Shown here: piece after piece, positions 1-64,000 of the stretch
How positions within the stretch are numbered: the stretch's first letter is position 1
How the letters are laid out: each line of letters begins with the position of its first letter
Assembly (NCBI GenBank): GCA_017549805.1
Contig: JAFYNJ010000002.1
Span: forward strand, 1 to 64,000
Length of the DNA: 64,000 nucleotides
Reading direction: 5' to 3'
Source of the DNA: Bacteroidales bacterium
Lineage (GTDB): Bacteria > Bacteroidota > Bacteroidia > Bacteroidales > F082
The notes under the pieces: model-generated
The model's database searches: none
Seen by the model: only the letters and a program-made list of their open reading frames with translations
What the model was told of the DNA's origin: nothing
Program-made: the position numbers and the translations under genes

Positions 1-24
1 AACTTTGCAAATCCAAATATCGAG

Positions 25-285
25 ATGAAAAAGAGTATTGTCATTATCATAATCGCCTTGCTGATGGGTTGCTTCAAGCCCCTGTCAGCCCAGATCATCT
101 ACACCGAGGAAGACGCGGGTCTCAACCCCCGCGCACAATCCTCGGAAAACATTGGCGTCATGGTCCCCATGCAAGACGTGAATCTGGACCAGTGGAAGTT
201 CGTCCCCCTCGGAAACGGATTCCTGCTGCTCGCAGGTTTGGGAGGCGCATACCTGTTTAGCAAACGCTCTAAAAAGAAAGAATAA
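25..285 (+). CDS. Small exported protein with C-terminal membrane anchor
   Basis: An 86-residue protein whose family I do not recognise. It has an N-terminal signal peptide (basic MKKS, then a run of Ile/Leu, likely cut after LSAQ near residue 23), a short polar middle rich in Asp, Glu and Asn, and a C-terminal hydrophobic stretch (about residues 62-79, starting VPLGNGFLLLAG) followed by a basic tail SKRSKKKE. The tripartite Pro-Gly-x-Gly, hydrophobic helix and basic tail resemble short Bacteroidales proteins with a C-terminal anchor or sorting-like segment. The window opens with AACTTTG, which may be the end of a -7 promoter element. It is followed with no gap by the next lipoprotein gene, so the first three genes are probably one operon. 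Confidence 0.7.
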   Translation: MKKSIVIIIIALLMGCFKPLSAQIIYTEEDAGLNPRAQSSENIGVMVPMQDVNLDQWKFVPLGNGFLLLAGLGGAYLFSKRSKKKE

Positions 286-654
286 GTGAAAAGGGGCTGC
301 AAACTCGTTATCGGGCTTGCGGTGTTACTGGCTCTTTGCTCCTGCGGCTCGGAGCCAGTGACACCGACCTTCGATGAGGCACTCCTCATCGGGGAATGGA
401 TCGAGAACACCGTGCACGAGAAATACCTCCCCGAAGGCCTGGGCACCACGTGGGATACGGCCGACGACGTCGCAGAAGAAGAAGCCGACACTTTCAACTG
501 GAGCTTCGACGGCAGCCGCCTCATCCAAGAACACCACATGGTTGTAGGCGTGGTGCCAAGGATCCTCACCGTGACGAAACTCGACCTCGAAAACCTCGTG
601 TATGAGGACTCAGGCGGCGTCCCACATCATTTCTTCCGAAACGACACATTATGA
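286..654 (+). CDS. Putative small lipoprotein
   Basis: A 122-residue protein that starts with GTG directly after the stop of the preceding gene. The N-terminus MKRGCKLV plus a hydrophobic core ending in LCSC looks like a lipoprotein signal, with Cys20 as the probable lipidation site. The remaining sequence (LIGEWIENTVH near residue 35, then SFDGSRLI and LENLVYED) resembles small lipocalin-like Bacteroidales lipoproteins, which have a 'GxW' opening strand followed by short beta strands. That fold assignment is inference. Its stop overlaps the ATG of the AsmA-like gene (ATGA), indicating translational coupling. No later in-frame ATG would keep the signal sequence, which supports the GTG start. 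Confidence 0.65.
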   Translation: MKRGCKLVIGLAVLLALCSCGSEPVTPTFDEALLIGEWIENTVHEKYLPEGLGTTWDTADDVAEEEADTFNWSFDGSRLIQEHHMVVGVVPRILTVTKLDLENLVYEDSGGVPHHFFRNDTL

Positions 655-3600
655 AAAAAGCCCTAAAAATCACCGGAATTACTCTCGCAAGCCTTGTGGG
701 AGTAATTCTTGTTTTAGCTACCATCGCCATCGCCTTGGTCACCTCGCCGAAACGACTGACCAGCATGGTGAAACGCTATGTGCCACAATATGTTGACTTC
801 GACCTGCAACTGCAGCGGGCCAACCTCACCCTGTTCAAGACCTTTCCTGACATCGGCCTCGAACTCGACCAGGTGGCCATCCTAAGCCCCATGGAAGGCG
901 CCCCCTCCGACACCCTCGCCAGCATCGACAAGCTCACCCTCTCGGCCGACGCCAAGAAGTTCCTCAAGGAACGGGAGATCATCGTCAAAAAACTCCTCCT
1001 CGAAGACGCCTTCGTCAATATCTTCACCGATGCGGAAGGCCACAGCAACCTCGACATCTTCAGCTCCGACAGCACCAAGACCGACACCACCAAGGCCGAA
1101 TTCGACTATAGCGTGGCCTTAGAGGAGGTTAGCCTGAAAAACAGTACGGTGATGTATAACGACCTGCGTTCGAAGCTCCATGCCGGGATTACAGGCCTTA
1201 ACACCGACATCCAGGGCACCATGCACGACCAAGACATCCAAGCCGTGTTAGGACTGAAGGCACAAGGCGTCATGCTGCAAACCGAAGGCCTCGCCGGGGT
1301 GATCCAACAGCTCAACCTCGGCTTCAACGGCGACCTCAAGGACTACAACCACCTCCACGGCCAGCTGCAACTCGACAGCCCCGACCTTACCCTGAACGCC
1401 GGCTACCAAGTGCTCCACCACGATGCACTGCACCTCAACTTGCCTGTCACGATGGATCTGGATCCGTTGAACGCTTCCCTTGCCATGGCATCTATCGGTC
1501 TGAATGACTATCAGATTGCCCTTGATGGTAACGTCATTGCGAGTGATACCAACAGCTATGACCTGGACTTGGCTTTCGCCACCAATACCCTCGACATCGA
1601 GGACCTGATGCACTACCTGCCCGAAAACGTCACCAAGAACTTGAACGGCATGGACTTCCAAGGCAAGGCTGCCCTCACCGACGGTAAGATCACGGGCTGC
1701 TTCAACGACAGCACCATGCCACTAATCACCGCCAAGGTCAACGCCACCGAGGCCACCATCGGTATCCCTAACCTGCCCTTCCCCTTCAAGGAAACCAACC
1801 TCAGCGCCCTGATGAGCATCGATCTCAACGACAGCATCAACGCCAAGGATATCCAACTGAGCACCAAGCTGAACCGCTCCACCATCGAAGCCAACGGCGA
1901 CATCACCGACCTCAGCGGCAAGATGGATCTCGACATGAACCTCAAGTCGAACCTCTACCTTACCGACCTGAAGTCGTTCCTGCCCAAGAACATGAAGCTC
2001 AACGGTCGAGCCGATGCCAAGATAAAGCTGCAAAGCAAGCTCGACGACCTAATGAAGGCCGTCAACACCTTGCAATTCAACACCAAGACGAAAGCCGACG
2101 CCAACATCACCCTTAACGGCTTCGACTTTGCCATGGACACCATCCATGCCGCATCGCCCACCCTAAAACTGAACCTCGGCATCCCCGCCAAACAACGCAA
2201 GGGCGTGCATCTCGGTCTTACCACCTCGACGCTCAACGCCACCGTGGGTCCCAAGATCCGTGCCGACCTGAGCGACGTCAACATCGAAGCCAATGCCGAC
2301 CGTCTCGACAAGATTGAATCCGCCCTGGCCGATGCCGCGCTGAAGTTGGGCCATCTGAACCTGGTGTACGACACCATCCGCTGCGATGCCACCAACCCCA
2401 CCATCACCTTGGCCACCTTGCCGAAGAGCAACAAGAGCCTGAACCTGAGCGCCTCCCTGAAGAGCGGCCAACTCAACGCCAAGGCAGGATCGGGCTACCA
2501 GCTCGTCACACAGTCGCTAGCCGTGGCAGCATCGGCACGCCAAAACAAAAGCAAGGATCCGAGCGACTTCCTCAACCACTGGAATCCCACCGCCGACTTT
2601 GTGCTCAACAACGCCCAACTCACCGTCGCCAACCTCGACGAGAAGGTCATCATCCCCACCATCGACTTCCAATTCGACGACAAAGGGCTCGACTTCAAGA
2701 AAGGCGGCGTGAAGCTTGGCAAGTCGGACCTCAACCTCAAGGGGCAGGTCACCGGCTTGAAGGAATGGACGGCCGACAAGAAGAACCTGATGAAGGCCAA
2801 CCTGGCAGTCCACTCCAACTACCTCGACCTCAACGAGATCATGGAACTCACCAGCGGACTGGGCGTGGAACGCGACAGTACCGTTGTCGAGGACAGCAAT
2901 ACGGAGGGCGATCCTTTCATGGTGCCCGAGGGCGTGGACTTCGACTTCAAGGTGACGGCTAACAAGGCATTGTACCGCAACTTCGAGTTCAATAACTTGG
3001 GCGGCAATGCCACCGTCAAAGATGGCACCTTGCTGCTGCGCGAGATCGGCTTCACCAACGAAGCCGCCCAGATGCAGCTCACCGCCATGTACCAGTCGCC
3101 GCGCAAGAACCACCTCTTCCTGAGCATGGACTTCCACCTGCTCGATGTTCAGATCTACGACCTGATCCACATGATTCCCGAGATTGACACCATTGTGCCG
3201 ATGCTGAAGACCTTCGACGGAGCCGCGGAGTTCCATATCGCTGCACAAACCAATCTCAAGTCGAACTACGACCTCAAGATGTCCACCTTCCGCGCCGCCG
3301 CCGATATCGAAGCCGCCAACTTGCAGGTGCGCGACATCGCCTCATTCACCAAGATCACCGATATGCTGAAGGTAAGCACCAACGGCCTGTATAAGATCGA
3401 CAGCCTCGACATCCAGATGACCGCCTTCAAGAACGAAGTGGATCTCTGGCCCTTCCAGATTGCCATCGGCAAGTACAAGGCCACCCTCGACGGACACTAT
3501 AACCTGAACACCGTGGGCGAGTACCACATCTCCGTCACCCAATCTCCGTTGCCGACCAGGTTGGGCTTGAAGATCTCAGGACCGTTGAACAACCTCAGCT

Positions 3601-3728
3601 ACCAGCTGGAACCGTGCAAATACCCCAACCTCTACCGTCCTGAGCGCCGCAACGACACCGAGCAGATGGTGATGCAACTAAAGAAGAAGATTGGCGAGGA
3701 ACTCCGAAAAAGCGTGAGGGAGAATTGA
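651..3728 (+). CDS. AsmA-like envelope protein
   Basis: A 1025-residue protein with one N-terminal membrane helix (about residues 6-29) and a very long periplasmic part made of short repeated beta strands ('LDLNLxxxxLxLxDLxxFLP', 'ADAKIKLQSKLDDL', 'NGRADAKI'). This is the organisation of the AsmA/YhdP-TamB superfamily, thought to bridge inner and outer membrane and to affect outer-membrane lipid and protein homeostasis. The C-terminal part (about residues 830-1010, including DGAAEFHIAAQTNLKSNYDLKM) matches the AsmA-like C-terminal region. The length is typical for Bacteroidota copies. It is translationally coupled to the upstream lipoprotein gene. Its TGA stop lies at the start of a 7-bp repeat array that fills the junction with the convergent tdk gene. 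Confidence 0.85.
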   Translation: MKKALKITGITLASLVGVILVLATIAIALVTSPKRLTSMVKRYVPQYVDFDLQLQRANLTLFKTFPDIGLELDQVAILSPMEGAPSDTLASIDKLTLSADAKKFLKEREIIVKKLLLEDAFVNIFTDAEGHSNLDIFSSDSTKTDTTKAEFDYSVALEEVSLKNSTVMYNDLRSKLHAGITGLNTDIQGTMHDQDIQAVLGLKAQGVMLQTEGLAGVIQQLNLGFNGDLKDYNHLHGQLQLDSPDLTLNAGYQVLHHDALHLNLPVTMDLDPLNASLAMASIGLNDYQIALDGNVIASDTNSYDLDLAFATNTLDIEDLMHYLPENVTKNLNGMDFQGKAALTDGKITGCFNDSTMPLITAKVNATEATIGIPNLPFPFKETNLSALMSIDLNDSINAKDIQLSTKLNRSTIEANGDITDLSGKMDLDMNLKSNLYLTDLKSFLPKNMKLNGRADAKIKLQSKLDDLMKAVNTLQFNTKTKADANITLNGFDFAMDTIHAASPTLKLNLGIPAKQRKGVHLGLTTSTLNATVGPKIRADLSDVNIEANADRLDKIESALADAALKLGHLNLVYDTIRCDATNPTITLATLPKSNKSLNLSASLKSGQLNAKAGSGYQLVTQSLAVAASARQNKSKDPSDFLNHWNPTADFVLNNAQLTVANLDEKVIIPTIDFQFDDKGLDFKKGGVKLGKSDLNLKGQVTGLKEWTADKKNLMKANLAVHSNYLDLNEIMELTSGLGVERDSTVVEDSNTEGDPFMVPEGVDFDFKVTANKALYRNFEFNNLGGNATVKDGTLLLREIGFTNEAAQMQLTAMYQSPRKNHLFLSMDFHLLDVQIYDLIHMIPEIDTIVPMLKTFDGAAEFHIAAQTNLKSNYDLKMSTFRAAADIEAANLQVRDIASFTKITDMLKVSTNGLYKIDSLDIQMTAFKNEVDLWPFQIAIGKYKATLDGHYNLNTVGEYHISVTQSPLPTRLGLKISGPLNNLSYQLEPCKYPNLYRPERRNDTEQMVMQLKKKIGEELRKSVREN

Positions 3729-3768
3729 GAGGTGAAAGGTGAGAGGTGAGAGGTGAAAGGTTAAGGGT
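3727..3768. repeat. Heptamer array (GAGAGGT/GAAAGGT)
   Basis: Six 7-bp units in a row (GAGAGGT, GAAAGGT, GAGAGGT, GAGAGGT, GAAAGGT, TAAGGGT). The array fills the convergent junction and contains the last bases of the AsmA-like stop codon as well as the stop codon of tdk (3761-3763). Confidence 0.85.
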
Positions 3769-4345
3769 TCCTTTCGGCCATGGCTTTTTGATAACAGGCG
3801 CGACATAACGGCTCGTAACTTTCCGTTTCACCCAAGACGACCAATTTGTCGCCCGCGATGGTACGGTGCGAATACTGCGCCGGACTGCCACAACGCACGC
3901 AAATGGCATGCACCTTGGTGACATCCTCGGCGATGGCCATCAACTTGGGCATCGGCCCGAAGGGATTCCCCATGAAATCCATATCCAACCCCGCGATGAT
4001 GACCCTGACACCGTTGTTGGCTAACTGCTGGCACACTGCAGGCAGCTCATCGTCGAGGAACTGTGCCTCGTCGATGCCGATGACATCCACATCGTTGGCA
4101 TACAACAAGATCTGCGTGGCGTTTTCCACGGGGATGGAATGGAGCGCCGTGGCATTATGCGACACCACGTCTTCCTCACTATAGCGTGTATCGACACCCG
4201 GCTTGAAGATCTCCACCTTCAACTTGGCGATTTTGGCCCTTTTCAGGCGCCTAATGAGCTCTTCGGTCTTGCCCGAGAACATCGATCCACAGATCACTTC
4301 AATCCAACCCTGGGTCCTATTATGATAATCTTTTTCAAGAAACAT
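3761..4345 (-). CDS. tdk: Thymidine kinase
   Basis: A 194-residue type II thymidine kinase that phosphorylates thymidine with ATP in the pyrimidine salvage pathway, in the cytoplasm. Visible signatures are the P-loop GSMFSGKT (residues 20-27), the Walker B-like DEAQF (92-96) containing the family's catalytic Glu, the lasso-side motif [13 protein letters not shown], and two zinc-binding CxxC pairs (CVRC near 148 and CRAC near 183). The length is normal for the family. It is transcribed alone on the minus strand, divergent from the gene at 4413. A TATCTTTG promoter element lies about 45 bp upstream. Its TAA stop is inside a heptamer repeat array. Confidence 0.97.
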
Positions 4346-4390
4346 GCCTGCGATATTTTAATTCTTTGTAATTTAGCAAATCCATCATAG

Positions 4391-4398
4391 CAAAGATA
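4391..4398 (-). promoter_or_regulatory. -7 promoter element for tdk
   Basis: Minus-strand TATCTTTG matches the Bacteroidota sigma-ABfr -7 consensus TAnnTTTG and lies 46 bp upstream of the tdk ATG in the divergent intergenic region. Sequence match only. Confidence 0.5.
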
Positions 4399-4412
4399 AA
4401 TATTAATCAGAT

Positions 4413-5438
4413 ATGAACGACAAATTCAATGAGCAAAAAGATACGCTGGTTTCTTTGAAACACGAAATCAGCCTGTTACAACAACAAGTCGATTTCCTCC
4501 TTAGAAACGGGAAGCCGCTTGGCCTCCTCGACTTGGATGTCATGATGAACCGTACGCACAGCATCTATGATCAGCTTTGTTCCATCGACATCAGCGACAT
4601 GCCTTGGGAGGAGGAGACAGAAGACGGAAGTCAGGAGTCGGAAGAAGGAAGTCAGAAGACGGAAGACCTTCCTTTGGAGCCCGAGGAAGAGGTAGCAATC
4701 AAGACGCTTTTCGGGATTGAGGAGGAGCCCAATATCGAGCCCGAGGAGCCTGTTGCCGAACTGGAGGAAGAACCGAAGGAAGAACCCATCGTTGAACCGG
4801 AAGAGGATCCTGTTATCGAACCGGAGGAAAAACCAGAGGAAGAACCGGAGAATGAACCCGTCAACGTTGTTGGAAGCGTTGAAGAGGCCGTCCAGTCCGA
4901 TCCAAACGATTTCGGCTTTATCCTGAACTTTGAGCCTGTGGGAGAACAGGATCAGAAGACTCCCGTTTATACTACCGGTGATGAGATTGAGATGACCATT
5001 CCACAGTTCCAGAACACCAACGAAGCAACGGAAGAAGAAACGAAAGAGACTGAGGAGGAAATCCCCTACGAGCCTGTGATCATCGGCGACATGGAAGAGA
5101 AAGACGATTCCGGCTTTGAGCTGGACCAACCCGAGACTATCGGCGATCGGCTCCAGCAACAGGAAGACCACAGCCTGGCGGCGAAATTACAGCATGAGGC
5201 CGCTGTCAACGACCTTCGTACTGCCATTGGCATCAACGACAAGTTCCTGTTGGTGAACGAGCTCTTCAGTGGCAGCATGGAGAAATACAACAAATCCATC
5301 GAGAACCTTAACGACCTCAAGACCCTGAACGGCGCGCTCATCTATATGAACGAGCTGCGCATCGAGCTGCAATGGAACAGCAGCAACGAGGCCTACCGCA
5401 AACTGCTCGAATTGGTACACCGTAAGTTTGAAGCGTGA
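4413..5438 (+). CDS. Acidic Glu/Pro-rich cytoplasmic protein, conserved ends
   Basis: A 341-residue protein with no signal peptide or membrane segment. The N-terminus (residues 1-65) is predicted helical, with a coiled-coil start (TLVSLKHEISLLQQQVDFLL). Residues 65-150 are extremely acidic, with EEEP/EPEE repeats. The C-terminus (about 250-341, with DLRTAIGINDKFLLVNELF and ending LVHRKFEA) matches a conserved Bacteroidota domain of unknown function whose hallmark is 'DLRxAIGINDKFxxxNELF'. Residues 68-86 are translated from a 7-bp repeat array. It is the first gene of an operon with rsmI (stop and start overlap by one base) and the OstA-like gene. I know of no demonstrated function. Confidence 0.8.
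   Translation: MNDKFNEQKDTLVSLKHEISLLQQQVDFLLRNGKPLGLLDLDVMMNRTHSIYDQLCSIDISDMPWEEETEDGSQESEEGSQKTEDLPLEPEEEVAIKTLFGIEEEPNIEPEEPVAELEEEPKEEPIVEPEEDPVIEPEEKPEEEPENEPVNVVGSVEEAVQSDPNDFGFILNFEPVGEQDQKTPVYTTGDEIEMTIPQFQNTNEATEEETKETEEEIPYEPVIIGDMEEKDDSGFELDQPETIGDRLQQQEDHSLAAKLQHEAAVNDLRTAIGINDKFLLVNELFSGSMEKYNKSIENLNDLKTLNGALIYMNELRIELQWNSSNEAYRKLLELVHRKFEA
4614..4668. repeat. Heptamer array inside coding sequence (ACGGAAG/TCAGAAG)
   Basis: Seven units with a strict 7-bp period (ACAGAAG, ACGGAAG, TCAGGAG, TCGGAAG, AAGGAAG, TCAGAAG, ACGGAAG). It is read in frame in the acidic protein as Glu, Asp, Gly, Ser, Gln and Lys residues. Confidence 0.8.
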
Positions 5439-6235
5439 TGAGCCAGCTCTATTTGGTCCCCACCCCCATCGGCAACCTCGAGGACATCACTTTGCGCGCC
5501 ATCCGTGTGCTCAAGGAGGTGGATGCCATCCTCGCCGAGGACACCCGTACATCGGGCAACCTGCTGCGGCATCTCGGCATCAGCAAGCCGATGACGGCTT
5601 TCCACCTCAACAACGAGCACCAGCAGGTGGAACATATTGCCGACCGCATCGAAGCCGGCGAGACCATGGCGTTGGTTACTGACGCCGGTACCCCGGCTAT
5701 CTCCGATCCGGGATTCATGCTGGTTCGCGAATGCATCAAAAGGGGACTTCAGGTAGAATGCCTTCCCGGCGCCACCGCCTTTGTGCCTGCCCTGGTCAAC
5801 TCAGGACTTCCTGCCGAACGCTTTATCTTCGAAGGCTTCCTGCCCCACAAGAAAGGCCGCCAAACCAAGATACAACAGATTGCCAACTATCCCTACACCA
5901 CCATCCTCTATGAGTCGCCCTACCGTCTGGTAAAAACCCTGCAGCAGTTCATGGAGGTGATGGGACCCGACCGAAAGGTGTCGGTGGCGCGCGAGTTGAC
6001 CAAGATCCATGAAGAGAACGTCCGCGGCACCCTGGCCGAAGTGATCGAGTATTTCTCCCAGAAGGAAGTAAAAGGAGAGATTGTCATAGTCGTAGAAGGA
6101 AGCAGCTCTTTGCGTCATTGCGAGCAAAGCGAAGCAATCCAACCTGACCCCAAAAAGCATAATTCAGTCAAGCTGGATTGCTTCGGACCAAGGCCTCGCA
6201 ATGACGTTCCCGATGAAAACTGGAACGACTTATGA
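5438..6235 (+). CDS. rsmI: 16S rRNA (cytidine1402-2'-O)-methyltransferase
   Basis: RsmI methylates the 2'-OH of C1402 in 16S rRNA using S-adenosylmethionine. Recognisable family blocks are LYLVPTPIGNLEDITLRA at the N-terminus, LAEDTRTSGNLL, ALVTDAGTPAISDPG (SAM-binding loop) and LPGATAFVPALVNSGLP; it belongs to the tetrapyrrole methylase fold. I choose the ATG at 5438, which overlaps the upstream TGA by one base, rather than the GTG three bases earlier. The oddity is the C-terminus: residues 226-257 come from a 94-bp palindromic repeat read in frame (LRHCEQSEAIQ and later RPRNDV), replacing or extending the usual tail after the core ending IVIVVEG. The gene end still overlaps the next ATG by 4 bp. 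Confidence 0.95.
   Translation: MSQLYLVPTPIGNLEDITLRAIRVLKEVDAILAEDTRTSGNLLRHLGISKPMTAFHLNNEHQQVEHIADRIEAGETMALVTDAGTPAISDPGFMLVRECIKRGLQVECLPGATAFVPALVNSGLPAERFIFEGFLPHKKGRQTKIQQIANYPYTTILYESPYRLVKTLQQFMEVMGPDRKVSVARELTKIHEENVRGTLAEVIEYFSQKEVKGEIVIVVEGSSSLRHCEQSEAIQPDPKKHNSVKLDCFGPRPRNDVPDENWNDL
6113..6206. repeat. Palindromic 94-bp element inserted in rsmI
   Basis: A long imperfect inverted repeat beginning CGTCATTGCGAG and ending CTCGCAATGACG, with an inner arm pair GAAGCAATCCA / TGGATTGCTTC. The second copy is at 41200-41295. In this frame it encodes LRHCEQSEAIQ. Elements with these arms are a widespread dispersed repeat in bacterial genomes. Confidence 0.85.
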
Positions 6236-7737
6236 AACGGATAGTATTCATACTAACCCTATTGTTGGTTACCACCCTCGGGTGGGCCCAGGAGCGTGAA
6301 CGCACCAAGATCCATATTGAGCACGCCAGCCAGTTCCATAAGGCCGCCAGCTCCGATGCCGTGCGCCTGCTGGGCCAGGTCCACATCCGCCATGACTCCA
6401 CTCATTTCTACTGCGACAGCGCCTATTACTACGAGAAGAAAAACAGCTTCGACGCCTTCCAAAACGTCCATATCCGCGTCAACGACAGCATCGACATGTA
6501 CAGCCGCACCATGCGCTACGACGGCGATTTGCGCTTTGCCGAGTTTTTCGACGACGTGCGCATGACCGACGATAGCACGGTGCTCGAAACCGATTACATG
6601 ACCTACGACCGCGACGAGCACCTGGCCTGCTATCCCCACCATGGCGTCACCACAAGAGGCGACAAGCAGCTCATCAGCGAACTCGGCTACTACCGCGACG
6701 ACCTCAAGGAGTTCCGTTTCTTCAAGACGGTGAAGGTGCTCAGCCCGAAGTACCAGATGTTCACCGACACCCTGTATTACAACACCCGCATCGAGAAGAT
6801 GTGGTTCCAGGGACCCACTACCATCGTCAACGAGGACAACCGCATGGAGGGCACTCACGGCTATTACCTCACCGAACGCGACCTCGCCTATCTGGACCAG
6901 AATCCTGTGTTTTACAACGAAACCCAATGGCTGGTGGCCGATTCGATGCTTTACGACCGACAGCGGGGCTTTGCCAAGGCCATGGATGACATCCAGATGA
7001 TCGACACCGCCTACAAGGTCATCCTTCGAGGCGATTACGCCGAAGTTTGGGAGAAAAGGGGATTCTCGTTTGCGACCGACAAGGCATACGCCATTTATTA
7101 CGATGGCGGCGACTCGCTCTACATTGCCTCCGACACCATGTTTTACCACTTCAAGACGGACTTGAACAAGGAAGAGAAACTCATCGGGCGTCGTCATGTG
7201 CGGTTCTACAAATCGGACATGCAGGGCCAATGCGACACCATGACCTACAACATGGCCGACTCCACCATCCGCATGAGGGTCAAGCCCATCCTCTGGACCT
7301 CTGATTCCCAGCTGACCAGCGACCTGATCAACATCAAGATTGCCCATCGCGCTATCGACAGCCTCATCCAGCAAGGCAATGCCTTCATCATCTCCAAGGA
7401 CAGTATCGAAGGCTATAACCAAATCTATGGCAAGGAGATGGTTTCCCGCTTCCGCGACGGCAACATCGACCATGTGAATGTGAACGGCGATGCCAAGGTG
7501 ATCTCATGGCTCCGCGAGGACGACAGCTCACTGATTGGCATCAACAAATCGACCGCCAGAAACATGAAAATCTTGATGAAGGACAAGGAGATTTCCCTCA
7601 TCAAGTATTTCCAAAACATCGATGAAACCCTATTCCCCGAGAAGGACCTCAAGGAATCGGAACGCTATTTGGACGGCTTCATCTGGCGCGAAGAGGAACG
7701 GCCGAAGGACAAGGAAGGGATATTTGTTCGAAAATAG
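6232..7737 (+). CDS. OstA/LptA-like exported protein
   Basis: A 501-residue protein with a signal peptide (MKRIVFILTLLLVTTLGWAQ). Repeated beta-strand modules follow, such as RLLGQVHIRHDSTHFYCDSA, MYSRTMRYDGDLRFAEFFDDVRM and LISELGYYRDDLKEFRFF. This is the OstA-like fold of the LptA/LptD N-domain, which forms a beta-jellyroll channel for lipopolysaccharide in the periplasm. Bacteroidota encode such longer OstA_2-type proteins, and a role in LPS transport is inference from the fold. It is the last gene of the 4413 operon and overlaps rsmI by four bases (ATGA). Downstream begins a REP repeat cluster with a transposase. Confidence 0.8.
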   Translation: MKRIVFILTLLLVTTLGWAQERERTKIHIEHASQFHKAASSDAVRLLGQVHIRHDSTHFYCDSAYYYEKKNSFDAFQNVHIRVNDSIDMYSRTMRYDGDLRFAEFFDDVRMTDDSTVLETDYMTYDRDEHLACYPHHGVTTRGDKQLISELGYYRDDLKEFRFFKTVKVLSPKYQMFTDTLYYNTRIEKMWFQGPTTIVNEDNRMEGTHGYYLTERDLAYLDQNPVFYNETQWLVADSMLYDRQRGFAKAMDDIQMIDTAYKVILRGDYAEVWEKRGFSFATDKAYAIYYDGGDSLYIASDTMFYHFKTDLNKEEKLIGRRHVRFYKSDMQGQCDTMTYNMADSTIRMRVKPILWTSDSQLTSDLINIKIAHRAIDSLIQQGNAFIISKDSIEGYNQIYGKEMVSRFRDGNIDHVNVNGDAKVISWLREDDSSLIGINKSTARNMKILMKDKEISLIKYFQNIDETLFPEKDLKESERYLDGFIWREEERPKDKEGIFVRK

Positions 7738-7757
7738 CTTATTTCTTTAATAAGAAT

Positions 7758-7794
7758 GGGTAGTCGCATCCCGTAAGGGATGCTAGCTTTATAG
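7758..7794. repeat. REP-like palindrome, left of the Y1 transposase
   Basis: GCATCCC-GTAA-GGGATGC hairpin (7766-7783) followed by TAGCTTTATAG. It shares the GCATCC...GGATGCTAGCT core with the tandem repeats on the right side of the transposase gene. Confidence 0.7.
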
Positions 7795-7835
7795 AAGAAT
7801 TAATTAAATTCATTATAATAATATAAAAAAATATG

Positions 7836-7843
7836 TATTTTTG
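7836..7843 (+). promoter_or_regulatory. -7 promoter element for the Y1 transposase
   Basis: TATTTTTG matches TAnnTTTG, 20 bp upstream of the transposase ATG, in an AT-rich stretch. Sequence match only. Confidence 0.4.
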
Positions 7844-7863
7844 CTTTTTATATTATTATTGTT

Positions 7864-8289
7864 ATGGAAAAAACATATACCCAGCTTTATATCCATGTCG
7901 TTTTTTCAGTACAACAACGAGCCCCCTTGATCCATAAAGGCTGGCGTGATAGATTGTTTCAATATATTACCGCAATTGTCCAAGACCATGGACATAAGAT
8001 GTTGGCAATAGGAGGAGTTGAAGACCACATTCATCTATTTTTCAACTTTAAACCATCAGAATCTCTCTCAACATTGATTAAAGAAATCAAAAGAGATTCT
8101 TCGATTTGGATCAATAAGAATCGTTTTGTCAAAGGACGTTTTTCATGGCAAGAGGGTTATGGCGCGTTTACATATAGTATTAGTCAAATACCCGCAGTAT
8201 GTGGTTATATTGGCAACCAAGAAGCGCATCATCGAAAAAAAACATTTGCTGAGGAATATGATGAAATATTACGTAAATACGGTAATTAA
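7864..8289 (+). CDS. IS200/REP-associated (RAYT-like) Y1 transposase
   Basis: A 141-residue single-strand DNA transposase of the HUH/Y1 family. The histidine pair HIH is at residues 55-57 (VEDHIHLFFNF), and the presumed catalytic tyrosine is Tyr115 in GYIGNQEAHH. The start is MEKTYTQLYIHVVFSVQQR. The family nicks hairpin ends and forms a 5'-phosphotyrosine link. The gene is intact and flanked on both sides by GCATCC...GGATGC palindromes, including three tandem 82-bp units immediately downstream. That fits a REP-associated tyrosine transposase more than a free IS200, because no second gene (tnpB) is present. Local base composition is more AT-rich than the neighbours, suggesting transfer. Confidence 0.88.
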   Translation: MEKTYTQLYIHVVFSVQQRAPLIHKGWRDRLFQYITAIVQDHGHKMLAIGGVEDHIHLFFNFKPSESLSTLIKEIKRDSSIWINKNRFVKGRFSWQEGYGAFTYSISQIPAVCGYIGNQEAHHRKKTFAEEYDEILRKYGN

Positions 8290-8292
8290 AAA

Positions 8293-8523
8293 ACACGGGA
8301 TCGGGCATCCGCCTTTGGCGGATGCTAGCTATATAGCTATCATCCCCTACCGGGGATGAGGACGGTTATGGGAAACACGGGATTGGGCATCCGCTTTTAG
8401 CGGATGCTAGCTAAATAGCTATCATCCCCTACCGGGGATGGGGACGGTTATTGGAAACATGGGATTGGGCATCCGCCTTTGGCGGATGCTAGCTATATAG
8501 CTATCATCCCCTCGGGGATGAGG
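8293..8523. repeat. Three tandem 82-bp REP/BIME-like units
   Basis: Units start at about 8293, 8375 and 8457, with an 82-bp period. Each carries two palindromes: GCATCCGCC-TTT-GGCGGATGC followed by TAGCTATATAGCTA, and CATCCCC-TAC-CGGGGATG. The third unit is slightly shortened and runs into the 3' end of cvpA. This pair-of-hairpins layout beside a Y1 transposase is typical of REP/BIME clusters. Confidence 0.85.
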
Positions 8524-9037
8524 ATTGATTATCTGGAGTGGCATTCTGTACCGCCTCCTTGACGATGTCGAACCCTTGATAAACGTATGGTACCGCCTGC
8601 TCCACATAGGGATAGAGCAACGACTCCTGTTTGGTATCTTCTTTGACAATCCCTTTATGGTTCAGGACATTGAGCAGCATCACCAGCAGGCTGCAGATGA
8701 GCAACCCCTTAGCAAGACCAATCAGAAAGCCTCCCAGTTTATCAATAAAACCTAAATTGATCGCCTTCACCAACTTCGCCACCAGCCGTCCCAACAGATT
8801 CACCAGCACTGACAAAACAATAAAGGTGACGATAAACGAGATCAGATGGAGGTACTTCGGGTCAATCTCAACATACTCCACCAACTTATTTGCCGTGAAG
8901 TCGCTGAAATGAAATGCCCCATACAGCCCCAGACCGAGACCCAGCAAGGTGGTCAACTCAATGATGATGCCCTTGCGCCAGCCTCCAATGCCAAAGCCTA
9001 TCAACAATAAAGCAATGATGATGTCCAGATAGTTCAT
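8504..9037 (-). CDS. CvpA family inner-membrane protein
   Basis: A 177-residue integral membrane protein with four predicted helices (about residues 4-22, 29-46, 63-90 and 100-125), starting MNYLDIIIALLLIGFGIGGW. This is the CvpA/colicin V production family signature, with conserved GWRKGIIIELTTLLGL. The family is linked to envelope stress tolerance and colicin V export in E. coli; the role here is unknown. The last residues (SSSPRG and stop) are encoded by the REP repeat that abuts the gene, so the native C-terminus was probably altered by repeat insertion. The M64 peptidase gene ends one base upstream of its ATG, so the two are likely co-transcribed. Confidence 0.85.
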   Translation of the reverse strand: MNYLDIIIALLLIGFGIGGWRKGIIIELTTLLGLGLGLYGAFHFSDFTANKLVEYVEIDPKYLHLISFIVTFIVLSVLVNLLGRLVAKLVKAINLGFIDKLGGFLIGLAKGLLICSLLVMLLNVLNHKGIVKEDTKQESLLYPYVEQAVPYVYQGFDIVKEAVQNATPDNQSSSPRG

Positions 9038-9038
9038 G

Positions 9039-10322
9039 TCATTCAGAATAATATAGGATCATGCGCTCGATGGCACGCTGGCAAACGGGACAGAATTCAT
9101 GGCCCTTGAAGGTCTTCATCAGACAGTCCATGTAGGGACTGTAGATGCCTTCCGACTCATAGCCGCCACCTTCAAACACGCCGATGGTGTGCTCATATTT
9201 CTTTTCGCGAGGCGTCGGCATCGGGGTCTTTTTGTCCATCATGTCCTTCCACTTGGCCTCGAAATCGATCAAGGTGGTGATGTTGGGCTCCCAAGGCTCG
9301 ATGTCGTTGTTGTAGAAATCACCGTAACCGGTTTCATCTTCGTAATACTCATCGGCGAGTCCGGCAAAGCCGTGTCCGAATTCATGGATGATGACATCAC
9401 CTGAGAAGCTGTTGCTGCTGGCACTGGAGCAGTAGAAGTTATAGATGCCGCCACCGCCATATTTCGTCGTGTTGACGAGGACGTAAATCTGGTCGTAAGG
9501 CACTTGTCCGGCAAGATCGCGGATATCACGGTTGTCGGTGCTCATGCAGTAGCGTTCCGAGTCGAAGGTCCAGAAACTGAAGCGCATCACGGTGTTCTTA
9601 TACACGTGAGCCCCTGGCTCGGTGCAGCCCGACTCCTGCGAGGGTGCCATCAAGCCACGGACATTGAAGCTGTTCTTATAACGGTCGTAGGGCGCATAGC
9701 CGAAGAGACTCTTCACAAAGAAGTCGCAATCCTTGATGAACTTGCCCATCTCCTCTTGGGTGTAGCCTTCAGGAAGGATGACGATGTCCACCGCCTTGGT
9801 GATGTCCTTATTGCCAATCCAAGCTTCATAAACGGGCAAACCGAGATTATCCGCAGTACGGATGAAATAGTCGTCGGGCTTAACCGTCAGGCGCAGTCCT
9901 TCGAGCAATCGTCCCTCCCAGTCCTTGCGATACAACACCACTTCGACTTGCTTCTTCGGGAACGGCACGATAACCGACTCGTCGAAGGTCTTGGTAACCT
10001 TGGAGGCCTCCTCGGTAGTCTGCCATTCGCCGTAAAGGTTTTGATAGCCCTTGGAGAAGAGCAGATGGTCGGTGCCGGGTTCATACACCTTCACGATGTA
10101 GTTGCCGAATTCCAGGTTGTCGATCAAATTGACCTTGGAGCCGCTCCAATAGGGCTCGCGAATCATCTCCTTCAAAGCAAAAGCAGTATTTTTGTCGTTA
10201 CCCGTCAGGGTATAGTCGATACGCAGGGAGGCTTCGGTGAACCATTCATCGAATTGGGCAAAAGCCCCTAAAGGCAATAGCGCCAACAACAATAACAAAC
10301 AACGTTTCAACGTCGATCTCAT
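9039..10322 (-). CDS. Secreted M64 family metallopeptidase
   Basis: A 427-residue protein with a signal peptide (MRSTLKRCLLLLLALLPLGAFAQ). An N-terminal beta domain (about 25-160) precedes a catalytic domain that opens with KAVDIVILPEGYTQEEM. The zinc motif HEFGHGFAGLADEYY contains HExxH and a downstream Asp ligand. Family M64 includes the IgA-cleaving enzyme of Clostridium ramosum, and Bacteroidota have many secreted copies. The C-terminus keeps family cysteines (MDCLMKTF and FCPVCQRAIERM). The substrate cannot be told from sequence. It overlaps nothing and lies 20 bp from the exported protein gene upstream, separated by a heptamer array. Confidence 0.92.
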   Translation of the reverse strand: MRSTLKRCLLLLLALLPLGAFAQFDEWFTEASLRIDYTLTGNDKNTAFALKEMIREPYWSGSKVNLIDNLEFGNYIVKVYEPGTDHLLFSKGYQNLYGEWQTTEEASKVTKTFDESVIVPFPKKQVEVVLYRKDWEGRLLEGLRLTVKPDDYFIRTADNLGLPVYEAWIGNKDITKAVDIVILPEGYTQEEMGKFIKDCDFFVKSLFGYAPYDRYKNSFNVRGLMAPSQESGCTEPGAHVYKNTVMRFSFWTFDSERYCMSTDNRDIRDLAGQVPYDQIYVLVNTTKYGGGGIYNFYCSSASSNSFSGDVIIHEFGHGFAGLADEYYEDETGYGDFYNNDIEPWEPNITTLIDFEAKWKDMMDKKTPMPTPREKKYEHTIGVFEGGGYESEGIYSPYMDCLMKTFKGHEFCPVCQRAIERMILYYSE

Positions 10323-10349
10323 AATTCTTAATTCTAAATTCTTAATTAA
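10322..10349. repeat. Heptamer array (TAATTCT)
   Basis: Four 7-bp units (TAATTCT, TAATTCT, AAATTCT, TAATTAA) fill the short gap between two minus-strand genes. The TAA stop of the upstream gene (10342-10344) lies inside the array. Confidence 0.7.
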
Positions 10350-11400
10350 ACCCCTTCCCGTTCCAAGTCAAGCGTTTCACGACCTTTGAGAGATCCTTGT
10401 AATAATAGATGTCCATGGTTTTACCTTGACGGGGAAGGCGGACGATGGCCTTGGGCATGTGCTGAAGCAGATAAAGCGTCGTGTTGTCGGGATAAAGGAC
10501 CTGTTCTTTTGGATCGTAGTCGAAACACAACAGCACTTGATTGGGTGCATTGTAGTTGACCACGAAGAGCTTGTGGCCATTGTCTTTATCCCATAAACAG
10601 GCTTCAAGCCAATAGTCACTGTCGCTAACCATCTGAATTTTCATGTAATTGTTCTCGTTGTCAAGGGTCCATTCGGCGATGTCTTCGTCTTCAAACGCTG
10701 GATCGTTGATTTTATCCATCACAACCATCGTCATTGGCGTCTGATTTGAGACGGCAAAGCTCAAGACCATGTCTTCGACGGTGGGCTGTTTCCCTTGCTT
10801 TTCGAGCGTTCCATCGACATAGACATTGAGATAATAATCGTCGCCTGAACACCATCCGCGCACCTGATCTGACTCCGATTTGCGGGTACCGTCGTCAGGA
10901 CCGAGCGAATAAACGACGATGTCGATGCCAGGTCCTTCTTCATAACGCGCTTTGTCCTCCAGATAGCACCAGAAATCCACCGTGGCATAACGTTCGCCCC
11001 ACCAAACGGAACGAAGGACGTGGTACAAACCGTCTTCGACGTATTGGATGACGTATGACACGTCGAATTCCTCATCAGGATCGTCAGCAGTGCCCTGATC
11101 GAGGATTTTCACCTTGCGGTCGTTGAGCTTTTTGAGCACTGACTGATACTCGTCGTCGAAAGACGTTCCAAAAATGGTCTGGGCGTTGTAGCCGCCATAG
11201 ACTTGGATGTGGGTGTCGCCATCGGGGGAGACGAAAGTCTGTCCGTCGCCCGACTCCGACTCGCCCATACCGTTGAAGTCGTCGGGAATCAAGATGGAAA
11301 AATCGTATTTTTCATTCCAATAGGAATGGTAGCCTTTCGGCTGTGCAAAGAGGCTACCTGCCATGGCTATCAGGCAAAGGACAAGCGTCAAGCGTTTCAT
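10342..11400 (-). CDS. Exported protein of unknown function
   Basis: A 352-residue protein. I take the ATG at 11400 (MKRLTLVLCLIAMAGSLFAQ) because it gives a clean signal peptide and lies just downstream of a TAnnTTTG promoter; a longer reading would start 17 codons upstream inside that leader. After the signal the sequence reads YNEKYDFSILIPDDFNG-like, then QTFVSPDGDTHIQVYGG. This resembles periplasmic proteins with a PsbP/DUF-type beta-sheet opening. No catalytic motif is visible. It is followed by the secreted M64 peptidase, probably in one transcript. I do not recognise the family. Confidence 0.7.
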   Translation of the reverse strand: MKRLTLVLCLIAMAGSLFAQPKGYHSYWNEKYDFSILIPDDFNGMGESESGDGQTFVSPDGDTHIQVYGGYNAQTIFGTSFDDEYQSVLKKLNDRKVKILDQGTADDPDEEFDVSYVIQYVEDGLYHVLRSVWWGERYATVDFWCYLEDKARYEEGPGIDIVVYSLGPDDGTRKSESDQVRGWCSGDDYYLNVYVDGTLEKQGKQPTVEDMVLSFAVSNQTPMTMVVMDKINDPAFEDEDIAEWTLDNENNYMKIQMVSDSDYWLEACLWDKDNGHKLFVVNYNAPNQVLLCFDYDPKEQVLYPDNTTLYLLQHMPKAIVRLPRQGKTMDIYYYKDLSKVVKRLTWNGKGFN

Positions 11401-11431
11401 GTTGATTTGTCGATTTGTTGAATTGTTGAAG

Positions 11432-11439
11432 CAAAAGTA
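11432..11439 (-). promoter_or_regulatory. -7 promoter element
   Basis: Minus-strand TACTTTTG matches TAnnTTTG and lies 32 bp upstream of the exported-protein ATG at 11400. This supports the shorter start. Confidence 0.45.
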
Positions 11440-11483
11440 AGAAAAAAACACTATTTTAGCACTTCAAAACAACGATTATTACG

Positions 11484-12437
11484 ATGACAAACACTTATTC
11501 CATTGGAATCGACATCGGTGGCACGAACACCGATATCGGGCTGGTGAGCGCCGACGGACATTGTGTGGCGCGCAAGAACCTGCCCACAGCCAAATACTTT
11601 GACGCGTCGGTGTATGTGGCCGACATCTGTGAGAAAATCAAGGAGATGATGGCGGAAGAACATGTGGATGCCATTGACGGCATCGGCATTGCGGCCCCTA
11701 TGGGCAACTACTACACGGGCTGCATCGACAACGCCACCAACCTCAACTTCAAGGGCGTCACCCACTTGGAAGACCTGGTGCATAAGCACCTCGACGTGCC
11801 CGTTGTGGTCTCCAACGATGCCAATGCCGCCGCCTACGGCGAGTTGGTGTATGGCGGCGCCAAGGGGATGAAGAGCTTCATCACCTTCACACTGGGTACC
11901 GGCGTGGGTAGCGGCATCGTCATGGATGGCAAGCTGGTGCATGGCAAAACCGGCAACGCAGGTGAGCTGGGCCATGTCATCATGATCCCTGGTGGACGCC
12001 TCTGCGGCTGTGGACGCAAAGGCTGCTTAGAGACCTATGCTTCGGCCACAGGTATCCGCCGCACTGCCTTGGAGTTGTTGGAACAGCATCCCGAGTACGA
12101 CGGGCCTTTGTCGAAAATCCCAAAAGATACGCTGACCAGCAAAGATGTAGGGGACGCCGCCAATGCCGGAGACCCCTTGGCCTTGAAAATCTTCGAATTG
12201 ACGGGCGAAGGCCTGGGTGTGGCTCTCGCTAACGCCGTTGCCTTCAGCAGCCCAGAAGCCATCTTCCTGATGGGCGGTCCCGTAAAAGCCGGCGAGGTGT
12301 TGATGCGCCCCATCCGCGAGTCGTTCAAGAAACATCTCTGCTTTGTCTATGAAGGCAGTGTCGAGATCAGAGTCTCTGAGCTTCCCGGCAATGAAGCAGC
12401 CATTTTAGGTGCGGCAGCACTGACAAAAGCGAAGTGA
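11484..12437 (+). CDS. ROK family sugar kinase (glucokinase-like)
   Basis: A 317-residue ROK (repressor, ORF, kinase) protein without an N-terminal DNA-binding domain, so a cytoplasmic sugar kinase. Motifs are the ATP phosphate-binding IGIDIGGTNTDIGLV at the start, the substrate loop VSNDANAAAYGE, TLGTGVGSGIVMDGKLVHG, the catalytic-side GNAGELGHV, and the ROK zinc motif CGCGRKGCLE. ROK enzymes of this form phosphorylate glucose, N-acetylmannosamine or related hexoses with ATP; glucose is the most likely substrate, but the sequence does not prove it. It is monocistronic and convergent with the TonB receptor gene, separated by only three bases. Confidence 0.92.
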   Translation: MTNTYSIGIDIGGTNTDIGLVSADGHCVARKNLPTAKYFDASVYVADICEKIKEMMAEEHVDAIDGIGIAAPMGNYYTGCIDNATNLNFKGVTHLEDLVHKHLDVPVVVSNDANAAAYGELVYGGAKGMKSFITFTLGTGVGSGIVMDGKLVHGKTGNAGELGHVIMIPGGRLCGCGRKGCLETYASATGIRRTALELLEQHPEYDGPLSKIPKDTLTSKDVGDAANAGDPLALKIFELTGEGLGVALANAVAFSSPEAIFLMGGPVKAGEVLMRPIRESFKKHLCFVYEGSVEIRVSELPGNEAAILGAAALTKAK

Positions 12438-12440
12438 GCT

Positions 12441-14660
12441 TCACTTGATTTGAAACCTAAATCCAAGATATCCTCTGATGCCGCTCAGCGGACCCCAAAC
12501 CATAGAGGCGTCGAAGTCGTTGCCGAAAGGCTCTGATGCTGCGACGATAGGATTGTTCTGCTTGTAGTTGGTAAGGTTCTCACCACCGGCATAGAGCTCC
12601 CAATGCTCACCCAACTTCTTGGTGACCTGTGCGTTCATGATGACATAGAAAGGTGAACGCTCCAGATTTTGTCCATCGGCCACGGCGGTAGCATTGCCAC
12701 TCAAGTCGGGGATACGGCTGTCGCCATTGAACTGGGTGATCAAGTCGAACTGCCAAGTGCTCGGTGCATACGACAGTGTCAACAAACCCTTGTAACGGTT
12801 TACGAAAGGCTTCTCACGCAAAGAATCGTTGATGGTCATCCTCACATCGGTGTAACGGAAAGCCGCCGACACATCGAAATTCTTGAACAGCTCATAGTCC
12901 AATTGGATCTGGGCGCAGTTGGAATAGGATTTGCCATCAAGGTTATAGATACGGATTTCGTGGGCGTCAGCATCACGGTCCAGAACGATTTGGTTGACGA
13001 AATCAGTGCGATAAGCATCCACCAACAGCTGGATCTCCTTCTCCCCCACGTCGAAATGCTTGGAGAGGTTCACGCCATAGTTCCAGGCCTCTTCCATACG
13101 GGGCTGCTCTTGGAAGATGATAGCCCTTGAGGATGCCATCATGGTGGAGTTCTCCGCCAAGACGTTGGGCGAGCGGTAGCCTTTGCCAGCTGAGAGGCGT
13201 ATGGCCAACTCGTCATGACCACGGAAACGCACATGCAGCCTCGGGGTGTAGAACAGCTTGTCGTAGTAACTGTTGTAGTCGGCACGGAAGCCCGCGATGG
13301 CGGTCCAATGATGGTCGTCGCTGAAGACATATTCCGCGAAGGCACCCGGCACCTGCTCCACACGATGCTTGGAAGCGACATCCTGAGTGGTGAACCAGAG
13401 ATTATGGTCTTCGTCATAACGGTCGTAGGAATAGCTGGCACCGACGGAGTATTTATGGTGGTCGTTGACGATATAGGAGTCGAAAAGGACATTGACGTAG
13501 TAGGACAGCTGGGTGGCATCGTAATCCTTCAGGCCGAAATAGGAATCCAGCTTATGATAAGTCACCTGCTGCTGGATGCCAAGGCTGGTCTCGGGTCGGT
13601 CGAAGATGAAGCCCGTTTTGGCGAAGGCCTCATAGCGTTCCGTGTTGATGCCAATGCCATAGTCGCCATCCATCTGCCCACTGAGACGGTTCTCCTTGAG
13701 GGCTTTGACGCCCAGCTTGCAGCCAAAATGACCCGTGTTGGGGTGGTTATAGCGCAGGAAGACGCTATACTGGCTGGTGACCGGATCGTCGAGGAAGCCG
13801 TCGTGGTTGCCATCCATCTTCATGGGGTTGTAGCCGACATGGCCCAACAGCAGTAGGCCGTCGCGTTCGCCCACGTTAATGCGGGTGTTGAAGTTGAGTT
13901 CTGTCATGGCCATGGTATTGACGAAGCCATTGATGAAAACCTTTTCCGCATGGTCTTCCTGTGGTTCCTTGAAATCGACATTGATCTGTCCACTGATGGA
14001 CTCATAGCCGTTACGGACAGAGGAAGTGCCTTTGGAAACCGAGATGCCGTGCATCCAGGTACCCGGAACGTAACCGAGGCCGAAAGCAGAAGCCAGTCCG
14101 CGGAAGTTGGGCATGTTCTCGGTCATCATCTGGGTATAGAGGCCGCTGAGACCGAGCAGCTCGATCTGCTTGGCTCCCGTGACGGCATCGGCGTAGGCCA
14201 CATCCACCGAGGCGTTGGTCTCGAAGCTCTCGGCCAGGCTGCAGCAAGCGCAACGACGCAAAGCTTCTCCAGTGATATGCTCGATATGAAGTGGATCGAT
14301 GGCGTTGACATATTGCGCTTTCTGACGGGCAGCCACCTCCACCTCGCTCAAGGTCAGCGGAGTGCTCATCACATGGTCATAATGCTGTGGCTCTGCCATG
14401 TGGTGGACGGTATCGTTTTCATACCCTACAAAACTAAACACAAGACATTTGTAGGTGGGGTGAATTTCAATGCTATAGTGTCCGTTTTCGTCAGTGACCG
14501 TGCCAACATTGGCGATTTTCCAATAGACGTTGACTCCGGGAAGGGGTTGCTTTTGCCCATTTACTTGTTCGTAAACGGTGCCTTCGATGACACCTTGTGC
14601 AAAGGTGTGGGTGGTGAAAGCCAATAAAACTATAATGATAAATGATTTGATTGTTTTCAT
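12441..14660 (-). CDS. TonB-dependent receptor, metal-type
   Basis: A 739-residue outer-membrane receptor. It has a signal peptide (MKTIKSFIIIVLLAFTTHTFAQG), a carboxypeptidase-regulatory-like beta domain (about 22-105, GVIEGTVYEQVNGQKQPLPGVNVYW), a plug domain (about 115-230, with TGAKQIELLGLSGLYTQMM), and a 22-stranded beta barrel ending in GYLGFRFQIK with a terminal aromatic-rich strand. The plug segment has a CxxC-type cluster (RRCACCSLAESFETN) seen in Bacteroidota receptors associated with copper or other heavy metals. The gene upstream encodes a Cys/His-rich HYC_CC_PP-like protein, which supports metal transport. The ligand is inference. Confidence 0.9.
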   Translation of the reverse strand: MKTIKSFIIIVLLAFTTHTFAQGVIEGTVYEQVNGQKQPLPGVNVYWKIANVGTVTDENGHYSIEIHPTYKCLVFSFVGYENDTVHHMAEPQHYDHVMSTPLTLSEVEVAARQKAQYVNAIDPLHIEHITGEALRRCACCSLAESFETNASVDVAYADAVTGAKQIELLGLSGLYTQMMTENMPNFRGLASAFGLGYVPGTWMHGISVSKGTSSVRNGYESISGQINVDFKEPQEDHAEKVFINGFVNTMAMTELNFNTRINVGERDGLLLLGHVGYNPMKMDGNHDGFLDDPVTSQYSVFLRYNHPNTGHFGCKLGVKALKENRLSGQMDGDYGIGINTERYEAFAKTGFIFDRPETSLGIQQQVTYHKLDSYFGLKDYDATQLSYYVNVLFDSYIVNDHHKYSVGASYSYDRYDEDHNLWFTTQDVASKHRVEQVPGAFAEYVFSDDHHWTAIAGFRADYNSYYDKLFYTPRLHVRFRGHDELAIRLSAGKGYRSPNVLAENSTMMASSRAIIFQEQPRMEEAWNYGVNLSKHFDVGEKEIQLLVDAYRTDFVNQIVLDRDADAHEIRIYNLDGKSYSNCAQIQLDYELFKNFDVSAAFRYTDVRMTINDSLREKPFVNRYKGLLTLSYAPSTWQFDLITQFNGDSRIPDLSGNATAVADGQNLERSPFYVIMNAQVTKKLGEHWELYAGGENLTNYKQNNPIVAASEPFGNDFDASMVWGPLSGIRGYLGFRFQIK

Positions 14661-14685
14661 GATGTTGATGTTTGTTGATTAAAAA

Positions 14686-14755
14686 ACTATCATCCGCCCG
14701 ACGGATGTCTAAATGAGTCGGCATCCCCTGGCGGGGATGCTAGCTCTGTAGCTCA
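14686..14755. repeat. REP-like palindrome pair, dispersed copy
   Basis: CATCCG-CCCGA-CGGATG (14691-14707) and GCATCCCC-TGGC-GGGGATGC (14721-14740) followed by TAGCTCTGTAGCT. It has the same two-hairpin plan and TAGCT tail as the repeats beside the Y1 transposase at 7.9 kb, so it is probably mobilised by that or a related enzyme. It fills the gap between the TonB receptor and its Cys/His-rich partner. Confidence 0.75.
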
Positions 14756-14761
14756 ATGGAA

Positions 14762-15235
14762 TCAACAAACATCAGGATCAAGCCGCAGGCTTGAAAAGAA
14801 AATCGTCTTCAACCGACCTGTAAGCAGATAGGGTATCTTCTCCTGTGTGACAAAACCGAAGATCGATACCGGTTTTTCATCCAATACGGCATGGAACGTT
14901 TCCTCTAGAATGGTAAACGGCAGATAAACCAACAGGGTTTTATCCGGAGAGAAAGTGAAATCGTCGGTAAACCCGATTTCGCTATCGAAGTCCTCACAGC
15001 AGCATTTCGCACCAAAATGCATCACTTTAAGATGCTCGTCAAACTCTTGAGCGTTCAAATGCTCATGATGATGGTGACCCATGCAATGTTTGCACAATTC
15101 GGAAGCGTCGCCAAAGCTGCTTGTGACACGATGGTCTTCCGTACAAAGATGGAAGTTGACATTCAAACCATGAGCCACAAACAGCACTTGAAGTGCCATG
15201 AACAGGGATCCTATTTGAAGGATTTTTCGTTTCAT
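14762..15235 (-). CDS. Cys/His-rich exported protein (HYC_CC_PP-like)
   Basis: A 157-residue protein with an N-terminal hydrophobic signal (QIGSLFMALQVLFVAHGLNV). The centre is full of metal-ligand residues: LCTEDH, LCKHCMGHHHHEH, then HFGAKCCCEDF. The C-terminal half is hydrophobic with FTFSPDKTLLVYLPF. The arrangement matches the Bacteroidota family named for its H-Y-C and CC residues (HYC_CC_PP), usually encoded next to a metal-type TonB receptor. A likely role is binding copper or a similar metal in the periplasm, but this is inference. It sits upstream of the TonB receptor in the same direction, separated by a REP repeat. Confidence 0.75.
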   Translation of the reverse strand: MKRKILQIGSLFMALQVLFVAHGLNVNFHLCTEDHRVTSSFGDASELCKHCMGHHHHEHLNAQEFDEHLKVMHFGAKCCCEDFDSEIGFTDDFTFSPDKTLLVYLPFTILEETFHAVLDEKPVSIFGFVTQEKIPYLLTGRLKTIFFSSLRLDPDVC

Positions 15236-15302
15236 GCGACAAAAATACGGGTTATTTTTTATTTTTTTGAAAAATATATCGTTTTGTTATCGTAATTATT
15301 TT

Positions 15303-15310
15303 TAATTTTG
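15303..15310 (+). promoter_or_regulatory. -7 promoter element
   Basis: TAATTTTG matches TAnnTTTG, with a TTTG (-33-like) at 15283-15286. It lies 50 bp upstream of the lipoprotein ATG at 15360. Confidence 0.55.
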
Positions 15311-15359
15311 CCCGATAATACCGACATATTCATTAATCAATCACTAATAATCAAGCATC

Positions 15360-15929
15360 ATGAAAAAACTTTCACTCGTTTTGGGAGCCCTCGTCATGAC
15401 CTTCATGTTGAGCTCCTGCACCAACAAAAAAGACGCTGTCATCAAGATCTTCAACACCTTCTTCGACAAAGAAGTAGCCTCTCTGAATGAAGTTGTCAAC
15501 GCCGACCAATTCCTTGATTTCCTCACCGCTTCCGAGGGTAGATTCAACGAATTCTACGCTATGCTGGATAAGGACTATCCCATCAACGAAAACGATGAAT
15601 TCATCGGATTCACCCAGGATGAAAGCGAAGCTGCCATGAAGGTTTACACCGACAGACTGGAAGCTTTCGAAGCCCTCAGGGACACCAAGGGCGCTGAACT
15701 GTTCGAGCCCTATGTAACCAAGTTTGAAGACGTGGTGAACGGTCTTGTTGACGACATTCTCAACGAAAGAGTTGTGGATGAGAACGTCGTGGATCAAATC
15801 CAAGCCTCCTACGATGATATCGACAAGTATTTCGCTCTGGGTTCAGACGAACAAGTCGATCGTCTGTATGAAGTTGACGACATGGTCAACCTCCTCTTTG
15901 GCAATGACGAAGAAGAAGGCGAAGAGTAA
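15360..15929 (+). CDS. Acidic putative lipoprotein
   Basis: A 189-residue protein. The N-terminus MKKLSLVLGALVMTFMLSSCTNKK is a clear lipoprotein signal with lipobox LSSC (Cys20). The mature part is predicted all-helical and strongly acidic, ending FGNDEEEGEE. Internal sequence such as IKIFNTFFDKEVASLNEVVNAD and AAMKVYTDRLEAFEAL suggests a helical bundle. I do not recognise the family. It is monocistronic, with its own TAnnTTTG promoter upstream and a strong bidirectional terminator 20 bp after the stop. Confidence 0.75.
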   Translation: MKKLSLVLGALVMTFMLSSCTNKKDAVIKIFNTFFDKEVASLNEVVNADQFLDFLTASEGRFNEFYAMLDKDYPINENDEFIGFTQDESEAAMKVYTDRLEAFEALRDTKGAELFEPYVTKFEDVVNGLVDDILNERVVDENVVDQIQASYDDIDKYFALGSDEQVDRLYEVDDMVNLLFGNDEEEGEE

Positions 15930-15948
15930 TCCGATTCTTTGTTAGCAA

Positions 15949-15981
15949 CAAAAAAACGGGGCGATTGCCCCGTTTTTTTTT
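15949..15981. terminator. Bidirectional intrinsic terminator
   Basis: A run of A, then the stem CGGGGC, loop GATT, stem GCCCCG, then a run of nine T. It works in both directions, between the convergent lipoprotein and butyrate kinase genes. The T-run overlaps the butyrate kinase stop codon. Confidence 0.9.
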
Positions 15982-17050
15982 ATTCGTACACCTTGACGTC
16001 GGTCTCTCGATTGAGGACCATCAGGCCATTGAGGGCCAAGGCCTTCATCTCGTCCTCGCCAGGATAGACATACACAGGAGCAATTTTCTCCACGTGTTCC
16101 TTGACCAGACCACAGAAAGTCTTGTCGTAAGCCATACCTCCAGTGAGGAAGATGGCATCGACGTCCATGCTCATGGCAGAAGCGGCAAGGCCACCGACTT
16201 CCTTGGCTACTTGGTAGGCCATGGCACGATAGACCTTTTCCCATTCCTTGTTGCCCGCTTTGACGGTGTTTTCCACCTCAAGAGCATCGTTGGTGCCGAG
16301 ATAGGCAACGAAACCTCCTTTGCCCTTCAACATCTGGCCGATTTCCTTTTCGGTGTATTTGCCGCTGAAGCAAGCCTTCACGAGGAATCCCGCCGGGAGG
16401 GCGCCCGAGCGTTCGGGAGTGAAGGGTCCGTCGCCGTTCAAGGCGTTGTTGGTATCAACCACACGGCCTTTCTTGTGGGCGCTGACGCTGATACCGCCGC
16501 CGAGGTGGATGGCGATGATGTTCATATCCTCGTACTTCCGGCCCAAGTCTTTGGCCAGTTGGCGGGCAATGATCTTCTGGTTGAGCGCATGGAAGATGGA
16601 GATGCGCGGGAAGAGCGGATGACCCGAATAACGTGCAACTTCATCCATCTCATCGACCACAACCGGGTCAGCGATATAAGCCTTCACGCCCATTTCACGG
16701 GCGATGTCACTGGCAATCAAGCCACCGAGGTTGGAGGCGTGTTCGCCATAGGCACCCGAAGTGAGGTCGCGAATCATCGACTCGTTCACCTCATAGACAC
16801 CCGACGTGAGCGGATGCATCAAACCGCCACGACCCACGATGCAGTCCATCTCCTTGATGTCAATGCCCGCTAACTTCAGTTCGTTGAGGATAACCTCGGT
16901 ACGGAAGGGCTTCTGGTCAGAGATGCGATCGTATTTTGCAATTTCCTCCGCGGAGTGTTTGATGTTTTTCTTAAAGACCTGCTCTTCGTCGTGGAACACA
17001 GCGATTTTTGTCGAGGTCGAACCAGGGTTGATGGTTAAAATCTTATACAT
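15980..17050 (-). CDS. buk: Butyrate kinase
   Basis: A 356-residue acetate/butyrate kinase family (ASKHA fold) enzyme. It interconverts butyryl phosphate plus ADP and butyrate plus ATP, the last step of the Ptb-Buk route to butyrate or branched-chain fatty acids. Motifs are ILTINPGSTSTKIAVF at the N-terminus, GRGGLMHPLTSGVYEVNE, AIHLGGGISVSAH (phosphate loop) and NALNGDGPFTPERSGALP. I use the ATG at 17050 (MYKILTINPG); a GTG two codons upstream is possible. It lies 12 bp downstream of ptb in the same operon. Confidence 0.95.
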   Translation of the reverse strand: MYKILTINPGSTSTKIAVFHDEEQVFKKNIKHSAEEIAKYDRISDQKPFRTEVILNELKLAGIDIKEMDCIVGRGGLMHPLTSGVYEVNESMIRDLTSGAYGEHASNLGGLIASDIAREMGVKAYIADPVVVDEMDEVARYSGHPLFPRISIFHALNQKIIARQLAKDLGRKYEDMNIIAIHLGGGISVSAHKKGRVVDTNNALNGDGPFTPERSGALPAGFLVKACFSGKYTEKEIGQMLKGKGGFVAYLGTNDALEVENTVKAGNKEWEKVYRAMAYQVAKEVGGLAASAMSMDVDAIFLTGGMAYDKTFCGLVKEHVEKIAPVYVYPGEDEMKALALNGLMVLNRETDVKVYE

Positions 17051-17062
17051 AGGCACGAGGTT

Positions 17063-17968
17063 TTATTTGGCCATCATGGCAGCCAAGGCTATTGAATACA
17101 ATTTAGTCTTTGAGGTATCACCGCGTGAACTCAGCACGCAAGGCACCTTGGCACCCATGAGCATGGCGCCGACTTCGCTCTTGTCGAACTTGGTGCAGCA
17201 CTTGTAGAACACGTTGGAGCTCTCGAGGTTGGGGAACACGAGACAGTCGGCATCGCCGGCCACAGGGCTCTTCATGCCCTTGATGGCAGCGGTCTCAGCG
17301 TCAGTAGCAAGATCGAGACTGATGGGGCCTTCCACGATACAACCCTTGATCTGACCACGCTCGTTCATCTTCGAGATGATGGCGGCATCGACGCAGGCGG
17401 GGATACCGGCGCTCATCTGCTCAGTAGCGGTCACCATGGCGACCTTCGGGCAGCTGACACCGAGTTTCTTGGCCACATCGGTGACGTATTTGACCAACTG
17501 TTGCTTCTGTTTGATGTCGGGCAACGGGATGATGGCACAGTCGGAGACGACCATCAGCTTGTGGTAGTTGGGATTCTCGATGACGGCGACATGGGCAAGG
17601 GTCACGTTGGGCGGACAGAGGCCGCGTTCCTTGTTGAGGATGGCGCGCATGTACTTGTCGGTGGGCAATAGACCCTTCATCAGGATGTCGGCTTCGCCGG
17701 CGTTGATGATGTCACAAGCCATGGCAGCGGCTTTTACATCCACTGCCTCGTTAATGATGCGGAAGTTGTTGATGTCGATGTTCTCGGCCTTGCACACCTG
17801 GGCGATGACATTCTCGTCACCGAGAAGGGTGGCTTCGATGAGACCTTCCTGAACCGCAGCGTTCACGGCACAGATGGTGTGGTCGTCGTTGGCGTAGGCG
17901 GCCACAAGGCGTTTCTTGGGTTTGCTGCGCAAAACCTCGAACATTTGCTCTAATTTACGGATTTCCAT
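17063..17968 (-). CDS. ptb: Phosphate butyryltransferase
   Basis: A 301-residue phosphotransacylase that converts butyryl-CoA plus phosphate to butyryl phosphate plus CoA, feeding butyrate kinase. Family features are the N-terminal RLVAAYANDDHTICAV, the ADILMKGLLPTDKYMRAIL block, DCAIIPLPDIKQK, and the C-terminal GAKVPCVLSSRGDTSKTKLYSIALA. The length is typical. It is the first gene of the ptb-buk operon; a TAACTTTG promoter element lies about 55 bp upstream, and the leader contains an AT-rich 7-bp repeat array. In Bacteroidales this pair may also act on isobutyryl or isovaleryl groups from amino acid fermentation. Confidence 0.95.
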   Translation of the reverse strand: MEIRKLEQMFEVLRSKPKKRLVAAYANDDHTICAVNAAVQEGLIEATLLGDENVIAQVCKAENIDINNFRIINEAVDVKAAAMACDIINAGEADILMKGLLPTDKYMRAILNKERGLCPPNVTLAHVAVIENPNYHKLMVVSDCAIIPLPDIKQKQQLVKYVTDVAKKLGVSCPKVAMVTATEQMSAGIPACVDAAIISKMNERGQIKGCIVEGPISLDLATDAETAAIKGMKSPVAGDADCLVFPNLESSNVFYKCCTKFDKSEVGAMLMGAKVPCVLSSRGDTSKTKLYSIALAAMMAK

Positions 17969-17972
17969 TATA

Positions 17973-18000
17973 TTTAATTTTGAATTATGAATTTAGATTT
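17973..18000. repeat. AT-rich heptamer array in the ptb leader
   Basis: Four 7-bp units (TTTAATT, TTGAATT, ATGAATT, TAGATTT) between the ptb start and its promoter. It is degenerate, so the call is weaker than for the other arrays. Confidence 0.5.
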
Positions 18001-18022
18001 AAAGATACTTTAAATGAATTCG

Positions 18023-18030
18023 CAAAGTTA
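18023..18030 (-). promoter_or_regulatory. -7 promoter element for ptb-buk
   Basis: Minus-strand TAACTTTG matches TAnnTTTG, 55 bp upstream of the ptb ATG. Confidence 0.55.
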
Positions 18031-18043
18031 AGGTTTTTTTCGA

Positions 18044-18610
18044 TTATCCCAAAGGAATCCTTTTTAAAGCTTTATAAAAAGCACCCGTGGGTTGGAGAAA
18101 ACTCTGGAAATAGACGATTTCATTGACATCGGCGTGGAGGTAAGTCTTCTGCTCAATGCCTTGATAGATTTGTTGGAAAAACGACTTGTCGATGAGCTGT
18201 TTGATACGGCACACGGTCAGATGGGGCACAAAGTTTTGTCGGTCGCGGAGATAGCCAAGACCGTCGAAAGCGTCGAGAATATCTTCCTCCAAGTCATAGA
18301 GCGCCTTGGGCTCTTCCTTCATGCCGAGCCAAAGCACCCGTGGCGAATGGTTGCTGCCGAAGATACCCGTTCGGTTGAAGTCCATGGTGAAAGGCTGATG
18401 CCGTTGAGCCACCTGCTGGCAAGCCTCGATGATTTTCGGAACGTCTTGATCCGGCGTGTCGCCCACAAATTTCAAGGTAAGATGGATCTGGTCGGTCTTG
18501 CACCAGTTGATATTGCGACGCTCATGTTCCAGATTCTTTTGGAGTCGCCTCACCAAGTCGGGATACTCCGTCCCAACTGCAATAGGAATAGCTAAAAATG
18601 TCCTTTTCAT
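18044..18610 (-). CDS. thpR: RNA 2',3'-cyclic phosphodiesterase
   Basis: A 188-residue member of the 2H phosphoesterase superfamily (ThpR/LigT). It hydrolyses 2',3'-cyclic phosphate ends of RNA and can ligate tRNA halves in reverse. The two catalytic HxTx motifs are visible: HLTLKFVGDT near residue 44 and HLTVCRI near residue 132. The start is MKRTFLAIPIAV, and the length is normal. It stands between the ptb-buk operon and the zinc-ribbon protein gene, all on the minus strand. A 7-bp repeat array separates it from the zinc-ribbon gene. Confidence 0.93.
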   Translation of the reverse strand: MKRTFLAIPIAVGTEYPDLVRRLQKNLEHERRNINWCKTDQIHLTLKFVGDTPDQDVPKIIEACQQVAQRHQPFTMDFNRTGIFGSNHSPRVLWLGMKEEPKALYDLEEDILDAFDGLGYLRDRQNFVPHLTVCRIKQLIDKSFFQQIYQGIEQKTYLHADVNEIVYFQSFLQPTGAFYKALKRIPLG

Positions 18611-18613
18611 AAT

Positions 18614-18648
18614 AGTTTTCCGTTTTCAGCTTTCAGCTCTCATCTCAC
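18614..18648. repeat. Heptamer array (AGCTTTC-type)
   Basis: Five units (AGTTTTC, CGTTTTC, AGCTTTC, AGCTCTC, ATCTCAC) between thpR and the zinc-ribbon gene. The stop codon of the zinc-ribbon gene (18645-18647) lies in the last unit. Confidence 0.75.
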
Positions 18649-19442
18649 CAATCCGAGTCCCAGTCCGTGCCACCACTGTCCCACGAGTCGCTGCCACTAT
18701 CCCAGTCGCTGTCGCTGTCCCAGTAGGAGTCGTCGCTATGGGAGCCGGCATCATACCAGCTGGTTTCCTCGAAGTCCTTTCCCGAATGCTCATAAGTACG
18801 GTAATCGTTGGCATTGGTTTTGTCGATCCCATCCCATATTCCCGACGATGGATCGGTTTCATACCAGTCGTTGGTCTCGGCATCGTACGAATACCATTCC
18901 TTTCCTTGATGATAATATTGCTGTCCTTGATAATTGTAATATCCGTTCGGGAAGGAAGTGTCGAAGATGGCCATGATGGATCCGATCACGAAAAGAATGA
19001 CAAAAACCAAGCAGCCGATACGACTCTTATTGTTTTTCTTTTGGGGCTGCGCCACGTAGGTTTTCGGCGTATGGTTGCCCTTTTGGTCGGCAATCTCAGC
19101 CTTCAGTCGTTGGTACAGTTCGTTGACGCCGTATGCCTCGTCAGCGCCTTGGTAGCGGATGGCACGTTCACCAGTGGACTTGTTCTTATAAACGACCACA
19201 TCACCTACCTCGTTCTTATAAATGCCGAAAGCCTTGGGCTCCGAAATGTTCTTGCCGATGAAAAACCTCGTAATCTCCTCGGGCGGTAGATGGTGTGCCA
19301 CATACCATTCCTTAAGCTCGTCGATGGTCTTGGGTTGCTCCGATGCCGTACGGTTGGCACCCGAAAGCGGCGCACCGCAATGCGGACAGGACTCCCCTGT
19401 CTCTTCAATCATCGAACCGCAAAAATTGCATTTGATCTTCAT
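18645..19442 (-). CDS. Zinc-ribbon membrane protein with Asp/Ser/Trp tail
   Basis: A 265-residue protein. Residues 1-26 form a zinc ribbon with two CxxC pairs (CNFCGSMIEETGESCPHCGAPL). Residues about 35-65 and 70-120 (KTIDELKEWYVAHHLPPEEI, then AIRYQGADEAYGVNELYQRL) look folded and cytoplasmic. A single membrane helix follows at about 143-161 (IGCLVFVILFVIGSIMAIF). The outer part has WY-rich strands (QQYYHQGKEWYSYDAETNDWYE) and ends in an unusual tail of repeated Asp-Ser-Trp (YWDSDSDWDSGSDSWDSGG). Cytoplasmic zinc ribbon plus extracellular sensor-like part suggests signalling or assembly, but I recognise no family for the whole. Confidence 0.75.
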   Translation of the reverse strand: MKIKCNFCGSMIEETGESCPHCGAPLSGANRTASEQPKTIDELKEWYVAHHLPPEEITRFFIGKNISEPKAFGIYKNEVGDVVVYKNKSTGERAIRYQGADEAYGVNELYQRLKAEIADQKGNHTPKTYVAQPQKKNNKSRIGCLVFVILFVIGSIMAIFDTSFPNGYYNYQGQQYYHQGKEWYSYDAETNDWYETDPSSGIWDGIDKTNANDYRTYEHSGKDFEETSWYDAGSHSDDSYWDSDSDWDSGSDSWDSGGTDWDSDW

Positions 19443-19467
19443 CTGTATTCATAAAACAATTGAAAGA

Positions 19468-19475
19468 CAAAAATA
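19468..19475 (-). promoter_or_regulatory. -7 promoter element for the zinc-ribbon gene
   Basis: Minus-strand TATTTTTG matches TAnnTTTG, 26 bp upstream of the ATG at 19442. Confidence 0.45.
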
Positions 19476-19507
19476 AGAATTCTTTTGGTAACTATGCCGA
19501 AGATTGT

Positions 19508-19515
19508 TACCTTTG
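19508..19515 (+). promoter_or_regulatory. -7 promoter element for the nucleoside hydrolase
   Basis: TACCTTTG matches TAnnTTTG, with TTTG at 19484-19487 as a plausible -33 element 20 bp upstream. It lies 28 bp before the ATG at 19543, which argues for that start rather than the one at 19504. Confidence 0.6.
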
Positions 19516-19542
19516 CTTTTTATTATCCAAAAAATTCTAGTT

Positions 19543-20616
19543 ATGAGAACATTCTTCACCAAAGCAATCCTTATTTGCTTATTAGCAACCACATCTATTT
19601 GTTTCGCCCAGAAAAAAGAGAAAGTCATCCTCGATTCCGATATGGTGGAGGTGTTTGACGACGGTATCGCCATGATGATGCTGGCCAAGGCGCCTAACAT
19701 CGACTTGATCGGCGTCACCACGGTCATCGGTAATACCTGGGTTCCAGAGGGTATTGCCTACGCTATCCGGCAGCTGGAGGCCATTGACCGTACCGACATC
19801 CCCGTAGTGCCCGGCATCCGCACCCCCATGTATCCGAGCCGTTTCGAGACCATCAAGAACGAGCGCATCCTATTCGGCATCGGTGACGCCTACGTAGGAG
19901 CAGCCGGTTATGAAGAGCCCAAGACCTGGGAGTCGGTCTATCTTCAGAAATATGGCCGAGAGCCCCAGAACAAGCCTCTCGACATGAAAGCGGTGAACTT
20001 CATCATCGACCAAGTGAAGGCCAACCCGGGCGAGATCACTATTATCGCCATCGGTACCTGCGTCAACATCGCCACAGCGATGCACATCGCTCCCGAGATC
20101 GTCCCGTTGGTAAAACGCGTCATCTATATGGGCGGTTCGTTCTTCCAGCCCGGCAACACCACCCCCACCGCCGAATTCAACTGGTGGATGGATCCCGATG
20201 CAGCCAAGATGGCTGTTCGCTGCCCCTTTAAAGAACAGATCATCGTCGGTTTGGATGTGTGCGAGACCATGCCTTTCCGCAAGGACCGCTACGACCACCT
20301 GAAGTCGATCACCAACAACCGCCTCATCCTTAACATGCTGCAACGCAACTTCCTGAATCAGCTGTTTATCGATGATCCCACATACACCCATTACATCTGG
20401 GATGTGATCGCCGCCTGTATCATGATTGACCCGACTTTGATCAAAGACGAAGTGACCCGTTACGTCGATGTCAACTCCCAGTTTGGATTCTCTTACGGCC
20501 AGGCGGTTGCTTTCGATAAAAACCAACCCATCGGCACGCAACAAGCACGTATCATCTTGAAAGTTGATGGCGATCGCCTGTGGAAGTTGGTGGAAGACTA
20601 TCTGAAGAATTTCTAA
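19543..20616 (+). CDS. Exported nucleoside hydrolase
   Basis: A 357-residue inosine-uridine preferring nucleoside hydrolase family protein, which splits ribonucleosides into base and ribose. The calcium-binding N-terminal motif is present as VILDSDMVEVFDDGIAMMML, a variant of DTDxxxDD. IGTCVNIATAMHIAPEIVPLVKRVIYMGG corresponds to the core around the ribose site. I use the ATG at 19543, which yields a signal peptide (TKAILICLLATTSICFAQ), so the enzyme is probably periplasmic. A longer reading from 19504 would begin inside the promoter. It is followed 28 bp downstream by a small gene in the same direction. Confidence 0.9.
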   Translation: MRTFFTKAILICLLATTSICFAQKKEKVILDSDMVEVFDDGIAMMMLAKAPNIDLIGVTTVIGNTWVPEGIAYAIRQLEAIDRTDIPVVPGIRTPMYPSRFETIKNERILFGIGDAYVGAAGYEEPKTWESVYLQKYGREPQNKPLDMKAVNFIIDQVKANPGEITIIAIGTCVNIATAMHIAPEIVPLVKRVIYMGGSFFQPGNTTPTAEFNWWMDPDAAKMAVRCPFKEQIIVGLDVCETMPFRKDRYDHLKSITNNRLILNMLQRNFLNQLFIDDPTYTHYIWDVIAACIMIDPTLIKDEVTRYVDVNSQFGFSYGQAVAFDKNQPIGTQQARIILKVDGDRLWKLVEDYLKNF

Positions 20617-20644
20617 TCAATAATATAAAAAAGGAGAAAACACC

Positions 20645-21142
20645 ATGAAGTATCAAATCACCTGGAATCAACTTCCGAAAACGCTGGAAGAGCTCCAAGC
20701 CCTTCCGCAGGCTGATCTTAAAACCCCTGAAGGCACAGCAGCGCTGACTGTGGCGGCTCTGGCCGTTTATCCTACCAATCCTGAGGAATGCTATCGCATG
20801 CTGGACTTCTTGAGAGGACCGCGCCCATTGTCGGCCTTCGAGAAGCAGTTTATTAGAGACCGTTTCATGGACGGCAAGGACTATTTGATGAAGTCATTCT
20901 TCAAGGGTGCCACCCCGAACAACAACTACACACCCGATGTACCATACGTACTCGAGTTCACCGACAACGTGGCTCCCATTGCCGAGGAAGGCTACAAGCG
21001 TTTGGATATCAAGAGCGGCGGTGCCGACACGCCACGTCCTATCACGCTGCGCCTGAAGCCATCGACGGGTCAATGGTTCCTTTGGGATCAGATCATTTTG
21101 GCTGGTATCAGGGTTCCTGTCAGCCAAGACCCCTGGGCTTAA
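20645..21142 (+). CDS. Conserved small protein (DUF6935-like)
   Basis: A 165-residue protein without signal peptide or membrane helix, preceded by a good ribosome-binding sequence (AAGGAGAAAACACC). Distinctive blocks are LTVAALAVYPTNPEECYRML and LRGPRPLSAFEKQFIRDRFM, then FKGATPNNNYTPDVPYVLEF. This matches my memory of a family of unknown function in Clostridia and Bacteroidota (DUF6935), but I cannot verify the number here. Its 3' end overlaps the convergent lipoprotein gene by 23 bp. Co-transcription with the nucleoside hydrolase is likely. Confidence 0.75.
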   Translation: MKYQITWNQLPKTLEELQALPQADLKTPEGTAALTVAALAVYPTNPEECYRMLDFLRGPRPLSAFEKQFIRDRFMDGKDYLMKSFFKGATPNNNYTPDVPYVLEFTDNVAPIAEEGYKRLDIKSGGADTPRPITLRLKPSTGQWFLWDQIILAGIRVPVSQDPWA

Positions 21143-21842
21143 TATCCAAGCCGTAAGCTTTAAGAACAGCCTGCCAGAAACTTGGTAGGCTTTCTTTGTT
21201 ATCCGTGGAGCAAAGCACCTGTTCGTTCGCGTCTTGAATCGTGAACATATTCTTCACTTTGTAGGAGATGTACTCATCGGGGTCGGAGATAATGGTGAGA
21301 AAATCGTCCAGGACCAATTCGTTACCGTTCCAATGGCTTTGGGAGATGTAGAACGAGCAGTAGGAGCCGCTGCCGCCTTCTATGACTTTCTTTTCAGCGG
21401 GACAGAGCATAAAGCCCTGCAAGTCGGGATTGCCCAACTCGCCAATGCGGACAAATTGCTTGGTGTTATCGTCCCACAACAGAAGAGTGCTGTAGGTGCG
21501 CGACTCACCTGCCCCGATGAAGATGTCGGTAAAGCCATCGAAGTTAGCATCAAGGAAATGCACGGTTGCCTCATCGCCGATGGACACCAGGCCATTTTCC
21601 TCGTCGAGGACCGTTTGGAACAACTTGCCATCACGGTAGATGGAAGCCTCCGTGAAGTCCGGGGAGACCTCGACGTATAGACGCTTGTCGATCGTAGGGA
21701 ACTGGTTCAATGAAATCAGATCCGATTCGCTGATCGTCACTTCTGCTTTGGGTTCCGGTTTGTCGTTATTTTGCGGTTTGTTGTTGCAGGCTGCCAGAAG
21801 GCCTATGCATACGAGCAGCGCGAGAATGAGATTTTTGTTCAT
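21120..21842 (-). CDS. Putative lipoprotein with FG-GAP-like segment
   Basis: A 240-residue protein taken from the ATG at 21842 (MNKNLILALLVCIGLLAAC), a lipoprotein signal with lipobox LAAC; upstream codons to 21869 would break the signal. The mature part contains FLDANFDGFTDIFIGAGESR, a calcium-binding DxNxDGxxD loop as in FG-GAP/integrin-like repeats, and a paired Trp/Gln strand region (YISQSHWNGNELVLDDFL). Bacteroidales have many similar surface lipoproteins of unknown function. The stop region overlaps the convergent gene at 20645-21142 by 23 bp, and a hairpin for that gene lies within this one. Confidence 0.75.
   Translation of the reverse strand: MNKNLILALLVCIGLLAACNNKPQNNDKPEPKAEVTISESDLISLNQFPTIDKRLYVEVSPDFTEASIYRDGKLFQTVLDEENGLVSIGDEATVHFLDANFDGFTDIFIGAGESRTYSTLLLWDDNTKQFVRIGELGNPDLQGFMLCPAEKKVIEGGSGSYCSFYISQSHWNGNELVLDDFLTIISDPDEYISYKVKNMFTIQDANEQVLCSTDNKESLPSFWQAVLKAYGLDIKPRGLG
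21168..21200 (+). terminator. Possible terminator for the DUF6935-like gene
   Basis: Stem AGCCTGCCA, loop GAAACT, stem TGGTAGGCT (one G-T pair), then TTCTTTGTT, 26 bp after the stop at 21142. It lies inside the antisense lipoprotein gene, so coding constraint could also explain it. Confidence 0.4.
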
Positions 21843-21885
21843 GATGATAGCTATGATAATCACAAACAAAAATAGACCATTTTCA

Positions 21886-24741
21886 TTATTTTACAATGCA
21901 TTTTGTTTTATAATCATTGATTTTTAGGAAATAAAGTCCTTTTGGCAAAGAAGATACGTCGATGATTTGGCTGTCGAGAACATCCGACATCATGGTTTGG
22001 CCCAAAAGATTGGTAATGCGGTATTCAATTTGCCCCTGTAGAGACGTGGCGCGCCGCGTCTCTACGTACAATAGGCCGTCAGTCGGATTAGGATAAACTG
22101 TAAACATCGCTTCTGCGTTTTCATTCACCTCCGTATGAATCATCTGGTAAACGGCATCGCAATCCTCTTCTCCCAGGTTGAAGACCAGCTCGCCGTCTTG
22201 CCAATAGCAGCGCAAACCGTCCACTTCATAGTCCTTGGCAATGGGCGTTTCGGGGAAGAAGCTCTTTTGGTGACCGATGCCACAGATGATGTCGCCCGTG
22301 AACAAGTGACTGGGATCGCTCACACTGAGCATCCTATAGGTTTGGCCGTTGTAGGTGACGTTTTGCGCCGCATCCACATGCACCGTAATCGAATACCATC
22401 CGCCGTCGATCACCCACTCGTCACCCACATCGGCACCGAAATCGTAGAGCAACGTAAAGTCTTCCAAATCCTTGTTCCACCAATAGATTCGGTTGCCGTC
22501 CTCGTAGATGTACTCGTGATCAACCCATTCCGTCTTGTCGTACATGGTGTTGGTCTCCACCAAAATCTTGGTACGACGGCCATTGATGGTAGTATCTGCG
22601 GCATATTCCAGATGTTGGTAGGTGATGTCGCCATTCACATGCTTGATTTCATAATACCATTCAGTGCCTTGGGGGAAGATTTCAACGACAGGTTCCGCTT
22701 GGGTGATATTGATACGGTAATAGAAATTCTGGTTGAAGTCCAACATCATTTTAGTTGTGAACGTTGCCGTGATTTCCTGACCGGTATAAATGGTATCGTT
22801 ACCCACGAGGATCCATTGACCGCCATCATAGTCTTGTTCATTTTCGAGATAATATCTCCTGCCATTCGCTTTAAAGGCAAGCTCCATCCCTGGTAAAGGA
22901 ATGTATCCGGTGTGTGGCATAGGAGCATCAACAATGGTTCCAGTCAAGGTGACTTCCTCATCAGTGTCCATTTCAACCAGTTCTACAACTTTCACCTCAT
23001 CGCCAGGAATATCCCAACGAAAATGACGTATTCCTTTGATATCCACGTGCATGCCTTCCCTGAAAACATCATTGTTGATGAATGTGTTTTTGTAAAGTTG
23101 ACCATTGCGCATCAGATAATGAGGAACAACTAAGCTGGAAGGAACTACGGTCAAAAAATGCTGATTCTCCTCTTCCTCACAAGGACAGGAAAGACATGGC
23201 GGATCCCAAAAATCAGTGGTAAGCGTACCGTCTATTTGGTAATTGTAATTCATATACGGTTGAATATCAACCAATTCCATTCCATAAAACTGGTTTGCAT
23301 ATTGATTGGTTTGGATACTGCAATGTCCGATGAAGGTATGGGGCAAACATCCCGCATTTAATGTCACGCCATTGAAGGTAAGCGGGAATTCTTGTTGTTC
23401 GCCATTAATGGTGATGTAATAAGTTTGGTAAGGAGGATTTTTAGTTGTGATAATCACTTTATTATCTTCATAAGATGCTTCAAGTGTTGCAGTGATGCCA
23501 TCGTAATAATGTGCGGTTGTTTGAATAATATCAAGCACGTTTTGTGAATCACCCACGTAGTCATGCATCTCTCTAATAGTTCCAAACGCTCCTATCGTGG
23601 CGCCCATAGGAATGGTGTCGTAACGCACGATGAGTCGGCTCAAATCGGTGGGATCGGGACGAAAACCGTCCACCGTGACGGGATAGATATGATCGTCATC
23701 CACCCTAATGGCCTGTCCAGCGCCGTGGGGATAATTACCAAAGGCAAAAGCCTCTTGTAAAACAACGACTTCGCCCTCGATGTAATGGATGTCGTTGGTG
23801 TTGAAAACGCTTTTCATGCGAGCACCATGTCCGCCAAAGTACAAATGTCCGTCGCGACCTTTATAAATGGAGCCGTCGCCCATGCCGCCAGGTGCAGGAG
23901 AATAGAGTGGCAGTGCCTCGCCGTATTCATAGAATGTCTCACCATGGTCTGCTGAATAGCGCAGCACTGCATAATCATAGCCATCATCGCCTACATTGTG
24001 AAGGTCATAGACAATGCCGTTGGCAGCCACGTTGAACCGCCAGTCAGGAACGAGATAGATGCCGGGTTGCTGTTGGTATTGTCCGTAACCGCCAGCCACA
24101 ACATTGCCTTCGGGATCCAGCTCCATGTGGTTAATAAAAGCGCCTTCAATCAGCCAAGTCCAGTTGTCAATGTCATTGAAATTGGCGGTATAGATGCCTA
24201 ATTCATAAATAGGAACCGCATTGGTTATGCTGATATAAACATTTCCAGCATGGTCAGCGAGGATGTCGGTGAACACCATGTCTTGCAGGAAGCTGATATT
24301 GGTCTCGTTCCACGATTCACCGCCGTCCAAGGTGCAGAAAAACTTTTCGTTGTTTGCCATAACGATGGTGTCGTTTGAGAGGGAATGCATTCCCTCTACC
24401 CAATTGGTGGAAATGCCCGATGCCTGCTCCTGCCAGGTGTCGCCATTGTTGTCGGAATAGCAGAGTTTGTGGCTGTTTTCATTGAAAATGAAGATGCGGT
24501 TGTTGTCATTGATCGTGAAATGTTTTGAACTGACATAACTTAAATCGTAGTTCAATTCCCATGTCGCGCCCTCGTCTTGCGAGCGATGGAGGCCGCTATA
24601 GCCCCAGTTGCTGAAAATACTGCCATCGGCTGAGACGCCGAGGAATTCGCCTTCCATTCCAATGGGCTTCCAAATGTTTTGCGCCATCAGACCGCTGAGG
24701 CAGCCGAGGCAGAGGATAATGATAATAGCTCGTCTTTTCAT
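21886..24741 (-). CDS. T9SS-secreted protein with BNR-like repeats
   Basis: A 951-residue protein with a signal peptide (MKRRAIIIILCLGCLSGLMAQ). Residues about 25-350 contain Asp-box-like repeats (LHRSQDEGATWEL, CYSDNNGDTWQE, CTLDGGESWNE) typical of beta-propellers such as sialidase or Ycf48/PSII stability proteins. Residues about 640-860 form a module shared with the T9SS protein at 28867 (WYYEIKH, TNTMYDK, YWWNKDLEDF, then LRCYWQDGEL). The C-terminus carries the type IX sorting domain (FTVYPNPTDGLLYVET and SSLPKGLYFLKI). Binding or adhesion is more likely than catalysis, since no sialidase Arg triad is evident. It is downstream of the TPR regulator gene at 24789. Confidence 0.8.
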   Translation of the reverse strand: MKRRAIIIILCLGCLSGLMAQNIWKPIGMEGEFLGVSADGSIFSNWGYSGLHRSQDEGATWELNYDLSYVSSKHFTINDNNRIFIFNENSHKLCYSDNNGDTWQEQASGISTNWVEGMHSLSNDTIVMANNEKFFCTLDGGESWNETNISFLQDMVFTDILADHAGNVYISITNAVPIYELGIYTANFNDIDNWTWLIEGAFINHMELDPEGNVVAGGYGQYQQQPGIYLVPDWRFNVAANGIVYDLHNVGDDGYDYAVLRYSADHGETFYEYGEALPLYSPAPGGMGDGSIYKGRDGHLYFGGHGARMKSVFNTNDIHYIEGEVVVLQEAFAFGNYPHGAGQAIRVDDDHIYPVTVDGFRPDPTDLSRLIVRYDTIPMGATIGAFGTIREMHDYVGDSQNVLDIIQTTAHYYDGITATLEASYEDNKVIITTKNPPYQTYYITINGEQQEFPLTFNGVTLNAGCLPHTFIGHCSIQTNQYANQFYGMELVDIQPYMNYNYQIDGTLTTDFWDPPCLSCPCEEEENQHFLTVVPSSLVVPHYLMRNGQLYKNTFINNDVFREGMHVDIKGIRHFRWDIPGDEVKVVELVEMDTDEEVTLTGTIVDAPMPHTGYIPLPGMELAFKANGRRYYLENEQDYDGGQWILVGNDTIYTGQEITATFTTKMMLDFNQNFYYRINITQAEPVVEIFPQGTEWYYEIKHVNGDITYQHLEYAADTTINGRRTKILVETNTMYDKTEWVDHEYIYEDGNRIYWWNKDLEDFTLLYDFGADVGDEWVIDGGWYSITVHVDAAQNVTYNGQTYRMLSVSDPSHLFTGDIICGIGHQKSFFPETPIAKDYEVDGLRCYWQDGELVFNLGEEDCDAVYQMIHTEVNENAEAMFTVYPNPTDGLLYVETRRATSLQGQIEYRITNLLGQTMMSDVLDSQIIDVSSLPKGLYFLKINDYKTKCIVK

Positions 24742-24757
24742 ATTATTATTTTTTAAA

Positions 24758-24785
24758 TTCTATCTTCTGACTTCTGTCTTCTTCC
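24758..24785. repeat. Heptamer array (TTCTGAC/TTCTGTC)
   Basis: Four units (TTCTATC, TTCTGAC, TTCTGTC, TTCTTCC) in the 47-bp gap between the TPR regulator stop and the T9SS gene start. Confidence 0.75.
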
Positions 24786-24788
24786 CTA

Positions 24789-26144
24789 TCAAATTTCGTT
24801 AATTATTTCTTCAAAACTTCGTTCGTCCTCGGCGCCATTCATCTTTTCCTGCTTGATACGGTACTTACGGCGGGCATAGGAATTAGTCTGCAAATTCATC
24901 ATGATGGAGATTACCTGGTTGCTGAATCCTTGACGGGTGAGGCTGCATATTTGCAAGTCGGTTTTCGTCAAGATGGGATAACGCTCCAAGAGTTTCTTGG
25001 TGAAGCCACCGTAAAGCATATCGATCAACTCCAGATAATCGTTCCATTCGCTTTCATCGAGATTGAAATCCACCGTGTTTCCGGTTATCTTTTCCGAAAG
25101 GGCCCATGCCGTCACAAAAACCTTGTTTTTTTTCATGGCGACATCCAGTTGATGCTGGCTTTCTTCGTCTTTGAGTTTGTTTTTCAAGGTTTTCTGACGC
25201 AAGAGCAAGAGTGTCACCACCAAGGCGACGGCCAACAAGCCCAACACCAAATACAGGTAAACCAATTTTAGTTTCTGCTCAGCTTGCAGGGTGTTTTTCT
25301 GCATTTCAAGATCGTAATCTCGCTTGATGTGTTGCATCTCTTCGTTGCGTTGTTCCCCATGGGCTTGCATCATGTTTTCGTTATACTTCTTATAGCATTC
25401 CAAAGCCTTTGGGTAATTCTTTTGAAGCTCATAAATCTGATACAAGCCTTGATAGGCTGGCATCCTGACGCCCGCTTTCTCACTTTCAGTAGCCAGATTC
25501 AGGTATTCGATGGCGAGCTTGTCGTTTTCAAGATAATAATAGGCCATGCCCAGAGTCAGATGACAAAGGTCGGGACGAGCACCATTTTCCAAGGCTTCCG
25601 TCACCGTTTCGATGGCTTTAGGGTAGTCCTCTTGCTCCATCAAGACATCACGGCCGAGTTCGAGCAGGATTTCATTATACAGCTGCTTGTTTTTCTGGGT
25701 TTGTGCAAGTTGCAACGCCTCCTCATAATACGCCTCGGCTTGATCCACCTGATGCAATGAGGCCGCCACTCTGCCTGCATGCTGCAAGGCTTCCGTTAAC
25801 AAGACCGTGCCTGGCAAAGAACGGAGAATCTCAATGGCATCCCGATGCAGACGAAGAGCTTCTTCCTTTAATCCATGTTTCCAATAACGGGTACCCAATT
25901 GGTCTTCGATTTGTGCTTTCAGGCGTTTTACATCCTGCAACTCCTGATCGCATGATTCCAATTCAAGGAGTGCTTGGGTATATGTCTCAGCAGCAGCTAC
26001 GGATTGGTCCGAATCGGACAGTGCCAGACCTTCTTCATACAATGCCTTCGCGTTCTCATATTGTCTGGCTCCACGGTTGCAACCCGCCGCAAACAGCAAT
26101 ATGCCAATCAAAAAAATGACAAAATATGGCTTTTTCGATCTCAT
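24789..26144 (-). CDS. TPR-transmembrane-HTH regulator, copy 1
   Basis: A 451-residue membrane protein of Bacteroidota one-component type. It has a lipoprotein-like or uncleaved N-terminal signal (FLIGILLFAAGCNRG), periplasmic TPR repeats (about residues 25-270, e.g. AKALYEEGLALSDSDQSVAAAETYTQAL), a membrane helix near 290-312 (LVYLYLVLGLLAVALVVTLLLL), a coiled coil, and a C-terminal helix-turn-helix of LuxR-like form (LTKTDLQICSLTRQGFSNQVISIMMN then YARRKYRIKQEKM). It resembles response-regulator-free sensors that act on nearby genes. It is strongly similar, domain by domain, to the protein at 27521. The downstream gene is a T9SS protein, so it may regulate that gene. Confidence 0.8.
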   Translation of the reverse strand: MRSKKPYFVIFLIGILLFAAGCNRGARQYENAKALYEEGLALSDSDQSVAAAETYTQALLELESCDQELQDVKRLKAQIEDQLGTRYWKHGLKEEALRLHRDAIEILRSLPGTVLLTEALQHAGRVAASLHQVDQAEAYYEEALQLAQTQKNKQLYNEILLELGRDVLMEQEDYPKAIETVTEALENGARPDLCHLTLGMAYYYLENDKLAIEYLNLATESEKAGVRMPAYQGLYQIYELQKNYPKALECYKKYNENMMQAHGEQRNEEMQHIKRDYDLEMQKNTLQAEQKLKLVYLYLVLGLLAVALVVTLLLLRQKTLKNKLKDEESQHQLDVAMKKNKVFVTAWALSEKITGNTVDFNLDESEWNDYLELIDMLYGGFTKKLLERYPILTKTDLQICSLTRQGFSNQVISIMMNLQTNSYARRKYRIKQEKMNGAEDERSFEEIINEI

Positions 26145-26148
26145 GATG

Positions 26149-26156
26149 CAAAGATA
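26149..26156 (-). promoter_or_regulatory. -7 promoter element for TPR regulator copy 1
   Basis: Minus-strand TATCTTTG is only 5 bp upstream of the ATG at 26144. The transcript would start at or inside the start codon, so a nearly leaderless mRNA is possible. Confidence 0.4.
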
Positions 26157-26257
26157 ATCCGAAAATACCTCTTGTCAATACCCCCGAGAGGGCATCGCTA
26201 TCAAAAAGTCATAAAATATTTTTATAACTTATTGAAAATCAATAATGATTGAAAAGT

Positions 26258-26279
26258 GGTAGCTATCAGATAGCTATCA
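26258..26279. repeat. Possible REP remnant
   Basis: TAGCTATCAGATAGCTATCAG resembles the TAGCTATATAGCTATC tail of the REP units near 8.3 kb. It contains the stop codon of the ATPase gene. No flanking GCATCC hairpin is preserved, so the link is weak. Confidence 0.3.
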
Positions 26280-27401
26280 GAAAAGCACTCTTTTTAACCA
26301 TAATTGAAGAACAGGATCGCCTATTTCGACACCTTTTTCGGTATATTCAATCAATTCTTTGTCAACCAATGATTTTTTCAAACGAGCCACATTGGAAGGA
26401 ACGCCAAAGTCGAAGGATTCACGAACTTCTTTTTCGTTGAAACCATTATTTACCCCATACAAAATGGCCCTGAGGAAATTCAGTTGATAGGATGTTAACG
26501 ACTGGGTCTGTTCGATGAAGATGCTTGAGTTTTGTGAGATCAGGTCTTCAACGGCCGTAGTTAAAATCTCCTCAGTTACCTCATTTTCGGTAAGAAGCAA
26601 TGTGTTGTAGGCCAGCTGTTGCACATAGGAAGAGTGATATTCTACGGTCTCGCACAATTGTTGAATCAAGTGGTCGGCAATGTGTTTCCCTTCCAATTTG
26701 AAACGTTCAGCAATGTAAGCCGTCCAATCTTTAAGTGGAATGGGCTTAAGGTATTGCGTTTCGCCAAACTTATAAAATGGATAGCTCTTCTTTTGAAACA
26801 GGTTGGTCATCATGTGCATCTTGCTGCCATAGAGGCAATAGGACACGTTGTTTTGATGCTGCCAAACCGACCTCATGCGTTTCTGGACGGTCAATGAATC
26901 AGGAAACTCTCCTACTTGCTGGAATTCGTCGATACAAATCAAAATATGGCAACCTTTCCTTTGGGTGATAATCTCAGGAAGCTGAAGCACTTCTTCCGGT
27001 GCGTGCGTTTTGGCGGTAATGCCTAAGGATAATGAATATTCGGAAAGAGGATCTGGCGACATGGAGATTTTAGGGGCCAATCTCTCGATAAAGCCTTTGG
27101 CTAAGTCTTTCCATTCCTCCATCCTCGAAGCGGTCTGTTTCAAAATAGCTTCCGAAAACACATTATAAAAGTCGTATTCGTTACGGCACGAAAATATGTC
27201 CATCTTAACAACCAATAGCTCTTTGGAAGCCACTAGACCAGCCACTTTGTTCACCAAAGAAGTTTTACCCCACCGCCGAGGTGAAATCAATATGGTGTTT
27301 ACACCATATTTAAAGTTTGTGGCAAGACGGTTGATTTCCTCTTCCCTGCCAATAAAATGGCTGTCTCCTACAGGAATCCCAAAAATAAAAGGTTTATCCA
27401 T
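26277..27401 (-). CDS. AAA-type ATPase with C-terminal winged helix
   Basis: A 374-residue P-loop ATPase of the archaeal-type ATPase_2/MNS group (STAND-like). It contains FIGREEEINRL at the N-terminus, Walker A SPRRWGKTSL (residues about 40-49), Walker B HILICIDEFQQV (about 155-166), the sensor-like segment CLYGSKMHMMTNLF, and a lid. The C-terminus (about 300-374) reads SYQLNFLRAILYGV and ARLKKSLVDKELIEY, a winged-helix-like domain. The family is common in Bacteroidota, and its function is not settled. It stands between the two copies of the TPR-regulator/T9SS module. Its promoter overlaps a set of three 12-bp palindromes spaced by 15 bp, which suggests specific, possibly auto-regulatory control. 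Confidence 0.8.
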   Translation of the reverse strand: MDKPFIFGIPVGDSHFIGREEEINRLATNFKYGVNTILISPRRWGKTSLVNKVAGLVASKELLVVKMDIFSCRNEYDFYNVFSEAILKQTASRMEEWKDLAKGFIERLAPKISMSPDPLSEYSLSLGITAKTHAPEEVLQLPEIITQRKGCHILICIDEFQQVGEFPDSLTVQKRMRSVWQHQNNVSYCLYGSKMHMMTNLFQKKSYPFYKFGETQYLKPIPLKDWTAYIAERFKLEGKHIADHLIQQLCETVEYHSSYVQQLAYNTLLLTENEVTEEILTTAVEDLISQNSSIFIEQTQSLTSYQLNFLRAILYGVNNGFNEKEVRESFDFGVPSNVARLKKSLVDKELIEYTEKGVEIGDPVLQLWLKRVLF

Positions 27402-27416
27402 TGCCTATTTTTTCGG

Positions 27417-27424
27417 CAAAGATA
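27417..27424 (-). promoter_or_regulatory. -7 promoter element for the ATPase gene
   Basis: Minus-strand TATCTTTG, 16 bp upstream of the ATG. The nearest palindrome (27443-27454) lies 19 bp further upstream and so overlaps the expected -33 region. Confidence 0.55.
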
Positions 27425-27442
27425 ACACTATTTGCATTATTT

Positions 27443-27484
27443 CACAAGGTTGTGTTTCACAAATTTGTGAAACACAAATTTGTG
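27443..27484. promoter_or_regulatory. Triple palindromic operator, 15-bp period
   Basis: Three 12-bp inverted repeats start at 27443, 27458 and 27473: CACAAGGTTGTG, CACAAATTTGTG and CACAAATTTGTG. Each is followed by a 3-bp spacer of T or A only. The second lies in the perfect 18-bp palindrome TTTCACAAATTTGTGAAA. They sit just upstream of the ATPase -7 element, overlapping the -33 position, as expected for cooperative binding of a dimeric regulator. Confidence 0.75.
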
Positions 27485-27520
27485 AAATATATAATTTATT
27501 GAAAATCAATAAATATAATA

Positions 27521-28870
27521 TTAGATTTCATTGATTATTTCCTCGAAACTCCTATCGTCTTCCAAGCCATTCATTTTCTCCTGCTTGATGCGTGACTTGC
27601 GACGGGCGTAAGAAGCGGTTTGTTGGTTCATCAGGATGGAGATGACCTGGTTGCTGAAGCCTTGTTTGGTGAGGCAACATATCTGCAGATCGCCCTTCGT
27701 CAGAGTTGGGTATTTAGCCAAGAGCTTTTTGGTGAAATCACCGTAAACCACATCGACAAGTTCCATGAAATCATCCCAGTCGTTTTCCTTAAGTTCAAAT
27801 TCCAAGGTACTTGCCGTGATTTGTTCCGTCAAGGCCAAAGCTGTAATATATACCTTGTTTTTCTTCAAGGCAACCTCCAGTTGGTTCTTTGCCTCCTCGG
27901 TCCTAAGCCTTTCTTTCAACGACCTTTGGCGCATCAGCAGCAACGTCACGACGAACGCCACCGCCAGTAAGCCCAACAGGATATAAAGACGTAGGCTTTT
28001 GATACGCTGTTCAGCTTGTATCGAGTATTTCTGCAACTGCAAGTCATAGTCCGATTTGATGCGTTGCATCTCTCTGGTGTTCAACTCTTTGTCGGCTTGA
28101 ATCATATTTTCGTCATAAAGCTCGTGGGCTTCCAATGCATCTTCGTAGTCATCATTCGCCAAATGGATGTAATACATGCCTTGGTATGCCGACATACGAA
28201 GACTGGCTTTCTTGCTTTGAATGGCATTTTCGAGATGTTGCAAAGCCGACTCGTTGTCCTCGAGATAATAGTAGGCAAGGCCGATGACCAGATGGCAAAA
28301 GCAAGTGTCCACCTTTTCGGAAAAGGCTTCCGTGGCGGTTTCAATGGCTTTCTCATATTCACCGCCCTCCAAATAGAGGTCATGGGCCATCTCCATATAG
28401 GTTTCATTGATGAAATCGTTGTCATCCAATGCCTTGGCAATTTGCAAAGCCTCTCGGTAATTGTTTCCAGCATCTTCAATCCGACCCAAAGAGGAGGTGA
28501 CACGACCCATATTGCGAAGCGCTTTCATCAGCAGGGGCTGATCGTCAAGCTGCCGAAAGAGTTTTACCGCATCTTGATGAAGCACCAGGGCATCGTCCTT
28601 CAAGCCATGTTTCCAATACATGGCACCGAGGTTGTCATCCAACTGCCCCAACAGGCGTTTTACTTCTATCTTCGAGGTGTCGCAATGGTTGAGCGTCAAC
28701 AGTGCCTGACTGAAAGAAACCGCCGCAGCTTCAGTGTTTTTCACTGTACGAAACTCAAGTCCTTTCTGAAAGAGCGCTTCCGCTTCCTCATAGTAATGCT
28801 CACTGCGGTGGCAAGCCGAAAGACTAAAACACAGCAACAGCAAGATAAGGTTTAAATAGTTGCTCTTCAT
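27521..28870 (-). CDS. TPR-transmembrane-HTH regulator, copy 2
   Basis: A 449-residue paralogue of the 24789 protein with the same plan: signal or lipoprotein start (YLNLILLLLCFSLSACHRSE with lipobox LSAC), TPR repeats (about 25-265), a membrane helix near 290-310 (LRLYILLGLLAVAFVVTLLL), and a LuxR-like C-terminal helix-turn-helix (LTKGDLQICCLTKQGFSNQVISILMN and YARRKSRIKQEKM). Both end with the same SFEEIINEI. Its ATG overlaps the stop of the upstream T9SS gene (ATGA at 28867-28870), so the regulator and secreted protein are translated together. The gene order relative to its T9SS partner is reversed compared with copy 1. Confidence 0.8.
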   Translation of the reverse strand: MKSNYLNLILLLLCFSLSACHRSEHYYEEAEALFQKGLEFRTVKNTEAAAVSFSQALLTLNHCDTSKIEVKRLLGQLDDNLGAMYWKHGLKDDALVLHQDAVKLFRQLDDQPLLMKALRNMGRVTSSLGRIEDAGNNYREALQIAKALDDNDFINETYMEMAHDLYLEGGEYEKAIETATEAFSEKVDTCFCHLVIGLAYYYLEDNESALQHLENAIQSKKASLRMSAYQGMYYIHLANDDYEDALEAHELYDENMIQADKELNTREMQRIKSDYDLQLQKYSIQAEQRIKSLRLYILLGLLAVAFVVTLLLMRQRSLKERLRTEEAKNQLEVALKKNKVYITALALTEQITASTLEFELKENDWDDFMELVDVVYGDFTKKLLAKYPTLTKGDLQICCLTKQGFSNQVISILMNQQTASYARRKSRIKQEKMNGLEDDRSFEEIINEI

Positions 28871-31770
28871 CGCTTTACGAATTTAATGGTTTTTTCACCC
28901 AAATCAAGGAAATACATTCCTGGAAGCAACGTCGAAACGTCAATTATAGAATTAGACATCGATCTCACCATCACTATTTGGCCCATCAAGTTCATGATAC
29001 GGCATTCCGTTGAAGGTGTCGCACACACCGTCTCCACGTGCAACAGGCCATCGGTGGGATTAGGATAGATCACAAAACCGCTTTCTAAGGGATCGTCAAC
29101 TCCGTAATGTAGTTCGGCATAGATGGCATCGCAGTCGTCGTTGTTGGTTTTCAGAATCAGATCACCGTCAAGCCAATAGCAACGCAGGCCTTCCACTCGG
29201 TAACCTTTACCTTGCGACATCATTTTTTCAGGAAAGAAACTAGAGGTATGGCCAATGGTGCTCAAGAGGTTTCCATTGAAGGTGTCGTTAGGGTCGGCGA
29301 TAGTCAGTTTCTTGTATGGAATCCCATCGATGTATTGCATCTCAGACTCATAGACCTTTGTGGTAATGGTTCCGTTATCCACTTCGATAGTCCATTCGTC
29401 GCCCACTTCCGCTGCGAAATCATACAATATGGTGAATCTTCCTAAGGTTTTGTTCCACCAATATACAACACCGTTTTCTTCATAGACATATTCATGTGTC
29501 ACTATGTTTACTGTGCGTTTATCATAGATGGTGTTGGTGCGGACAATGACTTTCGGTCGTTTATTGCCAATGGTTGTATCACCTACACATTGCAGGTGTT
29601 GATAGGTGATGCCGCCCTCCTCGTTTTGGATTTGGTAGTACCATTCCGCGCCCACGAAGATAAGGCCATCGGTGCCAAAAACAGGATACCCATCGTTCTC
29701 ATAGGGTTCAGTGTCCATTCTGAAGACCGAGCTGCCGTTGTTGAGCTGTTGGACGAAAGCTTCTGTTTTCATGTAGTCGTTATCAAGCGGGAGGCCGAAA
29801 CCATCGTCGGGGGCAACGGATCTGTCGAAGAAGCAGTTCCTGACGATGGTCATGTTGGTGTTTTGGGTGAGGATGCCCCCTTTGTGTTGTGTGTTGATAG
29901 CACCCACATGATAGCAATTCTTGATTAAAAGCGTGTTGCCGACTTCCGATAGGCCCAAGATTCCGCCACCATAATACGCATGGTTTCCGCCGTTTGCACC
30001 AACCGTGTTAATCGTATCGTTGCTATAACAGTTCAGTATGCATAAAGTGTCAATGCTCTTCACGAATCCAGCGATTCCACCATAAACAAAATCACCAGAC
30101 TCAACCCATGTGCTTGGATCAGGACATACTCTTGACATATGGCCTCTGCTGAAGCAGTTCTCGATATGTATCACTCCCATGCCTTCACAATTACTTTGGC
30201 ATGTCGCTACTATTCCACCGGCAATGGAACCAGCATCATCCATGCCTCCGATAAAACCGCAATTGAACACACCAGTATGGGAATCACCGATGGAATCACA
30301 ACTCAAAATACCTACGATACCTCCGATATTCTTGGAATAGCCTTGATAGTCGTTGTTAAACTTGATTCGGGCGGTACATTGCTCAATTCGGGTTTGCTCA
30401 GCCATGGCCACGATACCACCGCCAATGTTACTATGAATCGTTCCTGAAGTGTGGCAATTGTATAGGGTTGATTTCTCAGCTTTTCCCACAACGCCTCCGG
30501 TAGTCTTGCCATTGTATGGGTTGGCAAGCAAATCGTTTATGGTCAAGTTACAAATGGAAGCATTCGAAATGATGCCAAACAGTCCCATGTAGTTAACGGT
30601 TGTGTAATTCACCTTGGAAATTTCATGCCCGTTTCCATCGAATTGGCCGCAAAAACAACTATAATAATAATAATGGCCATTTATTGGATGTTGATAATAG
30701 TGTGGAGAGGAAACAAGACCGTCATATTCTTCTTCATTAATGATGTTATATTTACCAATTGGAGTCCATGAAATCGCTCCCTTCCCTAAATTAACGTCAA
30801 TGACCATTTTGAAGCAGGTGTCCTGATAGGCGTAAACATCGTAGAAATGATAGATTGGAATAGGAATACCACCTGCGCTATAGCCAGTATCAACCACAAG
30901 ATTTAACTTCTCGTTGATCGACTTGGCCAGCCATGCCAAATTCTCGGCAGATTCGATGAGATAAGGGTCGTCGGTGGTGCCGCTACCCTTGGTCCAAGAC
31001 TCGGCATTGCCCGTCCAAACGGACTTTTCTACCGTATGGCTGGCAAAGCGCGACCAACCTGGCGCGGTTTGGTAGGCTTCTTTCCTGTCGTAAGGCACAT
31101 TGACCGTAATCCATGTTGGGATTTCGTCGAAGGCATTGGCTGCCGTTGATGGAACGTTTTTCGCCTTAATGCTGATGGCATTAATAGAGATAACGCCTTT
31201 GAAGGCTTGTTCTCCAATAAATGACAAACGGGCAGGAAGCATCATCATTCCTCTGAAACCGGAGCAGTTGAGAAACGCTTGGCTACCAACGTATTGAATG
31301 GAGTCGGGAAGGGCAAGTTTGCCTGAAAAGGAAGAACACCCCGAAAAGGCTTCATCTTCAATCCGGGTCAGAACATTAGGAAAGACAAGGTTGCCGCTTA
31401 GGTTGGAGCAACTTTTGAAGGCACCCGCACCGATGGTCTGGATAGACTCAGGAAATTCGAATGTTCCACGCAAACCCGAACAACCACAGAAAGCATGGTC
31501 GTCGATGCCGACGAGAGTGTAATCTGTGCCATTATAAGTTATGGTATCCATAAGGACAAGTTTGCCTTCGGGTTTGTCATAGCCCCACCAATAGTTGTCG
31601 TTATGTTGGCAAGGATAGGTCACCACAATTTGATGGTTTTCCGTGTCCACAATACGATAGTAAATGTCGTAGCCTGTGGAATTAGTCACTGAAAAATCAA
31701 AATGCTGCTCTTGTGCGTTGGCATTCAGAGCCACTACGGCAAAGGATAGAAGTGCGAATATCTTTTTCAT
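28867..31770 (-). CDS. T9SS-secreted leucine-rich-repeat protein
   Basis: A 967-residue protein. I use the ATG at 31770 (MKKIFALLSFAVVALNANAQ), which gives a signal peptide and follows a TACTTTTG promoter; 18 more upstream codons would run through that promoter. Residues about 75-230 are BspA-type leucine-rich repeats (FCGCSGLRGTFEFPESIQTI, SCSNLSGNLVFPNVLTRIED). Residues about 270-690 contain right-handed beta-helix-type repeats with GLUG-like GGIVGILS and GGIAGFVK segments. A 220-residue module shared with the protein at 21886 follows (WYYQIQN, TNTIYDK, YWWNKTLGRF, LRCYWLDGDL). The type IX sorting domain ends the protein (FVIYPNPTDGLLHVET). Probably a surface-attached adhesin or binding protein. 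Confidence 0.82.
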   Translation of the reverse strand: MKKIFALLSFAVVALNANAQEQHFDFSVTNSTGYDIYYRIVDTENHQIVVTYPCQHNDNYWWGYDKPEGKLVLMDTITYNGTDYTLVGIDDHAFCGCSGLRGTFEFPESIQTIGAGAFKSCSNLSGNLVFPNVLTRIEDEAFSGCSSFSGKLALPDSIQYVGSQAFLNCSGFRGMMMLPARLSFIGEQAFKGVISINAISIKAKNVPSTAANAFDEIPTWITVNVPYDRKEAYQTAPGWSRFASHTVEKSVWTGNAESWTKGSGTTDDPYLIESAENLAWLAKSINEKLNLVVDTGYSAGGIPIPIYHFYDVYAYQDTCFKMVIDVNLGKGAISWTPIGKYNIINEEEYDGLVSSPHYYQHPINGHYYYYSCFCGQFDGNGHEISKVNYTTVNYMGLFGIISNASICNLTINDLLANPYNGKTTGGVVGKAEKSTLYNCHTSGTIHSNIGGGIVAMAEQTRIEQCTARIKFNNDYQGYSKNIGGIVGILSCDSIGDSHTGVFNCGFIGGMDDAGSIAGGIVATCQSNCEGMGVIHIENCFSRGHMSRVCPDPSTWVESGDFVYGGIAGFVKSIDTLCILNCYSNDTINTVGANGGNHAYYGGGILGLSEVGNTLLIKNCYHVGAINTQHKGGILTQNTNMTIVRNCFFDRSVAPDDGFGLPLDNDYMKTEAFVQQLNNGSSVFRMDTEPYENDGYPVFGTDGLIFVGAEWYYQIQNEEGGITYQHLQCVGDTTIGNKRPKVIVRTNTIYDKRTVNIVTHEYVYEENGVVYWWNKTLGRFTILYDFAAEVGDEWTIEVDNGTITTKVYESEMQYIDGIPYKKLTIADPNDTFNGNLLSTIGHTSSFFPEKMMSQGKGYRVEGLRCYWLDGDLILKTNNDDCDAIYAELHYGVDDPLESGFVIYPNPTDGLLHVETVCATPSTECRIMNLMGQIVMVRSMSNSIIDVSTLLPGMYFLDLGEKTIKFVKR

Positions 31771-31792
31771 GGTATCAGGATTAATAGCAATG

Positions 31793-31800
31793 CAAAAGTA
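31793..31800 (-). promoter_or_regulatory. -7 promoter element for the LRR protein operon
   Basis: Minus-strand TACTTTTG, 23 bp upstream of the ATG at 31770. It directly follows the glyS terminator hairpin. Confidence 0.5.
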
Positions 31801-31804
31801 CATG

Positions 31805-31842
31805 TAAAAACAAGCCCTTGTCAAGAGGTGACAAGGGCTTGT
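31805..31842 (-). terminator. Intrinsic terminator after glyS
   Basis: Perfect 13-bp stem ACAAGCCCTTGTC / GACAAGGGCTTGT with loop AAGAGGT on the plus strand. On the minus strand the stem is followed by a short T-run (TTTTT). It closes the glyS-side operon and lies about 90 bp downstream of the glyS stop. The other 31843-31934 bases are AT-rich, with nothing recognised. Confidence 0.8.
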
Positions 31843-31934
31843 CTATGGCAAATAGATAATAAAGGAATGTGATTTGATTGATTTTTAAATAATTAGAATT
31901 AAACAAATCTATGTATTATCTATTATATTGTCTA

Positions 31935-33458
31935 TCACTTCTTCGGCTTCAACTCGTCGAAGATCATGCTGCGCAGGTTGTCGATCGGGACACGCACCTG
32001 CTGCATCGTGTCGCGGTCGCGCACGGTGACGGTGTTGTCAACCAAGGTGTCGTTGTCAACGGTGACGCACATCGGGGTACCGATGGCATCCTGACGACGA
32101 TAACGTTTGCCGATGGAGTCCTTCTCCTCATATTGGCACATGAAGTCGAACTTCAGCGAGTCGATAATCTCGCGAGCTTTCTCCGGCAGACCGTCTTTCT
32201 TGACCAACGGCAGCACAGCGACCTTGTAAGGTGCAAGGATGGCCGGCAGCTTCAGCACCACACGCTCGGAGCCGTCTTCCAGCTTCTCTTCGGTGTAAGC
32301 ATTGCTGAACATGGCGAGGAACATACGGTCGAGGCCAATGGAGGTCTCGATGACGTAAGGCGTGTAGCTCTCGTTGGTGTCGGGATCGAAGTACTGAAGC
32401 TTCTTGCCCGAGTACTTGGCATGGGCCGAGAGGTCGAAATCGGTGCGGCTGTGGATGCCTTCCAGCTCCTTGAAGCCGAAGGGGAAGTCGAACTCGATGT
32501 CGGTGGCGGCATTGGCATAATGCGCCAACTTTTCATGGTCGTGGAAGCGGTATTTCTCGGCAGGCAGACCTAACGAGAGGTGCCAGTTGAGGCGCTCCTG
32601 TTTCCAGTGCTGGAACCACTCGAGTTCCGTGCCAGGACGGACGAAGAACTGCATCTCCATCTGTTCAAACTCGCGCATACGGAAGATGAACTGACGGGCC
32701 ACAATCTCATTGCGGAAGGCCTTGCCGGTCTGGGCAATGCCGAACGGAATCTTCATGCGGCCGGTCTTCTGCACGTTGAGGTAGTTGACAAAGATACCCT
32801 GAGCCGTCTCGGGACGCAGATAAATCGTATCGGAGCCGTCGGCCACGCTGCCCATCTTGGTGGCGAACATCAGGTTGAACTGACGCACGTCAGTCCAGTT
32901 GCGGGTGCCGCTGATGGGGCAGACAATCTCCAGGTCGAGGATGAGTTGCTTGATGGCATCAAGGTCGTTCTTCTCCATGGCGCCATACAGGCGGTGGCTG
33001 ATTTCCTCGATCTTGGCCTTGTGTTCCAATACGCGCGGGTTGGTGGTCACAAACTGCTCCTCATTGAAGGCATCGCCAAAGCGTTTACGAGCCTTTTCCA
33101 CCTCTTTATTAATTTTGTCTTCGATCTTGGCCATATAGTCTTCGACCAACACATCGGCACGGTAGCGTTTCTTCGAGTCACGGTTGTCGATCAACGGGTC
33201 GTTGAAAGCATCCACGTGACCCGATGCCTTCCAGGTGGTCGGATGCATGAAGATGGCGGCGTCAATACCCACGATGTTCTCATGCAGCTGCACCATGGCT
33301 TTCCACCAGTATTCACGGATGTTCTTCTTCAGCTCTACGCCGTTCTGGCCGTAGTCGTAAACAGCTGAAAGTCCGTCATAAATCTCGCTCGAAGGGAAAA
33401 TGAAGCCATATTCCTTGGCATGAGCGGTTATCTTCTTAAAGAAATCTTCCTGGTTCAT
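31935..33458 (-). CDS. glyS: Glycyl-tRNA synthetase (single-subunit type)
   Basis: A 507-residue class II aminoacyl-tRNA synthetase of the homodimeric, eukaryote/archaea-like form used in Bacteroidota (often named glyQS or GRS1). It charges tRNA-Gly. Visible signatures are the N-terminal FFKKITAHAKEYGFIFPSSE, the motif-1-side GVELKKNIREYWWKAMV, motif 2 FRNEIVARQFIFRMREFEQM, the motif-3-type GLDRMFLAMF, and RPETAQGIFVNY, a GlyRS hallmark. The anticodon-binding domain is C-terminal (about 390-507, starting LPAILAPYKVAVLPL). It lies 14 bp downstream of queA, likely in the same transcript, and ends before a strong terminator. Confidence 0.97.
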   Translation of the reverse strand: MNQEDFFKKITAHAKEYGFIFPSSEIYDGLSAVYDYGQNGVELKKNIREYWWKAMVQLHENIVGIDAAIFMHPTTWKASGHVDAFNDPLIDNRDSKKRYRADVLVEDYMAKIEDKINKEVEKARKRFGDAFNEEQFVTTNPRVLEHKAKIEEISHRLYGAMEKNDLDAIKQLILDLEIVCPISGTRNWTDVRQFNLMFATKMGSVADGSDTIYLRPETAQGIFVNYLNVQKTGRMKIPFGIAQTGKAFRNEIVARQFIFRMREFEQMEMQFFVRPGTELEWFQHWKQERLNWHLSLGLPAEKYRFHDHEKLAHYANAATDIEFDFPFGFKELEGIHSRTDFDLSAHAKYSGKKLQYFDPDTNESYTPYVIETSIGLDRMFLAMFSNAYTEEKLEDGSERVVLKLPAILAPYKVAVLPLVKKDGLPEKAREIIDSLKFDFMCQYEEKDSIGKRYRRQDAIGTPMCVTVDNDTLVDNTVTVRDRDTMQQVRVPIDNLRSMIFDELKPKK

Positions 33459-33472
33459 ATAAAATAGAGTAA

Positions 33473-34570
33473 TTAAAGAATCAACATTGCGTCACCGTAT
33501 GCAAAGAAATGGTATTCCTTCTCAACGGCTTCCTTGTAAGCCTTCATGAGGAAGTCGTATCCGGCAAAGGCTGCCACCTCCATCATCATGGGCGACTTAG
33601 GCAAATGGAAATTGGTGATCATGCAGTTGGCCACCGAGAAGGTATAAGGCGGGAAGATGAATTTATTGGTCCAGCCGTTGAACGGCTTGATCTTGCCCGA
33701 GATGGTTTGGGCGGTCTCCAGCGCCTTCATGGTGGTGGTGCCCACGGCAATCACATTATTGTGGCGTTTGTTGGCCTCGTTGACCATGTCACAACAAGCC
33801 TGATCGACATACATCTCCTCTGAATCACACTTGTGCTTGGTAAGGTCTTCTACTTCGATCTCGCGGAAATTGCCCATGCCGGGATGCAGGGTGAGTTCGG
33901 CAAAGGAAGCACCGAGGATTTCCAGGCGTTTCATCAATATCTTGCTAAAATGCATGCCCGCCGAGGGAGCCGAAACGGCGCCTTCCACCTTGGCATAGAT
34001 GGTCTGGAAATAGTCCTTGTCGAATTCTTCCAGCTCACTCTTGTCAATATCCGTCGGGACATCCACATTGGAACGGATGTCCAGAATCTCCTTTGGCAAA
34101 GGGGTCTTACCCAACGAGAAGATCTTCTCCTTGAACTCGTCGTGTGTGCCATCGAACAGGAAACGCAGCGTGCGGCCACGAGTCGTGGTGTTGTCGATGA
34201 CTTCCGCCACCAGTTCCTCGCCTTCCTCGACGCCAAAATACAACTTATTGCCGATGCGGATCTTACGGGCAGGATCCACCAGCACGTCCCATAAACGGCT
34301 CTCGTGGTTCAGCTCACGAAGCAACAGCACCTCGATCTTGGCACCGGTCTTTTCCTTTTCGCCATACAAACGGGCGGGAAAGACCTTGGTATTGTTGATT
34401 ACGAAGACATCACCGTCCTTCACATAATTCACCAAATCCTTGAACACACGGTGCTCTATGGTTTTGGTTCTACGGTCCAACACCATCAATCTAGCTTCGT
34501 CGCGATTGGGTTGGGGATAAAGCGCAATGAGTTTTTGCGGCAGGTTGAATTTAAACTGGGATAATTTCAT
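33473..34570 (-). CDS. queA: S-adenosylmethionine:tRNA ribosyltransferase-isomerase
   Basis: QueA transfers and isomerises the ribose of SAM onto 7-aminomethyl-deazaguanine tRNA, giving epoxyqueuosine in queuosine biosynthesis. I use the ATG at 34570 ([20 protein letters not shown]), the normal family start; a longer reading to 34621 would cross its promoter. Family blocks are [61 protein letters not shown] and [11 protein letters not shown]. It belongs to the run ftsX-DUF3098-uppP-truB-queA, with glyS after it. Confidence 0.96.
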
Positions 34571-34590
34571 TTGTATCGTAATTTTCGGCG

Positions 34591-34598
34591 CAAAGATA
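34591..34598 (-). promoter_or_regulatory. -7 promoter element for queA
   Basis: Minus-strand TATCTTTG matches TAnnTTTG, 21 bp upstream of the queA ATG, downstream of the truB stop. It supports the shorter queA start and an internal promoter in the cluster. Confidence 0.55.
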
Positions 34599-34626
34599 CA
34601 TCGCCATGGAAGGTTTGTCAAGAGGA

Positions 34627-34661
34627 TTTCTCAACTTTCAACTTTCAATCTTCAACTTTTT
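34627..34661. repeat. Heptamer array (ACTTTCA) at the truB 3' end
   Basis: Five units (TTTCTCA, ACTTTCA, ACTTTCA, ATCTTCA, ACTTTTT). It encodes the last residues of TruB (KKLKIES) and its stop codon (34638-34640). Confidence 0.75.
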
Positions 34662-35357
34662 ATATTCCTCCCCCGAATCGATGATGGCCTGCTTGAGGTC
34701 TTCGAGCTGCCATGCATCTTCTACTTTGAAATCACCGATACGGGTGCGACGCAAGGTCTTGAGGCAGGCACCGTTACCCAATTCACGGCCAAAGTCGTGA
34801 GCCAGGCTGCGGATATAGGTCCCCTTGCTGCAGGTCACCTCAAAATCCAGCTCCGGAAAACGTTCCGTGTTGACTTTAAAATCCTCGATATGGATGTCGC
34901 GCGCCTTGAGTTCGATTTCCTCGTCGGAGCGGGCATAGTCGAAAGCGCGTTTTCCCTTGATCTTGATGGCGGAATACTTGGGAGGATATTGCTTGATGTC
35001 GCCGATGAACTTTTTTCGAGCCGCATCGATCTGTTCAGCTGTGATACCTTCTGTCGGGAAAAACTTGTTCGGTTCGCTTTCCAAATCAAAAGTCGGGGTG
35101 CTTTGGCCGAGGATCATGGTACCCGTGTAGGTCTTGATTTGGGCTTGGAAATCCTCTATGTTCTTGGTCATCGGTCCCGTACAAAGGATGAGCAGGCCGG
35201 TAGCCAAAGGATCGAGGGTGCCCGCATGGCCCACCTTGAGCTTGCGGATGCCATAAAAGCGCATGAACAGGGAACGGATAAAGTTCACCGTATCGAACGA
35301 AGTCCAATCAATGGGCTTGTCAATCAGAAAAACAACACCTTCTTCAACGTAGAACAT
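34638..35357 (-). CDS. truB: tRNA pseudouridine(55) synthase
   Basis: A 239-residue TruB that makes pseudouridine 55 in the T-loop of tRNAs. It starts at the ATG at 35357 ([22 protein letters not shown]); a longer reading through 35462 would be inside uppP. The catalytic block is LKVGHAGTLDPLATGLLILCTG, with the essential Asp in GTLDP. Others are YTGTMILGQSTPTFD, YPPKYSAIKIKGKRAFDYAR and CSKGTYIRSLAHDFG. The ATG overlaps the uppP stop by one base (TGATG), so the genes are coupled. The last residues (KKLKIES) and the stop are supplied by a 7-bp repeat array. Confidence 0.95.
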   Translation of the reverse strand: MFYVEEGVVFLIDKPIDWTSFDTVNFIRSLFMRFYGIRKLKVGHAGTLDPLATGLLILCTGPMTKNIEDFQAQIKTYTGTMILGQSTPTFDLESEPNKFFPTEGITAEQIDAARKKFIGDIKQYPPKYSAIKIKGKRAFDYARSDEEIELKARDIHIEDFKVNTERFPELDFEVTCSKGTYIRSLAHDFGRELGNGACLKTLRRTRIGDFKVEDAWQLEDLKQAIIDSGEEYKKLKIES

Positions 35358-36160
35358 CAGGAGAAGATGATGGCGATGCCGCCAATGATGAAACAGTAAA
35401 TGGCAAACCAGATCAGTTTGCCTTTCTTCACGATGTTGATCATCCATTTGCAGGCGAAGCAACCTGAGATGAAAGCCGCCAGGAAGCCCACAATGGCCGC
35501 CACGGGCGAGATGCCGCTCATGGCTTCGCTGAAGCCAACCTCAAAGATATCCTTGATGTCGAGCAAGGCCTCTCCGAGAATGGGAGGAATGACCATCAAG
35601 AAAGAGAACTGGGCCAGTTTTTCCTTCTTGTTGCCAAGCAGCAATCCTGTGGCAATGGTCGAACCCGAACGCGACAGACCCGGCATCACGGCACAAGCCT
35701 GGGCAATACCGATGATGAAGGCATGGAAACCGCTGATATGCTCCTTTTGACGCGGTTTAGCAAAATAGGAGAAAGTCAACAGGGTTGCCGTCACGATCAA
35801 CATGATACCCACAATCAATAGCCCTGAGCCGAAAACTTCCTCGATCTTGTCCTTGAAGAAGAAGCCGACAATGGCCACTGGAATCATGGAAATAAGGATA
35901 TTGACCACATAGCGGGTGCCTTCATTCCACTTCCATTTGAAGAGATCCCTGAAAATCCATACAATCTCGCTCCACAAAATGACCACAGTGCTCAACACGG
36001 TAGCCACATGAAGCAACACGGTGAATGTAAGGTTCGACTCGCCGTCCTGAAGGCCGAACAATGCCTGACCTATGGCCAAATGGCCGCTACTGCTGACGGG
36101 AAGGTATTCGGTCAACCCTTGAATGATACCTAAAATAAGCGCTTGAAGCCAACTGATCAT
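35357..36160 (-). CDS. uppP: Undecaprenyl-diphosphatase
   Basis: A 267-residue polytopic membrane enzyme (BacA/UppP). It dephosphorylates undecaprenyl pyrophosphate to recycle the lipid carrier for peptidoglycan and other envelope glycans. The two active-site regions are visible: [18 protein letters not shown] at the N-terminus and [17 protein letters not shown] in the middle. Eight hydrophobic segments are predictable. Its ATG overlaps the DUF3098 gene by four bases, and its stop overlaps the truB ATG by one, so the three genes form one tight unit. Confidence 0.96.
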
Positions 36161-36420
36161 TTCTTACTCCTCCAAAAGATTGCCACGATCTCAACCACAA
36201 AGCCGACCAAAACCAAGATGGGGGCCAGGGTGATACGTTGGAAATTGAACATCTTCTCATTGAAAACATCGGGGTCTTGCGAGCCGCCACCGACCATCAG
36301 GATCATACCTAAGGCGATGAGAAAAAGACCGGCAAGCACTAAAATATAATTCATCTTGGTGAATGGAAGCTTCTTGCTGTCATCCATCTCTTCTACCGAA
36401 TTGTTCTTTTGGTTAGCCAT
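36157..36420 (-). CDS. DUF3098 small membrane protein
   Basis: An 87-residue protein with two membrane helices (about 26-45 and 61-82) starting [20 protein letters not shown]. The conserved core 'GxxLxxxGxxLM-GG' followed by [20 protein letters not shown] is that of DUF3098, which in Bacteroidota lies between ftsX and uppP. Function is unknown. Position argues for a role linked to cell division or envelope synthesis, but this is inference only. Confidence 0.88.
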
Positions 36421-36433
36421 AGTTTATTGAATA

Positions 36434-37312
36434 TCAATTATATAATTTATCAAGATCAGCTTTCAGGAATTTGTCGAGAGCGGCTCGTGTGGAGAACCAA
36501 GCCAGCAGAACACCCAGTACAATGATGCCCAATAGGATGGCAGCAATGACCTTCATGTCTTGGATCAATATCAAGTCGGGGACCCGTTTCGAGATGCCAT
36601 AAAGGATGCCTACCAACAAGAGGTCGGCCAATAACCCACCGAAGAAGCCCTGCGAGACTCCTGATTTCAGGAAAGGCCGACGGATGAAGCTCTCAGTGGC
36701 TCCTACCAACTGCATGCTCCGCACCAAGAAACGTTTCGAATAGATCGAGAGACGTATCGTGTTACGAATCAAGGCGATGGCTATCAACAAAAGAATTAGG
36801 CTGACCGCCATGAGCACGATGGCAATTTTTCGGATGTTGTTATTAATGAGATCGACCAACGACTTCTGGTAATATACCTCTTTGACATCGGTGTTGTCCA
36901 ACAATTGTGCTTCAATGAGTGCGATGCTGTCGTTGTTGGCGTAGGCCGCATGGAAACGCACATCGATGGAAGGTAGTAGCGGATTGGCCTCGTTGCCGAG
37001 CCATTGCAGGAAGTCCTCGCCCAAATCTTCGCTCAACCGAGAGATGGCTTCCTCCTTGGTGATGTATTCGGTGGACTTCACCGCAGGCATGGCATCGAGT
37101 TCCTTCTGCAGGCGCAAGATGTTGGCTTCTTTCACGTCGCTGTTCATCACGATCTCAAAGCCGAGATTCTCCTTGACATGATTGGAGAGCTTGCGAGCGT
37201 GCATCATGAAGATGGCAAACACGCCAAGCAGGAAAAGCACTAAGGTGATGCTCACCAGCGACATGGCGTAGGAACCGGCAATACGACGTTTATTGGAACT
37301 TTTATCCGACAT
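36434..37312 (-). CDS. ftsX: Cell division protein FtsX
   Basis: A 292-residue FtsX/MacB-type permease that pairs with the ATPase FtsE and controls peptidoglycan hydrolases at the septum. It has an N-terminal helix (about 13-38, SLVSITLVLFLLGVFAIFMM), a periplasmic domain (about 50-165, with KELDAMPAVKSTEYITKEEA), and three C-terminal helices. The characteristic sequence RSMQLVGATESFIRRPFL, an amphipathic cytoplasmic loop, is clear. It is the first gene of the ftsX-queA cluster, with a TATCTTTG promoter 20 bp upstream. The ftsE gene is not adjacent. Confidence 0.93.
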   Translation of the reverse strand: MSDKSSNKRRIAGSYAMSLVSITLVLFLLGVFAIFMMHARKLSNHVKENLGFEIVMNSDVKEANILRLQKELDAMPAVKSTEYITKEEAISRLSEDLGEDFLQWLGNEANPLLPSIDVRFHAAYANNDSIALIEAQLLDNTDVKEVYYQKSLVDLINNNIRKIAIVLMAVSLILLLIAIALIRNTIRLSIYSKRFLVRSMQLVGATESFIRRPFLKSGVSQGFFGGLLADLLLVGILYGISKRVPDLILIQDMKVIAAILLGIIVLGVLLAWFSTRAALDKFLKADLDKLYN

Positions 37313-37331
37313 CTTCTTCTTTTTGAAGATG

Positions 37332-37339
37332 CAAAGATA
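37332..37339 (-). promoter_or_regulatory. -7 promoter element for ftsX
   Basis: Minus-strand TATCTTTG, 20 bp upstream of the ftsX ATG. It is divergent from the TAATTTTG element for the carboxyltransferase. Confidence 0.6.
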
Positions 37340-37350
37340 ATATTTTTTCT

Positions 37351-37358
37351 TAATTTTG
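37351..37358 (+). promoter_or_regulatory. -7 promoter element for the carboxyltransferase
   Basis: TAATTTTG matches TAnnTTTG, 25 bp upstream of the ATG at 37383, making that ATG preferable to upstream in-frame codons. Confidence 0.55.
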
Positions 37359-37382
37359 TGTTTTCATTACAAACATAAACCC

Positions 37383-38990
37383 ATGCAAGTCCTGAAATCG
37401 AACATAAAGACCGACTCCGAAGAGTTCAAACAGAACGAAAAGAACTTCCTTGAGTTGATGGCGCAATACCATGAAGCCATGTCGGCCTCCATGCAAGGTG
37501 GTGGCGAGGCGGCCGTGGTCAAGCACAAGAAACGCAACAAGCTGTTGGCCCGCGAGCGCATCGACCTGCTCATCGACCCGAACACGCCGTTTTTGGAGCT
37601 TTCGCCGATGGCGGCCTATGACACTTATCACAACGACTTCCCTTCGGCGGGTATCGTCACCGGCATTGGCGTGATTCAAGGACGTGAGGCCGTCATCGTG
37701 GCCAACGACGCCACGGTGAAGGGCGGCACCTACATGCAATACACGGTGAAAAAGCACCTCCGTGCTCAGGAGATCGCCATGGAGAACCACCTCCCCTGCG
37801 TGTATATGGTGGATAGCGGCGGTGCCTTCCTACCTGAGCAGGACACGGTGTTCCCCGACCGTGACCATTTCGGTCGTTTCTTCTACAACCAGGCCCGCAT
37901 GTCGGCCATGGGCATCCCACAGATCGCCATCGTGATGGGCATGTGCACCGCTGGTGGCGCATACGTTCCTGCCATGAGCGACGAGACCATCATCGTGCGC
38001 AACCAAGGCACTATCTATCTCGGTGGTCCGCCATTGGTGAAAGCCGCCACGGGTGAAATCGTCACGGCAGAAGAGCTGGGCGGCGGCGAAATGCATACTT
38101 CGATTTCCGGCGTGGCCGACCACCTGGCCGAGAACGACCAGCATGCATTGCAGATCTGCCGCAACATCTTCAAGACCTTGGAGAAGAGTCACCGCCAGAA
38201 GCTGGACATGCTACCTGTTGAGGCGCCTCTCTACGACCCCCGTGAGCTGTACGGCCTCGCTCCCATCGACTTCCACAAGCTGACCGACCCTCGCGAGATC
38301 ATCGCACGCATCGTGGACGGCAGCCGTTTCCAGGAGTTCAAGTCGCGGTACGCTACTACCTTGGTATGCGGCTTCGCCCATCTGATGGGCTTCCCCGTAG
38401 GCATCATCGCCAACTACGGCGTACTGTTCTCCGAATCCGCCTTGAAAGCTACCCACTTTATCGAGCTGTGCTGCCAACGCAACATCCCCTTGGTGTTCTT
38501 GCAGAACATCACCGGCTTTATGGTCGGCAAGCAGTACGAACAAGGCGGCATTGCCAAGGACGGCGCCAAGATGGTTCATGCTGTTTCGAATGCCAATGTG
38601 CCCAAGTTCACGGTAATTTTTGGCGGCTCGTTCGGTGCAGGCAACTATGGCATGGCCGGTCGCGCCTACAGCCCTCGTCTGCTGTTCATGTGGCCCAACG
38701 CCAAGATTTCCGTCATGGGCGGCGAACAGGCTGCCAGCGTGTTGGCCACGGTCAAAGAAGACCAGTACAAATACAAAGGCATAGAAGTCCCGAAGGACGA
38801 AATCGCTCAGTTGAAGAAAGAGATCCTGGCCAAGTACGACTACGAAGGCTCCGCGTTCTACAGCACAGCTCGCCTTTGGGACGATGGCATCATCGACCCG
38901 ATTGACACGCGAAAGATCCTGGCCTTAGGCATTGCCGCCTCACTGAACCAGCCCTTCCCGCAGCAGCAGTTCGGGGTGTTCAGGATGTAA
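37383..38990 (+). CDS. Acyl-CoA carboxylase, carboxyltransferase (beta) subunit
   Basis: A 535-residue biotin-dependent carboxyltransferase of the propionyl/methylcrotonyl-CoA carboxylase group. It moves carboxyl from carboxybiotin to an acyl-CoA. I use ATG 37383 ([15 protein letters not shown]), just downstream of a promoter. Motifs are [62 protein letters not shown] and, in the C-half, [17 protein letters not shown]. The FLPEQ...[15 protein letters not shown] block is closer to methylcrotonyl-CoA carboxylase beta than to propionyl-CoA carboxylase. No biotin-carboxylase or biotin-carrier gene is adjacent, so partners must be elsewhere. It overlaps the ABC transporter gene by 11 bp at the 3' end. 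Confidence 0.92.
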
Positions 38991-40770
38991 CCGTTTTAGC
39001 AATCTTCTCAATATTGAGGCTTCTCGCCGAGGCGTCAATGATATCTTTGTAAACCCCGCCTTTCTTGTAGATATCATCGGGATTGCCCGACTCTTCCACA
39101 CGGCCGGTTTGAAGGGCATAGATCATGTCGGCATCGATGATCTGGGAGATGCTGTGCGAAATGATAATGACGGTGCGATCCTTCTTGATGGCATCGAGAC
39201 TGTTCTTGATCTGCTCTGTGGCGATGGCATCGAGGCTGGCGGTGGGCTCATCCAAGAAGATGATGGGCGGATTTTTGAGAAACATACGGGCAATAGCGAT
39301 GCGCTGCTGCTGTCCGCCCGAAAGGTCGGAAGCCTTGTTCTCGAACTGCTTAGGCAGTTGCATGATCTGGTCGTAGATATAGGATTTCTTGGCGGCATCC
39401 ACCACTTCCTCATGGGTTGCATCGGGCTTGCCGTAAAGGATATTTTCCTCGATAGTGCCGTCAAAGATGTGGTTCTTTTGCAGCACCAAGCCGATGTTCT
39501 CACGCAGGAACTTGGTGTCGTACTCGCGCAGATCAACCCCGTCGAGGGTGATGACACCGACTTGAGGCTCGTAGAACTTGTCGAGCAGGTTGACGATGGT
39601 ACTCTTACCCGCACCCGAGAGACCCACCAAAGCGGTGATCTTGTTCGGCTCGATGGTCATGTTGACGTCGAACAAAGCTTGGTTGCCGTTGGGATAAGTG
39701 AAATCAACATGCTTCATCTCGAACTTCCCATGGATCTTCTCTGGCTTGTAGCTGCCTGTAGGTTCGATGTCTTTTTCCGAATCGAGAATGCTGAAGAAGC
39801 CTTCGGCGTAGATCAAGGCATCGTTGACATCGTCGAAGATGCGCTGCAGCTGGGTGATGGGCGCGATGACGTTGCTGAAGAGCATCACATGGTACATGAT
39901 CTTACCGATGGTCATGCCAGGATAGCCTTTGAGCACCAGATAGGCGGTAAGGATGATGACCAACACCGTGCCGACCTGCTTCACGAAGCTCTTGATGCCG
40001 TTGTAATAGAAGGCCACCTTGCGTGTCTTCATCTGGTTTTCGGTCACCTGATTCTGGATATCCAATTGTTTCTGTCCCTCGATCTGCTCGCGGTTGAAAC
40101 TCTTGATGACATTAATGGAATCGATGATGTTCTTTATACCTTGACTCTTGGTTTCCAGATGGTTACGCATCTCACGACGCCATCCCTTAAGGCGGCGTGC
40201 CTGACGATAAGTAATCCAGAAATACACTGGCACGATACCCAAAGCTACCAGTCCCACATACACATTGGCAATAAACATGAGAATCAAAGCCAGCAAGGCG
40301 CTCGTAAACAGCGGCAAAAGGTCAATGAAGAAGTTCTGCACCGTACGCGAGAGGCTGCTCACGCCTTGGTCGATACGGGCTTGGAGCTTGCCCGTGGCAT
40401 TGTCACCCGAATTGAAGAAGGCCATCTTGAAGGTCAGCACCTTCTCAATGACACTTTGGGCAAGGTCACGGCTAACGAAGATGCGCATCCGTTCACCATA
40501 GTAGTTCTGCGCAAAGGTGATCAGAGCGGAGAGGATTTCCTTGCCAAGCAAGACCACCGAGATAATCGTGACGATACGGATGGCCTGTGCGCCCCATTCC
40601 ACACCACCCGTCACCAGGCCGTTCACTTGATCGACCGTCCAGTCCAACACAATGGCGTTGACCTGAGCCATCAGAGATCCGATCAACGTCAGGACTAAGG
40701 TTATGAACACCAGCCATTTGTATGGCTTCACAAAGGGACTGACGTTTTTAAAGAGTTGAAAGAGATTCAT
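38980..40770 (-). CDS. ABC exporter, fused permease-ATPase
   Basis: A 596-residue half-transporter of the MsbA/lipid A or multidrug exporter class. Six membrane helices in residues about 15-320 are followed by a nucleotide-binding domain with Walker [10 protein letters not shown], signature LSGGQQQR and Walker [14 protein letters not shown], then the switch His in [30 protein letters not shown]-type helix-6 residues and the Q-loop [17 protein letters not shown] are present. It would work as a homodimer in the inner membrane. The substrate cannot be inferred. It is convergent with the carboxyltransferase and three bases downstream of the U32 gene, likely in one operon. Confidence 0.94.
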
Positions 40771-40773
40771 AGT

Positions 40774-42552
40774 TTATTCAGTTGTGCATACATACATGAG
40801 ACATTTCTTGCAGTCAAACTCCAAACGGAAGATGTTTTCCCCATTGCGGATATACAACGGCCCGACGGGTTTGCCCGTGATTTTAGGGCATAGGCCGTTG
40901 GCATACCGGATGCAGTGGTGACAGGTCATGAGAGGTGAGAGGTGAGAGGTGAGAGGCGAAAGGTGTTCCTGGCGGGGTCTTTCATTATTAACCTTTAACC
41001 TTTCACCTTTCACCTTTAACCTCTCCAGAAGTCCCCGTTTCATCTCTCCAATCACTGAGGCGGGAATCAGATAAGGCTGGCTAAAGCGCAGTTCCAAACT
41101 GACGGGATGATAGATGGTGTCACCCCATTGGAGGGCTTTCTTACGGATGTTTTCGAGAGCCTTCTCGGGGTTGGTAGCGGGAATTTTGGGAGTGGCAACC
41201 GTCATTGCGAGGCCTTTGGCCGAAGCAATCCAACCTGAACTGGTTTCGTTTGAGTCTGGTTGGATTGCTTCGTCACTTCGTTCCTCGCAATGACGCAAAG
41301 CGATTAACCTATATCCTTCCGGGACATCTTCCAACACCAATTTAATATCAATCTTTCTATTCCCCGTAGAGGCTTCCACCTGGCGTTGCCATTCAATATC
41401 GTAGTTACGATAGATTTTATAGCCACGCTGTGCGCCGTGGGGACGATTGCACGATACCTTATTACCATGAACCACATCTGCCCTGATTCCTATCAGCTCG
41501 TCATTCTTATCCATGAAACACAAGCCGTCGCCGTTGTGCAAAGTCTTATCTGTGAGGATCTCCATCTGTACCGAGTTGCACCATTTCACTTCGCCGATGT
41601 ACTCCCCCATCGACTTGGGCGTGAAAGGCGAGCCTATGTTAGGCTGGCGACCATGGATGAAATAGTCGGTGAAGCCGCGATTGAACGACTTCTCGGGATT
41701 CACCTCAAAGCTATAGCTACAATGGCCTAACGAGGCTTGAGCAAAGTCCGGCCGCCGTGCAAAGATGGCATCCAGTTGCTGACGGTAATAGGCCGTCACG
41801 TTCTTCACGTAATCCGCCTCTTTCAAGCGACCCTCGATCTTGAAACTGGTGATGCCGGCATCCATCAGTTCCTCCAGATGGGCGCTGTTGTTTAGGTCTT
41901 TCAGGCAAAGCAGATGTCGTCCTTTAATCAACACCTTGCCGTCAGCATCCAACAGGTCCCATGGCAACCGGCAAGGCTGGGCACAAGCACCGCGATTGGC
42001 AGAACGGTTGCCGATGTACTGACTCAGATAGCATTGTCCGCTATGGCTGACACACAACGAGCCATGCACGAAAAACTCCAGCGGAACGGTAGTCTGGCTG
42101 CGGATCTCCTTGATTTGCTCGATGCTTAGCTCACGACCCAGCACTACCTGCTCAAAGCCCAGCTGTTCCAATTCTTTTACCCGATCAACAGTGAGGTTGT
42201 CGCATTGGGTGCTGGCATGCAAGGAAATAGGCGGCAAGTCGAGCTGGAGCAAGGACAAGTCCTGAATGATCAAAGCATCCACACCGGCATTCCAGCAATC
42301 CCACGCAATCTTACGGGCCTGCTCCTTTTCGTTGTCATACAGCAAGGTGTTTAAGGTGACATACACCTTGGCATCAAACAAAGCCGCATGACGGCATAGC
42401 TTTTCGATATCCTCTATGCTGTTGCCCGCCTTCTCACGGGCACCAAAGGCCGGTCCGCCGATATAGACGGCGTCCGCGCCATGGTTGATGGCAGCCAAAC
42501 CGACCTCAAGATTCTTGGCCGGCGAAAGAAGCTCTATCGGAATTGATTTCAT
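40774..42552 (-). CDS. U32 family peptidase with two repeat insertions
   Basis: A 592-residue protein of the U32 (collagenase-like) family, whose members include RlhA and UbiU and which take part in rRNA hydroxylation or ubiquinone synthesis. Core blocks are ELLSPAKNLEVGLAAINHGADAVYIGG, LGRELSIEQIKEI, FVHGSLCVSHSGQCYLSQY and GACAQPCRLPWDLLD, with Cys that can hold an iron-sulfur cluster. Two insertions break the C-terminal domain: residues 420-451 come from a 96-bp palindromic element (LRHCEERSDEAIQ), and residues about 509-542 from heptamer arrays (LKVKGERLKV and HLSPLTSHLSPL). Both keep the frame. The rest (DCKKCLMYVCTTE at the end) looks intact, so the protein may still work. Confidence 0.9.
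   Translation of the reverse strand: MKSIPIELLSPAKNLEVGLAAINHGADAVYIGGPAFGAREKAGNSIEDIEKLCRHAALFDAKVYVTLNTLLYDNEKEQARKIAWDCWNAGVDALIIQDLSLLQLDLPPISLHASTQCDNLTVDRVKELEQLGFEQVVLGRELSIEQIKEIRSQTTVPLEFFVHGSLCVSHSGQCYLSQYIGNRSANRGACAQPCRLPWDLLDADGKVLIKGRHLLCLKDLNNSAHLEELMDAGITSFKIEGRLKEADYVKNVTAYYRQQLDAIFARRPDFAQASLGHCSYSFEVNPEKSFNRGFTDYFIHGRQPNIGSPFTPKSMGEYIGEVKWCNSVQMEILTDKTLHNGDGLCFMDKNDELIGIRADVVHGNKVSCNRPHGAQRGYKIYRNYDIEWQRQVEASTGNRKIDIKLVLEDVPEGYRLIALRHCEERSDEAIQPDSNETSSGWIASAKGLAMTVATPKIPATNPEKALENIRKKALQWGDTIYHPVSLELRFSQPYLIPASVIGEMKRGLLERLKVKGERLKVNNERPRQEHLSPLTSHLSPLMTCHHCIRYANGLCPKITGKPVGPLYIRNGENIFRLEFDCKKCLMYVCTTE
40930..40964. repeat. Heptamer array (GAGAGGT) inside the U32 gene
   Basis: Five units (GAGAGGT x3, GAGAGGC, GAAAGGT), read on the coding strand as HLSPLTSHLSPL. 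It is separated by 16 bases from the complementary-type array at 40981-41022, giving an inverted pair that could form a hairpin. Confidence 0.85.
40981..41022. repeat. Heptamer array (TTAACCT/TTCACCT) inside the U32 gene
   Basis: Six units (TTCATTA, TTAACCT, TTAACCT, TTCACCT, TTCACCT, TTAACCT), translated in frame as LKVKGERLKVN. It is inverted relative to the array at 40930-40964. Confidence 0.85.
41200..41295. repeat. Palindromic 96-bp element inserted in the U32 gene
   Basis: Begins CGTCATTGCGAGG and ends CTCGCAATGACG with inner arms GAAGCAATCCA / TGGATTGCTTC: the same family as 6113-6206 in rsmI. It is read in frame as LRHCEERSDEAIQ, then a WIASAKGLAMT segment. Confidence 0.9.
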
Positions 42553-42557
42553 GAATG

Positions 42558-42565
42558 CAAAGATA
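42558..42565 (-). promoter_or_regulatory. -7 promoter element for the U32 operon
   Basis: Minus-strand TATCTTTG, 6 bp upstream of the U32 ATG, giving a nearly leaderless transcript. It is divergent from 42574-42581. Confidence 0.5.
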
Positions 42566-42573
42566 AAAATTTA

Positions 42574-42581
42574 TACCTTTG
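42574..42581 (+). promoter_or_regulatory. -7 promoter element for the surface acyltransferase operon
   Basis: TACCTTTG matches TAnnTTTG, 13 bp upstream of the ATG at 42594. It would drive the first AlgX-like/MBOAT genes. Confidence 0.55.
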
Positions 42582-42593
42582 CAACACAAGAAT

Positions 42594-43985
42594 ATGAAAA
42601 GCCGCATTCCTCTCATATTATCTATTCTGACCGCCATCCTTCTCTTTGCGCCCATGCTTCAGGAGCACTTGCATCTCTTCAAGTTCAATCCATTGGCTGG
42701 TGTGGTGGAAGAGAAGCCCATGCCTAAGATGACGCTTAGAAACTGGCAGAATCGTACCATTCAAACCAGCGCCGAGTCTTATTTGAAACATCATTGCGGC
42801 TTTCGGGAACCCTTGACGCGCCTTTACAACCAGTATTTGTGGGATTGCTACCACACCTCGCCACAGTTTCGAAAAGGCCAGCTGATGCTCAATGATGACG
42901 GATGGCTGTTTGAAAGCGGCAATGTAGAGGAATACTATGTGGGAAACGCCTTGCATTATGCCAATGACTCGCTCGGCATAGCCCAGAAATTCGGCGAGGA
43001 GGCGTTTCGCATCTATCAGCTCCAACACATCCTTGAGCCTTACGGAGTGCATCTGTTGGTCATGTTGGAACCGGGCAAAGAGCTCATCTGTCCCGAGCAT
43101 TTGCCCGAAAACACAAGATTCAAGGGAGAGAAAAAAATCACGGCTTACGAGTTTTATCGGCAACGGTTCGAACAGCTGGGCATCAATTGTTTCGATGTAG
43201 GACAATGGTTTCTCCAGCTTAAGGATGTTGTGGATTATCCCTTGTATCCGCAAACGGGAACGCACTGGAGCAACATCGCTTCCATGCATGTAGCCGACAG
43301 CCTGATCCATTACCTGGAACAGCTTGGCAACCAACGCATCAGGCATTTTTCCATCGGAGAGCCCTACGAGAAAACCGTGTATCCCGATGACGACTTGGAA
43401 CAGCTGCTCAACTTGATCAGGCCATTGAAAAAAACGCCAAATTACTTTGCGCAGGTATGCCTTGAAGCGGATTCAAGCGCCTACCGGCCCAAGCTGATCA
43501 CCATTGGCGACTCCTACTATTGGAACCTGCTCAACAACACGCCTTTCCATGTGGTTTTCAGCGGAAGACCCTATTGGTATTACTATAGCACCGCCTATTA
43601 CACGGGTGATCATCGCAACGTCAGTGAGATCGACGTGTTGGACGAAGTGCTATCAGCCGATTTTGTGATGTTGGCTTATAGCACCCAACAACTCTATAAG
43701 ATGAGCAACGGTTTCACCCAAGACCTGTTGATTCGCCTTTGCTGCGACGAAAAGGACATCGAGGCGGGAAAACAGGCGGCGTTACGTCATATCCAAAACA
43801 GTCCGAAATGGCTGGAAAGCATCGAAAAAAGAGCGGAACTCTACAAGTTTCCCATTGATACGGTCATCCTGAAGGAGGCCGAGAACATCTTCCGCACCAA
43901 CCCACACAACTACCTGCCTGCACTCAAGGACAGCATACCAACCCCACGTTCCACCAAAGCACAACAATATGGTATTCAGCAGTAA
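42594..43985 (+). CDS. AlgX/AlgJ-like SGNH protein 1
   Basis: A 463-residue exported protein (ATG 42594; MKSRIPLILSILTAILLFAPML is a signal anchor). It belongs to the AlgX/AlgJ/DHHW group that works with MBOAT acyltransferases to O-acetylate extracellular polysaccharides. The signature YPQTGTHWSN carries His224, and the likely nucleophile is Ser307 in IGDSYYWN. The Asp usually preceding the THW motif (DxHW) is replaced by Gly. GERIPLxRLYN-type N-terminal features (HHCGFREPLTRLYNQYLWD) match the other two copies in the cluster. It overlaps MBOAT1 by 17 bp. The chemical group and polymer are unknown. Confidence 0.82.
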   Translation: MKSRIPLILSILTAILLFAPMLQEHLHLFKFNPLAGVVEEKPMPKMTLRNWQNRTIQTSAESYLKHHCGFREPLTRLYNQYLWDCYHTSPQFRKGQLMLNDDGWLFESGNVEEYYVGNALHYANDSLGIAQKFGEEAFRIYQLQHILEPYGVHLLVMLEPGKELICPEHLPENTRFKGEKKITAYEFYRQRFEQLGINCFDVGQWFLQLKDVVDYPLYPQTGTHWSNIASMHVADSLIHYLEQLGNQRIRHFSIGEPYEKTVYPDDDLEQLLNLIRPLKKTPNYFAQVCLEADSSAYRPKLITIGDSYYWNLLNNTPFHVVFSGRPYWYYYSTAYYTGDHRNVSEIDVLDEVLSADFVMLAYSTQQLYKMSNGFTQDLLIRLCCDEKDIEAGKQAALRHIQNSPKWLESIEKRAELYKFPIDTVILKEAENIFRTNPHNYLPALKDSIPTPRSTKAQQYGIQQ

Positions 43986-45399
43986 CGTCTTTCTCCTCTA
44001 CTTCATGCCGGTTTTCTTCCTGCTGTATTTCATCATGCCGAAGAAAGGCCGCAATTATGTGCTCTTGTTTGCCTCTTTGTTATTCTACGCATGGGGAGCT
44101 CCGGAATTCATCATACAGCTTATTGTGTCTGTCATTGCCACTTTCTACTTGGTCAGGTGGATGCATCGCACCGACAAACCAAAACTGAAGAAATGGCTTT
44201 GCGGCATTTCCATCTTCATCCCCATCGGGTTGCTGCTATTCTACAAATACGGCAACTTCACCATGGAAAACCTCAACTTTGCGAGGGAATTCTTTGGCAA
44301 GGCGCCTTACGAATGGAAACGGATTTTGTTGCCAATCGGCATCAGCTTTTTCTCATTTCAAAGTGTCACCTACACGCTCGATACCTACCGTGGCGTCAAC
44401 AAACCCATGGAGCGGTTAAGTGACTTCATGCTCTACATCACCATGTTCCCTCAGCTTATTGCCGGTCCCATTGTGCGTTACTGCGATGTGGCCGACCAGA
44501 TTCGCAACCGTGAATCGAGCTATGCCAACCGTCTGCAAGGTTTTTACCGTTTTGTGATCGGTTTGTGCAAAAAGGTTTTGATTGCAGATGTCATCGGAGC
44601 CCAAGTGGATGCCGTATTGAACGCAGCTGATTTTGCCACCACTCTCACCACCTTGAACACAGGAACGGCTTGGTTGGTCGCTTTAGCCTATACTTTCCAG
44701 ATCTATTTCGACTTCGCAGGCTATTCCGACATGGCCATCGGCTTGGGCCGTATCATGGGCTTCAAGTTCCCTGAAAATTTCGACAACCCCTATACTTCAC
44801 ACTCCATTACTGAATTCTGGCGCCGTTGGCATAAGACGTTGGGAGCCTTCATTTTGAATTACCTCTACATCCCCTTGGGCGGCAATCGCAAGGGCAAAGG
44901 CCGGATGTATCTCAACTTATGGGTTTGCTTTCTGCTTTCCGGATTGTGGCATGGCGCTTCGTGGAATTTCGTGGTTTGGGGTGCGTTACACGGGTTCTTC
45001 ATCTGCCTTGACAAACTCTTGAACAGAAAACGGAAGTTTTTCTATTCTCCGTTCTCCGTTCTCCTCACCTTCATTATCGTGAACCTACTTTGGGTGTTTT
45101 TCCGCATTGAGAACATCTCTGAAGCCTGGACTTTCATCACGCGCATGTTCGCTTTTGACTTTGCAACACCTTATGTTGATGTCAATCTTCAATTCTATGT
45201 CACTTTGGCGGTTGCAGCCGTCTTCTCCTTCATTACCTTGTTCCCCTTCGGGAAGAAGCTTCAAGAAAAGGTCTATTACACCGACTACTCCAACAAAGGC
45301 CACATCATTGTTTGGATTGTTGCCATTGTGCTGTTCATATTTAGTTTGGCAGCCCTCAATGCCTCTGGTTTCAGTCCGTTCATCTACTTTAGGTTTTAA
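43969..45399 (+). CDS. MBOAT O-acyltransferase 1 (AlgI-like)
   Basis: A 476-residue polytopic membrane protein of the membrane-bound O-acyltransferase family, AlgI/DltB type. It carries acyl groups across the membrane to surface glycans. Conserved motifs are SFFSFQSVTYTLDTYRG, PQLIAGPIVRY, FDFAGYSDMAIGLGRIMGF, FWRRWHKTL with His288, and LSGLWHGASWNF with the second active-site His328. It starts MVFSSNVFLLYFMPVFFLLYF and ends FSPFIYFRF, as do the other two copies. A short 7-bp array at 45040-45067 lies within it. It is the second gene of the surface operon. Confidence 0.93.
   Translation: MVFSSNVFLLYFMPVFFLLYFIMPKKGRNYVLLFASLLFYAWGAPEFIIQLIVSVIATFYLVRWMHRTDKPKLKKWLCGISIFIPIGLLLFYKYGNFTMENLNFAREFFGKAPYEWKRILLPIGISFFSFQSVTYTLDTYRGVNKPMERLSDFMLYITMFPQLIAGPIVRYCDVADQIRNRESSYANRLQGFYRFVIGLCKKVLIADVIGAQVDAVLNAADFATTLTTLNTGTAWLVALAYTFQIYFDFAGYSDMAIGLGRIMGFKFPENFDNPYTSHSITEFWRRWHKTLGAFILNYLYIPLGGNRKGKGRMYLNLWVCFLLSGLWHGASWNFVVWGALHGFFICLDKLLNRKRKFFYSPFSVLLTFIIVNLLWVFFRIENISEAWTFITRMFAFDFATPYVDVNLQFYVTLAVAAVFSFITLFPFGKKLQEKVYYTDYSNKGHIIVWIVAIVLFIFSLAALNASGFSPFIYFRF
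45040..45067. repeat. Short heptamer array (CTCCGTT) inside MBOAT1
   Basis: TTCTATT, CTCCGTT, CTCCGTT, CTCCTCA with a 7-bp period, encoding FYSPFSVLL. MBOAT2 and MBOAT3 have different bases here, so this copy may be chance or a young array. Confidence 0.5.
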
Positions 45400-45401
45400 T
45401 C

Positions 45402-46736
45402 ATGAAAAACAAGCATTTCCATATTCAATTCGCCATTATGCTAATGCTGCTGCTATTGGTATTGATACAGGGATTGACTCATGTGTTTTCCATGAAGCCT
45501 CTAAACGGTTTTACCGAAGAACTTAAAGAAGAAAAACTTTCCTTCGAAACCTACTACAATGGCACCTACCAAAACTTCTTGACGAAATATGCCAAAGAAA
45601 ACACCGGCTTTCGAGAGTTTTTTATTCGCAACTATAACCAAGTGCTGTATTCCTGCTTCAATAAGATCACGAACAACACGATTGTGAAAGGCAGCCATGA
45701 GGAATTGTTCCTGACGATGTACCTCAACGAGGTTACCGGAAAACAGCTATTTCGCGACTTCGGTGATGTGGAGCACGCCAAGGCAGATGCCCGGAAGAAT
45801 GTGGAAGCCACCCAAGCCCTCATTGACACCTTGCATAACCATGGTACTGAGTTTCTGTTTGTGTTTTGCCCCACCAAGACCGCTGTCTATCCAGAATACC
45901 TTCCTCGATACTACCAAAACCATATCGCTGAATTCAGCCTTGAGGAATACTACATCGAGCTATTCAAGGAATATGGAATTCCCCACATTGACTTCTTGAA
46001 CTATTTCAGGACCATTAAGGATACGGTCGCCTATCCCCTTTACGCCCGCACCGGAACCCACTGGGCACAGTGGACTATGCCTTTCGTGGCTGATTCCATT
46101 CTCCGCAAGTTGGAATCGGTAACCGATTATGAGTTGCCCCACATCCAAGTGCTTGACGAGAACCTCACCACCGACTATACTGAACAAGATGCCGAACTGA
46201 TGCAGAACATGAATCTGCTTCTTCCTTTTCCCACACCACCACTACCCCGCCCCGAATTTACCCTGACCGATACCATAGGAAAGGATCGTCCCAACCTTTT
46301 GGTGGTGGCAGACAGTTATTTCTACACGCTCCGCCAAACCAGCTTTACCGATGCTTTTAACCATTGGGACTACTGGGTCTATAATCGCGAGGTGCAATCG
46401 TCGCGCGAGTTTTACGACGGCAAATTACTCAAATGGGTCTTCGACGCCCTGGATGTGATTGAGGAAGCCGATATCGTGTTGGCTCTTTTCACCGCACCCA
46501 TGCTTTACAATTATATGTTTGGCTTCCCAAGCTATGCACAAGAGCTGTTCGACCATGGTCCCGTCAGCGACGAAGAGGCCATCCAAAACATCATCCAACG
46601 CATCTATTCGCTTCCCGAGTGGTACCAAGCCATTGAGCAACAGGCCGTCGAACGCGGTATCACTCTTGAGGAAAACATCCGCAACAATGCCGAATACTTG
46701 TTATACACCCACAAACAAGCTAAATTAAACAACTAA
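45402..46736 (+). CDS. AlgX/AlgJ-like SGNH protein 2
   Basis: A 444-residue exported protein, paralogous to the one at 42594. It has an N-terminal signal anchor (FAIMLMLLLLVLIQGLTHVF), then NTGFREFFIRNYNQVLYSC, LFVFCPTKTAVYPEYLPRY, YARTGTHWAQW (His220) and VVADSYFYTLR with Ser305. Here too the DxHW Asp is Gly. It is expected to act in the periplasm with an MBOAT partner in glycan acylation; the pairing is most likely MBOAT1 or MBOAT2. It starts 2 bp after MBOAT1, in the same operon. Confidence 0.82.
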   Translation: MKNKHFHIQFAIMLMLLLLVLIQGLTHVFSMKPLNGFTEELKEEKLSFETYYNGTYQNFLTKYAKENTGFREFFIRNYNQVLYSCFNKITNNTIVKGSHEELFLTMYLNEVTGKQLFRDFGDVEHAKADARKNVEATQALIDTLHNHGTEFLFVFCPTKTAVYPEYLPRYYQNHIAEFSLEEYYIELFKEYGIPHIDFLNYFRTIKDTVAYPLYARTGTHWAQWTMPFVADSILRKLESVTDYELPHIQVLDENLTTDYTEQDAELMQNMNLLLPFPTPPLPRPEFTLTDTIGKDRPNLLVVADSYFYTLRQTSFTDAFNHWDYWVYNREVQSSREFYDGKLLKWVFDALDVIEEADIVLALFTAPMLYNYMFGFPSYAQELFDHGPVSDEEAIQNIIQRIYSLPEWYQAIEQQAVERGITLEENIRNNAEYLLYTHKQAKLNN

Positions 46737-46748
46737 AATGATTTGAAC

Positions 46749-48158
46749 ATGGTATTCAGCAGCAACATATTTCTCTTCTATTTCCTCCCCATCTTCTTGA
46801 TGGCGTATTTCTTGACGCCCAGGAGATTCAGGAACTACACGCTGCTGCTGTTCTCATTGGTGTTTTACGCATACGGTGCACCCGATTTTGTGTTTCTGTT
46901 ATTGGGAGAATGTGTCATCAATTACTATTTGGTAAAAGGTATGGTGAAGGCGCAACGCGGCAAGAAGCTACTTTGTGCATTGTCCATTATTATGACGCTG
47001 GGACTCCTACTCTACTTTAAATATGCCAACTTCTTCGTGGAGAATTACAACAGCGTGTTAGGATGGTTCCATCATGAAGCCGTTAGTTGGATGAAGGTGG
47101 CGCTTCCCATTGGCATCTCTTTCTTTACCTTCCAGTCACTGACCTACACCCTCGATGTGTATCGCAGTGTGACACCACCCAGCAAGAAACTCACCGACTA
47201 TGTGCTGTATATCATGATGTTTCCCCAGTTGATCGCGGGTCCCATCGTGAAATACAACACCGTGGCCACCCAATTGGTCGATCGCACCAGCACCATGGAA
47301 GATCGTGCTGCGGGTTTTTATCGTTTTGTTATCGGCTTGGGCAAAAAGGTGCTTATCGCCAACACTTTGGCACTCTATGCTGACAAAGTGTTCGCTATGA
47401 ACTATGCAGACCTCTCCACTGGCGCTGCCTGGCTGGCCATGTTGTCTTATACCATGCAAATCTATTTCGATTTCTCGGGTTATTCCGATATGGCCATCGG
47501 CTTAGGCCGGATGATGGGTTTCCGTTTTCCCGAGAATTTCAACGATCCCTACACCAGCGGCAGCATTAGCGAGTTCTGGCGACGCTGGCATATCACCTTG
47601 GGTGCCTTCATGAAGGATTATCTTTATATCCCCTTGGGCGGCAACCGGAAAGGCTCTGCTCGCACTTATTTCAATTTGATCATCGTATTTCTCTGCTCGG
47701 GTTTTTGGCATGGTGCCAGCTGGAATTTCGTTCTCTGGGGCGCTTTCCATGGCCTGTTCCAAATCCTCGACCGACTCTTCATGCTCAATGTGTTCAAGAA
47801 AATTGGTCGACTGCCTTCAGTATTGCTTACCTTCCTGGTGGTCAACCTTGGATGGGTATTGTTCCGCGTGGAAGGCATCGCTCATGCCGGCAAGTTCTAC
47901 CAAGCCCTGTTTGCCTTCAGGAGAGGATTGGATGAAGTTACCGACTTGCATTATTGGATTGTGCTTGCGCTCGCCCTAGTTTTCTCATTCCTGACACTGA
48001 CCAAAGGTGGGCAGCGGTTGCAAGACACCATCTTTGCTGAGCATTATTCCAAAAAGCTTTCCTGGGTGATGTTCACTATCACTTTGGTTCTGTTGTTGCT
48101 TTCGGCAGGTGCACTTTGCGTTACGGATTTCAACCCATTCATCTATTTCAGGTTCTGA
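46749..48158 (+). CDS. MBOAT O-acyltransferase 2 (AlgI-like)
   Basis: A 469-residue MBOAT. I start at ATG 46749 (MVFSSNIFLFYFLPIFLMAY), the same start residues as copy 1, rather than the TTG two codons upstream. Active-site histidines are His281 (FWRRWHITL) and His321 (WHGASWNF). FFTFQSLTYTLDVYRS, PQLIAGPIVKY and FDFSGYSDMAIGLGRMMGF are conserved. Compared with copies 1 and 3 it is equally intact. It lies 12 bp after the second AlgX-like gene. Confidence 0.93.
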   Translation: MVFSSNIFLFYFLPIFLMAYFLTPRRFRNYTLLLFSLVFYAYGAPDFVFLLLGECVINYYLVKGMVKAQRGKKLLCALSIIMTLGLLLYFKYANFFVENYNSVLGWFHHEAVSWMKVALPIGISFFTFQSLTYTLDVYRSVTPPSKKLTDYVLYIMMFPQLIAGPIVKYNTVATQLVDRTSTMEDRAAGFYRFVIGLGKKVLIANTLALYADKVFAMNYADLSTGAAWLAMLSYTMQIYFDFSGYSDMAIGLGRMMGFRFPENFNDPYTSGSISEFWRRWHITLGAFMKDYLYIPLGGNRKGSARTYFNLIIVFLCSGFWHGASWNFVLWGAFHGLFQILDRLFMLNVFKKIGRLPSVLLTFLVVNLGWVLFRVEGIAHAGKFYQALFAFRRGLDEVTDLHYWIVLALALVFSFLTLTKGGQRLQDTIFAEHYSKKLSWVMFTITLVLLLLSAGALCVTDFNPFIYFRF

Positions 48159-48167
48159 TAAAAACCC

Positions 48168-48175
48168 TATCTTTG
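48168..48175 (+). promoter_or_regulatory. Internal -7 promoter element before MBOAT3
   Basis: TATCTTTG, 21 bp upstream of the MBOAT3 ATG, in the 38-bp gap after MBOAT2. It suggests that the third MBOAT/AlgX pair can be expressed separately from the first four genes. Confidence 0.55.
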
Positions 48176-48196
48176 CAGCATCAAGCGTACTAGTCC

Positions 48197-49624
48197 ATGG
48201 TCTTCAGCAGCAGCATATTCCTTTTGTGGTTCCTGCCCGTGTTCCTCGTGGTGTATTTCCTCGTGGACCGCAAGTATAAGAATGGGGTGGCCCTGCTGGC
48301 CAGCTTGATGTTTTACGGTTTCGGTTCCCCGAGATTCTTGCTGATACTACTGTTATCCATCCTTATCGATTATTTTTTCGTACGTCAAATTGATCGAAGC
48401 GCAGAAACCAAGCGAAGAAAGCTGTTCCTTACGTTGTCAATCATATTAAACCTCGGATTGTTGGCTTATTTCAAGTATGCCAACTTCTTCGTGGAGAACT
48501 ATAACGCGTTGCTATCGGCTTTCGGAACAAATCCCGTGCGTTGGACAAAGGTGGTACTACCCATTGGCATCTCATTCTTTACCTTCCAAAAGATGAGTTA
48601 CAGCATCGATGTGTATCGCAAGACTTCAGCACCCTTGAAGAGCATTGCCGACTATGCGTTGTTCATCATGCTGTTTCCTCAGCTCATCGCAGGTCCCATC
48701 GTGCGCTACAACGAAGTGGCTAACCAGATTGTGGACCGCCGCGCCAACGAAACTTCCGACAATAGGATTCTTGGCTTTTATCGCTTTGTTATCGGTCTTT
48801 CTAAGAAAATGCTGATTGCCAATATCCTGGCTGAATATGTCGATCAGGTGTTTGCCTTGCCAGCCTCCACTATTGGCATTGGCACTGCTTGGCTGGGCAT
48901 CCTTGCCTATACTTTCCAAATCTATTTCGACTTCTCCGGCTATAGCGATATGGCCATCGGCATCGGCAAGATGATTGGCTTCAAGTTTCCCGAGAATTTC
49001 AACAACCCTTACATCAGCAAAAGCGTGTCGGAGTTTTGGAAACGCTGGCACATCACCCTGGGCAGTTGGATGATGGATTATCTCTACATCCCGCTTGGTG
49101 GCAATCGCAAGGGCAAAGGGCGCACCTACCTCAACCTATGGATTGTGTTCTTTCTCTCGGGGCTATGGCACGGTGCTGCGTGGAACTTCGTGGTTTGGGG
49201 TGCTTATCATGGGCTTTTCATCGTGATGGACAAAATGTTTTGGCACAAGGCCAGCCAAAATATCGGTAAGCTTCCCCGAGTGCTCATCACATTTGTCATC
49301 GTGATGGTGGGTTGGGTGCTGTTCCGTGCCGACACTCTGAGTTACGCCATTCAATACATCGGCTCGATGTTCGGCGCGTATGGCAATGCCCCTGTTGCTT
49401 TCAGCAATCCACAGTTTGTGACCACCTTAATCATCGCCGCATTCTTCTCCTTCTTTGGCCTGACCAAAGTCGGCAACCAGTGTTTGGACTTCTTCTTCAA
49501 CAAAAAAGCATATAATACACGACAATACATCTTGGTGGGCATTCTCATGATCATACTATTAGTGCTCTCCGCTTCGTTCATCCTCAAAGGCAGTTTCAAT
49601 CCCTTCATTTACTTTAGGTTCTGA
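48197..49624 (+). CDS. MBOAT O-acyltransferase 3 (AlgI-like)
   Basis: A 475-residue MBOAT with His285 (FWKRWHITL) and His325 (WHGAAWNF). It begins MVFSSSIFLLWFLPVFLVVYF and ends FNPFIYFRF. The conserved FFTFQKMSYSIDVYRK and FDFSGYSDMAIGIGKMIGF are present. The third copy follows MBOAT2 directly, whereas copies 1 and 2 each follow an AlgX-like gene. It has its own promoter element 21 bp upstream, and its stop overlaps the ATG of the next AlgX-like gene by one base (TGATGG), a sign of tight coupling. Confidence 0.93.
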   Translation: MVFSSSIFLLWFLPVFLVVYFLVDRKYKNGVALLASLMFYGFGSPRFLLILLLSILIDYFFVRQIDRSAETKRRKLFLTLSIILNLGLLAYFKYANFFVENYNALLSAFGTNPVRWTKVVLPIGISFFTFQKMSYSIDVYRKTSAPLKSIADYALFIMLFPQLIAGPIVRYNEVANQIVDRRANETSDNRILGFYRFVIGLSKKMLIANILAEYVDQVFALPASTIGIGTAWLGILAYTFQIYFDFSGYSDMAIGIGKMIGFKFPENFNNPYISKSVSEFWKRWHITLGSWMMDYLYIPLGGNRKGKGRTYLNLWIVFFLSGLWHGAAWNFVVWGAYHGLFIVMDKMFWHKASQNIGKLPRVLITFVIVMVGWVLFRADTLSYAIQYIGSMFGAYGNAPVAFSNPQFVTTLIIAAFFSFFGLTKVGNQCLDFFFNKKAYNTRQYILVGILMIILLVLSASFILKGSFNPFIYFRF

Positions 49625-50973
49625 TGGAAAAGTTCAAGAAAATATGGTTCATCCTGCTGCTCGTGCTGCTCTTCCTGCCCATGTTGCAGTCGTTGTTCCA
49701 TTTTGTGGAGGAAAAACCCTTGGACGGTGCCTTTGTGGAGACCCCGAAACCTGTGATTACGCTCAAGACGCTCTTTAATGAGAGCACCCAAGACTCGTTG
49801 ATGACTTGGTGTACCGAACAATCAGGGTTCCGAAACAGCATGATTCGATTGAACAACCAATTGCTCTATTCGGCATTTGGCAAGATTTCCGCCATCGGTC
49901 CGGTAAAAGGCAAAAATGGCCAAACCTTTATTGAGGAATCCTATATCATCAGTTATACTGGCGAAACCTATATCGGTGAAGAGAAAATTGCCGTAACCGC
50001 CCATCAAATCAAGGTAATCCAAGAAATGCTCAAGGCAAAAGACATCACCTTGATCCCAGTTTTTGCCTTGGGCAAAGCCTCCTACTACCCCGAACTCATC
50101 CCCGACAAATACATCGCCAGGAGCCATGGCACCAACAACTATCAAGAATACCTGAAAGCCTTCAATCAGGAACAGGTCGAGATGATCGACTTCAACTGCT
50201 ATTTCTGCGATAGGAGGGATCAGTTTGACCACCCTCTATTCTGCGACTTAAGTGCACATTGGACGGTGTATGCTGCTTCTTTGGCCATGGATTCGCTGGT
50301 GTGCCGAATGGAGTCTGTCAACCATCAACAGCAAGTCCACGCCTATATTGAAAGCTTCGACAACGATGGCCTGATAAACCAAGACGATGACTTGTATCGG
50401 ATGATGAACATCATCTTCCCACTGCATCACAACACCATTGACAATCCACACTTCGGCTATACTGAAGGCTATAAACCCAAGGTGTTGGCCATCGCCGATT
50501 CCTACTGGTGGACCGTCTGGGCTTGGAATGTAGCACTTCCTGAAAACCTGTTTAGCAATGGCGGTTTCTGGTTTTATAACAAAACCATCTACCCAGAACG
50601 CACCCCCATCCAGAACGTGGACGCCATCGACTACAAGCAGGAAATTGAAAACCAAGAATTTGTCCTTTTGGTCTGCACCGAAGCCACCAATCATCTTTGG
50701 CCATACGGTTTCATTGAGCGTTATCTGAGCGCCTACGACGAAGTATTCAACTGGAAAAGCCCAGACCAGTATGACGCGGCAGACAGCATTTATGTCAATT
50801 ACAGAAACGAGGAAATCCAACGAATCATCGGACGTATCCAAGACACGCCGGAATGGCTGGAAAACGTTACCCAACAGGCAGAAGAAAAAGGCATCAGCCT
50901 TGAGCAATCGCTGTGGAACAATGCGGAATACACCTACCGCACAAACATCCAACCCAAAGGCTTTGTGCGATGA
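49624..50973 (+). CDS. AlgX/AlgJ-like SGNH protein 3
   Basis: A 449-residue exported protein, third paralogue of its type. It has an N-terminal anchor (IWFILLLVLLFLPML), QSGFRNSMIRLNNQLLYS, CDLSAHWTVYA with His212, and IADSYWWTVW with Ser293. The Asp of the DxHW motif is Ser here, unlike the Gly in the other two. It overlaps MBOAT3 by one base, so MBOAT3 is its most likely partner. The stop lies 4 bp from the convergent LTA-synthase-like gene. Confidence 0.82.
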   Translation: MEKFKKIWFILLLVLLFLPMLQSLFHFVEEKPLDGAFVETPKPVITLKTLFNESTQDSLMTWCTEQSGFRNSMIRLNNQLLYSAFGKISAIGPVKGKNGQTFIEESYIISYTGETYIGEEKIAVTAHQIKVIQEMLKAKDITLIPVFALGKASYYPELIPDKYIARSHGTNNYQEYLKAFNQEQVEMIDFNCYFCDRRDQFDHPLFCDLSAHWTVYAASLAMDSLVCRMESVNHQQQVHAYIESFDNDGLINQDDDLYRMMNIIFPLHHNTIDNPHFGYTEGYKPKVLAIADSYWWTVWAWNVALPENLFSNGGFWFYNKTIYPERTPIQNVDAIDYKQEIENQEFVLLVCTEATNHLWPYGFIERYLSAYDEVFNWKSPDQYDAADSIYVNYRNEEIQRIIGRIQDTPEWLENVTQQAEEKGISLEQSLWNNAEYTYRTNIQPKGFVR

Positions 50974-50976
50974 TTC

Positions 50977-52980
50977 CTACGGCATCAGCACATCATGCTG
51001 CACCACAAAACGACTGACCAGCTCGAAATCGTCCAATTCCACCTTGTATTGCTGAAATAGCTTATCATTGTCGATGGCATAGCCAATGATAAAAGGATCC
51101 AATTTGATCAGGGTGTTCCTGCTGATGTAATAATTGTCGCTCAGGTAATCGACCACATCGCGGTTGTTACGCATGAAAGCCAGCTTCCGGGTGTTTCTGT
51201 AGTCGGCCACGGTGTCGAACGAAGTGCCCAGCCAATGGCAATGGTCGTCAATGGCATAATCATAATTGGTGTGGAGATAAGCGTTGACCGAAGGCGTGAC
51301 ATCGAGATGCGAGACCACCGCCTCCATGGTCTTGGACTGTTTCACCAACGGTGAATAAACAATCAACGGGACGTTGTAATAACGCAAACCGACACCTGGA
51401 ATTACCGGCGCCATGCGGTGATCCCCCGTGATCACAAAAACCGTATTGTCAAAATCAGGGCGGGAAGCATAATAGTCGAACAACTGCTTGATGCTTTGAT
51501 CCAGGTAAAGGAAGCAGGCATAGATGTTGAGGTTTTTCATCACGTTGTCGCGTTCCTTTTCCGACAAGGCGAGGGTTTGCTCCAACATCGACAGCACTTG
51601 CTGTTCGTATGTCTCTATCCCATCTACCACAAAAGGTTCGTGGGTGGTCAAGGTCAGATAGATGTCAGCATGGGGCCGTTGCTCATCTACAGTTTTTTTA
51701 TGCTGGATGGCGCAATCAAACAGTTGGTCGTCGTCCAAGCCCCAGCGATAGTTTTCCGCCAAAAGCTTATAATGCGCGGAATCGTCCACCACCAGATTGG
51801 GCTCGAAAAGATAATCCACATGGTTTTCACGCATGAACACGTCATAATGGTCGAAGTTCACGTCACCGCCATAATAAAAGGATGTGGTGAAGCCGTTACG
51901 CTCCATATCGAGCATCAGGGAATGGTGTCGCGGCATGGGCAGATTCCAAGTAAAGCCATGCCTGCCGTGCGGCGCAGAAGCAAATAACGAAGGAAGCACC
52001 CCGAAAGTACGTTCAGAGGTGGAGAAACAATTGGGCCAAAACAAGCCTTCGGAAGCCAAACTGTCGAGGAAAGGCGTAAACGACAACATGGGATGGGTGA
52101 CACCTGTCAAACGACGACCCAAACTCTCCACTACGATAAAGACCAGATTGGGCGGCAAGCCGTCGGAAGTGGGATTAAGAAATGACCCTAACACATCGGG
52201 ATCATTGGCTTGGCGGTAAAAAGGATAGCCCGGATGGTCGTAGTTGAATTCAGGATGTAGGGCTTGATAGGCTTCCACTGCTTCGGCCGAGTAGGGATAG
52301 CTGTCGCCTTCGGCGTTGCGCTTCATCTCTTTCCGATAATCATTGATCTTGATCCAGGCGTATGACGGCTGGTTGACGGCAAGACAGAAGTCGTTGTGGT
52401 TGGCATACCGGCTCTCCTTACGGATCATGTTAGGATAACGGACGAAGATGGTAACTAAGATGGCGATGCCCACGAAAAAGGCGTTATTCACGTCATTGCG
52501 AGCGAAACAAGCGCCACACAGTAATAAAACCAACACCGGCACTCCCACCAGCAACACGAACCATAACACCTGCACCCACGAGAGCGAAGCCGACGAGAAC
52601 ACTGTTGTCTTGAGCTCTTCGAACGAATAAACCAACACCACATGATCCAAAGGCATGCCGAGATTGCAATAATACTCCGCGAACAAAGCCGAAACCACCA
52701 CATACAAGACTATCAACCCGATGAAGATGCCTCGTGCCGTCCTGGGGAAAAACCAATGGATCAAGAAAAACGGGATCAGTCCGTAAGTCATGACACGGCA
52801 CACCAACAGCAAGTCGAAAAGCCCACCCGATAGTATGGTGAAAAACTGGCTGAAGGCAACATCAAGCCGAAAATGGACCTCCAGGAAAAACCAAAGCCTC
52901 ATGACGATCAGGCACAGTAGCAGCAAAAGGTTCAAACGAACCCATTGCCTCAACCCCTCTATCAACTTGTCTTTATTCAT
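50977..52980 (-). CDS. LTA-synthase-like membrane sulfatase-fold enzyme
   Basis: A 667-residue protein. I use ATG 52980 (MNKDKLIEGLRQW), which overlaps the upstream gene by 8 bp. Five N-terminal membrane helices lie in residues about 13-190. An extracytoplasmic alkaline phosphatase/sulfatase-fold domain follows (about 280-560). Visible metal and active-site features are VFIVVESLGRRL, CFSTSERTFGVLPS with the presumed nucleophilic Thr, YLTLTTHEPFVVD, and VFVITGDHRMAPV. The plan is that of LtaS and of phosphoglycerol/phosphoethanolamine transferases, so it probably transfers a phospho-group to a surface glycan; donor and acceptor are unknown. It is a paralogue of the interrupted gene at 52973-55374. 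Confidence 0.88.
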   Translation of the reverse strand: MNKDKLIEGLRQWVRLNLLLLLCLIVMRLWFFLEVHFRLDVAFSQFFTILSGGLFDLLLVCRVMTYGLIPFFLIHWFFPRTARGIFIGLIVLYVVVSALFAEYYCNLGMPLDHVVLVYSFEELKTTVFSSASLSWVQVLWFVLLVGVPVLVLLLCGACFARNDVNNAFFVGIAILVTIFVRYPNMIRKESRYANHNDFCLAVNQPSYAWIKINDYRKEMKRNAEGDSYPYSAEAVEAYQALHPEFNYDHPGYPFYRQANDPDVLGSFLNPTSDGLPPNLVFIVVESLGRRLTGVTHPMLSFTPFLDSLASEGLFWPNCFSTSERTFGVLPSLFASAPHGRHGFTWNLPMPRHHSLMLDMERNGFTTSFYYGGDVNFDHYDVFMRENHVDYLFEPNLVVDDSAHYKLLAENYRWGLDDDQLFDCAIQHKKTVDEQRPHADIYLTLTTHEPFVVDGIETYEQQVLSMLEQTLALSEKERDNVMKNLNIYACFLYLDQSIKQLFDYYASRPDFDNTVFVITGDHRMAPVIPGVGLRYYNVPLIVYSPLVKQSKTMEAVVSHLDVTPSVNAYLHTNYDYAIDDHCHWLGTSFDTVADYRNTRKLAFMRNNRDVVDYLSDNYYISRNTLIKLDPFIIGYAIDNDKLFQQYKVELDDFELVSRFVVQHDVLMP

Positions 52981-54109
52981 GGACGCCGACAATTTGCAGA
53001 TTGAAATTGGATATCAGGAATTCGATCTGGTCGCCGTTGACGAAATAGCACATCAACTTGTCACCATCGGCATAATGGACCAACGACTTGCTGAGCGACT
53101 GGGTCATCGTGAAATGTTGCCAACGGTCATAATACTCGTACCAGTCGTAATTGACCATCAAGGTCTTGATGACCTCTCGGTTGCCGTCGGGATGATCCAA
53201 GGCATAACCCAAGGTAATCTTCTTGCCGCCATTTTCCTGCCAAGGAATATAAATGTCGAAATTGCAATACACGATGACCGACTCCAAGCTGTCATACACC
53301 GGCTCCATGAACAGGTTGAACGGATACACGTTGTTTAGCTTGAAAGCGTTGGTTTTGTCGAGCGTATCGGCAGGTGACACTTGGGTGTGCAACAAAACAT
53401 AGTTGACCGACTGGGTGCTGTCAACCGACAGCAACAGGCATTGCTTATCCTCATCGAGCAATACCAAGGCATCGTTGTTCATCACATAGTCGTCCATGGC
53501 CTTGTAGTCGCTCATCAACTTGACCACCTTCTCCTCCTCCATCGGCGTAATGGTCAGCCGTTCGTTTTCATAGCCGAACTTGTAGATATTTCCTTCGTCA
53601 TAGAAATAGTCCTTATAGACCATGTTGTCCATCTTGCGGGAGTTTTTCAGCTGGGGTGTGAAGGTGTTGGCACGGAAAGCAGGAGATACATCAAGACCCG
53701 TATTGATCCAGCTGACGATGTTAGGCGCTTTGACGCCATAGCAATTCTTCATCAAAGCCAAGAATGAGGGCGTGATATCACGATGCGCCACCATGGCTGG
53801 AAAACGATGCGGCTCCTTGAGCATGGGCGACCATATCACGAGCGGCACATGGTATTTGTCGAGTTCTTCCGACTGGGCATTAAAACAATGATCGCCCGTG
53901 ATGACGAAGATGGTGTTTTCGTATTCCGGCATGTCGCGGTAAGCCGTAAAGAATTTCCTCAGACAATCGTCAAAGTACAGATAAGAGGCATACATTTCGT
54001 ACTGTGAAGGCTGGATTTCGTCCAACTGGCCGCGCTGTTTCAGCTTGTTGATATAGGTCTGGGTGTATTGCTCCTTGTTGGGATAGTCAAAGGGATCGTG
54101 GGTGGTCAA
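52973..54109 (-). CDS. LTA-synthase-like enzyme, C-terminal part (frameshifted)
   Basis: The 378-residue C-terminal piece of a gene whose N-terminal piece is 54112-55374. It contains the family motifs MTTHDPFDY, VFVITGDHCFNAQ and AHRDITPSFLAL, then a beta-rich C-terminal domain (about 240-378, ending FLISNFNLQIVGVHE) not present in the 50977 paralogue. Its reading frame extends upstream as DIYLTLTTHDPF, exactly the sequence expected to join the N-terminal piece. The break lies at three GGTGAGA units; one more unit or two fewer would restore the frame. On its own this piece lacks the membrane helices and nucleophile, so it is unlikely to function unless read through or switched. Confidence 0.75.
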   Translation of the reverse strand: MTTHDPFDYPNKEQYTQTYINKLKQRGQLDEIQPSQYEMYASYLYFDDCLRKFFTAYRDMPEYENTIFVITGDHCFNAQSEELDKYHVPLVIWSPMLKEPHRFPAMVAHRDITPSFLALMKNCYGVKAPNIVSWINTGLDVSPAFRANTFTPQLKNSRKMDNMVYKDYFYDEGNIYKFGYENERLTITPMEEEKVVKLMSDYKAMDDYVMNNDALVLLDEDKQCLLLSVDSTQSVNYVLLHTQVSPADTLDKTNAFKLNNVYPFNLFMEPVYDSLESVIVYCNFDIYIPWQENGGKKITLGYALDHPDGNREVIKTLMVNYDWYEYYDRWQHFTMTQSLSKSLVHYADGDKLMCYFVNGDQIEFLISNFNLQIVGVHE

Positions 54110-54111
54110 AG

Positions 54112-55374
54112 TCAGGTAGATGTCGAGCGTAGGTGAGAGGTGAGAGGTGAGAGGTTTCTTTTCTCGTTCAAGGATTCGGAAAAGAGGTATTCATCATAGA
54201 GACCCCAGGTGTTTTGCATCTCGGGAGGATAGTTGCTGTGGTCGGGAAGGTAACCCTCCACGCCCAAGTCGTTCAGGAAGTAGCACATGTCGTCGAAACA
54301 AGTCCATCCACCATAGAAGAATGAAGGATAATAGCCGTCGTTCTTTAGGATATCGATCAGGGAATGGAAGCGCGGACAGTTGGATGACTGCATGAAACCC
54401 CGTTTGCCGAAGGGAAGGCTGCCGAACATGGTGGGAAGCACCGCAATGGTTCGCTGCGACGACGACATGCAGTTGAGCCAGCACAAACTCTGGTCGGCCA
54501 AAGAATCCAAGAAAGGCGTGGCTGATGGATATTTGCAGTTGTAACCGCTGAACTCACGGCTCAAGCCTTCGGTGATGACAAACACCAAGTTGGGTTTTTT
54601 ATCAGGATTCAAGTTGAAATAGGGCGATAGAACATCGGGCGATTGGTCCACATGGGCAAAAGGATAGCGGTAATCTACGAAGTCGTCTTCGGGAAACATG
54701 GATTGGAACTCCAGGATGCGTCCTCGCTGTGCTTCCAGATCCTTCGGGTTGAAACGGTTAAACATGGCCTCCTTGTCGAACAGGCTCCTCCAGAAGAATT
54801 CCTGCTTGTTGCACATCACGCCGGACGGCATCTTCCAGCAGCACAATCCAGCAACGGCCAAGCCTAACCACACAAACAATCCCCATCGACCTATTTTCAC
54901 AATATGGCGCGACACCACGAAGAACAAGATGGGAATTCCCAATAAGCACACATAGCTCCACCACACAAAACTGCCCGTGGATTTGGAAATATAGATCAGC
55001 TCCTTGATGGAATAGTCAAAAAACACCTTGTCGAGCGGAATGTAAGCCGAGATGAAATACATGATCATCGCGTTGGATACCAATAACATCAAGGCTCCAA
55101 TGACACGGAATGCCCATTTGGCCACATTCGGCGACCAGCGATGAAGCAAGAGATAAATCGGACAAAGAACCAATGCGAACTTGCTGAAAACAAGGATGTC
55201 GTAGCCAAATCCCTTCAAACACAGCAAAAAGTGCTTTCCAACTTCCTGATGGTAGTAGCCCAACACCACGGCCTCAAACACCCTGACCGCGAAACCGAAC
55301 ACCAACATCCAGAACAGGAAGTTCAGGAAACCCTGAATTCCACCTGTTTGCTTTTTGTCCCTATTGTTTTCCAT
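54112..55374 (-). CDS. LTA-synthase-like enzyme, N-terminal part (frameshifted)
   Basis: A 420-residue piece (ATG 55374, MENNRDKKQTGGIQGFLNFL) with five N-terminal helices (about 18-175) and the first half of the sulfatase-fold domain: LVFVITEGLSREFSG, CMSSSQRTIAVLPTMFGSLP with the nucleophile region, and YYPSFFYGGWTCFDD. It then runs into the repeat LSPLTSHL and stops at RSTST. With one additional 7-bp unit it would continue into the C-terminal part with the same DIYLTLTTHDPF as the 50977 paralogue has in DIYLTLTTHEPF. It is an OFF allele of a phase-variable gene, or a recent pseudogene, or an assembly artefact of repeat number. Confidence 0.8.
   Translation of the reverse strand: MENNRDKKQTGGIQGFLNFLFWMLVFGFAVRVFEAVVLGYYHQEVGKHFLLCLKGFGYDILVFSKFALVLCPIYLLLHRWSPNVAKWAFRVIGALMLLVSNAMIMYFISAYIPLDKVFFDYSIKELIYISKSTGSFVWWSYVCLLGIPILFFVVSRHIVKIGRWGLFVWLGLAVAGLCCWKMPSGVMCNKQEFFWRSLFDKEAMFNRFNPKDLEAQRGRILEFQSMFPEDDFVDYRYPFAHVDQSPDVLSPYFNLNPDKKPNLVFVITEGLSREFSGYNCKYPSATPFLDSLADQSLCWLNCMSSSQRTIAVLPTMFGSLPFGKRGFMQSSNCPRFHSLIDILKNDGYYPSFFYGGWTCFDDMCYFLNDLGVEGYLPDHSNYPPEMQNTWGLYDEYLFSESLNEKRNLSPLTSHLRSTST
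54132..54154. repeat. Heptamer array (GGTGAGA) at the frameshift
   Basis: Exactly three GGTGAGA units (54132-54152) followed by GG. It sits at the junction of the two halves of the LTA-synthase-like gene. The halves are out of frame by an amount corrected by +7 or -14 bases. Confidence 0.9.
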
Positions 55375-55385
55375 GATCAAAGTAT

Positions 55386-56972
55386 TTAGTACAATATATC
55401 CACCTTGGCATTCTCAAAACGGGCATTGCCTTGTTGGTTGTTCCAAAAATAGATACTTAGTTTCTTTCCTTTCATGCTTTTATTGAAAGGACAAAGGATC
55501 TGCTCGTTGAACTCGAAGGTATTCATGTCTGTTGTGTGACAACTTGCAGGCAATTCAATCGACTTCCAAAAGACATTGGGTATAGACAGCACCAGCTGAG
55601 GCAAAGGAGCCGTGGGATCCAAACTGCATACATCAACGGAACCTTTGACGGAAAGGGCAGAATAGCGCTGTTCCAACGGAACATTGACAAAAGTGGCGTA
55701 AACCATGTCGGTTTGAATGGTTCCTTCTGTATTGGATTCACCCGTAAAAACCAAAGGTTCGTCAAACTTGTTGAGGTTCTGGTAAATGAAATAACCGAAA
55801 ACAAAGGCAAAAAACAACCCCAAGGTAACGGCGCAAACGTTACTGATTATACGGGTCAAGCGATTTTCGCGAAGATGGATCCGATCCAACAAGGAAACTA
55901 AGAAGGTGTACAACGGCTTTGCCGCCAAGGCGATACCCCAAACCAGCAAGAAGAATAGCAAGCCTGAGGCCAGATGTCCCCAGGCACTTGTCATCGTATT
56001 GGCCCATTTCAGCACGGGAACCCTGAAATAGCCATGAACGATGAACAGCATCATGGAGATACCGCCGAAATAGTGGAGAACGGAAAGTGGATAACGGAAA
56101 ACTTTTTTCCATTTTCCGTTTTTTGCTTTCCAGGCCTGGGTGACAAACACGGTAATGACACAAAGCGACAGGAAAGTGAATGGATAGAATCCCGGGGCGA
56201 AGTTACCCCAAACAAACAACACCAAGGCCAACAACAACCACAGCCAATGGATTCGCTCGTCCTTGTTGAAAGCCAGCATCATGCCGAAACAGAACTCGGG
56301 CAGATGGCCAGGGGCGTTTTGCATAAGGATGGTACCGTGATGAAGGTTGAGGTATTCGCGGAATAGAAATATCAAGCCGTATGAGACCGCCAACACTACC
56401 AAAAACGCTTTCCAACGCCATTTCTTGATACAGCGGAACAGCAGCGGAAACAACAAGTACAACTGGAAAATCAATCCAAAAAACCACCAAGGACCGTTGA
56501 TGCTCAGCCCAGAATTGGGAATCAGGGTGTGAATGAACAAGAACTTATATCCTATCTCACGCCACTCCCCTTGGTTAAACAACCTTCCGTTCATCACGAG
56601 GCAGCCCAACAAACAAACCACCACTCCAGTAATCAAGAGGGGATAGAGTTTCTTGAGTCGGTTGATCACAAACTCGCCCCACCCCTGCTCACGACGCAAC
56701 ATGGAGAGCGTCAGGCCCAAACCGGAGACCATTACAAAAAGCTGCACGCCATAGTGCCCGAAATAACTGAAAAGGATGTTGACGAACTCGCCAGGCTGCT
56801 GGCCCAACAAATCAAAGAAGTTATGGACCCTGGAGGGAGAAAAGTCGAACTCGTTTTCCCCTGGCGAAGGTGCCAGCCAATGAAAATAGTTGTGAAAGAC
56901 GATGCACAGGATGGCAAAGCCTTTGATGATGTCGGTATCGCGTTTCGTATAACTATTCAATGACAACTTCAT
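55386..56972 (-). CDS. Acyltransferase-3 family protein with C-terminal beta domain
   Basis: A 528-residue protein; ATG 56972 (MKLSLNSYTKRDTDIIKGF), overlapping the GH16-like gene by 20 bp. About ten membrane helices in residues 16-400 carry acyltransferase-3 features (IIKGFAILCIVFHNYFHWL with the conserved His near residue 28, and HYFGGISMMLFIVHGYFRV). This family O-acylates surface sugars. Residues about 410-528 add a beta-rich extracytoplasmic domain ending KLSIYFWNNQQGNARFENAKVDI. A similar C-terminal domain is present in the neighbouring frameshifted LTA-synthase-like gene. It contains an inverted pair of 7-bp arrays at 56075-56132. Confidence 0.85.
   Translation of the reverse strand: MKLSLNSYTKRDTDIIKGFAILCIVFHNYFHWLAPSPGENEFDFSPSRVHNFFDLLGQQPGEFVNILFSYFGHYGVQLFVMVSGLGLTLSMLRREQGWGEFVINRLKKLYPLLITGVVVCLLGCLVMNGRLFNQGEWREIGYKFLFIHTLIPNSGLSINGPWWFFGLIFQLYLLFPLLFRCIKKWRWKAFLVVLAVSYGLIFLFREYLNLHHGTILMQNAPGHLPEFCFGMMLAFNKDERIHWLWLLLALVLFVWGNFAPGFYPFTFLSLCVITVFVTQAWKAKNGKWKKVFRYPLSVLHYFGGISMMLFIVHGYFRVPVLKWANTMTSAWGHLASGLLFFLLVWGIALAAKPLYTFLVSLLDRIHLRENRLTRIISNVCAVTLGLFFAFVFGYFIYQNLNKFDEPLVFTGESNTEGTIQTDMVYATFVNVPLEQRYSALSVKGSVDVCSLDPTAPLPQLVLSIPNVFWKSIELPASCHTTDMNTFEFNEQILCPFNKSMKGKKLSIYFWNNQQGNARFENAKVDILY
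56075..56132. repeat. Inverted heptamer arrays inside the acyltransferase-3 gene
   Basis: GGAGAAC, GGAAAGT, GGATAAC, GGAAAAC followed by ATTTTCC, GTTTTTT, GCTTTCC, all with a 7-bp period. It is read in frame as FRYPLSVL and KNGKWKK. The two halves are opposite in strand, as in the U32 gene. Confidence 0.6.
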
Positions 56973-58830
56973 AGACGCGGCCTTCAATATCGGTTTTGTT
57001 ATAAGGAATCAATCCCTGTTCCCAGACGACAGGCGGCCACCATTCGGAGTAATGGTACTCCTGGGTGACAATACACTTCATCTGGTTGTTGGGAATGCTG
57101 GTGTGCTGGCTATCCATATAGCCCATCACTTCCATGTGGTCAGGATCGGGGCCAAGACGCCAGATGATCGCATCGGGACGCCATTCGATCTCATAAAAGT
57201 ACCATGGCTCCTTGAAATCGCTGTTCGGCATCGGGGTACGGGTAGTCAATGCCTTGTAGTTGGGGTACCATCGCATGGTCTCGAACCGGCGTTTTTTGTC
57301 GTAATCAATGGTATCAAGCCCTCCTTTGAACATCGGAGGTTCAGTGGAAGCCAGGTCCCAGTTGGTGCAGCAATACATCACATCGTTGTTCAAGGTGGCG
57401 TCTTCCTCGCAGTTCTCCCTGTCGCCACGGAACCATTGATAATAACTCCAAGGCCAGTGTTTTGAGGCCTTCACGATCTCGATGTCAATCTCCGAATAAG
57501 GATGGTATGGCGTGCGTTGCGGGTTCTCAGAGTCGTCCCACTTGGGGATGTAGCCGCCGTCTTTAAAACATGGCCGGCGATTGTTCCAAGCTCCTCCATC
57601 GGCATAAATGAGCCAGAAAGCGTATGTCAAGCCGTTCCATAGATTCTCATCGTTGAGCATGACGGGGAACTTGATCTTGCCTCTGAACTTTCCGTATGTG
57701 AAGCCCAGTTTTGAGATGATGCCCGTGGATTCCTTGCGCAGGTTGCCTTCGGTGCTGGCCGGATTGATCAGCGTGATGTATTCTCCGTCGGGACTGGCTT
57801 TCACCGTAGCGCCGGGCGTTTCGCTAACTACAGGATAATCCATCATCAGCTCCGTTGAGTCGAAACGGGTTTTATTGGCTTCGTATTCCTCACGGGTATA
57901 AGGATCATCGCCCACCACATCCTTGATAACCGGGATGTTGCGCAACGTGAATTGACGGCTCACATGGCTGAAAAACTGTTCGAACAGAGGTGCCTTGAGC
58001 ACCGCACGGGTCTTCAGCATCTTACCCGAGGTATAAGTCTTGATGTGCTTGGACGGATGGGTTTCATACCAACCGAAAGGATTCACAAAGACACCATGTT
58101 CATTGGCTTGTCCAATGAATTGGACATAATCGGGAATCTCAGCCAAGCCTTCCTCGTCACAGACCACCAGCATAAAGCCGTATTTCCCTGCTCGGGGATT
58201 GCGTTTCCAACGCTGGTTGTCCGCTTTGCTTAGATCGATTCCATTCATCCATGCTGCATCAATGAGCGTTTGGTCGTCAACACTGATGTGATTGTTCACC
58301 GCCTTCTCAACAATGGAATTGTACCATTGCTTGTCGTTACCGATGTTTTGGACCACCGTGTTGATCTGGGATTTTATGTTGTGGTTTTCAGTCGCGGCAT
58401 TCCCGTAATAAAGCCTTTCGTCCCTCGGGTTACCCACAATGCGAAGCTCGTCCCTGACGATCCTGTTTTCAATGGGCTTGAAGCCGATGTTTACATCTTC
58501 CCAGCTACCATAGAAATTCTCCGCTGCCAGCGCACTGGTATCGGGAAACTTATAACTCTCGTTCTGGTAATAGATCTTGTAATAGAAGCCTTTTTTAGGG
58601 GCAATGAAACGAAATCCGAAAACACCCTCCCCTTCCTTGGTCTGTTTGGCAGATGGGATATAGATGCCATCGGTCACGGCGTTTTCCAAGTCCATATCCA
58701 GACTAACCGTGCGACCGATGCCAAAATTGGTCATCGGACGGAAATGGCAGGTCATGCGTTGGCGGATGAAAAAAACAACTATTGCCAGCAGCAGGACAGA
58801 CAGCAGGAACAAAGGGAAGCGCTTTTTCAT
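56953..58830 (-). CDS. GH16-like glycan hydrolase, secreted or anchored
   Basis: A 625-residue protein with an N-terminal signal anchor (PLFLLSVLLLAIVVFFI). Residues about 100-330 are an unassigned region. Residues about 370-620 match a concanavalin-like glycoside hydrolase family 16 fold: KLGFTYGKFRGKIKFPV, LTYAFWLIY, YSEIDIEIVK, WDLAS and YFYEIEWRPDAIIWRL. The catalytic EIDIE is at 447-451 (nucleophile and acid/base Glu447 and Glu451). GH16 enzymes cleave beta-1,3/1,4-glucans or galactans; here it may trim the surface polymer that the neighbouring enzymes modify. Its stop overlaps the acyltransferase gene and its start overlaps CotH's stop by four bases. Confidence 0.85.
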   Translation of the reverse strand: MKKRFPLFLLSVLLLAIVVFFIRQRMTCHFRPMTNFGIGRTVSLDMDLENAVTDGIYIPSAKQTKEGEGVFGFRFIAPKKGFYYKIYYQNESYKFPDTSALAAENFYGSWEDVNIGFKPIENRIVRDELRIVGNPRDERLYYGNAATENHNIKSQINTVVQNIGNDKQWYNSIVEKAVNNHISVDDQTLIDAAWMNGIDLSKADNQRWKRNPRAGKYGFMLVVCDEEGLAEIPDYVQFIGQANEHGVFVNPFGWYETHPSKHIKTYTSGKMLKTRAVLKAPLFEQFFSHVSRQFTLRNIPVIKDVVGDDPYTREEYEANKTRFDSTELMMDYPVVSETPGATVKASPDGEYITLINPASTEGNLRKESTGIISKLGFTYGKFRGKIKFPVMLNDENLWNGLTYAFWLIYADGGAWNNRRPCFKDGGYIPKWDDSENPQRTPYHPYSEIDIEIVKASKHWPWSYYQWFRGDRENCEEDATLNNDVMYCCTNWDLASTEPPMFKGGLDTIDYDKKRRFETMRWYPNYKALTTRTPMPNSDFKEPWYFYEIEWRPDAIIWRLGPDPDHMEVMGYMDSQHTSIPNNQMKCIVTQEYHYSEWWPPVVWEQGLIPYNKTDIEGRVYEVVIE

Positions 58831-60668
58831 TGGCGGACGATTTTGGTGACAAAGTTATCCATTTTCAGGACATAAAAGCCTGATGGAAGCGAAACATCCA
58901 ACCTGATCGTGTTGGTACCCGCATTCAAAACAACGGCTTGAGCATAGACTTCCTGACCCAACATGTTGAATACCCGCACTTCACTATGCTTGGATTCGGT
59001 AGAATTTACACAGAGTGTTACATGATCAATGAATGGATTGGGATAACAGGCAAATGACAAAGAAGAGTCGGGAACGTCCGACGAAGGCAAGAAATGCTCG
59101 AGCCTTTGGCGCATCACTTGATTCAACGAACGAAGATGCGCATCCACATGGTCCACGTCTTCCTCCCATTTTGATACGCTGGAGGGAAAACCAAAACGAT
59201 TGCTTTGATTGGGCACTTCCGCTTCGACAAGAGAACACAAAGCGTTGAAACGTGGTGTAATCTGTTCGTATCGCAACGGGTCGGACATCAGTTGAATGAA
59301 TCGGTTTCTAAAACGATATTTGAACTCACTATTGTTGAGAAGCTTCCTAAAAAACAGGGTAGCCTGAAAAAAGGAAGGGTTGTTCCCGTTAACGAAGGTG
59401 CTGGTGTCCGTAGCACTGGAAAACACATCCCAATCACGGAAGAAACAGCCGTCGCCGTCATAGAACATCCAACGCCATGGACCATCGCCGCGTTGCCAAC
59501 AACGGACATTGTTTTTCGGCCAGTCGACATTGGAGGAATAAAGTTCGAAAACCTGATAATCGATGAAATTATCCATGTCGATCTTTTCGCTCAACAAACG
59601 ATAGTTCTCCTCGAGCGACATATCGGCATCCATCACCCAATTGAACAAGTCGTTCCATTGGGTATCATCGCCGTTTTCCAGAAAAATCCATTGCTTGATG
59701 ATGTTGCTTTCCTCCACATCGATACCAAAATGGTCTTCCAGATAACGCTCATCGGGCGTTTCCTCCAAGGCATAGATGCCCCAGTATTCTCCGTTCAGGA
59801 AAAGCACCATCTGCCTGGAAGCCAAGCAGTCGATATGAAGGGATCTGGCAACTTGTTGTGCCAAATGGTCCTGTATGCCGGTAGTCATCCAGTTACTGCA
59901 TCTGAACGGCTTGATGCTCAAATGCTTGTAACTTTCAATGGGGAGGTTTTCTTGAAAAAAGACATGTTCAAAACGCTTTTTCCCATAGATTTCCCTGGCA
60001 TAGATCTTGAAACCTTTTTGCTGGAAACGCCTTGAAGCGCCCCCATGGGTACGCAGTCCGGCAATTTGGTTGATGCCGGTATTGTCGGCTTCATAAAACT
60101 CAACGTTACAGGCACGTTCCCAATCCATCCCCTTGCAGAAATAGTTGCCCGTCCAATCGGGAAGGTTAGGACTTTGATAGCCACCAGGCACCATGATTCC
60201 TGTGTAATAGTTGAAGAGTCCAACGGAGTCGGAACACAACGACATCACTGGAAGACCATGGGTATTACAACCCAAGGCGTGGATAAAGTAGCTGTTGGTG
60301 GCTACTTCACTGATGCAATCGTCGTTTTCGTCAAACACGGCAGCACGGATCACGATGCAATGCTGGATGCTATCGGGATAGAACATCTGTCCGTCTGGAG
60401 CAACCTGGATGGTATAGATGTCAGACCTGGAATAAAGGCTTTCGTCCAACAGCAGCGGACCGGTGTAAAGCCGTGACTGTGCTGTTGGACGATTGCCATT
60501 GGTGGTGAAACGAATATGGTGTTGCTGATAAAAGGGGAAGATCTCCAATGTGGGCGATTCCTCATAAAAGCCTCCCGGCACCGAGAAACAGGCCTTCTCG
60601 GCAGGTTGCGACAATGCAAAAAGCGGTGCCAGCAATAGAGACCATATCAGTAACCGTTTACCTTTCAC
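58827..60668 (-). CDS. CotH-domain T9SS protein
   Basis: A 613-residue protein starting with GTG at 60668, itself part of a heptamer array. It has a signal peptide (LLIWSLLLAPLFALSQ), a chitobiase-type Ig domain (about 25-120, ESPTLEIFPFYQQHHIRFTTNGNRPTAQ), a CotH kinase domain (about 140-480, with HGGASRRFQQKGFKIYARE, NGEYWGIYALEETPDERYLE and PWRWMFYDGDGCFF), and a T9SS sorting domain (ACYPNPFIDHVTL and SGFYVLKM). CotH family members are protein kinases or spore-coat/cellulosome-associated proteins; the role here is unknown. It overlaps the GH16-like gene by four bases. Confidence 0.85.
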   Translation of the reverse strand: MKGKRLLIWSLLLAPLFALSQPAEKACFSVPGGFYEESPTLEIFPFYQQHHIRFTTNGNRPTAQSRLYTGPLLLDESLYSRSDIYTIQVAPDGQMFYPDSIQHCIVIRAAVFDENDDCISEVATNSYFIHALGCNTHGLPVMSLCSDSVGLFNYYTGIMVPGGYQSPNLPDWTGNYFCKGMDWERACNVEFYEADNTGINQIAGLRTHGGASRRFQQKGFKIYAREIYGKKRFEHVFFQENLPIESYKHLSIKPFRCSNWMTTGIQDHLAQQVARSLHIDCLASRQMVLFLNGEYWGIYALEETPDERYLEDHFGIDVEESNIIKQWIFLENGDDTQWNDLFNWVMDADMSLEENYRLLSEKIDMDNFIDYQVFELYSSNVDWPKNNVRCWQRGDGPWRWMFYDGDGCFFRDWDVFSSATDTSTFVNGNNPSFFQATLFFRKLLNNSEFKYRFRNRFIQLMSDPLRYEQITPRFNALCSLVEAEVPNQSNRFGFPSSVSKWEEDVDHVDAHLRSLNQVMRQRLEHFLPSSDVPDSSLSFACYPNPFIDHVTLCVNSTESKHSEVRVFNMLGQEVYAQAVVLNAGTNTIRLDVSLPSGFYVLKMDNFVTKIVRQ

Positions 60669-60691
60669 CTTTTAGTTTTCAATTTTCAGTT
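60657..60691. repeat. Heptamer array at the CotH/S46 junction
   Basis: Five units (TTTACCT, TTCACCT, TTTAGTT, TTCAATT, TTCAGTT). It contains both the GTG start of the CotH gene (60666-60668) and the stop of the S46 peptidase gene (60679-60681). Confidence 0.8.
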
Positions 60692-62898
60692 TCTTCCACT
60701 TCCCTGATGGGTTGCGGCTCGCTCTTGCGGATGTCAAGCTCGTTGATGAGGTTGGTGGCACCGGCGTACTTGTCGATGATGAAAAGCACGTAACGGGCAT
60801 CCACATTGATGGTGCGTTGCAGGCGAGGTTCGAAGTTGACGTCGCCACTCATGGCTTCCCAGTTGCCGTCGAAAGCAAGACCAATCAACTCGCCCTTGCC
60901 ATTCATGATGGGGCTGCCTGAATTACCGCCGGTGATGTCGTTGGTGGAGAGGAAGCATACGATAAGGTCGCCGTTCTCGTCGGCATACGGACCAAAGTCT
61001 TTCTTCTCAATGAGCTCAATCAAACGTTTTGGAGCGTCGAACTCATAATCGCCAGGCACATACTTCTCAATGATGCCGTTGGCGGTGCACACATAGTCGT
61101 AGTGAACAGCGTCGGCGGGCATGTAGTCCTTCACCGAGCCATAGCTCATACGCATGGTGGAGTTGGCATCGGGATAGAGGCTCTTTTCAGGTTGGGTGGC
61201 AGCGTAATATTCACGCAAACCCTTCACGAAAAGATGGTCGTTCTTACGGATGTCATTCATGGTATTGCGATAATCAAGACCATGTTGTCTGAGGACACCC
61301 GTCATCTGCTGACTTACCTGGAAGGCATAGTCCTTTTCCATCTTCTTGACACTTGGCTTGGCAATGAAAGCCTTGATGCTTTCAGGCGTGGCAAAGATGG
61401 ATTTATCATAGACGTAATCTGCAAAAGCGTCGATGTCGCCTTTGAATTTCTTGTCGATGACAGTATAGATCTCGGGGAGTTCTTCAGCCTTGAAAGCGTT
61501 TTTGTAAGTCTTCAGCATCTCGGCATACATCTTATGCTCCACTTGAGGATTCGTCTCGGCAAACATGCCGTCAACATCCATACCTTGAAGCTCCATGAGT
61601 GCTGCGGCTTCCATTTCCTTGTCCTTGCTCTGGGCAGCCATGTAGTAACCCATGAAAGCCGTGGCAAGACCCGAAGGACCCGCTTGGGCAACAAAATTGG
61701 GATAGAAGATGTATTTGGCAACATCACTGAGGTCTTCGTAAGACTTCTTCAGATTCGGGAGGACATCGCCATATTCAGCCTTGCGAGCAGCACTTTCGCC
61801 AACCCATTGCTTGAAGCGGTTCTCAAGGGTGACTTTGGCTTCGCTGACCTTGTTCTTGCGAAGCATGGTGCACTGGCCGATGAAGTTCTTCCAAGTATTG
61901 GCCAAACCAGCATGGTTGTCGGCATACATCAGGTTGATGGCATCGTCCTTCTGCATGAACTCATCCATCACTTCAAGCTCCTTGCCGAAGATGTCAATGA
62001 TTATGGGATAGAAAGTGTCCACATTGTAATCGATGCCATAGCTCGACATGTAACGTTCGGTGCTGCCCGGGAAGCCCCAAATCATGGTGAAGTCGTCTTG
62101 CTTCACGCCATCGAGGCTGATGGGGAGGTGATGCTTGGGAACCAACGGCACATTGTCCTTGGAGTAATCGGCGGGATTGCCGTCCTTGTCGGCATACACA
62201 CGGAAGATGGAGAAGTCACCCGTGTGACGGGGCCACATCCAGTTGTCGGTGTCGCCACCAAACTTGCCGATGGAAGAGTTGGCCACACCAACCAGACGCA
62301 CGTCGGTATATACTTGATACACAAACATATAATACTCATTGCCTTCGAAGAAGCCTTTGATGACAGGATTGTACTTGCCTTCCTCTGAAGCAGCGGTCTC
62401 CAACTCCTTGATTTTGCCATTGATGGCCTTGTTACGGGCATCCCAGTCCATATCATCGGTCACAACGCCGAGGACATCCTTGGTCACGTCTTCCATGCGA
62501 ATCAGGAAAGAAGCGGTCATCTCGGGAGCGGGCAGTTCTTCGCTGTAGTCCTTGGCCCAGAAACCGTCTTTCAGGTAGTCGTGTTCCACAGAGCTGAGCT
62601 TTTGGATGGCGCTATAGCCGCAGTGGTGGTTGGTGAAAAGCAGTCCCTTCTCGGAGACGATTTCACCGGTGCAGAAGAAACCACGAGGCTTGGCTTCGCT
62701 GCCAAGACCCACGATAGCGTCCTTCAGACTGTTGTGATTGATGCTGTAAAGCTCTTCAGGAGTCAGCTGAAGACCCATTTTCTGCATATCCACATAGTTC
62801 AAACGCTCCACAAACATCGGAAGCCACATGCCTTCGTCGGCACGCACTCTGCCAACCATAGCCAGGACGGCGAGAGCAAATACGAGTAATTTTTTCAT
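60679..62898 (-). CDS. S46 dipeptidyl peptidase, DPP7-type
   Basis: A 739-residue secreted (signal MKKLLVFALAVLAMVGRVRA) serine peptidase of family S46. It releases dipeptides from oligopeptides in the periplasm. The catalytic residues are in TNHHCGYSAIQ (His91 or His92), RHTGDFSIFRVY (Asp) and GGNSGSP (Ser660). The specificity position 18 residues after the Ser is Gly (Gly678, in FDGNWEAMSG), as in DPP7 enzymes that prefer hydrophobic P1 residues; DPP11 has Arg there. It lies 44 bp from the M49 gene and is probably co-transcribed with it. Confidence 0.95.
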   Translation of the reverse strand: MKKLLVFALAVLAMVGRVRADEGMWLPMFVERLNYVDMQKMGLQLTPEELYSINHNSLKDAIVGLGSEAKPRGFFCTGEIVSEKGLLFTNHHCGYSAIQKLSSVEHDYLKDGFWAKDYSEELPAPEMTASFLIRMEDVTKDVLGVVTDDMDWDARNKAINGKIKELETAASEEGKYNPVIKGFFEGNEYYMFVYQVYTDVRLVGVANSSIGKFGGDTDNWMWPRHTGDFSIFRVYADKDGNPADYSKDNVPLVPKHHLPISLDGVKQDDFTMIWGFPGSTERYMSSYGIDYNVDTFYPIIIDIFGKELEVMDEFMQKDDAINLMYADNHAGLANTWKNFIGQCTMLRKNKVSEAKVTLENRFKQWVGESAARKAEYGDVLPNLKKSYEDLSDVAKYIFYPNFVAQAGPSGLATAFMGYYMAAQSKDKEMEAAALMELQGMDVDGMFAETNPQVEHKMYAEMLKTYKNAFKAEELPEIYTVIDKKFKGDIDAFADYVYDKSIFATPESIKAFIAKPSVKKMEKDYAFQVSQQMTGVLRQHGLDYRNTMNDIRKNDHLFVKGLREYYAATQPEKSLYPDANSTMRMSYGSVKDYMPADAVHYDYVCTANGIIEKYVPGDYEFDAPKRLIELIEKKDFGPYADENGDLIVCFLSTNDITGGNSGSPIMNGKGELIGLAFDGNWEAMSGDVNFEPRLQRTINVDARYVLFIIDKYAGATNLINELDIRKSEPQPIREVEETEN

Positions 62899-62921
62899 TT
62901 AGTTATAATTGATTTGATTGA

Positions 62922-62949
62922 TTAACTTTCATCTTTCACCTTTCACTTT
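62922..62949. repeat. Heptamer array at the M49/S46 junction
   Basis: Four units (TTAACTT, TCATCTT, TCACCTT, TCACTTT). It contains the TGA stop of the M49 peptidase gene (62943-62945). Confidence 0.75.
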
Positions 62950-64000
62950 AACAAAACATCCGGTCCCATGTTGTAGTAAATGTCCGTCGGGACACCGGCT
63001 TTGTTGACGCGGTCGAGGTCGGCCTGCAGTTCGGGATGGATCACGCTCATCTCGCCCAGCCAAGCTTTGGCGGCTTCATAGTCACCATTACCCTGGCAGA
63101 TCAGAATGTCGCCGGCGAGTTTTTCCACAGCAGCCTTCATCTTGTCGAAGTCGATGGCATAAAGGCCATTCTCATCACGAGTGAAAGCGCCTTCTTTTTG
63201 CATATAATTGAATTCAAGCATGTTGGCTTTGCCGTGGGCACTGGCTGCACCGAAACGCACCGAACGGAAGATGCCAGCAAGGAAGGTGACATAGTTGTCA
63301 ACCATCTCGGTATTGGTGTATTCACCCATCTCGGCCAGTTTGGTCACAAGGAACAGACCCAGCACATCGGCTTTGGCTTCTTCGATGGCATTGTAGGTGT
63401 TACCAAGGGCGCTGTGGACAGAACCTTTTCCTGTGATGGTGTTCTTGATGCCCATGCCGTGGGCAGTCTCGTGGAACATCACATTAGCGAAGAAGGCATC
63501 AAACTTGATGTGCTCCATCGATTCGGGCGTCATGAGGGTCTTGGCGATCGGGACGAGGATGTTTTCAAACTTGGCCTGCATGGCGTTTTTCAGCTGAAGC
63601 TTGCGGGTGCCTCTTTCGAGCTGCACACGCTCGTCGTTCGGAAGATTGATGGCAATGGTCTTGCTGTTGGCGTTGCAGTCGCCGGCATAATATACAGCGT
63701 CGTAGGCGGCAAGATCCACATCCGATCCTGGCACTTCCTTCTTGTACTCATCCGGCACAGGAAGCTGCTTCTGGAGCTCTGGAACAAACTGGGCGTAACG
63801 GGCCAGCTGCTTCGTCCACTCCTGGTCCTTGATCAGGATGAAAGCCTCATGAGAAGCCTTGATGCCGTAACGGGCATCGGTGTAGTTTTCAATGGGACCA
63901 ATCACCATGTCGATGTTGTTGTTGCGGACATCCATCCAACGCATGTCGCTTTCAAAATAGTCGTCGGTGCGGAGCGCCTTGGCGCGAAGGGCCAGATAGG
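62943..64000 (-). CDS. M49 family dipeptidyl peptidase III, 5' end outside window
   Basis: Only the C-terminal 352 codons are inside the window; reading continues past 64000 (preceding codons read DDYFESD before MRWMDV). The zinc motif is FHETAHGMG, a shortened HExxH rather than HExxGH of eukaryotic DPP III, and the second ligand motif is EEAKADVLGL. M49 enzymes remove dipeptides from the N-terminus of oligopeptides. C-terminal blocks FGAASAHGKANMLEFNYM and GDILICQGNGDYEAAKAW are typical. It lies beside the S46 peptidase, which suggests a peptide-catabolic pair. Whether a signal peptide is present cannot be seen. Confidence 0.93.
   Translation of the reverse strand, partial: YLALRAKALRTDDYFESDMRWMDVRNNNIDMVIGPIENYTDARYGIKASHEAFILIKDQEWTKQLARYAQFVPELQKQLPVPDEYKKEVPGSDVDLAAYDAVYYAGDCNANSKTIAINLPNDERVQLERGTRKLQLKNAMQAKFENILVPIAKTLMTPESMEHIKFDAFFANVMFHETAHGMGIKNTITGKGSVHSALGNTYNAIEEAKADVLGLFLVTKLAEMGEYTNTEMVDNYVTFLAGIFRSVRFGAASAHGKANMLEFNYMQKEGAFTRDENGLYAIDFDKMKAAVEKLAGDILICQGNGDYEAAKAWLGEMSVIHPELQADLDRVNKAGVPTDIYYNMGPDVLLK

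Follow-up and report, generated by a model that had tools for sequence, protein, structure and literature searches.

Heptamer arrays across a Bacteroidales genome and the frame break in a sulfatase/LtaS-like gene

In the window (the whole stretch of 64,000 nucleotides analysed here, from a Bacteroidales genome referred to as G000), a single minus-strand sulfatase/LtaS-like gene at 52973–55374 is split at three tandem TCTCACC units. The best explanation of this break, to which we assign a probability of about 0.6, is a slippage-prone heptamer system that extends over the whole genome, with this array lacking one unit, be it in the population itself or just in the assembled sequence; we consider this likelier than an evolved switch. 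A tandem heptamer array encodes one protein loop of the enzyme. According to this explanation, such arrays arise and turn over across the genome of this lineage, with period-7 slippage or misalignment as the probable mechanism, and sit between genes and in loops tolerant of extra residues. Within genes, selection would hold the unit number in frame, which would mean four units for the sulfatase gene. The G000 assembly has three units and a frameshift, which would end the product between the counterparts of the nucleophile and of the metal-binding residues, and the missing unit would be an incidental recent contraction or a loss in the consensus, not the OFF state of an evolved switch.

A single gene split at three heptamer units

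The exact period-7 tract at the frame-break point (54131–54155, minus strand) is 25 bases long and reads AGGTGAGAGGTGAGAGGTGAGAGGT, within which three whole GGTGAGA units occupy 54132–54152. On the coding strand, the break consists of AAACC, three TCTCACC units, and then TACGCTCGAC. The minus-strand frame, read from its ATG at 55374 (a TTG at 55380 is given as the start of the listed ORF), stops at 54112, and the other frame, reading DIYLTLTTHDPF, continues to 52973. The first part of the gene (54112–55374, minus strand) encodes 420 aa of a membrane sulfatase/LtaS-like protein and corresponds to positions 1–156 of the Pfam Sulfatase profile PF00884 (40.6 bits); the second part (52973–54109, minus strand), open over 378 aa in a different frame, corresponds to positions 173–299 (44.9 bits). 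Because the PF00884 match passes from the first half into the second, the halves are two parts of one gene. The alternative that they are separate genes was rejected on this continuous match and on the finding that the relatives are single genes. A chance repeat at 54131–54155 was likewise rejected, on the basis of shuffled sequences and of the genome-wide excess of period 7: GGTGAGAGGTGAGA, with at most one mismatch, occurs 7 times in the window as compared with 0 in 100 dinucleotide shuffles. The pattern also recurs elsewhere, with 27 matches across the 2.73-Mb genome, where the reversed control pattern has none. No hairpin partner array was seen by eye at this site. The intact neighbouring gene (50977–52992, minus strand), a paralogous sulfatase/LtaS-like gene, reads DIYLTLTTHEPF and has no heptamer array at the matching loop.

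When the first-part protein was searched against 100 genomes, 31 matched at E ≤ 1e-30; among 99 genomes of the same genus, 10 matched at E ≤ 1e-70, G000 itself included, and these comprise seven orthologs (G000 and six at 68–87% identity) and three others at 38–39%. Named genomes, when scanned, yielded six loci, all from MAGs titled Bacteroidales or Bacteroidia, several with RUG or sheep-reticulum isolate names. All six of the same-genus orthologs are intact (800–827 aa). At the site in question, G000 has three units and is broken, and G033, G054, G105 and G004 have four and are open; the array of G105 is composed of two TTTCACC and two TCTCACC units, and the middle two units of G004 are diverged. 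The frame is also intact in G036, which carries about four units of a different heptamer (the ACTTTCC type), and in G010, which carries no array. The sister species at 86–87% protein identity thus possess exactly one more unit and an open frame, and the length between the matched flanks is 27 bases in G000 as compared with 34 in both G033 and G054. The preliminary description had proposed that a single gene is broken exactly at three GGTGAGA units, which the frames, the split of the PF00884 match and the intact orthologs bear out; its further proposal that one additional 7-bp unit restores the frame agrees with the open frames of the four-unit relatives. The reading frame is accordingly set by the unit number, as in a contingency locus: three units are broken and four are open.

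A contingency locus, in which heptamer slippage reversibly switches the enzyme and the assembly has captured the OFF phase, is nevertheless an unlikely reading. Exactly one unit fewer than in the ON relatives is in its favor, but the arrays have only three or four units, the count is identical in all four relatives with this array, and the diverged middle units of G004 indicate that a perfect slippage tract was not kept there.

The two halves were then compared with their counterparts for selection. The value of w is 0.060 (vs G033) and 0.055 (vs G054) for the first half, and 0.054 and 0.064, respectively, for the second half; dS exceeds 1.2 in these comparisons, which is near saturation and makes w rough. 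Among the changes found only in G000, synonymous ones outnumber nonsynonymous ones by 55:12 (first half) and 44.5:11.5 (second half), much as in the intact sisters. Relaxed selection is absent in either half, and both are under strong purifying selection, with w of about 0.06. It follows that the break is recent, transient, or confined to the assembly, and an old pseudogene was rejected, since both halves keep this low w. Permanent loss of the enzyme in the species of G000 is improbable: the frame is indeed broken in G000, the one genome searched for the species, which gave a single match at E ≤ 1e-70, but the parts remain open over 420 and 378 aa and are both constrained, at the rough w given above. 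The unrelaxed selection also speaks for a contingency locus.

As for the kind of enzyme, the intact ortholog at locus L042 scores 88.2 bits against PF00884, for which the Pfam cut-off is 25 bits, and belongs to this superfamily. Against the NCBIfam LtaS model NF053595 it scores 35.7 bits, as compared with an equivalog cut-off of 970, and it is likewise far under the cut-off of the NCBIfam MdoB model. Among solved structures, VP1736 (3lxq) comes closest (E 7.3e-21), followed by LtaS chains (E 2e-05). The earlier designation as LTA-synthase-like therefore holds at the superfamily level and not for LtaS proper. In L042, the conserved SQRT segment is located at 308, the array-coded residues from 409, THDPF from 429 and GDH at 498. 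By analogy with LtaS, we take the nucleophile to lie before the array and the metal ligands after it; on this analogy, the truncated product should be inactive. The neighborhood contains three MBOAT proteins, three ALGX-domain proteins and one acyltransferase 3, as would be expected for the decoration of a surface polymer, and such surface-modification surroundings count for a contingency locus. The gene codes for a genuine sulfatase/LtaS-like enzyme that is under selection and probably has a surface polymer as its target.

Period-7 arrays in the genome and the genus

Period-7 tandem arrays amount to about 100 per Mb in G000. With an exact tandem array defined as a matching run of at least 11, a 304-kb sample of this genome contained 30 arrays of period 7, none of periods 4, 5, 6, 9 and 10, and 1–3 for each other period up to 13; period 14 accounted for 14 arrays after removal of the plain period-7 ones, and period 15 for 1. 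Elsewhere in the genus, 12 period-7 arrays were found in 78 kb of G033, 5 in 76 kb of G054, and 9 in 220 kb from six further genomes, and the comparison with other families gave 2 in 160 kb of nine genomes. The unit sequences vary (GGTGAGA, AGTTGAG, AACGGAA, AGGAGTT and more), and in 39 of 47 arrays, purines make up 70% or more of the richer strand. The 21-base (GGTGAGA)3 pattern occurs in 9 of the 99 genomes of the genus, and the 14-base pattern in 10 of the 296 genomes of the phylum search, the own genome being included in both counts. Arrays occur both between genes and within protein loops; in the G000 sample, 13 of 33 lie inside ORFs by a longest-ORF rule. In the surroundings of the sulfatase gene, several surface-acylation genes carry arrays in G000 and G033, which counts against the incidental contraction that we prefer: among them are an MBOAT gene (43969–45399, plus strand) with an in-frame array at 45044–45065, and an acyltransferase family 3 gene (55386–56987, minus strand) with a degenerate in-frame array at about 56060–56105.

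A purine-rich array and a pyrimidine-rich array sometimes face each other over a short spacer, as seen in the window (40928–41022), in L066 (15124–15164), in L049 (1024–1086) and in the MBOAT loop of L046. Among the 47 arrays with a length of 18 bases or more, six have an opposed partner within 60 bases, which corresponds to four pairs; these opposed arrays could form hairpins. The pair in the window is composed of two in-frame arrays (40928–40959 and 40988–41022) in a peptidase-U32-like gene (40774–42552, minus strand). Several other repeats were also observed. Long arrays exist in other genomes of the genus: an exact tract of 56 bases in G033 (L083, 1498–1553) and about 80 bases of mixed units in G054 (L097, 1441–1523). 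The ORF at 4413–5438 has an acidic stretch that a degenerate array encodes (4608–4670, GAAGACG/GAAGTCA type), with no aligned counterpart in the G033 and G054 stretches. At 8291–8524, mostly between ORFs, there is an 82-base tandem repeat of 2.9 copies with 91% matches, the consensus of which contains short inverted repeats.

Orthologous sites with aligned flanks, where unequal in length, differ by 7, 7, 7 and 21 bases, in a tally that leaves out the window arrays at 10322, 45044 and 4608 and four arrays of the relatives lacking an ortholog pair. The differences of 7 bases are found at 54130, at 60660 (window vs G033) and at 62920, the last being an intergenic array without assigned strand (62926–62946) that is 7 bases longer in G054; the difference of 21 bases is found at 3720, where the array at the 3′ end of the gene 651–3728 (3730–3761, plus strand) is longer than that of G033. 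At site 60660, the length in G054 is off by 13, which is not a multiple of 7, and the flank is unaligned there. Other sites are constant: the array pair of the U32 gene totals 98 bases in all three species despite different units, the array at 34625 has 38 bases in all three, and the array at 56060 has 46 bases in both the window and G033. In the MBOAT loop, G004 is 21 bases longer than G033 and keeps the frame. Length changes in multiples of 7 are what slippage combined with selection for the frame is expected to leave.

Frame breaks in other genes and the missing unit

A codon-score scan of the fetched loci found 40 arrays in frame. By hand, five genes were found to be broken at a stop-free array: the sulfatase gene, asd and manC, all in G000, cysQ in G054, and tsaB in G035. 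The codon-score rule is blind to breaks in poorly scored genes, and the tsaB break, which went unflagged, came to light by hand. Among the 22 arrays that were scored as having different frames on their two sides, four are such breaks, and seven of the eight others inspected look like gene junctions with stops. Since the rule misses poorly scored genes and 12 of these 22 arrays were inspected, the figure of five breaks in 45 may be too low. The last of the eight, a TCTCACC array in G036 (L153, 2000–2033), has an open downstream frame without a clear junction and is a possible further break.

The asd gene of G000 is broken at an opposed purine/pyrimidine heptamer array (L066, 15117–15165; contig 8, about 275117–275165), and PF02774 matches in G000 only the two parts of one asd gene, which is thus a single copy. 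The nine other genomes searched each have asd open over 342–391 aa, and the loop carries other heptamers or no array: the heptamer is of the ACTCCCC type in G054, ACTCCTC in G033, TCTCAAC in G004, and TCTCACC in G010 and G035. For the frame test of this loop, from which G050 and G136 were left out, the in-frame lengths are 105 (G054), 126 (G033), 111 (G004), 108 (G010) and 99 (G035), and the length in G000 is 119. The manC gene of G000 is broken at a TCTCACC array (L118, 1992–2018), as judged from the G000 sequence alone. The cysQ gene, present in 8 of 10 genomes, is broken at a TCTCACC array in G054 (L135, 2008–2034); in the other seven the loop keeps the frame, and one of them, G035, carries a TAA at another point of the match. 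In the CysQ loop of G033 (L109) and G136 (L113), an in-frame palindrome-like sequence, GTCATTGCGAGG..., occupies the place where other species have heptamer arrays. Finally, tsaB is broken at a TCTCACC array in G035 (L145, 2003–2024) and open in nine other genomes (241–280 aa). The loops were compared by eye, the automatic test having found the end motif in 0 of 10 genomes; the second piece is a weak match to the TsaB model (20.1 bits).

Most bacteria depend on Asd for diaminopimelate and on TsaB for an essential tRNA modification, and both genes are normally essential. The repeats of contingency loci usually concentrate where switching pays and spare essential genes. Such a distribution was not found here: arrays lie in asd, tsaB, cysQ, manC and U32 genes, and some of them are broken. 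The equal lesions in asd, manC, cysQ and tsaB indicate a process that is not aimed at surface genes. Because asd is single-copy and both asd and tsaB are normally essential, a majority OFF state in these genes would hardly be viable, and an array one unit short in these assemblies may therefore be an incidental contraction or a consensus error no less readily than part of a surface switch. As an assembled genome with its only asd broken is difficult to accept as that of a living cell, a deficit of the same kind at the sulfatase gene is, on its own, not good evidence of an OFF state, and the lesions in asd and tsaB thus weigh against a contingency locus. In the phase switch put forward in the preliminary description, the parts that stand are the single gene, broken only at the heptamers, the sisters one unit longer, the unrelaxed selection and the differences in multiples of 7. 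A reversible ON/OFF change finds no such support: all four array-bearing orthologs have four units and are ON, and asd, manC, cysQ and tsaB bear the same lesion. That arrays across the genome switch surface and core metabolic genes together, with an asd OFF state survived through quick reversion or translational re-registering, appears very improbable.

Part of the frame breaks may be consensus errors at the arrays. An assembly artefact at the sulfatase gene, where the population would have four units and the assembler or the consensus would have lost one, perhaps as at asd, overlaps with the explanation we prefer and is a serious possibility, though short of an even chance. A fixed frameshift in asd, the sole copy in G000, should not be viable, which favors this possibility. 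The tract lengths also favor it: all five breaks lie in exact tracts of 22–27 bases, and every one of the 15 listed arrays with 28 or more keeps the frame (P 0.026, for arrays of at least 21 bases), with length classes picked after the data had been seen and with an in-frame list that mixes orthologs of the same gene and loci fetched for having arrays. By reasoning, a longer tract that collapsed at a k-mer of 21 would come out at 21–27 bases. However, the G000 assembly contains exact tracts of 28, 30 and 33 bases, and the 21–27 class is post hoc; moreover, a real loss of one unit predicts these lengths as well.

The breaks in asd and tsaB would also be accounted for if the ribosome or the RNA polymerase re-registered on the repeats, so that genes one unit short gave some product; a heptamer array would, by reasoning, present identical codons in all three frames. 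This is scarcely credible, as indifference to the frame predicts one-third of the arrays in frame, but 40 of the 45 listed arrays are, and no common slippery motif was seen by eye beside the five breaks. The incidental contraction or consensus loss remains our preferred reading, although a contingency locus in its OFF state would likewise appear as a surface gene with a recently contracted array.

Known heptamers and the meaning of the arrays

As described for NeuO of E. coli K1, (AAGACTC)n lies in the coding region of the polysialate O-acetyltransferase with 2–93 units, and switching is reported (PMC3046976); this account shows that a coding heptamer array can switch a surface enzyme, in support of a contingency locus. 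The sulfatase gene resembles it in having a coding heptamer array in a surface-modifying enzyme, with a frame given by the unit number modulo 3. In contrast to the NeuO array as described there, which is at the 5′ end, the sulfatase array is in an internal loop and has 3–4 units, and similar arrays occur in metabolic genes. The heptamers of Xanthomonas and Nostoc (GGGAATC and relatives) are described as genome-wide, with four units preferred and shared sites that vary in length and sequence (PMC4692102). The present arrays are like them in their genome-wide occurrence, the preference for four units and the variation of the same sites between related species. The motif described for Xanthomonas and Nostoc is G-rich and over-represented in non-coding DNA, whereas G000 has many purine-rich units and 13 of 33 arrays in ORFs. 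The TAACTGA direct repeats, reported from Beggiatoaceae, some Cyanobacteria and five Bacteroidetes as abundant and patchy (PMC4679880), are similar as abundant tandem heptamers with a patchy distribution; in that account they are one fixed heptamer, mostly just upstream of start codons in the best-studied genome, whereas the units of G000 vary. In these two accounts, which cite Mrazek and colleagues, the heptamer appears as a favored long unit, with polymerase contact proposed as the reason (PMC4679880, PMC4692102).

Among the open-licence papers listed by literature searches, none on heptamer arrays in rumen Bacteroidales was found. Bacteroidales are better known for inversion switches. The Rickettsia palindromic elements, likewise repetitive DNA, lengthen conserved proteins by in-frame residues. 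They are mobile palindromes, in contrast to the tandem heptamers here, and the CysQ loop of G033 and G136 holds a palindrome-like sequence.

Frame breaks at such arrays in metagenome assemblies, those in asd and tsaB included, are not readable as OFF states without reads. Should the array really slip within a population, a probable surface-polymer enzyme would be under the control of a heptamer-coded switch in a Bacteroidales lineage that has rumen-type MAGs as its named relatives. More generally, this lineage has arrays almost only of period 7 (and 14), which seed loops of conserved enzymes with units that differ between species at the same site, and the reason for the bacterial preference for a repeat length of seven thereby becomes a testable question.
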